NCBI RefSeq assembly: GCF_010389155.1
Contig: NC_057765.1
Coordinates: forward strand, 1,116,001-1,180,000
Origin: Erigeron canadensis
Taxonomy: Eukaryota > Streptophyta > Magnoliopsida > Asterales > Asteraceae
Reading direction: 5' to 3'
DNA length: 64,000 nt
Below the pieces are notes generated by a model that made no database searches, was not told the DNA's origin, and worked only from the letters and a program-made list of their open reading frames with translations. Shown here one piece after another: positions 1 through 64,000 of this stretch. A program made the position numbers and the translations under genes. How positions within the stretch are numbered: the first letter of the stretch is position 1; the number at the start of each line of letters is the position of its first letter.

Positions 1-100
1 TTGATGCACGATGATTTTCATGATGTATGATGATCTTCGGTGAAGAAAAATCTATTGTTTTATTTGTTTTACTTTAATACTTGTTTTATTTTACGTAAAA

Positions 101-140
<40 letters not shown>
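1..140. repeat. AT-rich repeat edge with (TA)n microsatellite
   Basis: No gene is visible. Bases 1-97 resemble 54955-55032, sharing a run ending in TTGTTTTACTTTAATACTT, so this is the edge of a dispersed repeat. A (TA)n microsatellite occupies about 103-135. Confidence 0.5.
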
Positions 141-918
141 CCTTATTTTGAGAACCCATTTTTTGTAAGAACATTGAGAACTCTAAAATTATGTATTAGA
201 TCCAATGTTCTAAAAACCAGTATTTTAATCATACCGGTGTGAAAAAAATTTCCGGTATTACCGGTATTATCAGAATTACCGAAAATACCGGCCGGTACGA
301 CTATTTTATTTTAGTTTATTATTATTCTACAAAATTTGTTACAATTTAACGAAAATAATCAAAAAAAAATTATAATTCACTCAAAAATAATAACAAATAG
401 GTATTTCATAATAGAAATGTAAGGTTTAAATTACACAAATAACAAAAACTAACATTAAAGTATCATAAAAAAATATTTTAAAAAATTCAAAAAAATAAAA
501 ATACCGGAAATACCGGCCGGTATGAAATAGTGAAAATACCGGAAAAATACCGGGATTAAAATACCGGAGTACTCTCAAATACCGGTAATACCGGCCGGTA
601 TATACCGGTATTTAAAACATTGATTAGATCACATGTTTTTTTGTTCATTAACATGTAAAACGTTATAAAAATACATGTTGTACAAGAAAGTTTTTTTCAA
701 AACCTTATATATCCCTATTTGTTAACATGTGAATGAAAACATGAACATATTCATTCACAAGTTCACAAAAGGTTATTTTGAGGGTTTTTAAAAAAAGTTT
801 CTTCTACAACATACTTTTTTATATCATTTCACATGTGAATGAAAAAAAAACATGTGAACAAATATATTATTTAAGAGTTATCATGGTTCTTACAAAAAAA
901 ATGATTCTCAAAATAAGG
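141..918. mobile_element. Inverted-repeat (MITE-like) element hosting a nested hAT MITE
   Basis: The left end (141-186) and right end (872-918) are inverted copies of each other, sharing CCTTATTTTGAGAA and TTTTTTGTAAGAAC with a few mismatches. There is no coding capacity. The hAT-type MITE at 203-622 lies inside it, so this element is the older one. Superfamily is not assigned, because no clean target duplication was found beside the TA-rich flanks. Confidence 0.55.
195..630. mobile_element. hAT-type MITE with 8-bp target-site duplication
   Basis: The body (203-622, 420 bp) starts CAATGTTCTAAA and ends TTTAAAACATTG, an imperfect terminal inverted repeat. The 8-bp direct repeat ATTAGATC flanks it at 195-202 and 623-630. 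An 8-bp duplication and CA..TG ends are the hAT superfamily signature. The interior is filled with ACCGGTAT / ATACCGG palindromic motifs. No transposase is present, so it is non-autonomous. Confidence 0.82.
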
Positions 919-944
919 AAACTCTCTCTCTATATATATATATA

Positions 945-1140
945 TTGAAAAGTTATTTTGATAACCTCTAAAAAGTCAGGAACTTTTAAGAATCTTTTGA
1001 AAATGATCATGACCATTAAATCTTTATATCAATGGCTTAAAATAAATATGGCATTTTGATAATTAACTAAAAATCTAAATGTCAATTTATTAATGGAAAA
1101 GGGTAATTTAGTCAACAAAAAATTAATTAAAACCGTTTGC
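945..1140 (+). repeat. Dispersed AT-rich repeat, second copy inverted at 41385-41572
   Basis: This stretch (starting near AAAAGTTATTTTGATAACC) aligns by eye, in reverse complement, with 41385-41572, sharing blocks such as GACCATTAAA/CAACCATTAAA and AAAGGGTAATTT. It is a dispersed non-coding repeat of unassigned class. Confidence 0.5.
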
Positions 1141-1189
1141 TATTAAAAAGGAGAACATAAAATCAACAATACTGAATAACTTTGAAAAC

Positions 1190-1883
1190 GGATTCCAGTG
1201 ATAGATTGAGGTTATAAACCCGACGGTGAAGGTGAGTTCATAGCCCTTACCTTGTATGGGGTGAAAAGTATACTTGTTTTCGTTTTGCTTATATGATCGT
1301 TATATGTTCGTTTATTTATCATATCAAGGTTATGATCGTTTAACTATTGAATCAAGGTATTATGATCGTTTATTTATTGACTCAAGGCTTTATTATGGGT
1401 TACAAGTTCGTTATATGATCGTTTGTTGATTGAAACGAGGTTATATGTTCGTGTTGTGATGAAAGATGAATAACCGTTGATATCACGACACTTGCTTCTT
1501 ATTGTTAAAACTTACGAACTCATCGACTTTATGTTGACACATTTTAGTACAATTTTCACGTAATCAAGTGAATCAAAGATGTGATAGATGATTGTATTGC
1601 ATGTGTTAGGACTGAGCTTGGACTTTTGTGGATCCGTGATTCATTGCTCCCGTTTACGGGTTATGCCTAGGATCGTTAGCCGTCATTTGCTATATTTTTG
1701 TAAACTATTGATGGTGTTGTGCTCTTAGCTTGTGCATTATTTGATCCAATACTTGTATTTGTATTTGAATTATGTATGGATTGCTTCAATCCTTCAATGC
1801 ATTTAATTGTCTCTACTTAATTTTCATGTCACGCTGAGCTTTTCTTATAATGCTTCATATTTCCGCCTTGTTAGGGTGTTACA
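1190..1883 (+). mobile_element. 3' part of an LTR (truncated)
   Basis: The tail reads CGCCTTGTTAGGGTGTTACA and stops at 1883, a typical Ty3/gypsy LTR end. The upstream block around 1509-1565 (ACGAACTCATCGACTTTATG...) matches a block near the end of the intact LTR at 3597-6268, so it is a related family. Bases 1280-1445 hold about four imperfect copies of a roughly 40-bp unit containing ATGATCGTTTATTTATTGA. The 5' end is not visible. Confidence 0.55.
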
Positions 1884-2022
1884 ACCTTTCATTTTGATGA
1901 GATAGTTAAACTAATACTAGCACAATATCAACACAATGCGGCAAGGTGATGGCGGTGGTGGCGTCAAATGGTGTAGGTAATTGATGTAAATGTGTTTGAT
2001 TCAAATGGATTAAGTAGAGATA

Positions 2023-2589
2023 TCTACCAATAAACTAAAACAGGATTAACATGTTATTCAAATGACACGTGGCATAATCCTTGATTGACACGTGTCTTTT
2101 TAATTTATTTATTTTGTTAAATTAACTTTTTTAGTTGTATATAAATTCAATTTTCTTATTAGACTTTGAATACTCTAATTCTTGGCTTATTAATATAAAA
2201 TACATTATAACCTTATTTGATGATCGTTTTCTTATTAATAAATTGTATATTTTTCTTTATCAATTATTCAACTCCTATTATTTATATTAATTATAAGAAG
2301 TTATTGACATGAAGATTCAAAAATTTGAGTTTACGATCTGAAATTGCAAGGCTATTTGTCATCGTTCACTATGCTTACAAGTTCTGATTTTGATGTGGCT
2401 TTAAAAATTTAAGGTAAATCCAAAACTCTAACTAAAAATATATTATATTTATTATTACTGTTTATTATAATTTAGCTTCGATCATCGGTTTACTTTAACC
2501 ACAATTTATTTCATACTTACGAATCATGTATGAGGCATATTTGAATTTCTTTTTGATACGATCTATATAACTACCGTACATCGTACATA
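2023..2589 (+). mobile_element. Truncated Helitron, same family as 45202-46619
   Basis: It begins TCTACCAATAAACTAAAACA after an A, matching the 5' end of the complete copy at 45202. The 3' region (2470-2586) matches 46490-46605, up to the first part of the terminal hairpin (CCGTAC..GTAC). It then diverges before the hairpin closes and lacks the terminal CTAG. No coding capacity. Confidence 0.65.
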
Positions 2590-2824
2590 AAACCGATGTG
2601 GGACAGGTTACTTCACATAAAACTTGTTTATTTTCATGTATTTTTTTATTGTGTGCATGAACTAATCTCAAAAAGTTATTGTGTGCATAGTCAACGGGTC
2701 AACGTGAAAGTGGTGACCAACTAACTTTTTACCCGGTGACTTTTGTTTACTATGAGACTCTTGAACAAGTTTCCTGAATACAATAAAACTGACCTAGAGT
2801 TCGTGCACACAATAACTTTTCAGG
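2590..2824. repeat. Short inverted repeat region
   Basis: AAAAGTTATTGTGTGCATAG near 2672 is repeated inverted near 2803-2822 (GTGCACACAATAACTTTT), and a further copy of ATTGTGTGCATGAAC sits near 2648. This looks like a small non-coding foldback or the edge of an LTR. No gene is visible. Confidence 0.45.
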
Positions 2825-3596
2825 TTTAAATCTGATTTTAGTTTTATAAAATGACATCTCAAGATAGATATTTCCTTATCTAACATGTTAGTTAGGTCCA
2901 GATTTACTGGACTCGCTCCAGACGAGAAAACTGAAGCCCTCTGAAGATTTGTCCAGATATTATGAGAAGACCAGTGAACCATTTACTTGTACATGAATCT
3001 GGATTCCACTAGATAGGTTCACTGGACTTTACTCCAGTCAAGATCATTCCACTGAAGACATTCTCACTAAAGTCGAAGACTGAAATCTGAAGAAAGATGA
3101 ATGAAAAATGGCGGGGCCCACTGGCAGTCTTACCAGATCTCCAGACTGGAGTCCTTGTCAGTGTTCAAGATCTTACAAGTCTGAACACTGATTACAAGGA
3201 TTTGACTTTATGCCTTTACATGCTTTTATCCGGACAATCCATTTGTCTTTTGTTAAAAGCCTTACACGCATGTAAAGGTGGTTGGTTAATAAGTTGACAA
3301 GTCACTATTCTTGTACTTTAACCAATGTATCTAAGGAATTAAAGTTATTTCCCTAAATGCATGTAACCATATTTGTACGGCAAAAAGAATATTATATTTA
3401 TTCCTTTTTCCTATAAATACCAAGTCATTTCTTTTGTCCAAATCACTTTTGCAATTTGGTGCATTTGCCTAAATACTCTCGATCTTAACAGTTATACTTC
3501 ACAACTTTAAGTATTTCGATCAAGTAATTTATTTAGCAAATATAGATCACTTGTAACTCATAGGTTGTTTAGATACTTATTTTTGTAATATCTAGG
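2825..3596 (+). mobile_element. Left portion of an older copia-type LTR (insertion target of the gypsy element)
   Basis: A TATA box (CCTATAAATACC, about 3411-3422) is followed by leader-like sequence and a block running to CTAGG at 3596. The match continues at 20512 with CTAGGTTCCGCAAGAACCTT, so the LTR was split by the 3597-20511 insertion. The order TATA / leader / TTGTAA..TCTAGGTTCCGC resembles SIRE/Maximus-type Ty1/copia LTRs known in dicots. That family name is inference. The 66-codon ORF here is not supported as a gene. Confidence 0.5.
3592..3596 (+). repeat. Target-site duplication (left), CTAGG
   Basis: CTAGG directly precedes the 5' LTR (TGTGACATTT...) and recurs at 20512-20516 directly after the far 3' LTR (..GGGGTGTGACA). 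A 5-bp duplication is standard for Ty3/gypsy integration. It shows that the two outermost LTRs belong to one insertion event. Confidence 0.92.
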
Positions 3597-4403
3597 TGTG
3601 ACATTTGTCACCAAAAATGGTAATTTATTATAGTCTCTAACTTACATTCCAAATTTCTTGACTAGTCAATATGCCTATATAGTATAACAAGCATAGAAAT
3701 GTGGTGATCATTTCCAATATGGGATTTCTATTACTTGATATTCAATAGTTTAGGATTGAGATATTTGATCTTCCTAAACGTAGATGACTATAACTATCCC
3801 CGTAATTTCTAGACTTGTAGTTGTTAGTCATATTTATTTCTAGACATTGATAAATTAGTATACGCTATTTAGTGGTGAACGAAATCAATAATTATAAAAG
3901 TAATATATAATTAGTATAAGTAGTAAGATGGTAATAGTAATAGTAAAATATCATATGTTTAGTAAAAAATTTTAGTCATATATATATTACCACAATTTAA
4001 TGGTGAGCAAGGAATTTTAATTCCATTAGAATTCTTATGATACATTAAGTCTAATCATAAACTAACTAAAACACTTATCTCCATATATATATATAATAAG
4101 TATACCCTAAATAATAAAAAAAAAAAAAAAACAAACCAAAACCCTTCTTGATTTTCTTTGCCGATCAACAAACAAACATCACAACATAGAATATTTTTTT
4201 TTTTATTATTAATCATCTCATTGTCAAAGCAAACTTTGGTAAGTTTAATTATAATTCTATTGAATCTTGATTTAAATTACAATTAATAATAGAATTCTTA
4301 AAGATTATATTCTATTCTTCTTTTCAAGGTATCTAAGAAGAAGATCATCAATCTTGGGGTAAAATCACTTGTCTTCTCTTTTCATATATATTAGTCTTTT
4401 TAA

Positions 4404-4434
<31 letters not shown>

Positions 4435-6268
4435 AGCATATTTTTTTTTATTAATTTTTATTTATAAGTAACCTATTTGATGAATATATATTATGGCAAA
4501 TTTATAATAATGAATGAAAGGGTTTTTTTTAGGGTTAAATCAAAAGCTTGAAGTATAAATCATATTAATGTTAAAGTTTAAGTATTTAATGAAGCATAAT
4601 AATTAATGTAATAAAAGAAATCCAATTATGAAGGCATAAAAATCATAATAACAGATTTAATTAGGTGTTGGAAAGATTTGAAAGTTTATATATAAATATT
4701 AGTTGTAGTAGTCTTTAAAACAGTAAGTTTGAGTTATTTCAGAATCTGGACAGATTCGTTTTGTTAACTTTGAAAGGTCGTATCTTGGTCATGGGAGATG
4801 GTTAAGTCACGTTTTTGGTGTCTAAAATTAAGTTCAGGAAGTCTACTTTCTGGTGGAAGCGGTTTCGTGTCAAAATATGAAGTTTAAGGTTGTCAAACGA
4901 ATTTTATAACAAAACTGCGCAAAGCTGAGTTTTCCGAACAGATTTTGGTCGACTTCAAATAGTCATATCTTGGTCGATTTTATGAACTGGACAATTATTT
5001 TTCTCCAGAAATTTTTTTGAGATGTTAAGATTGTACAGTAAAAAAATTGGATTTTTTTGAATCTTCGAAGGCCCTTAACTTTTATAAAACTTTTCTGTGC
5101 GCGAACAGTGATTTTTCTGACTAGTCTGTAATCATTGAATTTTTAAAAATAGTTAACGTGCCAAATAAATTATGTAAAAATTCATGTAAGTATATAACAC
5201 TCTAAGGTAACAGTAGTTAAGATTTGGAATCTTGAATCATTCGTTTCATCCTAATAAAAAATAGATAAAGTTACCAAAAAAATTTCAGTTAATATGAACT
5301 TGTAGAATTTAATCTTAAATCAGTAAAACAAATATTATATATTAAGTTATGTGACTTGTAACTTAATAATATATGACAAATCAATTGTGAATATTTTGAA
5401 AGTAGCCATATGTGTATTTCATCAAATACGAGTTACAATGGACGGTTCTTGACCATGTCCATAATTGTAACTTGTTCATATTTATATGTTATGTAGATTC
5501 TAGCGACCTTGTTGGATTTGCATAACTACTTGCTTGTCGAGGTGAGTTTCGTGGCCCCTTTTTATATTATTTCTTTGGGGAAAATGATGCTCAAAACACT
5601 TTTCATTTCTTTACTAGCTGTGCCAAAACTTGTTTGTTTTCATGGACAAATACGTGTAATTATGAAATTGTGTATGCTAGCTCGTTTGTATTGATTTCTT
5701 TGATGCAATAGATGTCTGTTGATATCTATTGAAGACTATTGGATAACTATCGACCAACTTTATACTCCAGCTGGTAGTTGTTGGTATTTAAAGCATGATT
5801 GAGTTGTTAATAGGAGTGATGGAGATTGTGTTGTTGGATAACTATGATGACATTGATCAGTATTTAGTATGCTACTACATGTTTATATTTACACTATTGT
5901 CCAAAACTTGATATATCATGCACAGCAAACTCATTTGTATTCCTTTAAACCTACGAACTCACCAACATTATGTTGACATTTTCGAGCATTCATTTTCAGG
6001 TAATAACAATGTTTAAGAAGATTGAGCTTATGGACTTTAGGAAGACCAATAAAGAGATCCTTCATGGACTCCTAGATTGCATGTGAAACGTTGAACGCTA
6101 TTTGCAATTATTACTTCTTTGCTATTTGAGGCGTGCTGCCTAGACTTTCCGTTTATGGAATTTACATTTATTTGAATTTCATTTAGTATGACTCTATTAT
6201 AAAGTCCATGTGCCATTGCTATATCTTTTAGTCATATCCTACGATTCCGCCTAAGGTGGGGTGTGACA
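3597..6268 (+). repeat. 5' LTR of the gypsy element (2,672 bp)
   Basis: Starts TGTGACATTTGTCACC and ends GGTGGGGTGTGACA, just before the primer binding site. It matches 17836-20511 almost base for base; the visible differences are mainly homopolymer or TA-run lengths and one A/G change (near 4640 versus 18884). A (TA)n tract at 4081-4096 followed by a leader-like stretch (ACCCTTCTTGATTTTC) suggests the promoter and transcription start near 4110-4140. Candidate 5' splice sites are seen at 4238 (TTGGTAAGTTT) and 5541 (GAGGTGAGTTT). ORFs inside it are not genes. Confidence 0.93.
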
Positions 6269-6271
6269 GAT

Positions 6272-6283
6272 TGGTATCAGAGC
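6272..6283 (+). other. Primer binding site, initiator tRNA-Met
   Basis: TGGTATCAGAGC lies 3 bases after the 5' LTR. It is complementary to the 3' end of plant initiator tRNA-Met, the usual primer for minus-strand synthesis in plant LTR elements. Confidence 0.93.
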
Positions 6284-6516
6284 CGTGGTTATAGAGAATT
6301 AGGTGGTTTGGCCTAGACTATAACCTAAGTACCCTCATATAGTGTACATTATAGGAACTATTTGTGCATCGTATATGTGTGAGTACTTTCATTAGATAGC
6401 ACTAGTTATGTGAGCCTTATATTTGCATTTAATTGTTAATTATGATGAAGCCTTATGTGCTTAGATTAGTGCAAAGTTTCAGCCTGTAATTTTAACGTAG
6501 CTAGTTTTACTTAGTC

Positions 6517-6942
6517 ATGGCACGTACAAAGAAAACAGCCTGTAAGAGTTCCGCATGGAGGGACATAATCATCCGTCGACAACTTAAAAGGGACGCCGCA
6601 GCTAACAAGGAAACCCCCGCTCAAGAACCATCTCAGAAGCCTAGAGTTTCCTCTGAAAGCGAACCGTCAGAAGATCCTAACTACTACTCCAAGACAGTTA
6701 TAATCATCGATTCTGACAGCGAGCCGGAGGAAGAACCGGACTATGATTCTAAGGCAGACCCCGAAAGCGTTCATAAGGGAAAGACAATGGAGGCTACGAT
6801 AAAGGACAACAGAAGCTATAGTCCTACTAGCTCAGTAAGCTCTCAAGAGAGCCGGATCGGACCAGCACGACAACAAGCTCCTTATCCTCCCACCATTTCC
6901 TCCAACTCCCCTTATGACGCCACTTGCACGTGGGAGGGCTAG
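6517..6942 (+). CDS. Extra ORF upstream of gag: histone H3-tail-like N-terminus plus SIM-like acidic region (141 aa)
   Basis: Unrecognised protein lying between the primer site and gag. Seen: a true ATG in good context (GTCATGG). After Met, residues 1-11 read ARTKKTACKSS against H3 ARTKQTARKST, so K4, K9 and S10 are kept and R8 is Cys. Further H3-like blocks follow in the same order: RRQL (H3 RKQL, 17-20), an AA pair, K-x-x-PA (K27-S-A-P-A) and KPR (KPHR). Then come an acidic Ser-rich stretch, the hydrophobic core V61-I-I-I64 followed by DSDSE (a textbook SUMO-interacting pattern), and an internal duplication SEPxExPxYxSK (48-59 and 68-79). Residues 85-141 are Ser/Pro-rich and polar. No membrane segment and no histone fold. 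Family knowledge: H3 tails are bound by chromodomains, and this element's integrase ends in one. Inference: chromatin mimicry or targeting. Only one copy is seen; the second contig starts downstream of it. A chance or otherwise-named ORF0 remains possible. Confidence 0.72.
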   Translation: MARTKKTACKSSAWRDIIIRRQLKRDAAANKETPAQEPSQKPRVSSESEPSEDPNYYSKTVIIIDSDSEPEEEPDYDSKADPESVHKGKTMEATIKDNRSYSPTSSVSSQESRIGPARQQAPYPPTISSNSPYDATCTWEG

Positions 6943-7192
6943 CCTTTACGGACTATCTAGGAATCCTATCGAACTTGCATTAGCTTCTTTTTTCTTACTT
7001 TCTTAGTTTTGGATTTTATTCTTATGTCTTGGATTCCTACTTTCAAATTTGGAAATTTCTTGGATTTATAAATTTTTTTAGATTGATTGATTAATCGAAA
7101 TGTCGTGCTTGGTATATGGATCTATGTGTTTTGTGGCAATTATTTATGAAGGATGTGCTGAATTTGTGACATATGAATTTGGACGATAAAAA

Positions 7193-7260
7193 CATGTGTG
7201 GTGGGATGTAGTTGTAATTACGGTGCGCAACGTAATTACAAATACATCACAACACACATG
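7193..7260 (+). promoter_or_regulatory. 30-bp-arm hairpin with self-complementary loop
   Basis: The arms 7193-7222 and 7231-7260 are inverted copies matching at 27 of 30 positions; all three mismatches are G opposite A. The 8-base loop (GTGCGCAA) contains the 6-base palindrome TGCGCA. A palindrome exposed in a hairpin loop upstream of gag is how retroviral dimerisation/packaging signals look; that role here is inference. An inserted palindromic MITE is an alternative. Confidence 0.75.
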
Positions 7261-7379
7261 CGCTTATATGACCAAGTTTGTTGATCAAACTCAACACAAT
7301 TAACAAATTGGACAGGTGTAAGAAATTTTGCCATGAGTAGTAGTTATTCATTGAAAGTCTTCATCAAGTACTTATAAAT

Positions 7380-7396
7380 CCTTTCTCTTTGTGTAG
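7380..7396 (+). promoter_or_regulatory. Candidate 3' splice site directly upstream of gag
   Basis: CCTTTCTCTTTGTGTAG ends three bases before the gag ATG (7400). A pyrimidine run closed by TAG is a good acceptor and would let a spliced RNA skip the upstream ORF. A weaker TTTTACTTAG lies two bases before the ATG of the upstream ORF (6517). Confidence 0.4.
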
Positions 7397-7399
7397 AAA

Positions 7400-10174
7400 A
7401 TGAATAGAGGAGGAAGAAATGGAGGACGTGGAGGTAGAGGTGGTGGTCGTGGTGGAAATAATGGGGTTAATGATGGAGAAGGTGATGGTGGCAATCCGGA
7501 TATTGCAAACATGATCACTCAGCAAATAGCTGCCGCTATTCCTACTATTGTTACTCAAGTGACCGCTGCTGTTCTTAATGCAAACAACAATAACCCTAAT
7601 AATAATAACAATAATGAGAATAACAATAACAACAATGAGAACAACACTAACAATAATGAGAACAATAATAACAATAATGAAAATAACAATGATGGTAATC
7701 AGAATAACAACATCATTGGAGGCAATAATAATGGATGCACCTATAGGGAGTTTCAATATTGTAAACCACCAGATTTTGATGGCAAGGGAGGAGCATTGGC
7801 AGCCACTAGATGGATAGAGAAAATGGAAGCTGTCATGGATATTAGCAACTGTGCAGAGAATCAAAAGGTGAAGTATGCCGCAGCTTCACTGACTAATAAA
7901 GCATTGACATGGTGGAACACTGAGATACAAGCTAGGGGTAGAGTAGCAGCTGTGGGGATGACATGGGACGAGTTTAAGGAATTACTACTGGAAGAATTCT
8001 GTCCGAAAAATGAAATGCAGAAGTTGGAAAATGAATTTTGGAATCATTCAATGGTAGGAGCCAAACATGCCGCTTACACTGATCGGTTTTATGAGCTTGC
8101 CAAACTAGTACCTCATCTTGTTAGACCTGAATCAAATAGGATCCAGAGGTACATCTATGGTCTTGTTCCCCAAATTCGTGGGCTTGTGTCAGCAACTGAG
8201 CCAACCACGATTCAAAGTGCTATTCAGAAAGCAGGATCTTTAACGGATGAAATGGTGAGAAATGGGTCATTGTCTAAGGTTAATGAGAAAAGGAAGGATG
8301 GTACTGAGACAAGTAGGTCAAAGAATACTGATGGAAATAACAAGAAGGCAAAAATGGCAACAGGGTTGATGGCAACGGATGCGACTAAGATCGGATATAC
8401 GGGTTCTGCTCCAAAGTGTACAAAATGTCAATTCCATCATTTCCAAAATTCACCTTGCCGTTTGTGTACAAACTGCAACCGATTTGGACACCTTGCTAGA
8501 GACTGTCGAGTGGGAGTCAAGCAGGTGGCTCCGGTGAATGCTGTTAACCCGATAAATAACCGTGGAACGTGCTATGAGTGCGGTAGTCATAACCATTACC
8601 GCAACACGTGTCCAAATTTGAACCGAGCATGGGGTCAGAGGGGTAATAATCCAAATCAAGTACTAGCTATTGGTGGAACTCAGAATCAAGGAAATAATCA
8701 GGGACAAAGAGCTAACAATCAGAATCAAGTGGTAGCTAATGGAGGGAATCGGAATCAAGGGAATAATGCCAACCAAGCCCGTGGTAGAGCTTTTGTCATG
8801 GTAGCAAATGAAGCTCGTCAAGATCCAAATATTGTGACGGGTACGTTTTCCTTAAACAATCACCTTGCTACAGTATTATTCGACTCTGGTGCTGAGTACA
8901 GTTTTGTTTCTATTAAGTTTATGCCACTCCTAGATAGAGAACCCATAATATTGAATACTTATTTCTTGGTTGAGGTAGCTAATGGAAAATTTGATAGAGT
9001 TGATAGAATCGTTAATGATTGTACCTTAGAAATAGAAGGTCATCTGTTCAGTGTTAACCTTCTGCCTTTCTCGTTAAGGAGTTTTGACGTAGTTATTGGT
9101 ATGGATTGGCTATCGAAGCATAGAGCCGAGATAATTTGCTATGAGAAGGTGGTCCGTATACCGCTAGGAAATAGTGAAATGCTACTCATATATGGGGAGC
9201 GGGTGGAGGAAAATCAGAAGCACCTCATGGGCATTCAGGCTAACGAGAAGAAACTCGAAGATATTCCTATCGTACGGGATTTTCCACAAGTTTTTCCCGA
9301 AGATCTAACAGGATTACCTCCTGTAAGACAAGTTGAATTCCGTATAGATCTTATTCCGGGAGCGACGCCAGTCGCCAAAGCTCCATACCGTTTAGCACCT
9401 ACCGAAATGCAAGAACTGTCTAATCAACTCCAAGAGCTCCAAGAAAAAGGCTTCATCAGACCTAGTCATTCGCCTTGGGGAGCACCAGTATTGTTTGTCA
9501 AGAAAAAAGATGGTTCGTTTCGTATGTGCATCGATTACCGGGAGTTGAACAAACTGACAGTTAAGAATCGTTACCCTCTTCCTAGAATCGACGACTTATT
9601 CGATCAACTTCAAGGTGCGAAGTTCTTCTCGAAAATAGACCTTCGGTCCGGATATCATCAACTCAGAGTTAATGAAGCAGATATTCCAAAAACAGCATTC
9701 AGGACTCGATATGGACATTTTGAGTTCTTAGTCATGCCTTTCGGTTTGACTAATGCACCCGCAGTTTTCATGGATTTGATGAACCGTGTATGCAAACCCT
9801 ATCTCGATAAGTTTGTTATTGTATTCATTGATGACATTTTAATCTATTCGAAGTCTAAGGAAGAACATGAATCTCACTTGAAAATGATTCTTGAACTACT
9901 TTGGAAAGAGAGATTGTTTGCTAAGTTTTCGAAGTGCGACTTTTGGTTACAAGAAGTTCATTTCCTTGGGCATGTAGTGAATAGTGAAGGAATCCATGTT
10001 GACCCCAGTAAGATCGAAGCAGTAAAAGATTGGAAGACTCCTACGACGCCATCAGAGGTTCGTTCATTTCTAGGCTTGGCCGGGTATTATCGACGATTCA
10101 TCGCTAACTTCTCGAAAATCGCTCAACCACTTACTCAGTTAACCCAAAAGGATAAGAAGTTTGATTGGGGATAA
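7400..10174 (+). CDS. Gag-protease-reverse transcriptase part of gag-pol (contig 1 copy)
   Basis: 924 codons open from ATG at 7400. Residues 1-20 are an RGG-type Gly/Arg run and about 61-106 are poly-Asn. A retrotransposon Gag domain follows (about 120-300, with the WW and F-C-P motifs of plant gypsy Gag). Two CCHC zinc knuckles lie at C356-C369 and C391-C404. The aspartic protease motif D495-S-G-A498 comes next, then reverse transcriptase with the catalytic F-I-D-D at 809-812. Gag and pol share one frame, as in many plant chromoviruses. The frame breaks near 10170, where two bases (GA) present in the second copy (GGGGAGATAAG) are missing, so RNase H is out of frame. The break is probably an assembly error, because the other copy is open there. 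Antisense and +1 ORFs are shadows of the poly-Asn codons. Confidence 0.93.
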
Positions 10175-12132
10175 GCAAGAAAAGGCATTCCAAACACTGA
10201 AAGAAAATCTATGTAACGCTCCTATTCTTACCCTCCCCGATGGTCCGGACGATTTTGTAGTTTATTGTGATGCTTCAAATCAAGGCTTGGGATGTGTACT
10301 AATGCAAAGGGGTAAAGTGATTGCTTATGCCTCTCGGCAACTCAAAATCCATGAGAAAAACTACACCACCCATGACTTGGAGCTTGGTGCAGTGGTTTTT
10401 GCACTCAAATGTTGGAGGCACTATCTCTATGGGACGAAAAGTGTGATCTACACCGATCACAAGAGTCTCCAACATATTTTCGATCAAAAGGAGTTGAATA
10501 TGCGACAGAGGCGGTGGATTGAATTATTTAGTGACTATGATTGTGAGATTCGTTACCATCCGGGTAAGGCGAATGTTGTGGCTGACGCGTTAAGTAGGAA
10601 AGAAAGAATTAAGCCAAAGCGAGTACGAGCATTGATCATGACAATTCATTTGGATATAAAATCAATGATAAGTCGGGCTCAAGATGAAGCATTGCAGAAT
10701 ATCAATGTAGAAAAAGAAGGTTACGTGACCTTGATCAGCAAATGGAGCGTAAAGAGGATGGAGTACTGTACTTTGTAGGACGAATATGGATTCCACTTGC
10801 AGGTGGATTAAGAACAGTGATTTTGGACGAGGCACATAGTACGAGATACTCCGTACACCCGGGAGCTGATAAAATGTATCACGACCTTAAGGATTTGTAT
10901 TGGTGGCCGGAATGAAAAGAGATATAGCCAGTTATGTCAGTGGATGCTTAACATGTCTAAAAGTCAAAGCTGAACATAATAAACCACCGGGTTTATTAGT
11001 GCAACCACAACTTCCCGAATGGAAATGGGAAAGAATAACCATGGATTTTATTACAAAGCTGCCAAGAACTAGTAGTGGGCATGACAAGATTTGGGTGATA
11101 GTAGATAGATTGACAAAGTCTGCGCACTTTATAGCTATCCGTGAGAGCTACACAATGGAGCAGTTAGCAAGGATTTATATAAAGGAGATAGTGGCAAAGC
11201 ATGGAATTCCGGTGTCTATTATATCTGATCGTGATAGTCATTTCACATCACGATTTTGGCAGTCATTGCAAAAGGCATTGGGAACACGTTTAGACCTGAG
11301 TACGGCTTACCATCCTCAACCGATGGCCAAAGTGAGCGTACTATTCAGACTTTGGAAGATATGCTTAGGGCATGTGTGATGGACTTTGGGGAAGCTGGGA
11401 TATTCACCTTCCTCTAGTTGAGTTCTCGTACAATAATAGTTATCATTCAAGTATTAAGTGTGCTCCATTTGAAGCTTTATATGGACGGAAATGTCGCTCA
11501 CCTGTTGTTTGGGCTGAGGTTGGAGAAAGTCAGTTGATTGGTCCGGAGATTGTACAAGAGACAACAGATAGGATTTTTCAAATCAAAGAAAGACTGAAAG
11601 CAGCTAGAGACCGCCAAAGAGCTACGCCGACAAACGGCGAAGGCCTTTAGAATTCAATGTTGGTGATAAAGTGTTACTTAAAGTGTCGCCTTGGAAGGGC
11701 ATGGTTCGATTTGGAAAGAAAGGAAAGTTGGCACCAAGGTACGTTGGACCGTTTGAAATTGTTGAACGGATTGGTCCGGTAGCTTATCGTTTAAGACTAC
11801 CTCAGAACTAAGTAGGATACATGATACATTCCACGTGTCAAATCTCAAGAAGTGTCTCGCGGATACAAGTTTGCATGTACCGCTAGACGACATTAAGATT
11901 GATGACAAGTTACATTTGTGGAAGAACCAGTTGAGATCATGGATCGAGAACTTAAGACATTAAAACGTAGTAAAATTCAATTGTCAAGGTCCGGTGGAAT
12001 TCAAAGCGAGGCCAGAGTTTACTTGGGAGCGAGAGGATCAAATGAAAATCAAATATCCACATCTATTTGATGCTACGTCTTCAACCGTAACTCCAACAAA
12101 TTTCGAGACGAAATTCTCTCAAGTAGGGAGAC
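10161..12132 (+). pseudogene. RNase H-integrase-chromodomain part of gag-pol (contig 1 copy, several frameshifts)
   Basis: Continues the pol polyprotein. RNase H spans 10161-10620 (YCDAS, then the E and TDH positions). The integrase zinc region (about 10855-10975) is followed by the catalytic core, with first Asp in MDFI (about 11042), second Asp in ISDRD (about 11226) and Glu in the SER region (about 11334). The GKK-containing C-terminal region leads to a chromodomain-like tail (about 11925-12070). Single-base changes relative to the second copy break the frame near 10720, 10908, 11315-11330, 11620, 11805 and beyond, with density rising toward the gap at 12953. This pattern fits unpolished contig-end sequence better than biological decay. 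Confidence 0.85.
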
Positions 12133-12952
12133 TGTGACATCTGTCACCAAAACTGGTAATTTATTATAGTCTCTAACTTACATTCCAAATTTCTTGACTA
12201 GTCAATATGCCTATATAGTATAACCATAGAAATGTGGTGATCATTTCCAATATGGGATTCTATTACTTGATATTCAATAGTTTAGGATTGAGATATTTGA
12301 TCTTCCTAAACGTAGATGACTATAACTATCCCCGTAATTTCTAGACTTGTAGTTGTTAGTCATATTTATTTCTAGACATTGATAAATTAGTATACGCTAT
12401 TTAGTGGTGAACGAAATCAATAATTATAAAAGTAATATATAATTAGTATAAGTAGTAAGATGGTAATAGTAATAGTAAAATATCATATGTTTAGTAAAAA
12501 TTTTAGTCATATATATATCCACAATTTAATGGTGAGCAAGGAATTTTAATTCCATTAGAATTCTTATGATACATTAAGTCTAATCATAAACTAAAAACAT
12601 AAACACTTATCTCCATATATTATATAATATAGTATACCTAAATAATAAAAAAAAAAAAAACAAAAACCAAACCCTTCTTGATTTTCCTTTGCCGATCAAC
12701 ACAAAATCACAATAGAATATATTTTTTTTTATTATTATTAATCATCTCATTGTCAAAGCAAACTTTGGTAAGTTTAATTATAATTCTATTGAATCTTGAT
12801 TTAAATTACAATTAATATAAAATTCTTAAAGATTATATTCTATTCTTCTTTCAAGGTATCTAAGAAGAAGATCATCAATCTTGGGGTAAAATCACTTGTC
12901 TTCTCTTTCAATATATTAGTCTTTTTAATTATTAATTATATATATATATATA
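12133..12952 (+). repeat. Partial LTR (first ~820 bp) ending at the assembly gap
   Basis: Begins TGTGACATCTGTCACC right after the purine-rich tract and follows the first ~830 bp of the other LTRs. It carries many one- to three-base deletions (for example near 12223, 12257, 12520 and 12593) before running into N. It is best read as the 3' LTR seen from the left contig. Confidence 0.88.
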
Positions 12953-13052
12953 NNNNNNNNNNNNNNNNNNNNNNNNNNNNNNNNNNNNNNNNNNNNNNNN
13001 NNNNNNNNNNNNNNNNNNNNNNNNNNNNNNNNNNNNNNNNNNNNNNNNNNNN
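12953..13052. other. Assembly gap, 100 N
   Basis: Exactly 100 N, the conventional placeholder for a gap of unknown size. The sequence right of it (from 13053) restarts at the position equivalent to 7350, inside the same element. Confidence 0.99.
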
Positions 13053-15426
13053 ATTGAAAGTCTTCATCAAGTACTTATAAATCCTTTCTCTTTGTGTAGA
13101 AAATGAATAGAGGAGGAGAAATGGAGGACGTGGAGGTAGAGGTGGTGGTCGTGGTGGAAATAATGGTTAATGATGGAGAAGGTGATGGTGGCAATCCGGA
13201 TATTGCAAAACATGATCACTCAGCAAATAGCTGCCGCTATTCCTACTATTGTTACTCAAGTGACCGCTGCTGTTCTAATGCAAACAACAATAACCAAATA
13301 ATACAATATAATAAATAATGAGAATAACAATAACAATAATGAGAATAACCATCACAACAATGAGAACAACAATATGAGAACAAATATAACAATATGAAAA
13401 TAACAATGATGGTAATCAGAATAACAACATCATTGAGGCAATAATAAGATTATGAAACCTATAGGGAGTTTCAATATTTGTAAGCCACCAGATTTTGATG
13501 GCAAGGAGGGCATTGGCAGGCCACTAGATGGATAGAGGAAATGGAAGCTGTCATGGATATTAGCAACTGTGCAGAGAATCAAAGGGTGAAGTATGCCGCA
13601 GCTCACTGACTAAAAAGCATTGACATGGTGGAACACTGAGATACAAGCTAGGGGTAGAGTAGCAGCTGTGGGGATGACATGGGACGAGTTTAAGGAATTA
13701 CTACTGAAGATTCTGTCCGAAAATGAAATGCAGAAGTTGGAAATGAATTTTGGAATCATTCAATGGTAGGAGCCAAACATTGCCGCTTACAATGATCGGT
13801 TTATGAGCTTGCCAAACTAGTACTCACCTTGTGAGACTGATCAAATAGGATCCAAGGTACATCTATGGTCTTGTTCCCCAAATTCGTGGGCTTGTGTCAG
13901 CAACTGAGCAACCACGATTCAAAGTGCTATTCAGAAAGCAGGATCTTTAACGGATGAAATGGTGAGAATGGGTCATGTCTAAGGTTAATGAGAAAAGGAA
14001 GGATGTACTGAGACAAGTAGGTCAAAGAATACTGATGGAAATAACAAAAGAAAAAAAAAATGGCAACAGGGTTGATGGCAACGGATGCGACTAAGATCGG
14101 ATATACGGGTTCTGCTCCAAAGTGTACAAAATGTCAATTCCATCATTTCCAAAATTCACCTTGCCGTTTGTGTACAAAACTGCAACCGATTTGGACACCT
14201 TGCTAGAGACTGTCGAGTGGGAGTCAAGCAGGTGGCTCCGGTGAATGCTGTTAACCCGATAAATAACCGTGGAACGTGCTATGAGTGCGGTAGTCATACC
14301 ATTACCGCAACACGTGTCCAAATTTGAACGAGCATGGGGTCAGAGGGGTAATAATCCAAATCAAGTACTAGCTATTGGTGGAACTCAGAATCAAGGAAAT
14401 ATCAGGGACAAAGAGCTAACAATCAGAATCAAGTGGTAGCTAATGGAGGGAATCGGAATCAAGGGAATAATGCCAACCAAGCCCGTGGTAGAGCTTTGTC
14501 ATGGTAGCAATGAAGCTCGTCAAGATCCAAATATTGTGAGGGTACGTTTTCCTTAAACAATCACCTTGCTACGTATTATTCGACTCTGGTGCTGAGTACA
14601 GTTTGTTTCTATTAAGTTTATGCCACTCCTAGATAGAGAACCCATAATATTGAATACTTATTCTTGGTTGAGGTAGAATGGAAAATTTGATAGAGTTGAT
14701 AGAATCGTTAATGATTGTACCTTAGAAATAGAAGGTCATCTGTTCAGTGTTAACCTTCTGCCTTTCTCGTTAAGGAGTTTTGACGTAGTTATTGGTATGG
14801 ATTGGCTATCGAAGCATAGAGCCGAGATAATTTGCTATGAGAAGGTGGTCCGTTATACCGCTAGGAAATAGTGAAATGCTACTCATATATGGGAGCGGGG
14901 TGGAGGAAAATCAGAAGCACCTCATGGGCATTCAGGCTAACGAGAAGAAACTCGAAGATATTCCTATCGTACGGGATTTTCCACAAGTTTTTCCCGAAGA
15001 TCTAACAGGATTACCTCCTGTAAGACAAGTTGAATTCCGTATAGATCTTATTCCGGGAGCGACGCCAGTCGCCAAAGCTCCATACCGTTTAGCACCTACC
15101 GAAATGCAAGAACTGTCTAATCAACTCCAAGAGCTCCAAGAAAAAGGCTTCATCAGACCTAGTCATCGCCTTGGGGAGCACCAGTATTGTTTGTCAAGAA
15201 AAAAGATGGTTCGTTTCGTATGTGCATCGATTACCGGAGTTGAACAAACTGACAGTTAAGAATCGTTACCCTTTCCTAGAATCGACGACTTATTCGATCA
15301 ACTTCAAGGTGCGAAGTTCTTCTCGAAAATAGACCTTCGGTCCGGATATCATCAACTCAGAGTTAATGAAGCAGATATTCCAAAAACAGCATTCAGGACT
15401 CGATATGGACATTTGAGTTCTTAGTC
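13053..15426 (+). pseudogene. Gag-protease-RT region, second copy, indel-rich
   Basis: This is the same sequence as 7350-9737, with frequent single-base insertions and deletions (near 13115, 13166, 13208, 13275-13450, 13600-13860, 14045, 14180, 14300, 14500-14680, 15165, 15235 and 15412). As a result only short open pieces remain. The zinc knuckles (14166-14320) and the DSGA site (14582) are still readable. Error density is highest next to the gap and falls to almost none after 15430. Compared with the intact frame at 7400-10174, the errors look technical. Confidence 0.85.
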
Positions 15427-16191
15427 ATGCCTTTCGGTTTGACTAATGCACCCGCAGTTTTCATGGATTTGATGAACCGTGTATGCAAACCCTATCTCGA
15501 TAAGTTTGTTATTGTATTCATTGATGACATTTTAATCTATTCGAAGTCTAAGGAAGAACATGAATCTCACTTGAAAATGATTCTTGAACTACTTTGGAAA
15601 GAGAGATTGTTTGCTAAGTTTTCGAAGTGTGACTTTTGGTTACAAGAAGTTCATTTCCTTGGGCATGTAGTGAATAGTGAAGGAATCCATGTTGACCCCA
15701 GTAAGATCGAAGCAGTAAAAGATTGGAAGACTCCTACGACGCCATCAGAGGTTCGTTCATTTCTAGGCTTGGCCGGGTATTATCGACGATTCATCGCTAA
15801 CTTCTCGAAAATCGCTCAACCACTTACTCAGTTAACCCAAAAGGATAAGAAGTTTGATTGGGGAGATAAGCAAGAAAAGGCATTCCAAACACTGAAAGAA
15901 AATCTATGTAACGCTCCTATTCTTACCCTCCCCGATGGTCTGGACGATTTTGTAGTTTATTGTGATGCTTCAAATCAAGGCTTGGGATGTGTACTAATGC
16001 AAAGGGGTAAAGTGATTGCTTATGCCTCTCGGCAACTCAAAATCCATGAGAAAAACTACACCACCCATGACTTGGAGCTTGGTGCAGTAGTTTTTGCACT
16101 CAAATGTTGGAGGCACTATCTCTATGGGACGAAAAGTGTGATCTACACCGATCACAAGAGTCTTCAACATATTTCAATCAAAAGGAGTTGA
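15427..16191 (+). CDS. Reverse transcriptase C-terminus and RNase H, second copy
   Basis: 254 open codons equal to the RT palm and thumb plus RNase H of the first copy. The catalytic F-I-D-D of RT is encoded about 15518-15529. RNase H shows YCDAS (about 15958) and later E and D sites. Here the frame runs through the place (15864) where the first copy has lost two bases. It ends by a frameshift near 16172 (ATTTCAATC against ATTTTCGATC in copy 1). This is one piece of the broken polyprotein, not a separate gene. Confidence 0.85.
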
Positions 16192-16987
16192 ATATGCGAC
16201 AGAGGCGGTGGATTGAATTATTTAGTGACTATGATTGTGAGATTCGTTACCATCCGGGTAAGGCGAATGTTGTGGCTGACGCGTTAAGTAGGAAAGAAAG
16301 AATTAAGCCAAAGCGAGTACGAGCATTGATCATGACAATTCATTTGGATATAAAATCAATGATAAGTCGGGCTCAAGATGAAGCATTGCAGAATATCAAT
16401 GTAGAAAAAGAAGGGTTACGTGACCTTGATCAGCAAATGGAGCGTAAAGAGGATGGAGTACTGTACTTTGTAGGACGAATATGGATTCCACTTGCAGGTG
16501 GATTAAGAACAGTGATTTTGGACGAGGCACATAGTACGAGATACTCCGTACACCCGGGAGCTGATAAAATGTATCACGACCTTAAGGATTTGTATTGGTG
16601 GCGGGGAATGAAAAGAGATATAGCCAGTTATGTCAGTGGATGCTTAACATGTCTAAAAGTCAAAGCTGAACATAATAAACCACCGGGTTTATTAGTGCAA
16701 CCACAACTTCCCGAATGGAAATGGGAAAGAATAACCATGGATTTTATTACAAAGTTGCCAAGAATAGTAGTGGGCATGACAAGATTTGGGTGATAGTAGA
16801 TAGATTGACAAAGTCTGCGCACTTTATAGCTATCCGTGAGAGCTACACAATGGAGCAGTTAGCAAGGATTTATATAAAGGAGATAGTGGCAAAGCATGGA
16901 ATTCCGGTGTCTATTATATCTGATCGTGATAGTCATTTCACATCACGATTTGGCAGTCATTGCAAAAGGCATTGGGAACACGTTTAG
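16104..16987 (+). pseudogene. RNase H end and integrase N-terminal/core region, second copy, frameshifted
   Basis: This covers the end of RNase H (ADALS motif about 16277-16291), the integrase zinc-binding region (HPGA about 16552, C-x2-C about 16642) and the first two catalytic aspartates (about 16739 and 16920). Single-base losses near 16766 (AGAATAGTAG against AGAACTAGTAG) and 16950 (GATTTGG against GATTTTGG) break the frame. Copy 1 is intact at both places, so each copy repairs the other. Confidence 0.83.
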
Positions 16988-17862
16988 ACCTAAGTACGGC
17001 TTACCATCCTCAAACCGACGGTCAAAGTGAGCGTACTATTCAGACCTTGGAGGATATGCTTAGGGCATGTGTGATGGACTTTGGGGGAAGCTGGGATATT
17101 CATCTTCCTCTAGTTGAGTTCTCGTACAATAATAGTTATCATTCAAGTATTAAGTGTGCTCCATTTGAAGCTTTATATGGACGGAAATGTCGCTCACCTG
17201 TTGTTTGGGCTGAGGTTGGAGAAAGTCAGTTGATTGGTCCGGAGATTGTACAAGAGACAACAGATAGGATTTTTCAAATTAAAGAAAGATTGAAAGCAGC
17301 TAGAGATCGCCAAAAGAGCTACGCCGACAAACGGCGAAGGCCTTTAGAATTCAATGTTGGTGATAAAGTGTTACTTAAAGTGTCGCCTTGGAAGGGCATG
17401 GTTCGATTTGGAAAGAAAGGAAAGTTGGCACCAAGGTACGTTGGACCGTTTGAAATTGTTGAACGGATTGGTCCGGTAGCTTATCGTTTAAGACTACCTC
17501 AAGAACTAAGTAGGATACATGATACATTCCACGTGTCAAATCTCAAGAAGTGTCTCGCGGATAGAAGTTTGCATGTACCGCTAGACGACATTAAGATTGA
17601 TGACAAGTTACATTTTGTGGAAGAACCAGTTGAGATCATGGATCGAGAACTTAAGACATTAAAACGTAGTAAAATTCAAATTGTCAAGGTCCGGTGGAAT
17701 TCAAAGCGAGGGCCAGAGTTTACTTGGGAGCGAGAGGATCAAATGAAAATCAATATCCACATCTATTTGATGCTACGTCTTTCAACCGTAACTCCAACAG
17801 AATTTCGAGACGAAATTCTCTCAAGTAGGGGAGACTGTGACATTTGTCACCAAAAATGGTAA
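16960..17862 (+). CDS. Integrase C-terminal half with chromodomain, second copy
   Basis: 300 open codons. The catalytic Glu of the DD35E triad lies in the QSERT segment (about 17024-17035). The integrase C-terminal domain with its [10 protein letters not shown] segment follows (about 17410-17440). A chromodomain-like tail spans about 17611-17770, with FVEEP at the start and a W-x-x-E sequence near the end. One base is missing near 17750 and one is extra near 17781, shifting about ten codons; copy 1 is normal there. The reading frame crosses the purine tract and ends at TAA 17860-17862, that is, 27 bases inside the 3' LTR. Chromodomains of this class direct integration to heterochromatin marked on histone H3. 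Confidence 0.88.
17823..17835 (+). other. Polypurine tract
   Basis: AAGTAGGGGAGAC immediately precedes the 3' LTR start (TGTGACA). It is the expected primer for plus-strand synthesis. The first copy has AAGTAGGGAGAC at 12121-12132, one G shorter. Confidence 0.8.
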
Positions 17863-18641
17863 TTTATTATAGTCTCTAACTTACATTCCAAATTTCTTGA
17901 CTAGTCAATATGCCTATATAGTATAACAAGCATAGAAATGTGGTGATCATTTCCAATATGGGATTTCTATTACTTGATATTCAATAGTTTAGGATTGAGA
18001 TATTTGATCTTCCTAAACGTAGATGACTATAACTATCCCCGTAATTTCTAGACTTGTAGTTGTTAGTCATATTTATTTCTAGACATTGATAAATTAGTAT
18101 ACGCTATTTAGTGGTGAACGAAATCAATAATTATAAAAGTAATATATAATTAGTATAAGTAGTAAGATGGTAATAGTAATAGTAAAATATCATATGTTTA
18201 GTAAAAAATTTTAGTCATATATATATTACCACAATTTAATGGTGAGCAAGGAATTTTAATTCCATTAGAATTCTTATGATACATTAAGTCTAATCATAAA
18301 CTAACTAAACACTTATCTCCATATATATATATATAAGTATACCCTAAATAATAAAAAAAAAAAAAAACAAACCAAAACCCTTCTTGATTTTCTTTGCCGA
18401 TCAACAAACAAACATCACAACATAGAATATATTTTTTTTTATTATTATTATCATCTCATTGTCAAAGCAAACTTTGGTAAGTTTAATTATAATTCTATTG
18501 AATCTTGATTTAAATTACAATTAATAATAGAATTCTTAAAGATTATATTCTATTCTTCTTTTCAAGGTATCTAAGAAGAAGATCATCAATCTTGGGGTAA
18601 AATCACTTGTCTTCTCTTTTCATATATATTAGTCTTTTTAA

Positions 18642-18678
<37 letters not shown>

Positions 18679-20511
18679 CATATCTTTTTTATTTATTAAT
18701 TTTTATTTATAAGTAACCTATTTGATGAATATATATTATGGCAAATTTATAATAATGAATGAAAGGGTTTTTTTTAGGGTTAAATCAAAAGCTTGAAGTA
18801 TAAATCATATTAATGTTAAAGTTTAAGTATTTAATGAAGCATAATAATTAATGTAATAAAAGAAATCCAATTATGAAGGCATGAAAATCATAATAACAGA
18901 TTTAATTAGGTGTTGGAAAGATTTGAAAGTTTATATATAAATATTAGTTGTAGTAGTCTTTAAAACAGTAAGTTTGAGTTATTTCAGAATCTGGACAGAT
19001 TCGTTTTGTTAACTTTGAAAGGTCGTATCTTGGTCATGGGAGATGGTTAAGTCACGTTTTTGGTGTCTAAAATTAAGTTCAGGAAGTCTACTTTCTGGTG
19101 GAAGCGGTTTCGTGTCAAAATATGAAGTTTAAGGTTGTCAAACGAATTTTATAACAAAACTGCGCAAAGCTGAGTTTTCCGAACAGATTTTGGTCGACTT
19201 CAAATAGTCATATCTTGGTCGATTTTATGAACTGGACAATTATTTTTCTCCAGAAATTTTTTTGAGATGTTAAGATTGTACAGTAAAAAAATTGGATTTT
19301 TTGAATCTTCGAAGGCCCTTAACTTTTATAAAACTTTTCTGTGCGCGAACAGTGATTTTTCTGACTAGTCTGTAATCATTGAATTTTTAAAAATAGTTAA
19401 CGTGCCAAATAAATATGTAAAAATTCATGTAAGTATATAACACTCTAAGGTAACAGTAGTTAAGATTTGGAATCTTGAATCATTCGTTTCATCCTAATAA
19501 AAAATAGATAAAGTTACCAAAAAAATTTCAGTTAATATGAACTTGTAGAATTAATCTTAAATCAGTAAAACAAATATTATATATTAAGTTATGTGACTTG
19601 TAACTTAATAATATATGACAAATCAATTGTGAATATTTTGAAAGTAGCCATATGTGTATTTCATCAAATACGAGTTACAATGGACGGTTCTTGACCATGT
19701 CCATAATTGTAACTTGTTCATATTTATATGTTATGTAGATTCTAGCGACCTTGTTGGATTTGCATAACTACTTGCTTGTCGAGGTGAGTTTCGTGGCCCC
19801 TTTTTATATTATTTCTTTGGGGGAAAATGATGCTCAAAACACTTTTCATTTCTTTACTAGCTGTGCCAAAACTTGTTTGTTTTCATGGACAAATACGTGT
19901 AATTATGAAATTGTGTATGCTAGCTCGTTTGTATTGATTTCTTTGATGCAATAGATGTCTGTTGATATCTATTGAAGACTATTGGATAACTATCGACCAA
20001 CTTTATACTCCAGCTGGTAGTTGTTGGTATTTAAAGCATGATTGAGTTGTTAATAGGAGTGATGGAGATTGTGTTGTTGGATAACTATGATGACATTGAT
20101 CAGTATTTAGTATGCTACTACATGTTTATATTTACACTATTGTCCAAAACTTGATATATCATGCACAGCAAACTCATTTGTATTCCTTTAAACCTACGAA
20201 CTCACCAACATTATGTTGACATTTTCGAGCATTCATTTTCAGGTAATAACAATGTTTAAGAAGATTGAGCTTATGGACTTTAGGAAGACCAATAAAGAGA
20301 TCCTTCATGGACTCCTAGATTGCATGTGAAACGTTGAACGCTATTTGCAATTATTACTTCTTTGCTATTTGAGGCGTGCTGCCTAGACTTTCCGTTTATG
20401 GAATTTACATTTATTTGAATTTCATTTAGTATGACTCTATTATAAAGTCCATGTGCCATTGCTATATCTTTTAGTCATATCCTACGATTCCGCCTAAGGT
20501 GGGGTGTGACA
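17836..20511 (+). repeat. 3' LTR of the gypsy element (2,676 bp)
   Basis: It runs TGTGACATTTGTCACC to GGTGGGGTGTGACA and is nearly identical to 3597-6268, with differences mostly in TA and homopolymer runs. Near-identity of the two LTRs means a recent insertion, because LTRs are identical at integration. Followed directly by CTAGG. Confidence 0.93.
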
Positions 20512-20516
20512 CTAGG
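20512..20516 (+). repeat. Target-site duplication (right), CTAGG
   Basis: Second copy of the 5-bp duplication found at 3592-3596. Confidence 0.92.
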
Positions 20517-20770
20517 TTCCGCAAGAACCTTGTATTTTATTTAACATCATTAAATAAAATACATTTGAAAATTACATTTGTGTTCCACCATTTACATACT
20601 TGTTTACTTTATTTATTTCTTAAGTCTTTATTGCTTTATTTATATTCATGCATTTATATTCAAAGCAATACTAGTCCAATCTAGTGTATACTACTATACT
20701 TGACTTGTTATTCTACACTTATGAGTTAAGCCATCAAGTGAGGAACTTCACATAACATTTGGGAAAGATA
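20512..20770 (+). mobile_element. Right portion of the split copia-type LTR
   Basis: Continues the LTR broken at 3596: CTAGGTTCCGCAAGAACCTT and then AT-rich sequence with AAGTGAGGAACTTCACAT near 20736. The right border is not defined. Confidence 0.4.
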
Positions 20771-21900
20771 ATTTGGGTCTAAAGAAAACTTGCCCTTGGA
20801 GAAAAATAAATGAGGAATTTCACCGATCTAAGTGATCTAAGTCTTTAATGAGAAATATGTAGAGTATATTATACGGAGTACTTAAATTTAAATTTTCATA
20901 TGACAATACCTGTTATTGTTTCATTTTCTCCCTTGTGACATGTGATTTTAATTTAACCAATTGGAAGTGGGCAAACATCCACATGGGAAGAAAGCAAGGG
21001 TTGTCACCCAACCATAGACATTAAATTTTTTGGTAGTTTTCAGATACTTTTAGAAAAAGTTATATAACATATTCATATTTTAACAAACAAAAACTGGTTC
21101 TTTCGATTTCTCAAAAGCCATTATTTTTATAAATATTACGACTATTATACTTTCTTTTACATATTCGAAAGGGCGAAAACCATGGCTATATTTTAAAAAT
21201 TATGTGCAAAATATGTCTACATCTAGTACTCTTCTATGATGATATTAATAAAGTTTCCTTACATAGCATCTTGTAACATCACATAAACATTAGACCTAAA
21301 GTTATGGATATATATGAACAGAACGTTCAATGGACAATGTTTAGCGAAAAGTTCATTTAGGTTCGTTCGTTTAAGTAAATGAACGAACATGAATACAAAA
21401 ACTCATTCATTTAGTTAAATTAACAAACATGATACAACTCCATTTCGTTCATTACTGTTCATGAACGTTAGATAATATGTTTGTAAATGTTCATACATTT
21501 ATTTTCACATTCGTTCATTTATGTTTGTAAACTTACATTCAATTATGTTTAGGACGAGTAAAAGAATGTGATTGTGTGATTTTAGGCTCAAAGTTAAAGT
21601 TTGTAACCACGTATTTAGGAAACAATCGCTAAAAAAAAAGTTATTTTTGAGAAATTATAAAAGATATACTTCTAATCATATATAATACTCATTGTTGAGT
21701 ATAAATTAACATCTATAAAATATAGATTTTTGATATCAACCTCATTGTTGATAAGACGAATCTATAATATTAGAATCATATAAATGTTTTACAAAAACTA
21801 TTAGGCGATGGATATTTTGTAATATTAAATATGAATTCTAATACTTAGCTAGGTATGCCATACTACAACCCAAAGAAAGCTTAAATAACGAGTTTAGAAC
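20771..21900. other. Non-coding spacer with a GTTCGTTC-rich repeat
   Basis: No gene is visible. Bases 21320-21545 contain repeated forms of GTTCGTTCATTTA and its complement (for example TAAATGAACGAAC), a palindrome-rich pattern typical of a decayed non-autonomous DNA transposon. The rest is AT-rich without structure I can name. Confidence 0.4.
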
Positions 21901-21904
21901 ATAA

Positions 21905-22140
21905 AAGCTGAAAAGGGAACATTTGAGGCTCAACATGAAAATTTAAGGCTCAAATATGATGATGGTAAGAATTTACGGCTCAAATCTGATGAAGGTAAGA
22001 TTTTGCGGCTCAATGTAAATATTTGAGGCGGAAATGTCATCTTAAAATAGATCGGAAAATTTGCAAAGTTGAGATTTGCGGCTCAATTCTTGAAAAACTG
22101 ACACGATTTGAGGCTAAAATCTTAAGGTTGAGGCACAACG
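21905..22140 (+). repeat. Cluster of spaced TTTGAGGCTCAA-like palindromes
   Basis: About eight copies of a motif like TTTGAGGCTCAAA (arms TTGAG/CTCAA around one base), at irregular spacing of about 20-50 bp with variants (TTTAAGGCTCAAA, TTTACGGCTCAAA, TTTGCGGCTCAAT). No coding frame. Confidence 0.6.
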
Positions 22141-22539
22141 TACTATTCTGGTTTCCAGATTTCAAACTCATTGTTTACATAAATTGAACAACATATGAGC
22201 CAAATCAAGTTACCGAACTTTAACACAACATATTTTCTAGTAAAACTAAGCATAAAAATCGGTTCTTTTCCATAACCCACTTCCAAAACCTCAAAATGCT
22301 CTTTTGAAACCATAAACCAAACTTAAAGCAAATCGATCTAAAGATTTGACTATGAGAGCTCAAGATTTAGTTAAAAGCACAAACAACAACATAAATCAAA
22401 CCTTTTGAGAGTAATTTCACTTACAAATTCTTCCTTAAAGCACCAAATCCGGTTTTGAAGCCGGAAAAAAAAGATGAACACTCGAAACACCCAAGGAATT
22501 TCGAACTTTTGAAAATGACTATAATGACTTAATGATTTA

Positions 22540-23110
22540 CTAATGAAAGGACTCGACACAAAAATATAAGTAAGCTTTTTTTTTTTAATCGGGACTTGAC
22601 TAATTTACTTTGAACCAACTTTTGGATAACCCAAGTTATGCTTCATCTTTAAAAGACCTTATCATTAAAAAGTAGACTTTAACACGTTTTTGTGGAAAAC
22701 TTAAATGTCAAAAACGGAGTTATGGTTTGAAAGTTATAGTTGTTTCAAAATTAGGTTTTATGCTGAAAGAGTAAAAGTTGTGTCGTCGCAACTTCTGAAA
22801 GGTGTGACACAACTGTGAAGCCTCTTAGTTCCCTGGCATTAAAGTTGCGCCACAACTTTTGAGGGGTGTGACGCAACTTTTACTCGTTCAACAGAAAACC
22901 TAATTTTGAAATGATCATAATTTTCAAATTGTAACTTTTTGTTTTTGGCATTCAAGCCCTCCAGGAAAACGTGTTAAACTCTTCTTTTTATTGTAAGGTC
23001 TTTTAAAGATGAAACAATACTTGGGTTATCCAAAAGTTGGTTCAAAGTTAATTGGTTCTCGATTAAAAAAAAAAGTTTACTCCTATTTTTGTGTTGAGTT
23101 CTTTCAACGT
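22540..23110. repeat. Large foldback (inverted repeat, arms ~250-280 bp)
   Basis: The left arm (about 22545-22815) and right arm (about 22840-23110) are inverted copies at roughly 70-80% by eye. Shared blocks include TTTGAACCAACTTTTGGATA, CATCTTTAAAAGACCTTA and TTTCAAAATTAGGTTTT. A ~20-bp unpaired centre lies near 22822-22840. Palindromes such as AAAGTTGCGCCACAACTTT sit next to the centre. The transcript could form a long hairpin. Element class not assigned. Confidence 0.7.
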
Positions 23111-24363
23111 ACATTTTGATTATACCACAAAGATTGAATCCGAAAAACTTGCAAGAAAATAACAAGATGAAGTTTTTGGTCTTGGGCTAGGGAGAAAAGA
23201 GAGAACGGTAAGATAGAGAAAGAGTGAGTGTGTGAGAAATGAGTGGGGGATGGGAGGTTAGGCACACCATGGAATACACTGGCACTACCACTAGCTAGTT
23301 ATAACCTTACGGGTACCAAAACTAAAGGCGTAAATGTATCACAATACCAAATACGCTAAGGAACATAAAGTTAACTCGACATATTATTAATCAAATAATA
23401 AACACTAAGTGTCGACATTCCAAATAATTAACGAAAGTCAACGGGTCAAAATCATTAGTGTTATATTATCATCGATCACACTTATGACCTATCACCACTT
23501 ATGATTTATCACTCCTAACAGTTATCCCTTACTAATACCCTTAAGGGCGAAATCAGTACCATACTATTATATGTATAGCTCACTAACTTTGGATTAGATT
23601 TTTTCATTTTTATTTTTTTAGACTTTTTTTTAATGATTTAATTGAAAAAAGAAAGAAAAAATTGAAAAACAAAATAAAACAAGCTAAAAAAAAAAAAAAA
23701 CTTTCTTTATTTTCTCTCCTTAGGAATCTTTTTTCAGGATTACCCGATAATGTGTGATTTACTTAAAAATGTAAAAGGATATAACATATAAACAATCAAG
23801 TGAGAAAACCCTAGCTTTCCAAACCCGAACCTCAAACCTTGGAGTAGTAAAACTTTGCCTGGACCACACCAAAGGAAACAAATGATCAACATGGTTAGAC
23901 TACCCACAATAGGATGATTATGGGAGATCCATATAGTGAGGTGGATGATATTTGTGGAGAAGATATTAATACGGATAATCAGGTGGTGGTTGTTCATTCA
24001 TGAGTGTTTGTGGAGAGGGATAAAACAAGATGACGTTTATGTGTGTATACATATGTTAATTGTATGTATAAATAAATTACGTATTTATGGGGAAAAAAAT
24101 GAATATGTTATAAAGATACTCTAAAGTTGATCCAATTTTATATAGGTAAAGTTGGATTACCTTTATGATATTGTAATTGGGAAAAAATATATTTGTAAAA
24201 ATGATGTATGAAAAACTGATATGATATGTTAATTAAGTTGTTTATGAAAAGAATAACCCGAAGTGATATAGAGTCTTATACAATATAGATGCTTAGACTA
24301 GTAGGTTGGCCGTTACGAAAATGCCCCTCTTGCAATCAAATGTTGTCACTTGTCCTCCAATCA
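23111..24363. other. Non-coding spacer
   Basis: No gene is visible. It holds A/T runs (23620-23700). On the minus strand, 23280-23500 resembles the start of an LTR of the type found at 59703, but no end could be fixed. Confidence 0.35.
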
Positions 24364-24772
24364 TTAGGAGGGGCATTTCCCCCATTCCCTTGGGGAGTGT
24401 TTGATAGGAGGGAATCATAAAGAATGGAAATGTAATAGAGAATGAAAATAGTGAGAAAGATAATGAGTATTTGGAAAGAGAATGGATTCCGTTGTTTGGT
24501 ACCCATAGAGAATGAATATATATAAAAAATAAAATTTTAAATAATAATACATTTATTACATATAACATCTTCAAAAAAATTTTTTTTTTTTTCCATTTTC
24601 ACTCATTCTTTACAATTTGTAGAGAATGGAATTGATTCCCCTTTCTCCATTCTCATTCATTTTCTTCATCGCAAACAAACAAGAGAAGTTTTTCCTATTC
24701 TCTTTCCCCCCTTTCCATTCCATCATACCAAACACCCCCTTGGAGTGGGGAATGCCTTCTAGGGGCATCCCA
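24364..24772. mobile_element. MITE with long subterminal inverted repeats
   Basis: The left end (about 24364-24470: GGGGCATTTCCCCCATTCC, GAGTGTTTGATAGG, then GAATGGAAAT) is inverted at the right end (about 24640-24772: TACCAAACACCCCC, GGGGAATGCC, AGGGGCATCC). The GGGTGTTTGG and GAATGGAA style matches widespread plant MITEs, probably PIF/Harbinger-related. It has no coding capacity. Confidence 0.6.
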
Positions 24773-24985
24773 TTTTATTTTTTTAATTTGTTAATAAATA
24801 TTATATATATTATTATATTATAGAATAAAATTTATACTTTTTACATAAAAGTTAAATTCATTAAAACTACTTAATAAAAATTAAAACTACAAATACAATA
24901 AAAATTTAAACTACAACTATTTAATATAAAGTAAAAAATAAAAATAAAAAAAAAAGCTAAAAGTTGATATAAAAATAACTAAAAC
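24773..24985. other. AT-rich spacer
   Basis: Nothing recognisable apart from A- and T-rich simple sequence. Confidence 0.4.
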
Positions 24986-24988
24986 TAG

Positions 24989-25420
24989 ACGTCATCAAAT
25001 CCATATTTGGTGCGAATGGTTCGTTTCATTTACTCCAAAACATTTCGTTCACCCAGTGGGAGATGAGATAAGTCGGTAGCCAAGAACTTCATATCTTTTG
25101 TCTGTTGTTTTTGTTTCTTAACTTCAAGTTTCTCTCGTTTGATCTCTTGGCGCTGCTTGTTCACTTCTTGCAAATTCCGCATCTCCAGCGCTATGTTATA
25201 CGCCTCGTCATACGTAGCCTAGCCCTTACGTGATGACCCCGCAAGTGAGGCCTTTTTAGCCGTATCTCTCCCCACCGGACGGTTGAGGCTCCTGTTCCTC
25301 CTCCTCCGTATCATTAAGATCGAATGCAACCCTCGCATCCAACCCGATGTTTTGTTGACCCGAACTAGATGAGGTCTTTGACCTTACGTGGTCTTTTGTT
25401 GTTTTGCGCGTTTTGGTTTG
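24989..25420 (-). pseudogene. PIF/Harbinger-associated (NAM-associated / trihelix-like) protein fragment, degenerate
   Basis: On the minus strand a C-terminal fragment is readable. It shows a Ser/acidic linker (GLDARVAFDLND then EEEE), GRDTAKKAS, the sequence YDEAYNIALEMRNLQEVN, a long charged coiled-coil rich in K, E, Q and R, and LSHLPLGERNVLE before RTKYGFDDV and a stop. This order is typical of plant proteins annotated as no-apical-meristem-associated C-terminal domain or 'glutathione S-transferase T3-like', which belong to PIF/Harbinger-type transposon ORF1 families. Two in-frame stops (near 25219 and 25042) and a frameshift near 25275 disable it. The N-terminal DNA-binding part is not found. 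It is a transposon relic, not a host gene. Confidence 0.68.
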
Positions 25421-26040
25421 AAAACGGGCTAAAACCCTACTAGTTGGGTAACATTTTGATAATCAATGGAGGTATGTGATATGAGTTTTTGAAAGTTGAA
25501 GATAGAAGTAGATAGATAGATGTAGTAGAAAAAGATATAATATGTATATGTAGAAATATGTATATATAAATGGAGAATAAAAATAAATGTAATTAACTCA
25601 TTTTCGAGGTAGTCAAACGGACATCTTCCACAAAAGTCCAAAATGCTTAACGCGTTCAAAATGAGTCGGGGCTCGCATTTTAAGGAGGCAGAACGCCCCC
25701 GGGACCGAGGTAGGGGGTTCCGGACGAAAAGAACAAATGCTAACGGGCTAATCTCATTAGTCTTACAAGTTTGTACCAAACATAAGTTAATGGTGGTTAG
25801 ATCTCAAATTCTGAGTCCCGTACGGATAATGTCCCAATCCGGTATCGGGAAATGGTACCGAGTCCAAGTGAGATAGGACCGGCATTAAATTTTTATGGTT
25901 TTCGGGATTTGGGACCGGGATTTTTCTGGTCATGTCCCGATCCCGGCTTATCTAGGACCAATACCGGTACCATATATTTGGGATTTTCAGGACCGACACC
26001 GTCAGTATTGGGATCGATCCAATGCCCATCCCTAGGTCAC
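25421..26040. other. Non-coding relic region with CCGG-rich repeat
   Basis: 25421-25790 is probably the 5' side of the transposon relic above; its far end reads ACCAAACATAA. Bases 25810-26035 are rich in ACCGG/CCGGT/TCCCG motifs and end near CCAATGCCCATCCCTA, resembling a decayed non-autonomous hAT element. ORFs here are not supported. Confidence 0.4.
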
Positions 26041-27750
26041 AGTAAAGATACAATTTATGGTACAGGAGTAACTACTATTTACGTACTAGCATTGGTTGCA
26101 TGAAGTACATGTTTGATGGATCAAAAAGAAACATGTAAATTGAAAGAAAACGAATGCCACTGGAATAACAGACAACTAGCTAATTTGTTTCCCATCTCTA
26201 TCATCATCTACTACTACTACTATTTCAGTTTCTTATGACAGACTGTTTATAGATGGGATTGGACCCCTTCTAATTTAATTTACCCCCCATCTATGGACAC
26301 CTTTCATTTTGCAACTTCTTTTTTCTATCTTTATCATGAGGAGAGAATTGAAACACCAACATGATTGGTTTACCATAACTTGTCATGCCCCATTTTTGTC
26401 ATTTTTATTATTCTCACTTGCTTGTATATATATGTCACAAGTAGTATTACATTACAATACAATGCACACTTGTTAACTTAAGATAAGATGTCATGCCATG
26501 TCTTTTATTTGTTTTGTTTTTCATATCTCACTTGCCCATGCTATTTTCTTAAGTCATATTTACCATTTTCACTGGCATGTTCTCCTATAGTCATTTAGTG
26601 ACACATGTATAAAATGAGAGTTGATAAATAATTTGATTTAGTGAAACTTTTATTAAAAGATGATTGTTTAATATGCTATAAAGCTTGTATATGATGATAC
26701 ATATATCAAATTGTATGAGATATATATGATTATCACGTTACATTTAAACATAACAATAAGTAATGATCTTATTCCTTTATGTGTAGGCAAAACCTCAATC
26801 AAAATGGATTTTTAACTTACTCGAACATTTTCTCCTTTTTCGAATTATTGTCTCTAAAATTTTAATTCAATCACATTTTAGAATGCTAGTAAACCTCATA
26901 CTAAAAGCATTTTTCCTGTATTGGCATGATCGTAATTTATGAGCTTCTTACTTTTTAATTTCCTTTATTATCATTTTACTCAACTTCTGACAAGTATACA
27001 CTCTTGACAGAAATTTTTTTCCAAAAACATATGATATCATCTATATATGTTGGTATCTTTATAGTTTTGTCATTGTCTTCTAGTATCTTATAATAACACT
27101 TCTAATTGATGGGAAACAACTCAAAAGTAGTTGAATGTCATTTAAGCTTACTAAAACAAACAAACATGCAATATTAGAAGTCATTGGGCTGGATATTCAT
27201 CTTATCTTTGAGAAAATGACCCATCTTTGATGTTTTTAGGAATAAGATTGTGAGATTACAACTAATGTAATCAAAAATTGATTCTGTTTTGATATACATA
27301 TCCATATAAGAACGACAATCAAGATAACAAACAATACTACACATGCTTTTGAAAATTAGGACCCTAGAAATTAAAACAAAACAAACATTGCATTAAGACA
27401 ATGGTACAAATTTTGCAACATGCTAGTAATGTTCCAAATTCTCATGTTTCATTAATGTAAAAAGGCCGTGTAATGTAACACGAGGGTGGTCAAAAAACAA
27501 GGATAAATAAAATTTAAAGTTAACACAATACATCAAAAATTCCGATTTGTACTTTGTTTATAATTTACTTTCTGTATCACCCATCCCCAAAATCTAATAA
27601 CAAAATAAACAATCAAACTCATTAAAAACCCCCTTTCAAAAAGTTTTAAAAAGTAATAATAATTATAATCCTCAAGATGAGGTCCTCTATATCATTGTCA
27701 ACTTTGACACTATTTTTTTTTTTTCTTTTCATTTTTGTTGTTAAAATTTG
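26041..27750. other. Intergenic spacer 3' of the MATE gene
   Basis: AT-rich and without a recognisable gene or repeat. The 3' UTR and polyadenylation site of the minus-strand MATE gene must lie near its right end, but no clear AATAAA-type signal was identified. Confidence 0.5.
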
Positions 27751-29403
27751 TTATGAAGATGACATTATAGACATCAATGGTTGATTTTCAATGTCACAAT
27801 CCAAAGATTTATCTCCTCCAACTGCACCTCCGTTGCATGTTAACATCTCTGCTTTTTTTGCTTGATGCTCCCAATCTGTGGTCCCTACCACATATAACAT
27901 CAGCCCTGCACAACAAACCTGGGCCGAAAGTAACCCGAGCCAAAGCCCGATAAACCCGACCCCAAGCCCAAACCCAAGCCCCACCGCAATTGGCATCCCA
28001 ACAATATAAAATGCCCCCAGATTCACGTTGGCTGCAGTGGTTGGTCGGGCTGTGCCCCGCACAACCCCACATCCAACTGTCTGGGGACAGTTTCCGAGCT
28101 CACAAAGCCCGATGATAGGCAGGGCCGTAGAAGTTAATCTTAAAATATCTAAATCATTTGTAAACATCCTACCCCAATTTTCTCTCATTGACGTAGCAAA
28201 TATCATTGCAGATATCCCCATTAATCCAGAAAAAAATACTGACACCATTGCTGACACTCGGGCCTTATCGGGCCGGTTTGCCCCGAGCTCATTCCCGACC
28301 CGGGTTGAAACCGCGAAACTAAGTGAAGATGGAAAAACATACAACAAAGCCGTAGTTTGAATCAAAATCCCCATGGAGGCAACGGTCGCATTCGGGTCAA
28401 CCAAAAGACCGCAAAGGACGATCATGATCTCATACCACCACCATTCGAGACAGACCGAGACACAGCTCGGTGCTGCCAACCTAACCAACGGGCCCCACCC
28501 GGTTAAACATTCACGGGTCGGGCTCGTCCACGTGGGTAAATGCAAACCAGTCCACCAAACATAAAAAACAAGCGAAACCAACACCACGAAATTCGATATC
28601 GAGGAAGCACTCGCCACCCCAACGACACCCAGCCCGAATCGATAAACAAGCAAATAGTTCAATGGCAGTTGTAGTAACGTGCCAATGAAGGAAGCTAGAG
28701 TCAAAGGAACCGTAATGCCTTGAGCCCGAAGGTAAATCCGGGTCGGGTGGATAAATGAATTGGATACCAAATCTGGTAAGGTGAACACAAGATATGTTTG
28801 GGCCACACGTGCAATGTTTTGGTCTTGATGTAAATATATCAAAATCCAGGCCGTGTTGAGCCACAAAAATGCAATCGGCACACAAACCACTAAAAGAAAA
28901 ATAACGGCCCGATGTAAAGTTATAGATAACACTTTGGGCCTATGGGCCCCAAATGCTTGTGAGCATAGCGGTTCCATACCGAGTGCTAAACCGGCTAAAA
29001 CAGAATAGCCGGTAATGTTGGCAAAGGCTATAGCCAATGAGCCAGCAGCCAGCTCGGCTTCACCGAGTTGGCCCAAAAATAACATGGATATGATGGACCG
29101 TGTGTACAAAATTAAAGCGGTTAAAGCAATAGGTGAAGATAATTTAAATAAGGCTTTTGTTTCATTAAATATTTCATTCGGTGTTGGTACTATGATAGTA
29201 GTGGTTACTATGTTGTTTTTGGTCTTGTTGATTTTTTGGTTGTTATTTTTTGGGTTTTGATGATCAAAATGGGATTTGGGTGTTAATGGAAAAGAATGGA
29301 GGTCAAGGTAAAAATGAGGTGGTGGGGGTGGTGGAGGAGGAGGGTGGTGATCGGAAGTTTTCATGGAGACGGCGGTGGGAGGGGTGGTGTTTGGATTACA
29401 CAT
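27751..29403 (-). CDS. DTX49: MATE efflux transporter, DETOXIFICATION 49-like
   Basis: Single-exon 550-aa membrane transporter of the multidrug and toxic compound extrusion family. It should export small organic compounds in exchange for a cation across the plasma membrane or an endomembrane. The start is the ATG at 29403-29401 (MCNPN); the longer frame to 29445 begins at GTG and is not used. A cytosolic N-terminus of about 80 residues holds a run of nine prolines and an Asn/Lys-rich stretch. About 12 hydrophobic segments follow in two repeats. Characteristic segments include GQLGEAELAAGSLAIAFANI, GLALGMEPLCSQAFGAHR, CLEWWWYEIMIVLCGLL and STRVGNELGANRP. The MCNP start, the CLEWWWYE segment and the intronless structure fit the plant DTX48-51 group. 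Members of that group are linked to abscisic acid transport, iron homeostasis and organ growth; this gene's substrate cannot be read from sequence. The frame is intact, making it the only confident host gene here. Assignment to 49 rather than 48, 50 or 51 is by resemblance only. Confidence 0.95.
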   Translation of the reverse strand: MCNPNTTPPTAVSMKTSDHHPPPPPPPPPHFYLDLHSFPLTPKSHFDHQNPKNNNQKINKTKNNIVTTTIIVPTPNEIFNETKALFKLSSPIALTALILYTRSIISMLFLGQLGEAELAAGSLAIAFANITGYSVLAGLALGMEPLCSQAFGAHRPKVLSITLHRAVIFLLVVCVPIAFLWLNTAWILIYLHQDQNIARVAQTYLVFTLPDLVSNSFIHPTRIYLRAQGITVPLTLASFIGTLLQLPLNYLLVYRFGLGVVGVASASSISNFVVLVSLVFYVWWTGLHLPTWTSPTRECLTGWGPLVRLAAPSCVSVCLEWWWYEIMIVLCGLLVDPNATVASMGILIQTTALLYVFPSSLSFAVSTRVGNELGANRPDKARVSAMVSVFFSGLMGISAMIFATSMRENWGRMFTNDLDILRLTSTALPIIGLCELGNCPQTVGCGVVRGTARPTTAANVNLGAFYIVGMPIAVGLGFGLGVGFIGLWLGLLSAQVCCAGLMLYVVGTTDWEHQAKKAEMLTCNGGAVGGDKSLDCDIENQPLMSIMSSS

Positions 29404-29530
29404 AGGTGAAAATGTGTGTAAAAGAGATACTCTCGTAAAGAGCACTCGTGAGTAAGATGGGTGTGTGTTTCAAGTGTATGTGTGTGTTTATATGTTTTTG
29501 GTCTCAAAGAGAAGGGACATGTATTAATAG
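29404..29530 (-). promoter_or_regulatory. 5' leader and core promoter region of the MATE gene
   Basis: On the minus strand a TATA-like ACATATAAACAC lies about 29485-29496, roughly 85 bp before the ATG. A second candidate (CTATTAATACATG) lies about 29518-29530. GT/CA-rich simple sequence fills 29460-29490. The choice of TATA is tentative. Confidence 0.4.
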
Positions 29531-30346
29531 GGTGAGCTGAGGGGTGGTAAGGGGGTAAGGAATTTTCATTTTATTATATTTCTAAACTTTATCTATATTT
29601 TGTTTGATTAATACTGTATATTTTAAATTCAAGGTAAATATCAAGTAATTTCTGTAAAGTGTGTATTTTTCTTGATTTCTGGTAAAGATTTTCCTATTCA
29701 AGTTATGAAAAAAGATCGGTATCTTCTAATATAATCTAAGTTTTTTGTTTCACTACGTTTAATTATTAATTTACGTCAATTTAACTAGATCCGCATTAGA
29801 GAGTCTCTCGTCGAATAGATACCCAATTTAAACCCTCGATGAAAAATCCCTATTACCCACCACAAACATAGATGAAAACGTTCCAAACTATTTTCACAAA
29901 AATGTTTCACTTAAGTGCTTTTGTGAGGCACTGATCAATAGACTACAATTAAAATGATGATTTTATATTTAGCGTTAAATGAAATAAATAAATTTTTGAA
30001 AAATAAATACACTAACTATTGCAAATTGTTTAGAAATACATATATATGTAATATATTATTTATATAAATATAGATAATATATTATAAAAATTTAAGACAA
30101 AGAGTATGAAAACAAATATTATTAAAATGATAGTCATTATATTAATAATGATATGATATTGAATATCATATAGATTAATTATTATCTGTTATCATATAAC
30201 TAAAGACTAAATACTATTTAGGCGGAAAATAATTGAATAGAATGTTTGACTGATAATTATAAGAAAGAAAATACAATGAATGTTATTTATATTTAAAATG
30301 ACTTAGTTTCCGCGTGAAGTGTGCGAATTAATTACGTAAATTTATA
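29531..30346. other. AT-rich region upstream of the MATE gene
   Basis: No coding sequence. Presumably holds the distal promoter; no specific site can be supported. Confidence 0.4.
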
Positions 30347-30602
30347 TTCACCCCGTCTCATTTTAATTGTCCTATTTTGACTGGTAAAGTTTTTTTTTTT
30401 TGACTTTGATCGTAAATATCTTTGTTTGTGTTATATATTAGTTGATAAAAAGTTATATCAATGAAAAATACATTTAAAACTCAATCAGTTTATATATGTT
30501 ATATCAAGTGTTATATAACACAAACAAAAATATTTATGGTCAAAGTTGAAAGAAAAAGATTCAAAAAGTCAAAATATGACAATTAATATGAGACGGTGGG
30601 AG
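30347..30602. mobile_element. Stowaway-type (Tc1/mariner) MITE, 256 bp, with TA duplication
   Basis: The left terminal sequence CACCCCGTCTCATTTTAATT is matched inverted at the right end by AATTAATATGAGACGGTGGG. The element is bounded by TA at 30345-30346 and 30603-30604. The CTCC..CGTC..CATTTTAATTGTC terminal pattern and TA target are the plant Stowaway signature. Inner sequence is also palindromic (TTTGTTTGTGTTATAT and its complement). Confidence 0.85.
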
Positions 30603-30677
30603 TAGTTTTATACGCTATGATACTAAGTGTTTTAAATTGTGAAAATAATAATAATAAATAATAAATATATAGATATA

Positions 30678-31022
30678 CTAGATTAAACTCATGCGTTGCA
30701 TGGTGATAATTGTTGGCCTAAAATTTATATAAAAATAAATAATGCAACCAAATATAAAATATAAGACTACAATAATATAGCAACAATATACTCAAATATA
30801 GACTTACTTATAAAACGAAAGTTACATCATAAATGAATATATTAATACTAATTAATTGACTTTTTTTTTTTGATAATGCCTAAATCATGCAAGCATGTAT
30901 ATATAATGAATAAATATATTTTAATTAAGGAATATATTTGTATTATACTTTATATTTATAATATAGATCTTTATATTTCATATTTATGTATTTAAATCTT
31001 CACATCGATTTTGACTAATGAC
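30678..31022 (-). mobile_element. Helitron 3' end (minus strand), split by a solo LTR
   Basis: Read on the minus strand, the end is hairpin CATGC-AAC-GCATG, then GAGTTTAAT and the terminal CTAG (30681-30678) followed by T. This is the Helitron 3' signature. The body extends rightward and is interrupted by the solo LTR at 31023. The 5' end is not identified. Confidence 0.5.
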
Positions 31023-33764
31023 TGTAACATCCTCAACATTTTATGTCGACCATTGACCATGTTGTTAGTCAACGTTCGCCTTCCGTCGAATTTATACGTC
31101 TTAATAGTTAACATGTTATGTGATAATGACTACGGTCGTTATATATGATTAATGTGTCTACGTGTTAATGATTAATTTCATTAAATGTGTTCAAATGGAG
31201 AGTTTAATATGTCATGACAAAGTAATATGTTAGTAAAGTGATTAATAATAATGATACGTATTCCCGACTGAGTTAAATTGATGAAAAGTGTTCCCGTAAG
31301 AGTTTAAGGGGGCAATAAGTGAAAGATATAAAGTACAAGGGTATAGATGTTAAGTTTTGAAAAGTTGGTCCAGCAGATTTAGGGCCATATCACGTTCCAT
31401 AAACCCCATAATCAGATTGTAATCTCAAAAATAATTCTCCCTCAAGAACCCTAGAGCTTGTCTTCAAGTTTTGTGCGATTTTGGATCTATTCGGCGGTGA
31501 TTTCTTCTAGGTTTTGATCCCTCAATCATTCGTACAAGTAATTCTTTATTCTAAGATCATAGGGTAATGGTCTTTAATAGCTTTTATCCACCCATATCTG
31601 GTCATGAGGGTTGGGTTGGTTTAATTGCAATCCGTTAATTGATTTCGAGTCATTCGGGGGATTAATCGGTTGTATATGATGGTAAATGATTCAAGGATTA
31701 ATTGGTGTTTTCAATGAGTGATGTTGGTCTTATTTTAAGTGTATTTGATGTTCATAAGACCTGGAGATGTGTTAGAGTCGTTTGAGATGTGTTGGTTAGG
31801 TTTTGGGGTTGTTTTTCACGACTGGTCGTCGTAACTCCCGTTACAGTTGTGTAACTCCCGTTAGCTGGGTAATTGCGATAACACCCCCATTGTAATTCCC
31901 GTTACAAATTTTCGTAACTCCCGTTATGCCTGTAACTCCCGTTACATATTTTCGTAACTCCCGTTAGGGACTGATTTTGTTAACATTTTTAAACGACCAT
32001 AACTTTTGACCGTAACTCCATTTTTGACAAATAAACTATCCACGGAATCGTGAGAGAGTCTACTTTCTAATGGTAATTCTTTTTAAAGTTGAGGATGATG
32101 TCAAGTTTACAGAAAGGTTAATTTAGTGAGTGATTTCCGTGTTCCGTCGAGTTATGTAAGCTCTAAAGTATTAAACGAACCTCCAATGCATCAAGTCTTG
32201 TCATGGGTGATATTTATAGGTATCTAGGCTTGAGTCATGACCATAAATAGTGGGTAATTGATAGCTCATTATGTCGTTTAATGATTATAGGTAGTCGGGA
32301 ATACTTGCAAAGCTCGGTAACTTACGTTATCATTTGTTGTGTGCTTCTATGAGGTAAGATACACTACTTTGACACGCTGAGGGTTCAACAAAAACATAGT
32401 TTTCATATAATAACATCCCAAATGGTATCTTGTTTGCTTATGGGTATTCGGGATTATACGGGAGGTGATATGGGCTATGTAGATGCATATAAAAGCCTGA
32501 AATGCTACCCCAATGATACGTATTGCTATGAGATGTTATGTATGCTTAATAGGTGATATGATATGAAATGATGTACGATCTAAGATGATAAGTGTTATGC
32601 AATGTTGTAATGATATACGATATGCAATGATATATGACGATGTACGTGATGTAACAATGTATGCGATGTGATGATATGAAATGAAATGCTATGAAATGTG
32701 ATGTATGATGATGATATGTGAAATGTGCATAATTACATGGCTTGTTCATCTAGTTCACTAGACTTATTAAGTTGCCATGACACGTGCACATTTAAGGGCC
32801 CAAACGTAATGATGTATATGTGATGATTGTTTAGGTTGTGCAAACACCTAAACTATATGTGATGTGAAATCGAGCTCGTAAATTTAACGTGAAAGTGTTA
32901 AGCTTAACCCGTACTTTCCCTAGCCCGGTTAAGTGCGTTGATGTGGTTGCTCTGGTGGCTCCTTGCAACGAGGTACAACGTGAAGAGTAATACGGGAGGT
33001 CTTACCAGCCCCATTGTCATTGAACATACAGATTACTCCTGGATTGGCTTGCCATTCCTTAACGACATTGATGTACTACTGAATGGTGGTTCATCTAGTC
33101 GGGTGCGACTTATGTCACACTTAACGAGATGCATATGTTATATGAGATGCGTGACTTTTGTCACAATTATAAAGATGTTCAAATGTGATATGTGATGATG
33201 CAAAAGATGACTAGGCACATTTAGGATGACCCATCCTAATATGAATGATGTTGATGATATGATATGTAAGTGTGATGATATGTTTGAGGATATGTGCCTT
33301 AACGATTTAATATGACTTTTATATAATGTTTTAAATGGACAAATGTTTTATAACTTATGTGTTATCTTACTTAGCTAATTCGTTAGCTAACACTTGCTCT
33401 TTTAAATGTGTTGTGCCCTCAGGTCCAACAATAGTGAGCAGGTAGATGTGAGAAGATGTGAGGCATGGGTAGATGATCTTGAAGCTAGCTATAGTTTACC
33501 CACAGTGGCTGCTCGCTTTAGACATTTGCTTTATGTTTAAATATTAATGACTTGTATTGATAATGTACTCGGTTGTTTAATGTTGGGCAATCGATGGATT
33601 TCCATTTAGACTTATTTTGATGATATGGCTAGTAACACCATTTAATGAATAAACCAAACAGATTTTACTGGTTTGGACTTTTAAAGTTAATTCCGCTTCT
33701 TTTAACGCCGTTAGGCAAAAGTTTTTGGAAATCCTTATTTTTAAACGACGGGTGTTACAATGAC
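31018..33764 (+). mobile_element. Solo LTR (2,737 bp), Ty3/gypsy type, with TSD ATGAC
   Basis: The LTR body runs 31023 (TGTAACATCCTC) to 33759 (CGACGGGTGTTACA), with the 5-bp duplication ATGAC at 31018-31022 and 33760-33764. No internal sequence is present, so it results from LTR-LTR recombination. A leader-like stretch (ACCCTAGAGCTTGTC) is near 31446. A cluster of GTAACTCCCGTTAC palindromes lies at 31831-31967, a GATATGATATG-rich low-complexity stretch at 32530-32720, and the conserved 3' part at 33350-33759. It is the same family as 59703-62169. ORFs inside are not genes. Confidence 0.92.
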
Positions 33765-33830
33765 TATATCTAAATCTTTATATTTATATCATTATTATAT
33801 TTATATAAAATCTTCCATATATTATATTTA

Positions 33831-34439
33831 CTAGAAGGGTGTCCGTGCGTTGCAGCAGCAACGGTTTATAACGCGTGAGATGTCTTAACGGTAATACAAG
33901 TTGTTTAGGTTACTTTCATGATATGCGGCAATGAGGCATATAACCGTGATTATCATTCTAAATATAAGTCGAGGATTAGATAAAAAATAATAATAATATG
34001 CAAAAAATAACCATTTGAAATATGTTTGTTAGAGTTATTTAGAGGTAATTTTGGTATATTGAAAAAAGTGTTGAATTTACTAAAATAGGGAGACTAGTTT
34101 GTTTTATAAGGTATTATAGATATTATATTTACGTAAAATGTTCCATATATCAATTTTAAATCATGGATATCTCTATCTTTGTATTTTATACTTATATAAT
34201 TTTTTAAATGTATAATCTTCATATGGATTTTGGTTTAATCATTGTATCCAACAACTTATATAAGAAACAATCTCTATTAGAAACAAAACTAAATTAAATA
34301 TTAAATATTTATTAATGATATACATGGAAAAAAATACAAAATAAATAAGAACATTACAACTAAGCAAATATCATATTTGTCATTTAAATAATAGTGTCAC
34401 ATAGGATCTTTCATATCCTCTTTTAGTTATATAGAGAGA
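33831..34439 (-). mobile_element. Short Helitron (609 bp), minus strand
   Basis: On the minus strand it begins TCTCTCTATATAACTAAAAG after an A (34440) and ends with a hairpin (CCGTTGC..GCAACG), ACACCCTT and CTAG (33834-33831), followed by T. Insertion between A and T with TC...CTAG ends is the Helitron rule. It has no coding capacity and is non-autonomous. Confidence 0.68.
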
Positions 34440-34512
34440 TTAGTACTAATATCCGTGCGTGATGTATAGGTTGACTAATAATACTTGTATTAATATTTTA
34501 TCTTATTTATAA

Positions 34513-34814
34513 CTAGATGTGTGCCCGCACGATGTGGTGGCGATGGTACTAACGACGACGGTGTGGTGGAGGTGGCGATGAGTAGTGATGCTGATGGAGC
34601 TGATGAGAGAGCAAAGGCTTAAGGAGGCAATATGTTTTAGAGTTAAGATTTAAGATATGTTTTAGGGATATATATATATATACACACACACGGTTAGGAT
34701 TAGAAAAGAAGAAAAATGTGAAAAGTGTTGGAATGAGTAATTAATGGTATTTTGTGGATAATGAAAAAAATGTTTAATTTCCTAAAATCTTGATCTACTT
34801 TGATTTATAAGAGA
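34513..34814 (-). mobile_element. Short Helitron (302 bp), minus strand, abutting the next one
   Basis: The 3' end on the minus strand is CTAG at 34516-34513 followed by T, preceded by a short GTGC..GCAC hairpin. The proposed 5' end is TCTCTTATAAATCAAAG starting at 34814. The next Helitron 3' end starts at 34815, so the two lie end to end. The coding-like GTGGTGG stretch at 34538-34600 is low-complexity. Confidence 0.5.
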
Positions 34815-35150
34815 CTAGAGTGAAGACTCGTGCGTTGCACGGCCGGGCTTCACGGATTGTTTTGTACATTTCTTTTACTTAGCAGGTTTTCTTATGATGG
34901 TTTGGAATTTTCTAAACAATACAAATGCGGTATAAGAAAGAAAAAGGAATACGGCTGAGCAAAAAGCCCTTTTGATAACCTGCCGTATAAGAAAGAAAAA
35001 GGAACAGGGCTTAACAAAAAACCCATTGAACGGATATGACAAAAGCTGAAATATAATATCAAATACGGAGACGTATATTAAAAGAACAAACTTATTACCT
35101 TAACAAATTAATTTCAAATCAAAGTACATTTACGCATAGTTCACAAATAC
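34815..35150 (-). mobile_element. Helitron 3' end (minus strand) with internal direct repeat
   Basis: Minus strand: hairpin CGTGC-AAC-GCACG, AGTCTTCACT, then CTAG at 34818-34815. A ~45-bp direct repeat lies inside (34929-34970 and 34983-35027, sharing GTATAAGAAAGAAAAAGGAA and GCAAAAAGCCC/ACAAAAAACCC). The 5' end is not identified, so the right border is approximate. Confidence 0.45.
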
Positions 35151-35996
35151 CTTATACATTAACAAATCAAAGTAGACTATAAAAACAAGTTCCATAAAAT
35201 AATGCACATAAGAGTCAAACAAAATTACTTGTCAAAGGGTCAAATGATTCGTATGACACTACGAAAACACCAACCATCAAACTTACAAAATGCCTAGGAC
35301 ACATACGCCAACCGTCAAACTTACAGTAATGAAATGTAATACGTGTGACAAAATCAACTTGACTTTCATCCAGTTTAATATGACAACCTCTATCAATTGT
35401 CACGATGACGCATATCATAAATGCATTTAAGGGGATGCGTATGTGAAACACGCAGACATAGACTACAACTAAAAAGACGATGCAGGCAGGTATATATACA
35501 AATATCCCAGCCCATGCCACCTACTCGTATCATGGGAAATTTTATGATTTCATAAAAGCTTATTCTGAAAGTCCATAACTATGGCATTGGTTTACTAATA
35601 TATAAAAATAACATTATCTCTTTTACATTAAGATCTTTCATTCCTACTCTATATCTATGTTTTTAAACACATGATAATCAAAACATGGTAACTCTTAGAG
35701 TTTTGTGTTTTTTTAATTCAATAACAAAAAACCCATAATTTAATATTTGCTCTGGCTTCTTTAATTTAATAACATGTGTATATAATGATTAGTATTTTTA
35801 TATACGTACACACAATGTATGCAAGTCAAAATTTGAAAGGCCATATCTCTAAATGCCTTCTAGCAGTAAATTTGAAAGGCCATATCCCTAGCTGTACTTT
35901 TTTGCAATAAAAACTAATATCCATTATGGTATAAACGGGAAAAAAACATTACTGAATTGAATCTGGCTACAATCCATTATGGTACAAATATGATTC
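35151..35996. other. Non-coding spacer
   Basis: AT-rich. The segment AAATTTGAAAGGCCATATC occurs twice (35828-35848 and 35870-35890). The 101-codon minus ORF at 35215-35520 has no recognisable domain and is not supported as a gene. Confidence 0.4.
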
Positions 35997-37922
35997 TGTA
36001 ACGCCCCAAGATTTTAAGGTAAAAGAAATTAACCCCTTTTCATAGTTTTGACATTAAATTAATTTCCTAGTATTTTATTTTTGGATATGAGATTAATTTA
36101 GTTGGAACTTTAGCGGATAGCGAGTAAAATACCCACCAATTTGAGAAGTGGGTCGTGGCACCCATAGGAAGTGCCAGACACTTATTTGATTTTGAGTCAT
36201 ATATCCACTTCTGTCTTCTTCTTCCTCCCATGCATTCCTTCTCAATTTCTTTCAAAATCAAAGGATAATTCATCCAAGTAAAAGATAAAAAAATCATCCT
36301 TAATAATCATCACCATCTTTAATTTCTTTTCAAGAATTAAAAGTTAGGGTTTGTGGGCTTGGTGGTGGTGGCCGAATTTCAAGAGGAAAAAGGGAAGAGG
36401 AAGAATTTTCCATTTAAGTCTTGAATTTGCTTTTGTTGTGAGGTATTGATTTCCCCTAACCTAGCTTTCATTTTTGTTTTGGAATTAGGGTTCATAGAGT
36501 GAACCAATTTGGGGGTTTTTACTAACAAATGAATTATGGTTAATTTTCTCCAATTCCTTAGTTAACCTAGTTGTCATTGAGTTATATGATGTGTTTGATT
36601 ATGAAATTGATAAGTTCATGTGATAAATTGAGTTTGTAAGAAAAGATGAATATTACTAGTTATTGATATGTGAATGAAAATGGTAGGTTGAACTACCTAA
36701 TGTCATAGTTAAAGATGAAAGTAACTCAATGACAAATGGGTTGGGTTTTGGGTTTAGAAAAGGCTAGTGATTGAGAATGGCTAGGTTGAACTAGTCAAGT
36801 TGTGAATGTAAGCTTATGAATTTTACGATATGATTTTAGGTTGAAGCTTGCTTGTGCTTGTTGTTTAGCGTTATTCTCTTTGTTGCGGAGGAGGTGAGTA
36901 TATTTGCATACCCTTATGTATACGTTGGGTCAATTACCATGAGATGTGAATGTTCCAAGCATGGTTGATTTGGCGTCAAGCCCATGTGGGGCATTGTTTA
37001 TGAGGCCTAAGAACCTCCGAGGCCTAAGAATCCCGAAAGTTGATATGATATGAGGCCTAAGAACCTCCGGGGCCTAAGAATCCCGATAGATGTGATTGTT
37101 TAGCTTATATGGATCCATATATGTATTGTTTGTGTGCAAGCTGAATATGTAAATGTGACATGACGATGCCATAGGTTACATGTGAAAGTCCTTGTACTAT
37201 GCCCTCCTTCGTATTCGTAAATGTATGCAAGTATATTCACTAAGCATTTGCTTATATTTTAGTTGTTTACACTTTTATAGGTAGTTCCGGAAGAAAGAAC
37301 TAAGTGTGTTGATAAGCTTGAAGTTGTAGATATCTTTTGAAGAACTTGAAGGTAATTAGGTCATTCTCGGACGAATGACGATCTTTTGGTATAGAAGCTT
37401 AGATGTCCCACACCTCATGGCTCATGGTACATTTTGGTTTGAGGTCATGTTTCGGTAATATTTCTGTAAATGTCCAAGTTGTAAAGTCTTTGGAAAATAG
37501 TATTGACGTATTTGGGCGAAAATGTTGCCAAAACGGGTAAATGACCCGTTAGGGTTGTTCTTGGATTTGTGAAACATGTTATGTTGTAATGGTGCATGAT
37601 ATGTGTCTACTTTGTTGTTGGAAACCTCTGAAATGTGTTTTGAGAAGTTTGTTTTGAAATTTGAAGGTTGCAAGTTGGATCAAGGGTTAAAATGATGTTA
37701 GGGTTGCAGTTCAGGTCTCCCACTGCGGCACAGTGGGGGGGGGGGGGGGTTTGCCCACTGCGGCGTAGTGGAAATCCTCGGAAAGTATTTGGTTTCCTCC
37801 CACTACGGCGCAGTGGGGGTGTGTTAAGCCCACTGCGGCAGTGGGGCTTCGTCCCTTTCCTTGCCGAGACTTTCCACTACGGTGCAGTGGGGACTGCTCG
37901 ACCCACTGCGACACAGTGGGGT
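35997..37922 (+). mobile_element. LTR-like sequence, 5' end intact, 3' end lost
   Basis: Starts TGTAACGCCCCAAGATTTTA, the usual beginning of plant gypsy LTRs. A leader-like stretch (AAGTTAGGGTTTGTGGGC) lies near 36340, and typical 3' LTR phrases (ACGGGTAAATGACCCGTTAGG) lie near 37534. A 36-bp direct repeat (TGAGGCCTAAGAACCTCCG...) is at 37001-37036 and 37051-37086. A palindrome cluster at 37719-37920 closes it. No GTTACA end or TSD is found, so it is truncated or rearranged. Confidence 0.6.
37719..37920 (+). repeat. Cluster of six CCCACTGCGGCGCAGTGGG-type palindromes
   Basis: Copies at about 37719, 37754, 37799, 37829, 37873 and 37902, each a 9-base arm, one central base and the inverse arm, with small variations and irregular spacing (about 30-45 bp). 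A G run (37733-37749) follows the first. The irregular, unequal spacers and absence of cas genes rule out CRISPR. Confidence 0.8.
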
Positions 37923-38123
37923 GTAAAAAAAAAAAAATCTTGTATTTTTCGGTTTATCGAGTTGGGTCCTTTTAGATTCTTTTCAACATCACTCCAAACT
38001 AACATACACAATGCATACCGAAAACAAAATATAGGCATCCCTAATACAAAAATATATCTGCAGCAGAACAACAAAGCACAATTGACCAAAGCATATGAAA
38101 CATACCAACTACGTATTTATTTT
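37923..38123. other. Short spacer
   Basis: An A run and AT-rich sequence without a recognisable feature. It may be the 3' side of the RPA-like pseudogene. Confidence 0.35.
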
Positions 38124-38613
38124 CTATAGGAACCAGTTATTCCATGAAGATGAATTGAAAGGGTAGCGCACAAAACGGCTAACCTCACCAGCGGCCTTAG
38201 AAACGGAGGTTGATCCATTAAACTCAAGCATATAAATTACGTCCTTGATAATGCAAAATTCCTTTCTATTGGCACGTAAGGTGAATAAACAACCCTCTTG
38301 CAGCCTATCAATAAATTTATGAGACTTGTTGTGTTGGGCAAAACAATGCATCAAGTTACCATGCAAGTATGCAATTGTCAACACACTGAAAATCTTGATA
38401 ACAAATATGACTACCACAACAGAAGAATTACTTCACCTTCTCGTCAGGGTCGGTAAAATCGGTACTCATGTACTTGCCTCTTGAATTAATGACGTCCCAT
38501 TTTCTTGACACCATTACTATCAATGGACCAACCGATCGTTCTTAAAGCTCGTCCAGAAACAGGGGCTGAACTTTGTTCCCTTCCTTTGGTTGAAGCTGCA
38601 ATTTCTTTGCCAT
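38124..38613 (-). pseudogene. Replication protein A 70-kDa-like (RPA1/DUF223 type) fragment
   Basis: Minus strand. One frame opens at ATG 38613, has an in-frame stop near 38546, and continues through VSRKWDVINSRGKYMSTDF and DEK to a stop at 38430-38428. A second frame, 38417-38124, contains GNLMHCFAQHNKSHKFIDRL, then LQEGCLFTL and YMLEFNGSTSV. Together these follow the order of the first OB-fold of plant RPA1-like proteins: V-x-R-x-W, DEKG-x-x-MHA, KF-x-x-L-x-EG, Y-x-(I/L)-x-F-x-x-T-x-V. The break between DEK and GNLMH could be an intron or a frameshift. RPA-like ORFs of this kind are often carried by plant Helitrons, and Helitron ends are common in this window. The stop and lack of the remaining OB-folds argue for a relic. 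Confidence is moderate. Confidence 0.62.
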
Positions 38614-39300
38614 TATCGATGGATAGAAAAAACTATTAAAAGCTAAATTATGAAGCAGATGAGACTAACTTTTGTTATACCACCATTGTCTATATATGCA
38701 CATCTTTGAATCCCTACCAATGACTATCCGATAACCTCCTACAATAGTTACAATGAGTTGTTAATCAATGAGCCCATTAAACCAAGGAAAACAATCGGGC
38801 ATAAGTAACATACATCACGACCATACATATATATCATCTTAGGGTGGACGGAGTCGGGTGGGGAGGGGACCGGTACCGGATGGCACACCGCACCGACCCC
38901 CCGGTACCAATGGGGAAGGGAGCGAAGTGGGGAGCGTGGTGCCGGATTCCCCGCCTATGTAGTCGACCGTTACAAAAAAAAAAGTGTGGACCCAGCTCTC
39001 TCTCTCTTTTTTCCTTCTTCTTTCTTTTCTTTCTTTCTTCTTTCTTTTGTTGCTGCACTCTCTGTTTCTTTTTTTTTTCTTTGAACACACACCAATCACA
39101 CACACATATATATAGTGTGTATATATATATAGTTGCAGGTGTGAAAGAGAAGACGGCCAAAGGTTCAAAAGGATAAGATTTTATACATATTTACATTTTA
39201 TACCCTGGAGTATTAAGCTATTTATTAAATTAGCTAAAAGTTTTTCTTTTTTGTTTTGTTTAATTTTTTTAATAAACTATTATTATTTTTATTATTATTA
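38614..39300. other. Non-coding spacer with simple repeats
   Basis: Bases 38840-38960 are GC-richer and contain GGTACCGG/CCGGTACC palindromes, like other decayed elements here. Bases 38996-39080 are CT/TTTCT-rich and 39095-39135 are CA/TA microsatellites. ORFs open in several frames on both strands because of this low complexity; none is supported. Confidence 0.5.
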
Positions 39301-39460
39301 TTTGAATAAAAATAAATAGAAATGAAATTAAATAGAAAAGGATGGGAAGGGAGGGGAGGGATGGCAAGATGCTCCTAGCATTAAGGGAGGGGAGGGGAGG
39401 GGAGGAGAAGAAAAATCAGGGAGGGGAGGGGAGGGGAGGAGTGGGCAAGCTCTCCCCCCA
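39301..39460 (+). repeat. GGGGA-rich tract with G-quadruplex potential
   Basis: GGGAGGGGAGGGGAGGGGAG occurs near 39384-39405 and GGGAGGGGAGGGGAGGGGAG again near 39419-39438, with further GGGAGGGGAGGG near 39347. Each has four or more runs of at least three G with one-base loops, meeting the strict quadruplex pattern. Confidence 0.75.
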
Positions 39461-40569
39461 CCCTTATATTCGTATAAATCATAATAAACCAATAAAAACA
39501 ATACATTTACCACCTCATAAACATGCATTACTTATAGTTTTTATATATATAAATATACAATAAATAAGATTTCCCATTCATGATGCATGATGATAATTGC
39601 TATCTAATTACCTCATTCATATACATAAATACATGTATATATAAATTCATTAATAAATAAATAAGATATTAATTATCCTAAAGAAAACTAATTGAATCTA
39701 TTAAGTACACATAGACAAAACATAAAAAATGCGCTAATTTTTCGACCACCATCATACAACTTTTATATATATATAGATATAGATTATAGATAAAGTTTAG
39801 AATAAAGCTAAATACTTAATAATTATAGTTAATATGCACTAAAAAATGTTTTATTCATATAAAAAATGTATTTTTTCTAAATTTTAAGGTTGTATATAGC
39901 TATTTTATATCCGTGAGATATCTATTCCATGTATTGACAATGGAATGCAAGTTTAAACATTTATGGACAATAACTGTATTAAGTTTGTAATTATATTTAT
40001 ACATCTGATGTTTCAATGAAAACCAAAACTTGTACGTGTGGAGTTCAAATTAATCCCACCACTGCTAATATTTAGTCGTTCATAAAAGGATTTTTTGATA
40101 GTACTGAAAAACCTAGACATCATATAAATAAGAGTAAATTATATTGTTGTTTTTTCATTAATATGTGTGTGTGGGTGAGACATTAAAATCAAACAAGATT
40201 GTGCCTTAAGGAAATAAAAGAGAGAATAATGTGATTTTTAACTTTTTCTCTTTATTTTTCATTTTTCATTTTTTTATTTAGTATAACCATTTAAAAAATT
40301 ATAAAAGTTTTTTTAAAAAAAACACCTTCTTACAAGTAAGTTTGTACAACTTACACATGTTTAAGGTATTTTCTAATTTAACTTTTTACGAATAGTTTTT
40401 TGTTAAAAGATATAAAACAAATTTAAAAATGAAAAAAAAAAAAAGCTGAAAAAAAATTAAGATCAATAACTTTTCACTTCTCTCCTTAAACTAACCTTTT
40501 TTCAAAACCCCTATTATATATATATATATATATATAATTAAATTAAAAATAATAATAATAAAATAAATA
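39461..40569. other. AT-rich spacer
   Basis: Nothing recognisable apart from (TA)n and A/T runs. Confidence 0.4.
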
Positions 40570-40830
40570 TGGTTATTCATGCACATGTGATCACAAATAT
40601 GGTCGTGCACATACAATCACAAATATGGTGGTTCATGCATATGTGATCACCAACTAATTTTATGAAATATTGTATACAATATACAAGTACACATGTGCTC
40701 ATAGCACCATTCATGCACATGTGATCACCAACTAATTTTTTAAAATATTTATTTGTAATACACTTACATACATATGCTCATATAATTGCATACATATGCT
40801 CAGATGATTGTTCACATTAAACATTCATAT
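40570..40830 (+). repeat. Imperfect repeats of TTCATGCACATGTGATCACAA
   Basis: Copies of a ~25-bp unit (TTCATGCACATGTGATCAC) occur near 40577, 40603 (diverged), 40631 and 40711. The last two continue with CAACTAATTTT. Two further partial copies of CATACATATGCTCA lie near 40770 and 40788. The unit contains the palindromes ATGCACATGTGAT and TGATCA. Non-coding. Confidence 0.6.
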
Positions 40831-41384
40831 ATAAAATAGTTCCATAGATATGCTCTTAAAAAAAAATACAAATCGTTGTAATTCTATTGTTTAATTACAA
40901 ATATCTATAGACTTGATTATATCATCTTTATCATCTCCGCTTCTATTCATAATATATCCATTGCCTTCTTCAACATTCTGATTCAAAAATATAAAAATAT
41001 ATCTAAATCATATGTTATAAAAGACACACTATACAGTTAAAACAATGTTATCATAACAAATATTATTAATAAATAAAATTACTCGCATCTGACTAAATAA
41101 TTAAAACAAACACAAAATTGAAGTGCGTGAGTAACATGCATAGATGTAGACATATAAAAGCATTGACTACGAATTGCTTTGATAATCACCACAATAATTT
41201 TATAATGAACATCAAGAAATGGAGTGAAACTTCTGGTAAAACAACTCAAATAGAATTGGTGAATTCGATTAAGAAGTCAGAGGCGGCGGTTTTTTTTTTT
41301 TTTTCCTTTTTTAGTTTGGAGATGGAACACTATATTAGTGTATAAGATAAATAGGGACCGTTTGAAAGAAAAAAAAATAAATAG

Positions 41385-41572
41385 GGAAATTGTTTTAGAT
41401 TGTGTGACCAAATTACCCTTTTATATTATTTAATGGAAATTAAATCTTTAATTAATTACAAAATACCATAATTAATCTATGTCATTGATCAAAAGTTTTA
41501 ATGGTTGTGATTAGTTTTAAAAGGTTCTTAAGAGTTCTTGTCTTTTATTGAGTTCTCAAAATAACTTTTGTA
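41385..41572 (-). repeat. Inverted copy of the dispersed repeat at 945-1140
   Basis: In reverse complement it follows 945-1140: AAAAGTTATTTTGA, then AACCATTAAA, then AAAGGGTAATTTGGTC. A (TA)n microsatellite lies just to its right, as also happens at the left of the first copy. Confidence 0.5.
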
Positions 41573-41607
41573 TATATATATATATATGTATGTATGTATA
41601 TATATAT

Positions 41608-41800
41608 GGGGATGCATGGTAATATAAGACTGTCAGGTATCTAAGATTAGGTGTGAAACACTCACATACTAATTTTTTTAAACCATAAATATTATAGGGC
41701 TCAAGCATTTATTCATTAAACAAGAAATAATATAATATTAGTATGTGAGGGGTTCTACATCTAAGCTTGGATGACAAACAACCTTATATTCCCTTTTCCC
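41608..41800. mobile_element. MITE-like inverted-repeat element, ~193 bp
   Basis: The left arm (TAATATAAGACTGTCAGGTA..CTCACATACTAAT, 41620-41675) and right arm (ATTAGTATGTGAGGGG..ACAACCTTATATTCCC, 41737-41793) are inverted copies over ~60 bp. It lies between TA microsatellites, so no target duplication can be read. Confidence 0.6.
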
Positions 41801-42495
41801 TATATATATATCATGTACCTACTAAACAATCATTTATTGAGTTGTTTTATGTTTCATAGACGAACCTGCAAATAGAAATAGTGGATTTTTTGAAGTTCTT
41901 TTGAGGTAGAATATAATAAAAATAAGGGGAAGTGATATTCCCACAACAAAAATTAGTCATCCATAACATATGTATATATTATACTGCACAGTGTACAACT
42001 GTGTAAAGCAATGATTGTTGTGGTTGGCTAATTTGTGTTGTAGGATATCACTTAAAAATAACGGAATTGAGGTTTAGATAATCCCAAAAGACTTGTCTTC
42101 TCAAATTTGTCCATTTTGCTAGGTCAAATGTGTCATACGCTGTTAAGTTGATTCTACTTGTAATGGTTAATTTGAAACATCTTTTCAAATTTTGGTATGG
42201 ATGTGAATCCATTTGGTATATATGTTATTGACTTTCAGTTGTAATGGACGTTAGGACGTATCATATAATCATTTGGCCCGTTTGCTTAATTTGAGAAAGT
42301 CGAGTCTAATTGGTTCATTATGTTCTTAATATTTGACCAATAAAATATGTACTTTTAGGTTACTTGGATTTGAGTTTTGAGCATTCAAATGCATTTTCTA
42401 ATTGTTTTGGGAAAAATTTACAAAAGACTCTCGGGTCTACTTTACGGTTTTTAAGTTTAAATGGTTAAATACTTAAATTATATGGAAATAAATCA
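41801..42495. other. Non-coding spacer
   Basis: AT-rich, without a recognisable gene or repeat. Confidence 0.4.
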
Positions 42496-43316
42496 TCTCT
42501 TCTCTTATATTAATAAAAGAGAATTATTTCTAGAACCTTTTTCCTTATGTGGTATGCTAACATTTTTTGTTAAGCTATTTTCTAAAAATTTATGATGTCA
42601 TAATTGTTTTTTTTATTTTCAAAAACTCTTTAAGCTCTTTATTTTCTATAAATTCTTTTTCTTAAGTTTTTTAATTTTAATTTTATATCTACCATTGATT
42701 TATGTTAGTTACTTTTTACTTTTTCATCACCCTAATCAGTTTATATATTAATTTTTATCTTTATAAGTATATTGTTATCTCCATATCAAACAATATACTC
42801 GTAATATATTGACAACAAATTACATACAACAACAACAACGATACCTAATCCGACAAAAGCCGAGTTTGGGGGAGGTAGAATGTAGACAACCTTACCCCTA
42901 CATGAAGGTACAGAGGTTGCTTCCAAAAGGATTTCTGGCCAAAAAGAGGCAAAAGATAGAGAGTGTAAAAATTTTAGTAACCATACATGTCGGTCAAATA
43001 TCATCTGACTACATTACAATTAGAGAAGAATAGCAGACACCACATTACACTTTAGCGTAAAATGGACAATACATAGTAAAAAGGGCATTTAAACCTATTA
43101 AACATGTCCATGTGCATACAACCAAGCAAGAATCCAACAATTACGAGCGGTATGTGGAAGAACTCCCCTAAACCCCCTCCCAGCAAATCAAAGAAACAAA
43201 TAGGGTTCAACCAGATATACATAAAACTATCCTAAATTACATACATAAGTCTATATATTTGTTCGTTTTAACTTTTTAATTAAGCGGCCCGGGTTAAACC
43301 CGGGTTTATTAGCTAG
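42496..43316 (+). mobile_element. Helitron (821 bp, non-autonomous) with an inserted SINE fragment
   Basis: Starts TCTCTTCTCTTATATTAATA after an A (42495). It ends with the perfect palindrome CCCGGGTTAAACCCGGG (43288-43304), TTTATTAG and CTAG (43313-43316), followed by T. These are the Helitron 5' TC, 3' hairpin and CTRR, with AT target. No Rep/helicase ORF. Confidence 0.78.
42822..42945 (-). mobile_element. SINE fragment (5'-truncated) inside the Helitron
   Basis: On the minus strand: GGAAGCAACCTCTGTACC, GGGGTAAGGTTGTCTACAT, then CTCCCCCAAACTCGG and a GTTGTTGTTGTTG tail. The same body occurs in the complete SINE at 52371-52609. The tRNA-like head is absent. It is family-related but not the same copy. 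Confidence 0.65.
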
Positions 43317-44617
43317 TTGGGTTACAAAGTAGACTCGAAAGGCTTCATAACAATAGAATATATCTAGATTTGTCCAAGAAAAAATAGCTTAAAATAATCA
43401 TTAAATTGGTCTGAAGTGCAGGAAAGGACATACACTCACCGAGCATCCGTGCTCCCCCAACATGGAGGCGCACATAGAGTATATGTGCTCTCCTGTATTC
43501 ACGCACAACTTTTTGTATCTGACGTTTTTTCGGTTTAGTCAAGTTATATTCATATGTATACTAGCTTTATTCCAACTAATTTAAACACGAAAATTGAAAT
43601 TGTTGTTCAAGGAAAACTATAAATTCTTGGGCATTATACTCATGTAGCCAAACTATAAATACACGTATACGTTTCTAGCCTCTCTCTAGAGTTCATATTA
43701 AAAATATCATCTTCAAACGTTAAAAACAAATATTAATAAGAAAATACACGTACACGTACGGCCACAATTGTAATGTAATAAATTAGTTTCTAAACTATGA
43801 AATACTCGTACAATACTACTTCAGCCGTTACAGCATTTAGTAAATAAAATTCAAATTTTCTAGCTAGTCTTGTGGTCAAACAATATAGGACTATATATTT
43901 GTGTCATCTGTCAATACCAAGTACCTATTTAGGAACATTATTGAAAACCAAAATAAATGTAATCTGTTCACAAGCATTAAAGACGTAGTCGTGAACAAGA
44001 GCATGTACTCTCAATCCCCTTTAGTCGTTCATTGAGGTTTGCTCATTGACTAAATTAAAGAATTATTCTTTAAAATTTGATACACTCAAACAAAAACTTA
44101 TAGTTTCACAATAGTTTGTTTATGATGTATCATCATTTCTTATATCGAAATAAACTTGTTCTAAGAATTAATGATAACTATATTAATTTGTAAAGAAATA
44201 AATTGTTATAAAAATCGATCTTCTACCTTTACAAATCAAGATTGCACTTGAGTTTGGTTATTAGTTTAATAGTTAAAAGAGTAGATTATGGAGAATCTTT
44301 TTACTTGTTGATAAAAGGCCACCTATTTGAGTTGTTCTTACTTATTTGAGTTGTATTTGGTGTAGTCAATCAGGATTAGGCAATTAGTTTGTGATAACAT
44401 TATTTCTCCATAGTCCATAGTGACTTAAAAGAAGCAATCTATAATTCTATATAGATGAACCTCTAAAGGTAAAAGAAGGAAAAAGATAGTCTCCGCAAGT
44501 TAGAGAATTAGTTTAAGTTTTCTTTACTATAGTTATAAAAACTTTTGATTGATGTTCTTTTAAAATATGAAAAATTTTGATTCTACTTTTGATAAGTTAT
44601 GTTCAAAAGTTGATATA
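43317..44617. other. Non-coding spacer
   Basis: AT-rich. The 65-codon minus ORF at 43345-43542 shows no family resemblance. Nothing else is recognised. Confidence 0.4.
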
Positions 44618-45201
44618 TCTACCAATGTACTAAAACATATACCAATATACTAAAACAGGATTGATACTTTTTTAAAACGACATGTGGCGCATTCTTTAAG
44701 CGACATGTGTCATTTTTAGTTTTAGAACTTTAATTTAAATAAACCACTTTATCTAAAATAAATAAATAATAGTGATTATAGTGATTACTTCGTATATATC
44801 TATTTGTTGGAATCCATATTTAACTAAAATTCTGAAGTTTATTTTATACAATTACCTTAATAGTATATAAGATAGTTTACGTTTGAGGTGTTTTTATTTT
44901 TAGTATTCGCATTCATATTATCATCAACAATTATTAACAACGCGACAATCAAGCTAAGTCATTCGTATATATATATATATATATATATATACTTTTACTT
45001 CATTTTAACTATTTTATAAGACTCAAAATAATCAACTGAAACAAGATTATAATTTCCTTTAATCAATATGTGAACAAGTATCTTATTAATTATATTCATT
45101 AAAAATAATCTATTTAATAAATTTTTAATTTTAATCTAGTGTAGCTGTATTTAAACTAGGATATTTATGAATTAATAAAGTTATTATTTAAAGTAGGATA
45201 A
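44618..45201 (+). mobile_element. Helitron 5'-end relic, related to 45202
   Basis: Two overlapping versions of the 5' sequence (TCTACCAATGTACTAAAACA near 44618 and ACCAATATACTAAAACAGG near 44641) are followed by ACATGTGGCGCATT, as in the copies at 2023 and 45202. No 3' hairpin or CTAG is found before the next Helitron begins. Confidence 0.45.
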
Positions 45202-46619
45202 TCTACCAATAAACTAAAATAGCAATATTGAAATATTTTTGAAATGACAAGTGGTATAATCCTTAACTAGATTTTAGATCCGTGTCCAACACTGGACACG
45301 GGATTTACGATATTATCAATATTAGATCTTCATACATTTAAGTCATTAAAGCTTATAAATTTGAAAATATACGATTCCAAGTGTTATACTTTGCAAGTTG
45401 TAGTATAATAATCACATGTTCGTCACTGTCATTATTAGTTGATACATATTAATGGAATTCTTTGTCGTAGTCATTCCACAAGAAACATGTTATAATAGTT
45501 TATCTATTATAGATTTTTTTGAAACCATTTTACTCATAATGTGATATTATTATGAAAGATAATTAAGAAAAATATAAACATATTTGTGATCCTCTACTTG
45601 ACATCAAGCATATGTATTTAATCATGATGCAGGGTCATAAGACGAATTGGTTGATTTTCAATCAACTGTTCTATGATAATTAAATAACAATTAGGATTGT
45701 TTTCATATTATTTAATAACAATTATGACTCTTGATTTGAATGACAACTTTAACTTCAAACATTAAGCCGCAAAACTAATATATAAAAAAGAAGAAAATTA
45801 TGTACCTTTTTTATTGAGAGATAAAATGCTTCTTAAATGGAGTTAAATATTGGATAATGATTATTAGAATTTTTTAATTTATAATTAAATTAAATGATGA
45901 CATAAGCGGGAGTCAATTAAGCGATTTGATTAGTTAATAAGTCATTAAGTTTTGAAATAATTAATTTAATGATTATAAATTTTGTAAAATTCTCTCAAAT
46001 TAATGGCTAAAAATAAATATAAATTAAGTATTTAGGGGTAAGAAGTGTAAATTATTGATGGAAAACAAAAAAGTACAAATTAATGAGACTTTTTTCTACA
46101 AATTATTATTATAAATAGTAATATAATAATATATTTGGATAATGATTATTAGGATTTTTAATTTATAATTTATCTAAATGATGACATAAGCGAGAGACAA
46201 TTTAATGAAATCGAGCGATTTGATTGGTTAATAAGCTATTAGTTTAATTGTCTTATAATATATATTAAATTTGTAAAATTGTCTCTTTTTTTTCAACTCT
46301 TGTTACTTATATTACTTATAATAAGTTATTAATATGAATACTTCAAAATTTGAGTTTACAATCCGAAATCACTAGATTATTTGTCATCATCCACTATGCT
46401 TATAAGTTCCGAACTTGATGTGATTGTATAAATATAACGTAAATCCAAAAAACTAACTAAACATATATTACATTTATCATTACTGTTTATTATAATTTGG
46501 TTTCGATCATCGTTAAACACAATTTATTTTATACTCGCGAATCATGTATGTGGTATTTTCGAATTTCTTTATAATATAATTTATATAGCTACCGTACATC
46601 GTACGGACATTAGGACTAG
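45202..46619 (+). mobile_element. Complete non-autonomous Helitron (1,418 bp) with nested insertion
   Basis: Starts TCTACCAATAAACTAAAATA after A45201. It ends with the hairpin CCGTAC-ATC-GTACGG (46592-46606), ACATTAGGA and CTAG (46616-46619), then T. Its first ~65 bp and last ~300 bp match the short copy at 2023-2589; the extra middle is an insertion. Inside, CTAG at 45267-45270 with hairpin CCGTGTCC..GGACACGG marks a second Helitron 3' end on the minus strand. A ~105-bp direct repeat is present at about 45850-45955 and 46136-46245. Confidence 0.75.
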
Positions 46620-46993
46620 TTGAATAATAAAAGAAAAAGTGTAGATATATAATTACATGAGTGTTTTTTCCGGTAAAATATAAACCCTATATCAAATCTC
46701 CATTAAATTTGCACAACTGCTAAAGATGCACCTCACAACGCATTCATCCTTGACTCGTCCTCCACTCATCCGACAATCGAAGATGAGTCAACACTATTAA
46801 CACTATTAGATGTGACCCGTTCTTGACTTGCCTTGGTTTACTCGTCTATGGGGGGACGGAAGGACTTGTCTTGGGTGTGTGTAGGGAATAGTGGTATATA
46901 TAAATGATGGGTCAAGGACTACTCCTCACATTAGGGATGTTTTAAAAGATTAGTTATTGATTAGTCGATGTCTAATTAATGTGACGTTGATGT
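46620..46993. other. Short spacer
   Basis: No recognisable feature. Confidence 0.35.
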
Positions 46994-47612
46994 TGTTAGA
47001 ATATGATCACGTAAAATGAACGTATGTCCGAAAAGTATTTAAGCCTACGGGGTCACACGTTCAACACGAATGTAACTATAATTAATTGATATATTAAATG
47101 TAATTTATTAATTAATTGGATCACGAACAACTAACGATTGTCCGTTAAAAGGTTAATAGTTAATGGTACTTAATTAACGGACTTAACGAAGGAGAGAATT
47201 ATAATTAGAAAACAATTAGGAAACCCTCTACTCCTATATAAGGAGGGCTAACCTAATTGATTTTTAACACACAAACCTTAAGGTTTTCTAAAACCCTAAA
47301 AATCTCTCCTTCTCCCCCTCTCTCTTGGCTTCGGCCATTTCTACCAAACAAATGGGTTTTTGGTTAGTTCGAATAAAAGGGTATTAACAAAGGGTTGTTC
47401 GGTTCGTGATCAAGTACTAGCATACATAGATTCTAACGTTGTGTGTGCGATCGTAGAGAGGTTTTATTTTAAACCTTATTATAAAGTTTCTTACTTTATT
47501 CTCTTCAATTTAAGGTACACGTTTTCTTTCTTGGTTAATTAATTAACTACATAGATTTATCTTCCGCTGCGTGCTTTGTGATTTGATTTGATAAATAGTT
47601 ATATAACCCACA
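46994..47612 (+). mobile_element. 5' LTR of a Ty1/copia-like element (~619 bp)
   Basis: Begins TGTTAGAATATGATCACG and ends ATAACCCACA directly before a primer site. It contains a TATA box (CTATATAAGGA, 47234-47244), a leader starting with AAAACCCTAAAAATCTCTCC (about 47290) and a late CTTCCGCTGCGTG block (47562), all usual in plant copia LTRs. No matching 3' LTR is seen. The 60-codon ORF inside is not a gene. Confidence 0.7.
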
Positions 47613-47613
47613 G

Positions 47614-47627
47614 TGGTATCACGAGCC
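47614..47627 (+). other. Primer binding site of the copia-like element (variant)
   Basis: TGGTATCACGAGCC follows the LTR. It differs from TGGTATCAGAGCC by an inserted C, so it is still initiator tRNA-Met type, perhaps weakened. Confidence 0.65.
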
Positions 47628-49138
47628 TACTATGTATGTTTCTTGATTACCAATTAAATCAAAACTTGAAGGGGGGTTTTGATCTTTAAATTTTCGGATA
47701 TATATATATATATATTTAAATTGATTTTGTAATTTAATTACATTATTTAAATAAGAAAAAGGTATTATTTAATATATATATATATATGGATCGAAAATTT
47801 CCAGAAAATATTTTGTTTTTTTTGTTTTTTAGGGTTTCTAATCCAAGTTTTGATTAAATTAACATGTTTATGTGATAAATTGCATGTTTATATGGTGTAC
47901 CTTTATTTTTAAATTATTAAAAAGAAGTAAAAATCATGAAATTTTCATGTAAATTATTCATGATTCTTACTTAGATATATTGATATGAAATCTTGATCAT
48001 TAGGGTTAATTATGCTAGATAATTGAATAATTAATTGTGTGACTATGTGAATTTTTCGTGTGATTTTTCTGCTTTGCGACAGTTCACTAAAAAAATTCAT
48101 ATCTTTTAATCTGTAACGATTTAGAGGTCGTACTTTGAACTGTAGATGCTCAACACATAGGGCTAAAACTTTGTAGTTCTTGTCGAAGTCTGAATCGGAC
48201 CAAAAATAGGTCTAAACAGGTCGTGAAGCTACTGGAAATTTCCAGTGAGCAACTATGTGCTTATGTGATAATTGATTGTTTTATATATGTTTAAGGCTTA
48301 CACAATCAAGGCAACTTGATGCACGTGGTCCTCTTCTTTGAAGGGGGAGCCGACTTAGATATAATTAAACCATAGTGACATGTTTAGGTGACCTTCCATA
48401 ATTCGTTGCATGATTAATAGTTAATAGATTAGTGAGTTTATTGTTTTGCATATTTATTGAGATATAAATTGTGATGCAAAAATAGTTTTGAGAAAATATA
48501 AACTTGACTAATTAATATCGAAATAATGATTTTGTTTATAAAATTGGTGCCCTAAAATCAAAAGATACACCGGCTCACCCATTTGAATGAACTCTAAGAG
48601 AGGTATAAGTCGGAGTGCGTTAGCCTTCTAAAAGGGCGGGTTTTTAATTGCGTCGATTGCAAAGCTTTGCCCTTGCACTTCTTTGTGAGTTCAAATGGAG
48701 CTAGCGAGCTCTTTTGTATTTAAAGGCAATAAAAATGAGTTTTATAAACATATTATGTTTAGAAGATATGCATGAATCTTCAAAACATAACTTTTTGATC
48801 ATACATCAAATTGAATGACCTAATAAACTTAAGTCATTTGTCATCCAATTTGTCAAGGACACATGTAGCTGTTGTTTTACTCACTGGTACACAGTGGTGA
48901 AATGGCAGTTACGTGGCAAAACCCATTCACTGGTACAGAATGGTGGACAATTTGCGTGTTCTTAGTTGGACGACTTAAAGCGAGTTAAGCGGTGAGACCT
49001 TGACCCGTGACAAAAGATGGGACAAAACATGACTACAAAGGATCACTTGATGAATCAAGTGTCATACGTAGGTCCCATACTTATTAGGAATTGCACTAGT
49101 AATGCAATTACTACTCGTCACTTACCGTTTGAGTGCAA
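47628..49138 (+). mobile_element. Leader/internal remnant of the copia-like element, no coding region
   Basis: Leader-like sequence with the perfect palindrome ACTGGAAATTTCCAGT near 48230-48246, a run of spacer, and two CACTGGTACA..(G/C)A(A/G)TGG palindromes near 48880 and 48930. A few codons resembling a gag start (MTTKDHL, about 49029) break off at once. Gag and pol are absent, so the element is truncated or replaced by the next one. Confidence 0.45.
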
Positions 49139-49533
49139 ACATTTAGGCGCGGCGCACCTGGCCTTGTTTCCAAAAATTCCTCTGCCCGATATGCGACGCA
49201 CCACAGGGCTGGTGCGACGCACCTCCCTGTTTTCTCACATCTTCTAACTTTCTGATCAAAAAATGCTCCGCACCAACCTTCCAGGTGCGACGCACCTGCT
49301 CTGTTTTCAGCCAAAACTTGTAGTTTTCATTCCGTCTTCACTCGTACGCGTCCATGAACCATCCTAATGCATCTTTTAGTCATCCGAAAGTTGTTTTTAA
49401 CCATTTCACCTGTTCTAAGCCTGCAACCACTAACAATACCATCAAAGCATCGAATATACATGTAATTTGCACATAATTAAGCTTAAAACGACTTAGAAAC
49501 GATATGGGAATGTATATATAAATGGACATATCA
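49139..49533 (-). mobile_element. LTR portion of a Tat/Athila-like Ty3/gypsy element (minus strand)
   Basis: On the minus strand the sequence GGACAAGCAAAGCTTAAG, then TATGGGGGAATT and TGATATGTCC is the familiar junction of plant Tat/Athila/Ogre-type elements: 3' internal end, purine tract, LTR start. The LTR therefore starts at 49533 and runs leftward. It contains a cluster of AGGTGCGACGCACCT-type palindromes (49146-49298). Its far end is not located. Confidence 0.6.
49146..49298 (-). repeat. Cluster of CAGGTGCGACGCACCTG-type palindromes
   Basis: Copies near 49146 (GGCGCGGCGCACCTG), 49191, 49210 (TGGTGCGACGCACCT), 49264 (diverged) and 49282 (CAGGTGCGACGCACCTG), each with 6-8-base arms around one base. 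Confidence 0.75.
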
Positions 49534-51200
49534 AATTCCCCCATACTTAAGCTTTGCTTGTCCTCAAGCAAATTCAGATTTCAAAACAATCATTCCCTTG
49601 GTTCTTAATTGCAAAACATGACAATAATCCAAAAAGAAGCAAAACCATAAGAATAGATAAGCAGTTTTAATCTTAAATGAAAAATCGAAATGTTTGACAA
49701 TATTTGAATGATCTACAAGCCTTGAAAACACGACTAAGCACTTTAATCAAATGAAAGAAGAACTCTCAACTAACTTTCTTCAACTAACAAACTATTGGGG
49801 TTGAAATATTGTATCAATCACTCGAAGCCTAGTTGTGATGCATATATTTTAACCATAGGCTTGTAATAAAATCGTCCTATGTCGCCATGGCGCTAGCACC
49901 ATATAACGTCTATCAAAAGAGGTAATAAAGCGGTTGTAACATACAAATTTAAAGGCTTACAAAGGTCATTAACAATGTGTATGGAAATTTAGGGATATAA
50001 TTGGTGTTAAAAGGAAATAACACAACAAGTTTTACATTATAGTCTAATCCAACACAACCCATATCACTAGTTGTCATCTAACCACAACCCAAAAGACGTT
50101 ATCCCGACACTACTCCCCAATAGAACGATAAAAACCGACACCATTGTGGTGTATTACCTTCAAACGACTTCTAGCCACCAAATCTAACCAAATTGGCTTA
50201 AACGAACATGCCAACTTTTAAATGAAGAATATAATCAATCAAATAACACTTTTGTTGGTTTAAGCTTATGTACCAACTCATATACCCAAAAGATTTAACA
50301 ATAAAACAAATATTGGTCTAACTAACTAACCAGCTTAACTTGATTTGACAAAAATGAGGGAAATACCAACTGACAGCCCAAGTTCGTTTTTCTTCTTTTT
50401 TTTTTATATTTTTCTGTTTTTCAATTCTTTTTATTCTTCTCTTTTTTAATGAACTACTTTTACCATGTCTAATTGGTACCCCTTTTTTACAAATTTGAAG
50501 TACAGTGTCAAATCACTACTCATACTAATTAAACAATCTAGACTTCTCCATAAGCATGACGAAATTAATCTACCCCCAACAGACAGAAATATACCAACCC
50601 GACACAACCAAGACAACCCCAAATCATCCAACTAGTATAGGCAACTAATGACCAACCAAGGATTTCGACTATCGGTATAGTGAGGAAAGGTTAAATTTTT
50701 AAGTGGATTTAAACACAAACGAAAAGGTTAGGCTCAACATGTTTTCTAAGTGTATCTTGCACTAAAAATGAGTGCAACAAGGGTCTAAAAAAGGATATTC
50801 ACTAACCAACGTGATTATCTACTAAAACACATGCATACGAATATGATTTAACAATGATAAACATAACAAAGGGTGAATAAATAAAGAAAACGGGTTTAAT
50901 CCTAAATTTACCTCTTTATCATCTAGCAAACTACGGGACGATCAACTAAGACAAGTTCTAGAATCAACGCAATCACCGACACACTCATATCAAAGAAAGA
51001 AATAAACGGAAGTGGAAAATCAACCTCAAACTTGCACGTCATAGTTCAGAGCTCTAAAAGAGACCCTTATTTCTGGATAAATCTAAAAGCTTAAGAGAGG
51101 GACAAATTAGTTGATTTATTGGATAAATTCAAATATATCCGTACTCCACGGTCCACACGCTACATTCGTTATATATCACCGTCAAGAAATACCCTCAGGG
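49534..51200 (-). mobile_element. 3' internal, non-coding part of the Tat/Athila-like element
   Basis: It starts with the purine tract and the GCTTGAGGACAAGCAAAGC phrase, then about 1.6 kb of sequence without gag or pol domains. Tat and Athila elements typically have a long non-coding region here. The left border is set by eye; no protein is recognisable. Confidence 0.4.
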
Positions 51201-52353
51201 TTATCATCATGAGGAGGAAAGTCCCTTGAGTGAGGCTTAACAACTCCCATACGGGACAGCCAGCGATAGACACCAAATTAATGGACTTTGATAAGCGTGT
51301 TTTTAGTTTGGAATCTCCTCATTGTAGTAAAGGTACTTTTTCGCATATAATTAATTATATCTTTTATTACTCAAAAAGAGTTCTCAGATGTGTTGTGTAT
51401 AATATATACGGAGTATATATGCACATAACATACGTATTTGTTGAAGGGACAAAGGTAAGGCATTGATCGAGATGTTGCCCATTCGCTTTTGAAACAAGAG
51501 ATCGAAAAGGTCAAAAGGATGGAACTTTAGAATATTAAAATGAAAATGGTGTTACCAAAAATGGACAGAATGGACGGAACTTTAGTTACCAAAATTGTCT
51601 ATGGATCTGGACGCACGTTGTAAAGCTGCCCAAGAATCAAAGGACTGTTCCTATATTCCCTTCGAAAGACCTCATGCGTGGCCAACCAACCCTTCAAAAT
51701 CATCATATTGGTATTTATATCTATAAACAGGATAAAGAACACTACTTTCTTCGTTGATCTTATAATAAGTGTACGCTTATTTTTTTTACGTGGATCAAGG
51801 TGAATATTTTTTTTAAAAAATGTACTGTATAAAAGAAAAGAAAATGAGCTCTTGATCTAGTGACTTAATTAAGGAGTGGGTGAGAGCGTCAGACTTTTGT
51901 CTTTCCAAAAGTCCCGAGTTCAAATTCTACGTTTTATTGTTAAAGTCACATTTACGGTTTGAAAGAAAATGAAAGCTAAAGTCACAAATTTAAGGTTTAA
52001 TTAAGTTTCTATACTAAACATACATCTTATGAAACTATTTAAAGTTAATTTTATACTTTTCAAATAGACATGGTTTATATCTATATGTAGTGCCTTAAGG
52101 AATTGTAGCTGATGACATGGAAATCCCATTGATCCGTTCACTTAGTCTGAAGGGAATGGAGTGTAACATGGAGGCGTCTTCTCCTTTGGTCACTGCAGGT
52201 TGTCCTCAACACTACCACTTATGGGCGACTTGAGAAGTGTTTTGTTTCTGAGCGTTTTACACAAGCCGTTTATGGGTTTTTCCCTTTTTTTTTCCAACTT
52301 TTAATATATACAACCAATTATACATTGTCTTATGTCACATATACCAAATTCCC
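51201..52353. other. Non-coding spacer with a possible old SINE
   Basis: No gene. 51846-51937 has a tRNA-like arrangement (TGATCTAGTGACTTAATTAA as A-box-like, GAGTTCAAATTCT as B-box-like) and may be a decayed SINE head. The rest is unassigned. Confidence 0.4.
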
Positions 52354-52626
52354 AATACACATGAAAGTTACAAAGTAAAGTATCTCCCAATGTCATTTTC
52401 TACGGGTTTTGGGTCCCAATACCGTCTTCGACGGTGTATAGGGGAAGTTGATATGTAGACAGCCTTACCCCTACCAAAGGTAGAGAGGCTGCTTCCAGGT
52501 TCTACCATAGGTAGAAAAGGACCTCCAGCCTTGCTGGGCATGAGGATCGAACCCATGACCTCTGTTTCCAGAGACATAAGCTCCAACCACTGATCCAACC
52601 CAGTTGGTTAATACACATGAAAGTTA
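52354..52626 (-). mobile_element. tRNA-derived SINE with 17-bp target-site duplication
   Basis: Body 52371-52609 (239 bp) on the minus strand. It has an A box (TGGATCAGTGGTTGG), a B box (GGGTTCGATCCTC) and the GGAAGCAGCCTCTCTACC / GGGGTAAGGCTGTCTACAT body known from plant SINEs. It is flanked by the perfect 17-bp repeat AATACACATGAAAGTTA at 52354-52370 and 52610-52626. The A and B boxes would serve as the internal RNA polymerase III promoter. The 76-codon ORF within is a shadow. Confidence 0.9.
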
Positions 52627-54954
52627 ACCCACTCCTTATTTGTGGTAGCATCTTGAGGTATTACATCACATGTCGCAATTTCCTTCTCGAAAGGTACACC
52701 ACTCCTCTTAGTCTTACAACATGTTTTCATCTTGAACCAGAATGATGTCCTTGGAGAGTTGGAGTAGGACAAGTGGAAACTACTTCAGATTTCATCGCTG
52801 TTTTAATTGATCTTTTGTACTTCGCTAAATGGATATAGTCAGTAATTATTACGGTTCTAACGCTCTGCTATTTCGACTTAGTGGAATTTTGTCAACTCTA
52901 ATTGGATATTGTCAGCCCTAGTTCAACTTGAATGTTCAATGGGTAAATCCATTAACTCAGCTAAACTTTATGATTTTTACCATGTGGAATAAAAATGAAA
53001 CAACAAAAACGGTAAGTAAACTAAACTATTAAAAAAAAAAACTATGCAAAAAAATTTAAATGGTTAAAATGGTTTTTATTTCAAAAGTTAAAATTAAACT
53101 TTTAATAAAAAACAAAAAAAAAAAAAAAACCTTAAAATGATTGTAGTATCAAAACTAGGTCATAAAAACGTACCTAATTAACTTATAGTTAAAAGGTTTT
53201 ATTTTTAACTCAATCTACATAATTTATTGTAAGTATTGTTGATTTTTTTCCAACAATATATCTATCGTTTATCGGAATCTAGGTGTGTTAAGTTAAAAAT
53301 CGAATCAAAAGTGTTTTGCCAGATTCATAGATGATTTCTACTTTTACCCATGTTTTTGACTTAAAGTTTGATATGAGTGATTAACTCCGATAATTTTAAT
53401 AATTTTGGAGAATTCTTGAAATCTATTGAGATAAAGAAAAATGAAGAGAGAAAAAAAATATGAAGGGAGCATATTGTCTTTATTCACTCTATTTTATTAT
53501 TATTATTATTATTTTTTAGGAAATCTTAAAGGGGACCAAAGATATGAATAGATTAAATGTGAAGAACCATTTGGCATAATTTAGAAGTGTGTTAAATGCC
53601 CATATTATTCTTTACAACATCAATCATGCTAAAAATGAATGGTCAAGATCATAGCTTAACTTAAAACCTAAAAGTCTTAAATTTTCTGGATAGATTAGGA
53701 CAATGTTTTATATATGAGTATAGATATCATAGACCACATAATTATAATTGTTTTAGTATGTCAAAAGCACGTGAAATAGTTAATCAAAATATCGACTTCT
53801 AACAAATTTTATGTATTTCTGTTCTTTGCATATCCAGCTACTTGCACAACTCACTTCCCATTTCGCATCTCTATTTCAAATTGCCTCATTCCATGATTTT
53901 CATTTTCCATTATAATAGGTGTAAGTGTGTAACATACTATGTCGATCTTATCGAATATTTAGATTTGAAAAATTCGCCATTCGTATTAGCTTTTATATTT
54001 TTTGCGATTTATAACTAGGTATCTTAATAAAGCGACGGAATAAATAGTTTGTTAATATTATTCTTATTGACGGTTTTTAATGATTTATCTAATGATCATT
54101 GAGGTGGCATCACTCAAAAAAGAGTAAAACAATAATCATGCATTTTTTATAGCAAGTGTTAAATAAGACATGTTTTCTGTCATTAAAAATAAGGGTCTTC
54201 TCAAACCACAGTAGTCGATTGTATTAACCGGACCCTGATCTATCAGTGAGTAGCGACATCCAAGTAGAAATCACAAAAGGCCCCATACACCTTTAATGGT
54301 TTTGGGTCTTTATCGGAATTTATAATTTTGCCTCCGGCGTAAAATGAAAAAAAATAATAATGTTGGATAATGAGTTGATATATTGGAAAATGATTGGAAT
54401 TTAGGTGGGAGTTCATATTTTTGCTGAGTGAGTAGTAGCACTCGGGGAGGAGGCTTTTTATAGAAAGTTTCTTATAGATTAAGTTTTTTTCTACTATATA
54501 TATGTAGATCTCATGTCATTGTGTAACCGTAATGTAACTAACCAACAGCCAGAAAATGTTCTTGGTGTCATCGTAATAAAGTTGAATACCATTTTTACCC
54601 ATGGCCCATGGGTTAAACTGATCACATCCCGGACATAACCACGTTATATTTCTATGTTTTTATATTTACGTTTTTCTAGCTTTTGCATTGTTCTATATTA
54701 TATTATTTCATATCATACTTCAAAACCCTTCTACCAAACACACCCTTCCAATAAGGATACAATACACAATATCTATATGGATGAGATATATCATATATGT
54801 TTGTAAAATGGTTTCTAAAGGAATATAGTAATTTTTGTCTAAATAAAACATGTATAAGAGTTATATATTGTAAAACAAATATTAAAGTAAAACAGATCGG
54901 ACAAGATTTCGATTCTTAGATCATGGGTAAATTTATACACGAAAATTTACGAAA
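52627..54954. other. AT-rich spacer
   Basis: No gene or recognisable repeat apart from A/T homopolymer runs and an (ATT)n tract near 53493-53515. Confidence 0.4.
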
Positions 54955-55032
54955 CAATTGATACATAATGATTTTCAGTGAAAAAAAACATATTGTTTTA
55001 TTTGTTTTACTTTAATACTTATTTTATTTTAT
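54955..55032 (+). repeat. Second copy of the repeat at 1-97
   Basis: Shares ATGATTTTCA..TGAA and ATTGTTTTATTTGTTTTACT with the beginning of the window. Confidence 0.55.
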
Positions 55033-55900
55033 CAAAACTCATGCCAAAATATAACTAGAATATTCTAGCCCAACTCAGCCAAACATATTTTAACAAAGAT
55101 CGCAAAATACTCATAAGTGACTCACCCTGTACATATATATAATCTAGTTGTATTTTTGTAGTCTTTGGAATATAGTTTAACTAATATGAGTGGCATCAAT
55201 AGTTAAGTGTACTATTTTTTCATGTGGTATCTTAAGATATCCCGGTTAGATTTTGTGTATCTATACAAAAATGACTATTATCGAAGAGGGTCATACTTTG
55301 TATGATGTCACTTCGCCAATGTCATTGAAGCTACTAGAGATCGATACTATACTGATCAATTCCGTAACATCAAGGGGTAGAAGTCACCACTTGGGACTTA
55401 CACCGGTACAAAATAATACAATATATGTTGTTCGAAGAGAGACGCATGTGAGACCCTCTAAAGTTTTTTAATTCAAACTTCAAAGGAGGTTCCGAGAATT
55501 CAAAAGTCTAAAGTCACTTCCTTTGTCCTTGGGAATTTAAGTTCCAAAATCACTATGGAACCGGACCTCCTCTCTGTCACTTAACTCATTACCAGGAAGA
55601 TGCAAATTCGCCTTTTTAGTAAGCCTAATTAGCTAAACTGAAAATACCTCCTCTGTTTATCCTTTTACTTGGGGTATATGAACGAAGAAGCTATAGATTT
55701 CTTATATTACGTAGGTGATTTTACTTGTTTAAGTTATATGAAAACTGTAAATTTTTTATCTAAGTTTTGTTTAGATAAGCAAAATATCAAGTAGCTATTT
55801 TTTAAATGTTTCCTAAGTCATCTACAAAAACTAGATCAATACCTGGTCGGTGACCGGGTAAACAATTAATATATGTATTACACATTGAAAACATAAAAAG
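55033..55900. other. Non-coding spacer
   Basis: No gene supported. The 72-codon ORF at 55253 has no recognisable domain. Confidence 0.35.
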
Positions 55901-55904
55901 ATCT

Positions 55905-55985
55905 TAATTAGTTTATTTTAAAAGGTTGAGATTAAAAGACAAAATTATTTTTTTCTCTTGGCTATGGTAGCCATATATATATATA
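55905..55985 (+). repeat. Direct repeat, copy 1 (copy 2 at 57470-57555)
   Basis: AGTTTATTTTAAAAGGTTGA, then GACAAAATTATTTTTTTCTC and TTGGCTATGGTAGCCATATA recur with few changes at 57480-57555. The copies bracket the foldback and the tandem duplication. Confidence 0.6.
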
Positions 55986-56009
55986 ATTTCTCATAGAGTG
56001 GCTATCAAA

Positions 56010-56375
56010 CGAGAACCAAATTAAAATGAGAATAAATGAGAACACTTAAAAACTACATCTTGATGCATTAAAAGTCCATAAAACTGACATAGTGCATAAA
56101 TAATTATTATTATTTAAGTGTTTAACAATATATTGATCCGTTAAAATAAAAAAAAATCACGTTTTTTGTTGGATGCATCATTTTGAGAATATGCATCCAA
56201 GATGGATGCACAAAACAAAAAACGTGATTTTTTCGATTTTGACGGATCAATGTGTTGTTAAACACTTAAATAAATAATAGTTAGTAATGCACTATGTTAG
56301 TTTTATGAACTTTTAATGTATCAAAATGATGTTTTTAACTGTTCTCACCGTCTTATTTTAAAAGTGTTTTCACGG
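56010..56375. repeat. Foldback element with ~150-bp arms
   Basis: The left arm (about 56010-56172) and right arm (about 56212-56375) are inverted copies at about 85% by eye. They share TGATGCATTAAAAGTCCATA (inverse TATGAACTTTTAATGTATCA), ATTTAAGTGTTTAACAA and AAATCACGTTTTTTGTT. The ~40-bp centre is itself palindromic (GGATGCATCATTTTGAG..ATGCATCC). No coding capacity. Confidence 0.8.
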
Positions 56376-56407
56376 GAGTGTTACCTTATATATATAAGTT
56401 CTCACAA

Positions 56408-57170
56408 CCCACAACCCATTTGAACTAAAATCGACCCACCAACCCACAACCTATATGACCCGTTTGACTTAAAAATCAACTCACCAATTTATTTGACCCG
56501 TCAATATAAAACTTGACAAGACAATCAGCTAATCCAAGTTTTTGAATTTTTCATTAAAAAAAAATCATATCTGAAAATCCTTTTCAAAATGCAAACTTCT
56601 TCAAGAGAGTTTTTTCATTTGATAAACATAATAAGCTAAACAGATTTTTTTTTTTTTAACAATAAGTTAACGTAAACACATTGATTAGCATTTTCTATTG
56701 CTCATTCTTTTAGAATGGCATACTATGTTAATCTAAAAACCATATTTTTAATTATGATTAATTATTTATAAATAATCTATAAGTCAACCCGTCAACCATT
56801 TGACCCGTTAACTCGACAACTTACAACCCACAAACCATTTGACTTAAATCAACCTACCAACACAACCCATAACCCAAATGACATATAACATGTTTGACCT
56901 GAAATCAACCCAACAATCTATTTAACCTGGCAACTCGAAACTCAGATTTATATGGATTTTTCATAATAATATAAAGTCAATGTTGAAATATTTTGGCGAA
57001 AATTGTTCAAAAGAATTTTAATTTAATAAACATAATAAGCTAAATGGTTTTTTTTTTACAATACGTTCAAATAAACACAATGATTAACATTTTTTTTTTG
57101 CTCAATTTTTTATTTAAAATGACGTACTATCCTATTATTAAAAACTTATCTTCAATTATGATAAATTGTA
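56408..57170 (+). repeat. Diverged tandem duplication, period ~410 bp
   Basis: Unit A (about 56408-56770) and unit B (about 56827-57170) share, in order, CCCACAACCCATTTGA, AAACATAATAAGCTAAA, a T run, AAACACA(T)TGATTA and GGCATACTAT/GACGTACTAT. Both contain repeated GACCCGTTTGAC-like phrases. Non-coding. Confidence 0.6.
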
Positions 57171-57470
57171 TCCTTTTTATTATTTTTTTAAATTATACTA
57201 TACACCAATGAAATAAATAACTCAACTATAATAACTTAGATATTTTATAAATAACTTCGGCTTTGCATATTATATTGATGATTTCTTGCTATTCAAAAAA
57301 AAAAAAAATATTGATGATTTCTTTACTTTCCATGACAAAAATATTTAATTATTTTCATTTCAATTAGTCAAACTTTCTTTCATATGTTAACGGAGCATTT
57401 ATGTTTATAAGCAAAAACTTGAGGGTAATTACTAAGTTGCTTAGATTAGTTTTTATTTTCAATGGTGAGG

Positions 57471-57555
57471 ATTAAGTTTTTAGTTTATTTTAAAAGATTG
57501 AGATTAAACGACAAAGTTATTTTTTTCTTTTGGCTATGTTAGCCATATATATATA
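57471..57555 (+). repeat. Direct repeat, copy 2 (copy 1 at 55905-55985)
   Basis: See copy 1; ends in AGCCATATATATATATAG. Confidence 0.6.
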
Positions 57556-59001
57556 TAGATATATATAATTCTAGGAAAGTTAGAACCTGAAATTTTTTTA
57601 TGAAGACATTATATTACTCGCTCATTATGTTGTCTTAAAATTCGTTTTAAAGGTTGCCTTGGCCCTAGGAGATGGTTCTAAAGGTTGCCAATATTTGTAG
57701 TAATATAACTATCATAATCATAATTACAAAAAGTATACTCTTTCAGCTATGTTTCTTTTTCTTTTTCTTTCTAACAATATTTAATTTCTAAAAAGATAGG
57801 TAAAAGAAAATGTTTAATTAACTTTGATGATTTAGACAAACAGGGGAAGATACCCACCCACTTTAACCCCCGACAATACCCATGCTTCATGACTGGGCTG
57901 GATAAGCACCTTATGGGCCTGGGTCGACCCACTATTCGACACGTATTTGATCCATGAACAACTTGCATTTTCTTATTATTCTTTTTCTGTATAATTATAT
58001 TTTTGAGAAAGAAAAAAAAAAGTTACAATGTAGTGCTCCAATGAGAACGTAGGATTTATTATACTAAAACACGACTAGTGCTCATACACGTGTCACATTA
58101 ATAGAATGCCACGTGTTATGTTATTCTCACTCTGTACATAAAATTCATTTTATCAATTAAAAGCACCACTTTTTATAAAAGGTCCCTCTTTATTGAAGAA
58201 AACCTGAAAACATGAAAAGTTCCTTTGTAAATTGGATTTTATAAGATTTTATAGCGTACTATATGTCTTATTTTTATCACGAGCAAAAAAATGTAGTGCA
58301 ATTTGCAAATGTGAAATATGTACGATTCTTATTATATTGTTCATACAAAAAAACTGACATGGCAACACAAGTCTTCGCACTTATTCCACGTACTTAATTA
58401 TGTTGTTGTATGTGAGCTATATAAACCACCCATTAAAAAGGTATAGCTTAATGATTTTATGCTTTGGTAAATCTTATATGTAATGTTATATATATAAACT
58501 AGTGATAATGATAATATATAGAACACAAGTCTTATACTTTATGTGTCAATGTGACATGTGATCCTTGAAAGATGGGTTGTCACTAACTTTGATCACTATT
58601 TATGACAATTGAGCTATCTAGTTAGGTGGATACTTTTCTAATTTATTTGAAGATTATTGAGCTAGGCTGAGTCTTTTGACTACAATATCACAAGATCATG
58701 AATTGAAATGTTGCAGTTGATTTTCTTTGTTATTGTTCCCTTTCTGGCATGGTATTAACTTTTTGAAAATTTGAATTATTGGGAGGTTTTATTCAAACAC
58801 AAACACAAGTATTCACACAAGTACAATATTGCACTTTATGACTTGATTGTTGAAATATACATATATATTTGTGTGTGAATACAAAAGAGCCAAATAGGAC
58901 CACATATGCATATGCTTTAAGAGTCACAGAGGAAAGATGAGGTGACAATAGACGCGATAAATATAAATATTGTGACATATAAATATTGTGACAAGGTAAT
59001 T
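57556..59001. other. AT-rich spacer
   Basis: No gene or named repeat is recognised. Confidence 0.4.
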
Positions 59002-59280
59002 AGACTATTTTTAATGGGGATATTTTTGGGCGTCCTTGGGTGCTCTTAGGTGTCCTTAGATATCTTTTGCGGTTGAAGCATGTCCAAAACTTAAGATTTT
59101 TTATGCACGCCCTTACCCAAGGGCATGCTCTTAGGTGTCCTTACTTATATTTTTTGTTTTTAATGGAGTTAAAGGATATGTAAGGATATGTAAGGATGTT
59201 TGTATGGTTGGAGATAAAATTATAGGATCTTAAGGATTTATAAGGATTTGTAAGGGCGTCCTTAGCATTGGAGATAGTCT
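59002..59280. mobile_element. MITE-like element with AGACTATCTCCAATG-type ends
   Basis: The left end AGACTATTTTTAATGGGGA..GGGCGTCCTT is inverted at the right end as GGGCGTCCTTAGCATTGGAG then ATAGTCT. Inside are repeated TTAGGTGTCCTTA and AAGGATATGTAAGGAT motifs. Ends of this kind are common in plant MITEs. The target duplication is unclear (TAAT on both sides). Confidence 0.6.
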
Positions 59281-59313
59281 TAATGATTTTATTGATGTAA
59301 GTTAGTAATAAAA

Positions 59314-59500
59314 GATGGAGATTTCCTCAAGTTAATTTTAATTTGAGAGATAAAGTTAGAAGTATCTTGGCCATTGGATTTGAATCAATGATCAAAATTC
59401 AATGTTAATTTTTGAATATTTACCATTGATTTTAATCCAATGGCCAATATATCTCGAACTTTACCCCTCAAGTTGGGATAACTTGAGGGGATCTCTAACC
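59314..59500. mobile_element. MITE-like foldback, ~187 bp
   Basis: The left arm (GAGATTTCCTCAAGTTAA..TTGGCCATTGGATTTGAATC) and right arm (GATTTTAATCCAATGGCCAA..CAACTTGAGGGGATCTC) are inverted copies over ~80 bp each. Confidence 0.65.
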
Positions 59501-59697
59501 GTAAAAAAAATAAATTGAAAATGATCTCTGCCTAGCTAGTTTTCCCCCTAAAACGTAGGTTCGATTTTTGACTGACACACGTTTTGGCATTTAGATTATA
59601 AAAATGAAAGGTTAGACAAATTTTAAAAGTATAGAAGTATATAGATATATATAGAAGTATATAGATATAAAAGTATAGATACATGATAATTTTATTA

Positions 59698-62174
59698 GTA
59701 ATTGTAACATCCCGAACTTTTCGTGTTTGACTATTTGACCTTCCGCTAGTTAACGTTAGGTTCGTTAAGTAAATGTGCCTTATATGTGATTATATGATTA
59801 AATGCTTATGTATTTAATATGAATATGTAAATGTGATGTTTAATGAAAGTAATCAAAGAAACGTTAAGTAATTAAGTGCTTGCTAGTGTGATGAGACTCC
59901 CGGTAGAAAGATAAGCTAAGAAAGTTAAGTTTTGAAGTTGAGGGTCCTTAGTGTAAGTTTAGGAGGGGATGGCCAAGGATTAGAGGGCAATTAGGCAGCC
60001 CTAATTGTCACAAAACATCTGCCATCATACGTGAGAAACCCTCCAGCCGATCCTCTCTCCTTCTCCAAGCAAGTTCCCTCAAGATTCTATTGTTTCATGC
60101 CGTTTTGATCAAGTTTTGTTTAGATCTTGAATCCCCTAAGTCATCTACAAGTATTGTAGGTAAATCCTCTTTGAAATCTGATCTTATGAGTCATAGATGA
60201 GTATTCAATCCAGGCCATGGGGTTTGGGTTGGGTTAATTGATTAAACATTTATCGATTTCATGTTATTCGGGTGATTCAATGTGTGGTGCACACACTTTG
60301 TGTGGCGCACAAAGATGTCTTTTGTGGCAAATTCACAATTTAGGGGGCTCTTGTGCAGCGCAGAGGTTTGGTGCGGTGCACAAATGAGGTCAGTATGTTT
60401 GGGATTTTGGTTTGTGCGACGCACAAAGTCTATGCGGTGCACAAACGACCAGAATTCCATTATAGTCTCGTTTCCACCATGTATTGATCTTATACTTGTT
60501 CTAGGTTGTTGGGAGCACTTAGCAAGCACTGTAAGACATACATAACTCATTGTAAGCAGTACCAAGGTAAGATACACTACTTTGACACGTTGAGGGTTCA
60601 ACAAAAACATAGTTTTCATATAATAACTTCCCCAAATGGTATCTTGTTTGCTTATGGGTATTCGGGATTATACGGGAGGTGATATGGGCTATGTAGATGA
60701 ATATTGATGCCTAAAATGCTACCCCAATGATATGAGATGATATGTATTGTTATGATATGTTGATATGATGGAATAAAGTATGTGATGACATGAAAAGTGT
60801 ATGATGTAGACATAAATTGACATGATATTGATATGATAAGATATTATGTTAATAAAATGATATGATGCTATAATGCAATTGATGATATGATGACGCATTA
60901 CTACGATAATATGACGAAATGATTATGAAACGATATGATAAACCGTTGCTTTCATGTTAAGATGAAATGATGCTAATATAACATGATGATACGATGTTAT
61001 TATGTTATAACAATATGATGATATGAGTGACATGTTGATACGGATTTTTTATGATTTGACGATGTGATGTTAATATGTGATGACGATATGTTGATGTTTA
61101 TATGTCTTATGATTGATTGCATGGCTTGAACACCTAGTAACTAGACTTCTACAGGTTTGCCATGACACGTGCACGACTAAGGGTCCTAAAGTAAAGAAAG
61201 ATATATGTGATTGGCTTAGGTGAAAGTGTAGCCTAATCTAATATAAAGTAACGAAGGATACACGTGATTAGTTTAGGTGAAAGTGTAGCCTAAGCTAATA
61301 TAATAAAAAAAGTCTCGAGCATATGTAAAGTCTTGTGTTAAGCTTAACCCATGCTAGTTCTTCGGAGCTAGTGTGTACGTGGTCACGTGGTGAGGGAATC
61401 TAGATACCTCCCCGTGGCATAGTTACGTTTGAGTGTATCCGGGTGGAGTAACTAACCACTACACGCGCAAAGGTTAAACGGTATACTCAGTTGGATCGAC
61501 TTTGTCTTTCTTTAACGACAATGATGTATAGCCGTAAGGTTTGTCCATCTAGCCGGGTGTGACTTATGTTACACATACAAAGAGGTATATGTTATATGTG
61601 AAGTCTGACTTATGTCACAACTTCAAAGATGTTCAAATGTTATATGTGAGATGCAAAGATGACTAGGCACATTTAGGATGATCCATCTTATATGAAAGAT
61701 GTGCCTTAAAGATGAAATATGACTTTTATATAATGTATTAAATGGATAAACGTTTTATAAACTATGTATTATCTTACTTAGCTAATTCGTTAGCTAACAC
61801 TTACTCTTTTAAAATGTGTTGTGCCCTCAGGTCCAACAATAGTGAGCAGCTAGATGTGAGAAGTTGTGAGGCATGGGTAGATGACCTTGAAGCTGGTTGT
61901 AGTTTACCCATAGTGGTTGCTCGCATTAGACGTTGATTTATGTTTAGATATTTATGACTCGTACTTACTATAATGTCGGTTGTTTAATGTTGGGCAACCG
62001 ATGGGTTTCCATTTGAATCTATTTTGATGGTATGGCTAGTAACACCAACTAATGAATGAACCAAACAGATTTTGTTGGTTTGGACTTTTAAAGTTTATTT
62101 TCGCTTTCTTTTGACGCCGTTAGGCGAAAGTTTTTTGGCAATCCATATTTTTAAACGACGGGTGTTACAGTAAT
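59698..62174 (+). mobile_element. Solo LTR (2,467 bp), same family as 31023-33759, TSD GTAAT
   Basis: Body 59703 (TGTAACATCCCGAAC) to 62169 (CGACGGGTGTTACA), with GTAAT at 59698-59702 and 62170-62174. It shares long collinear blocks with the solo LTR at 31023, including GGTATCTTGTTTGCTTATGG, the GATATGAT-rich tract, and AGGTCCAACAATAGTGAGCA. At the position where the other copy has GTAACTCCCGTTAC palindromes, it has TTTGTGCGACGCACAAA palindromes (60281-60445). The ORFs crossing that cluster are not genes. Confidence 0.92.
60281..60445 (+). repeat. Cluster of TTTGTGCGACGCACAAA-type palindromes
   Basis: Copies near 60281 (TGTGTGGTGCACACA), 60297 (TTTGTGTGGCGCACAAA), 60367 (TTTGGTGCGGTGCACAAA), 60411 (TTTGTGCGACGCACAAA) and 60431 (TATGCGGTGCACAAA). 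Confidence 0.78.
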
Positions 62175-64000
62175 AATGTTCCATTTTTTGTTAACAATCT
62201 TCACGATAATGTCTCTGTCAGATTTTTTTCATTGAAATATGTGAAAAAACCATTAATGTAAAATAGAATCTAATTTACAAATTATTTCCGGAACTAAAAA
62301 GATCAAAATAATATCATTTAATAATAATTATCATAAAATTGTTTATATACACTTGAAAAAAATCTATGATTAAATTAATAATATCTTAAATCAATAAATA
62401 CTCCATTTACATACATTGACATGTCATATCCAACTAGATTATAACTTGCGTAAAATTATATATACACATAAAAAGTTAGCACAATGATATAGAAAAAATA
62501 CTTAAAGTTATAAAAACTAACACAACAACAGTAAATAAATTAAGAATAATCCCAACTAAACGGTTGTTTTTTCCATAAACTAATCATAATATAAATATAA
62601 TTTTAGAGACTAAGTTTGACACTGGTTTCTCACCCACTAGGCAAGTGTATTTTAGTATCTATATAGTGTCACAAATGATTATATTTTGTACAACATGCGC
62701 GTTTATTCATTGAGTTAAAAGCTAAAAAGGTTGGTCCCATATAGGGAAGTAGTTGACTACGTATAGTCACAAAGTTATAAGGATTCATGGTATCCACAAA
62801 ATAATTGGATACACGAATAGTATTTTCTTTGTATAAGTTGATTATGTGCCTATGATAGACAAGCGTGTAATCTCCTTTACTGAAGCCATAGCGAAGTTAT
62901 TAATTTTTGGGTTGTACTTATACGACTGCTTCCAAAGTAAGACAATTTTAACCCGGATGCTCCAATATTCCTTGGATGCATTGCTGTCAGCCACTCTATC
63001 AAACACAATTTAAATTGCCATGATAAACTAAGAGCAAATATTTACTCTTTATTTTGCTAATGTGTAGCTATCGTACAATACTCATACATACTATATATCA
63101 CGATTATAACTATTTGTTAAAATATCTCCGCTGAGCTCATTCAAATGATTCACAATAAACCATAATAACCATATTTTTCAACCTTGATCATATATCATCA
63201 AGTATGTATATATATATATATATGTATATACTTCTGACTTAAGGTTAATTTAGACTATAATTGTTATTATCTATTTGTAATAAAATCAATTATGAAAAAT
63301 AAACTATAATGAAAGATAGATCATAATATTAATACTTGACACAAATAAAAAAAGCTCTAGATTTAGTTGCTTATACTTGTTAAAAAATGAAGTATTACGA
63401 AATTAAAAGAGGATATAATTTTTGAAACAATCACTATTTGATAACAAATCAAGAAAGTGTAATGTTTTTTTTTTTAAATATTAATCTATAAGAAGATTTA
63501 TAAAAAATCAAATATGAAATTCAAATAAGTTAAAAGAAAGATAGATGATATATGTTATATGAGATCGATGTAAATCAAAAAAGATAACCAAAAAATTATA
63601 CATATTAATTTTGATATGGTTGAATAAGTAGAATATTATTTAATATATGTATTGTTGGAACATTGAATCTGTAGTTGAAGGACTAAAAGAGTATTTGACT
63701 AAAAGTAGAGTCAAAGATAATGTTATCATGTTGATCTAAGGGTGGATAAAAAAATGGAAATTCAATAAAGGATTCACATTAATTGAATTTGTAATTAAAG
63801 TTTCTGTTTTAATATATATTAAGATAATCTAATTTAACTATACATTAACTGATAATGATATAATAATTTAATTCTCTATGGTTTTGGGCATTTACCTCTT
63901 TGAAAGTGTGTGGGTCATGCGATAGCACCCTTGGTCTTCAGAGGTGCTTTCCAACCCTAGCATACTGTTCGTTTGGATGTCACTGATAGGGTTTGAATTA
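62175..64000. other. AT-rich spacer
   Basis: No gene or named repeat is recognised; (TA)n near 63205-63230. Confidence 0.4.

Follow-up and report, generated by a model that had tools for sequence, protein, structure and literature searches.

An open reading frame (ORF) lies ahead of gag in a plant LTR retrotransposon, and its product would begin much as histone H3 does. This raises the question of whether the start was captured from a histone gene, mimics the H3 tail toward host chromatin proteins, or resembles H3 without any H3 role. The locus was examined within a stretch of 64,000 nucleotides of Erigeron canadensis (contig NC_057765.1, positions 1,116,001 to 1,180,000), here termed the window. 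A sequence-only reading of this stretch had proposed that one mobile element combines a mimic of the H3 tail with a chromodomain that reads it.

A Tekay-like element with an extra ORF in its leader

Self-blastn and direct reading of the window revealed one insertion with a TSD, two LTRs and a primer-binding site (PBS), which we take to be of the tRNA-Met type (Table 1). Positions 13053-18666 were found by self-blastn to repeat positions 7350-12952 at about 97% identity. As a single TSD pair flanks the whole insertion, this repeat is probably an unmerged contig overlap within one insertion, with a tandem element as a possible alternative. The gag-pol copy that lies behind the 100-N gap (13053-18666) is noisy in frame.

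The domains of gag-pol were found to be Ty3 capsid, RVP_2, RVT_1, RNaseH, integrase and Tf2-type SH3, with a weak chromodomain behind them; this gag-protease-RT-RNaseH-integrase order with a C-terminal chromodomain is that of a Tekay-type chromovirus (Ty3/gypsy). The element thus appears to be a Tekay-like Ty3/gypsy chromovirus, a label based on the chromodomain type, the long LTRs and the 5' extra ORF. The closest protein to the window gag-pol was that of the E. canadensis gene model LOC122584929 (P0002), at 94% over 98%. An asparagine-rich low-complexity stretch of Gag (7580-7740) is missing from P0002, either because its length varies among copies or because the gene model predicts a second intron there. 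Elsewhere in the window, the minus strand carries an intact 564-aa MATE transporter ORF (27751-29445; Pfam MatE, E 4.8e-69).

Table 1. Features of the element, with positions counted from the first base of the window.
Feature	Position	Strand	Remarks
Left TSD, CTAGG	3592..3596	.	5 bp, read from sequence; right copy 20512-20516
5' LTR	3597..6268	+	2672 bp, 99.3% to 3' LTR; self-blastn, ends read
Primer-binding site	6272..6283	+	TGGTATCAGAGC; read from sequence
Well-conserved leader stretch	6493..6552	+	24 bases before ATG plus codons 1-12; identity to L009
5' extra ORF	6517..6942	+	141 aa, N-terminus basic, middle acidic; reads MARTKKTACKSSAWRD...
H3-like residues 1-11	6520..6552	+	ARTKKTACKSS in window; ARTKKTARKSS in most young-family copies
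Internal repeat, first unit	6658..6699	+	SEPSEDPNYYSKTV; second unit SEPEEEPDYDSKAD at 6718-6759, 28/42 bases identical
SUMO-interacting-motif-like VIIIDSDSE	6697..6723	+	young subfamily only
Putative intron	6835..7396	+	donor TCA/GTAAGC, acceptor GTGTAG/AAAATG; implied by gene model LOC122584929; doubtful
gag, protease and RT part of gag-pol	7400..10174	+	to frame break of window copy
Assembly gap	12953..13052	.	100 N; self-blastn, direct reading
Chromodomain, group II	17599..17754	+	W45 kept, Y24 and Y48 replaced; read from copy after gap
3' LTR	17836..20511	+	self-blastn, ends read

The frame is real and shared among copies

The extra ORF was read directly in the leader, between the PBS and the gag ATG, and its existence as a frame was confirmed. 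An ORF of at least 141 codons was obtained in none of 2000 dinucleotide shuffles of the leader and in 8 of 2000 block-wise shuffles, and T content is 17-19% from the ATG of the ORF to its stop compared to 38-39% before and after. A six-frame search of the 426-Mb assembly with the ORF, for which match counts are lower bounds, detected at least 56 matches, ranging from near-identical and full-length down to 38% identity. The other 55 matches were read in 39 stretches alongside the window, and in 22 of these 40 rows the 141-aa frame with its Met start was found to be open. This sense open frame between PBS and gag, conserved among copies, is what is described as a 5' aORF or ORF0. Length changes do not put the ATG and the C-terminal segment out of frame with each other in L042, L044 and L046; in L040 both ends of the ORF are in one frame with a locally shifted stretch between them, and in some older subfamilies the ORF is longer than 141 residues.

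Over the whole ORF, dN/dS ranged from 0.52 to 1.03 and was below 1 in 20 of 21 pairs, which were drawn from seven copies of different subfamilies and included only 76-91 codons where L041 or L043 was a partner. The C-terminal segment is conserved only modestly above its surroundings, since five of the seven diverged copies show 68-78% identity in the 60 noncoding bases 3' of the stop. Taken together, the evidence of the frame for a coding past is weak to moderate. In L043 and L046 (contig C7), old extra-ORF copies were observed as inverted pairs within about 1.3 kb, an arrangement that could give rise to hairpin transcripts.

The ORF alone found no homologue among 5.8 billion proteins (candidates of 0.55-1.75 times its length). 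A search with the gag-pol protein reached P0002, which bears the ORF as an N-terminal fusion, and when residues 1-107 of P0002 were used as query, P0002 itself was the only match among 59 candidates. The prokaryote contigs, viral contigs and plasmids searched gave no match to the ORF. Pfam returned only BLM_N (E 0.0011) and PARP (E 3) on the ORF, both under the curated cut-off and put down to low complexity.

A gag search in which 150 of 1622 candidates were scored separated at least 34 candidates at 87-100% identity from at least 116 at 49-57%. No H3-like start was detected in the approximately 2.6 kb read upstream of gag in any of 20 sampled Tekay-like relatives (51-57% gag identity), and as far as sampled the extra ORF is confined to one low-copy chromovirus family. 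Many of these 20 relatives (L067-L086) start Gag with MVRTRANPN or a close form of it.

Likeness to the H3 tail covers residues 1-11

After the initiator Met, most copies read ARTKKTARKSS and are identical to H3 (ARTKQTARKST) at 9 of 11 residues, compared to 8 of 11 for the window copy with its C8. When the first 45 residues were aligned with the H3 tail, the window scored 57, a value equalled by 3 of 20,000 shuffles, and P0002 scored 65, equalled by none of 50,000; the best score among 117 other Met-starting proteins from the gag-pol search was 30. The first 45 residues of P0002, run blind with phmmer against solved structures, matched 68 distinct sequences, and the best 60 of these 68 were all H3 or H3 variants (one of them Cse4), at a best E-value of only 0.31. 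The corresponding residues of the window gave one match, H3.Y, at E 2.6. Comparison of the first 45 residues with H3 by such a search thus returned the expected family for P0002 but no significant E-value, the likeness being too short for one, and a structure-library search with the whole ORF retrieved no histone at E up to 10. The likeness to H3 is specific and above what composition would give by chance.

Its extent is shorter than had been thought. The sequence-only reading had followed H3 through residues 17-40, with matching elements in the same order; this match is gone from the four oldest forms tested. Residues 13-45 were at shuffle level against H3 in L041, L043, L044 and both L046 copies (1631 to 4668 of 5000 shuffles as good) and borderline in young forms (46 to 58 of 5000; 225 of 20,000 for the window). 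The H3-like start therefore stands for residues 1-11, where it is above shuffles, and is lost beyond them in older forms. That the histone fold is missing was upheld: no similarity to H3 residues 41-136 was detected in the three frames downstream, and Pfam found no histone on the ORF.

Convergence fits the codons better than capture

Capture of an H3 gene has reportedly been proposed for some grass chromovirus extra ORFs. A captured fragment of a host H3 gene would account for the H3-like order beginning at the initiator Met and for the H3 residue Q5 that four old N-termini carry (those of L043 and L044 and two in L046). By contrast, the codon for Ser10 is TCN in all 16 distinct host H3 loci read and AGT in the element (ATT in one old copy), a difference that speaks against recent capture because the change needs two steps through another residue. 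The element and the host H3 loci share only 21 to 27 bases among the first 36, and the match to H3 ends at codon 12 in older forms with no histone fold in the three frames that follow. We regard capture as improbable, and convergence appears to fit these codons better than a recent capture would. Derivation from a Gag N-terminus is scarcely credible: several other Tekay-like Gags here begin MVRTRANPN and share an M-x-R-T-K/R start with the ORF, but the ORF start scores 17-24 against that Gag start and 37-65 against H3.

The start block is conserved, as are the bases before it

Conservation of the H3-like residues was examined in 37 readable N-termini, a set without L031, L036 and L038 (start out of frame) and L045 (no N-terminus) and with the plus-strand copy of L046 added. 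The key positions were found to be kept across the family: K9 and T6 are present in 37 of 37, K4 and S10 in 36 each and R8 in 33. Since the C8 of the window is R in those 33, the window copy resembles H3 less than most of its relatives do; apart from the window, C8 was detected only in the old copies L040 and L043. H3K9 methyltransferases are reported to need R8, and the window copy would for this reason be a poorer substrate for K9 methylation. In the old plus-strand copy of L046, K4 is replaced by T and R8 by H. In L031, L036 and L038, the common start region is out of frame (LSHGTYKENSHS), which may point to a sub-lineage that lacks the H3-like start.

At the nucleotide level, five of seven diverged copies share with L009 all 24 bases upstream of the ATG, and the remaining two share 22 and 21 of them; codons 1-12 are identical to L009 at 30-35 of 36 bases. 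The corresponding identities are 63-85% for codons 13-45, 64-80% for bases -60 to -25 and 72-96% for bases -150 to -61. Of the distinct changes in codons 1-12, 12 are nonsynonymous, a stop among them, and 2 are synonymous; set against a site ratio of about 28:8 this is near neutral, the copies compared including dead ones whose decay after insertion inflates the nonsynonymous count. These numbers weaken the case for purifying selection on the H3-like residues. Constraint may instead act on DNA or RNA, since the noncoding bases upstream are as well conserved as the codons.

The H3-like residues could accordingly be a by-product, with bases -24 to +36 held by a need of the DNA or RNA (initiation, packaging or regulation) or by recent shared ancestry, and the peptide having no H3 role. 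This is a serious possibility, to which we give somewhat less than an even chance. It would explain the unchanged upstream bases, the 12:2 count of nonsynonymous to synonymous changes and the lack of any synonymous change in codons 1-12 in 15 of 21 pairwise comparisons. Against it, 9 of 11 residues agree with the H3 tail, well beyond what composition yields by chance (0 of 50,000 shuffles), and the predicted RNA fold of the stretch around the ATG was no better than that of shuffles (z 0.04).

The SUMO-motif-like string is a young trait

The acidic middle of the window ORF does contain VIIIDSDSE, a string resembling a SUMO-interacting motif, and a comparable string arose in 14 of 20,000 shuffles. 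Its core is not conserved across the family: VIIIDSDSE was found in 29 of 40 rows and in none of the older subfamilies, in which the acidic repeat is kept but TVITV..., TIIEYQ... or AIMSQ... stands in its place. The motif was thus ruled out as a family trait and appears, by its distribution among copies, to be a young trait of one subfamily. The predicted protein would begin with the H3-like N-terminus, continue with acidic repeats and end in a C-terminal segment that is common to the older subfamilies.

A stand-alone ORF is favored over a fusion to Gag

In P0002, residues 1-106 are joined in frame to Gag over a 562-base GT-AG intron, and within these residues P0002 and the window differ solely at position 8 (R8 and C8, respectively). 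The H3-like part might on this basis be the first exon of Gag, in which case splicing of 6835-7396 would fuse residues 1-106 to Gag-Pol and particles would show the tail. LOC122584929 is exactly such a fusion; the donor reads GTAAGC, the acceptor lies 3 bases before the gag ATG, and the donor string is present in 31 of 40 rows. By contrast, GT is missing at that place in L040, L042, L044 and L046, coding-like composition continues beyond the donor to the stop of the ORF, and another E. canadensis gene model, P0030, begins at Gag. The part past the donor is also conserved: three old copies show 73-77% identity over residues 98-141, with dN/dS of 0.31-0.95 over 10 pairs, which lends modest support to a stand-alone ORF given the 68-78% identity of the noncoding bases after the stop. 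A first exon of Gag is considered unlikely. The favored reading is a stand-alone ORF, with P0002 as a fusion made by gene prediction; real alternative splicing of the ORF to Gag is possible.

The chromodomain lacks two of three cage residues

The integrase of the element does end in a chromodomain, weakly recognized by Pfam (Chromo PF00385, E 0.061, under the curated cut-off). When the window was aligned with 25 gag-pol relatives and with HP1 and LHP1, W45 was found in 24 of the 25 relatives as well as in the window, and no F, Y or W was present in the columns of Y24 or Y48. A Phe is common one column after Y24; were the alignment shifted, one cage residue might be retained. The window chromodomain, with TWExE and W45 and without Y24 and Y48, has the features of group II; another Tekay motif named in PMC3350952, (K/R)-X-(L/T)-R-X-(K/R), gave no exact match in it. 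Group II chromodomains are described, in the part of the source consulted, as lacking Y24 and usually Y48, with the partner of the plant members not found and one member co-localized with the HP1-like TFL2 (PMC3350952); the part consulted of a second source agrees on the missing cage residues (PMC6317226). Two of the three aromatic-cage residues being absent, the chromodomain is a poor candidate for a reader of methylated H3 tails, and the pairing of tail mimic and tail reader in one element is unsupported in that form.

Proposed role of the extra ORF

We propose that the ORF is probably a lineage-specific 5' extra ORF (ORF0) of a low-copy Tekay-like chromovirus family that encodes a stand-alone and most likely disordered accessory protein. 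Such a protein would be made from genomic RNA, would lose its initiator Met to leave A1 free, and would enter the nucleus. There it might offer an H3-tail-like peptide, as decoy or tether, to host readers and modifying enzymes of the H3 tail, a step to which we give a low probability.

True histone-tail mimicry, in which H3-tail proteins of the host would bind or methylate the N-terminus and the element would thereby evade silencing or tether its complexes, we rate no higher. It would agree with the retention of K9, K4, S10 and R8 in nearly all N-termini, with a likeness that ends just past the K4/K9/S10 unit and with a serine codon that suggests convergence. It is opposed by the 12:2 ratio, which gives no sign of protein-level selection in the H3-like block, and by the missing Y24 and Y48 of the element's own chromodomain. 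The substitutions at K4 and R8 in the plus-strand L046 copy, the loss of R8 in the window and the out-of-frame start region of L031, L036 and L038 count against the proposed role of the ORF as a whole. The fullest version is more doubtful again: an accessory protein evolved for the purpose would carry a free N-terminus (ARTKxTARKS) that mimics the H3 tail by convergence and not by gene capture, is read or methylated as H3 and counters silencing or steers integration, with the young subfamily perhaps having joined it to Gag by splicing and gained a SUMO-binding motif. The H3-tail-like start is the sole recognizable feature of the ORF and thus allows a cheap and direct peptide test of whether extra ORFs of plant LTR retrotransposons act on chromatin. 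Should the test of mimicry fail, the likeness would warn against inferring mimicry from eleven residues.

Comparison with known extra ORFs and histone mimics

Extra ORFs at the 5' side of Tekay elements have been published for grasses and sunflower, according to the parts consulted of PMC3485330 and PMC11728184. Like the ORF described here, the 5' aORF or ORF0 of rice Retrosat2, RIRE3 and RIRE8 and of sunflower Tekay group 2 lies between the 5' LTR and gag-pol on the same strand and, in elements with long LTRs, encodes a lineage-specific, fast-evolving protein, whereas the sunflower 5'aORF is of about 400 aa compared to 141 aa (same parts of PMC3485330 and PMC11728184). The word 'histone' is absent from those parts of the two papers and from the text of a review of extra ORFs (PMC7264820). 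No H3-like extra ORF appears in the portions consulted of PMC12786077, PMC9289625 and PMC3605345, and the titles and abstract openings returned by a literature search named no H3-tail mimic in a plant retrotransposon. With 5' extra ORFs of Tekay elements already published, the earlier statement that no description was known is too strong.

Steinbauerova et al. (2011) are said to have found that some chromovirus extra ORFs partly resemble histone H3, a likeness reportedly seen only in Poaceae and interpreted as capture of a gene. Those ORFs reportedly share with the present one a 5' position in a chromovirus and similarity to H3; by contrast, the present ORF is from a eudicot (Asteraceae), its likeness covers only 11 residues, and its codon use speaks against recent capture.

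Histone-tail mimics are also known from viruses, in which ARSK of influenza NS1 and ARKS of coronavirus ORF8 are internal or C-terminal and were tested experimentally. The ORF described here resembles these in placing a short H3-tail-like peptide on an unrelated protein, and differs in that its H3-like part is N-terminal and known from sequence alone.
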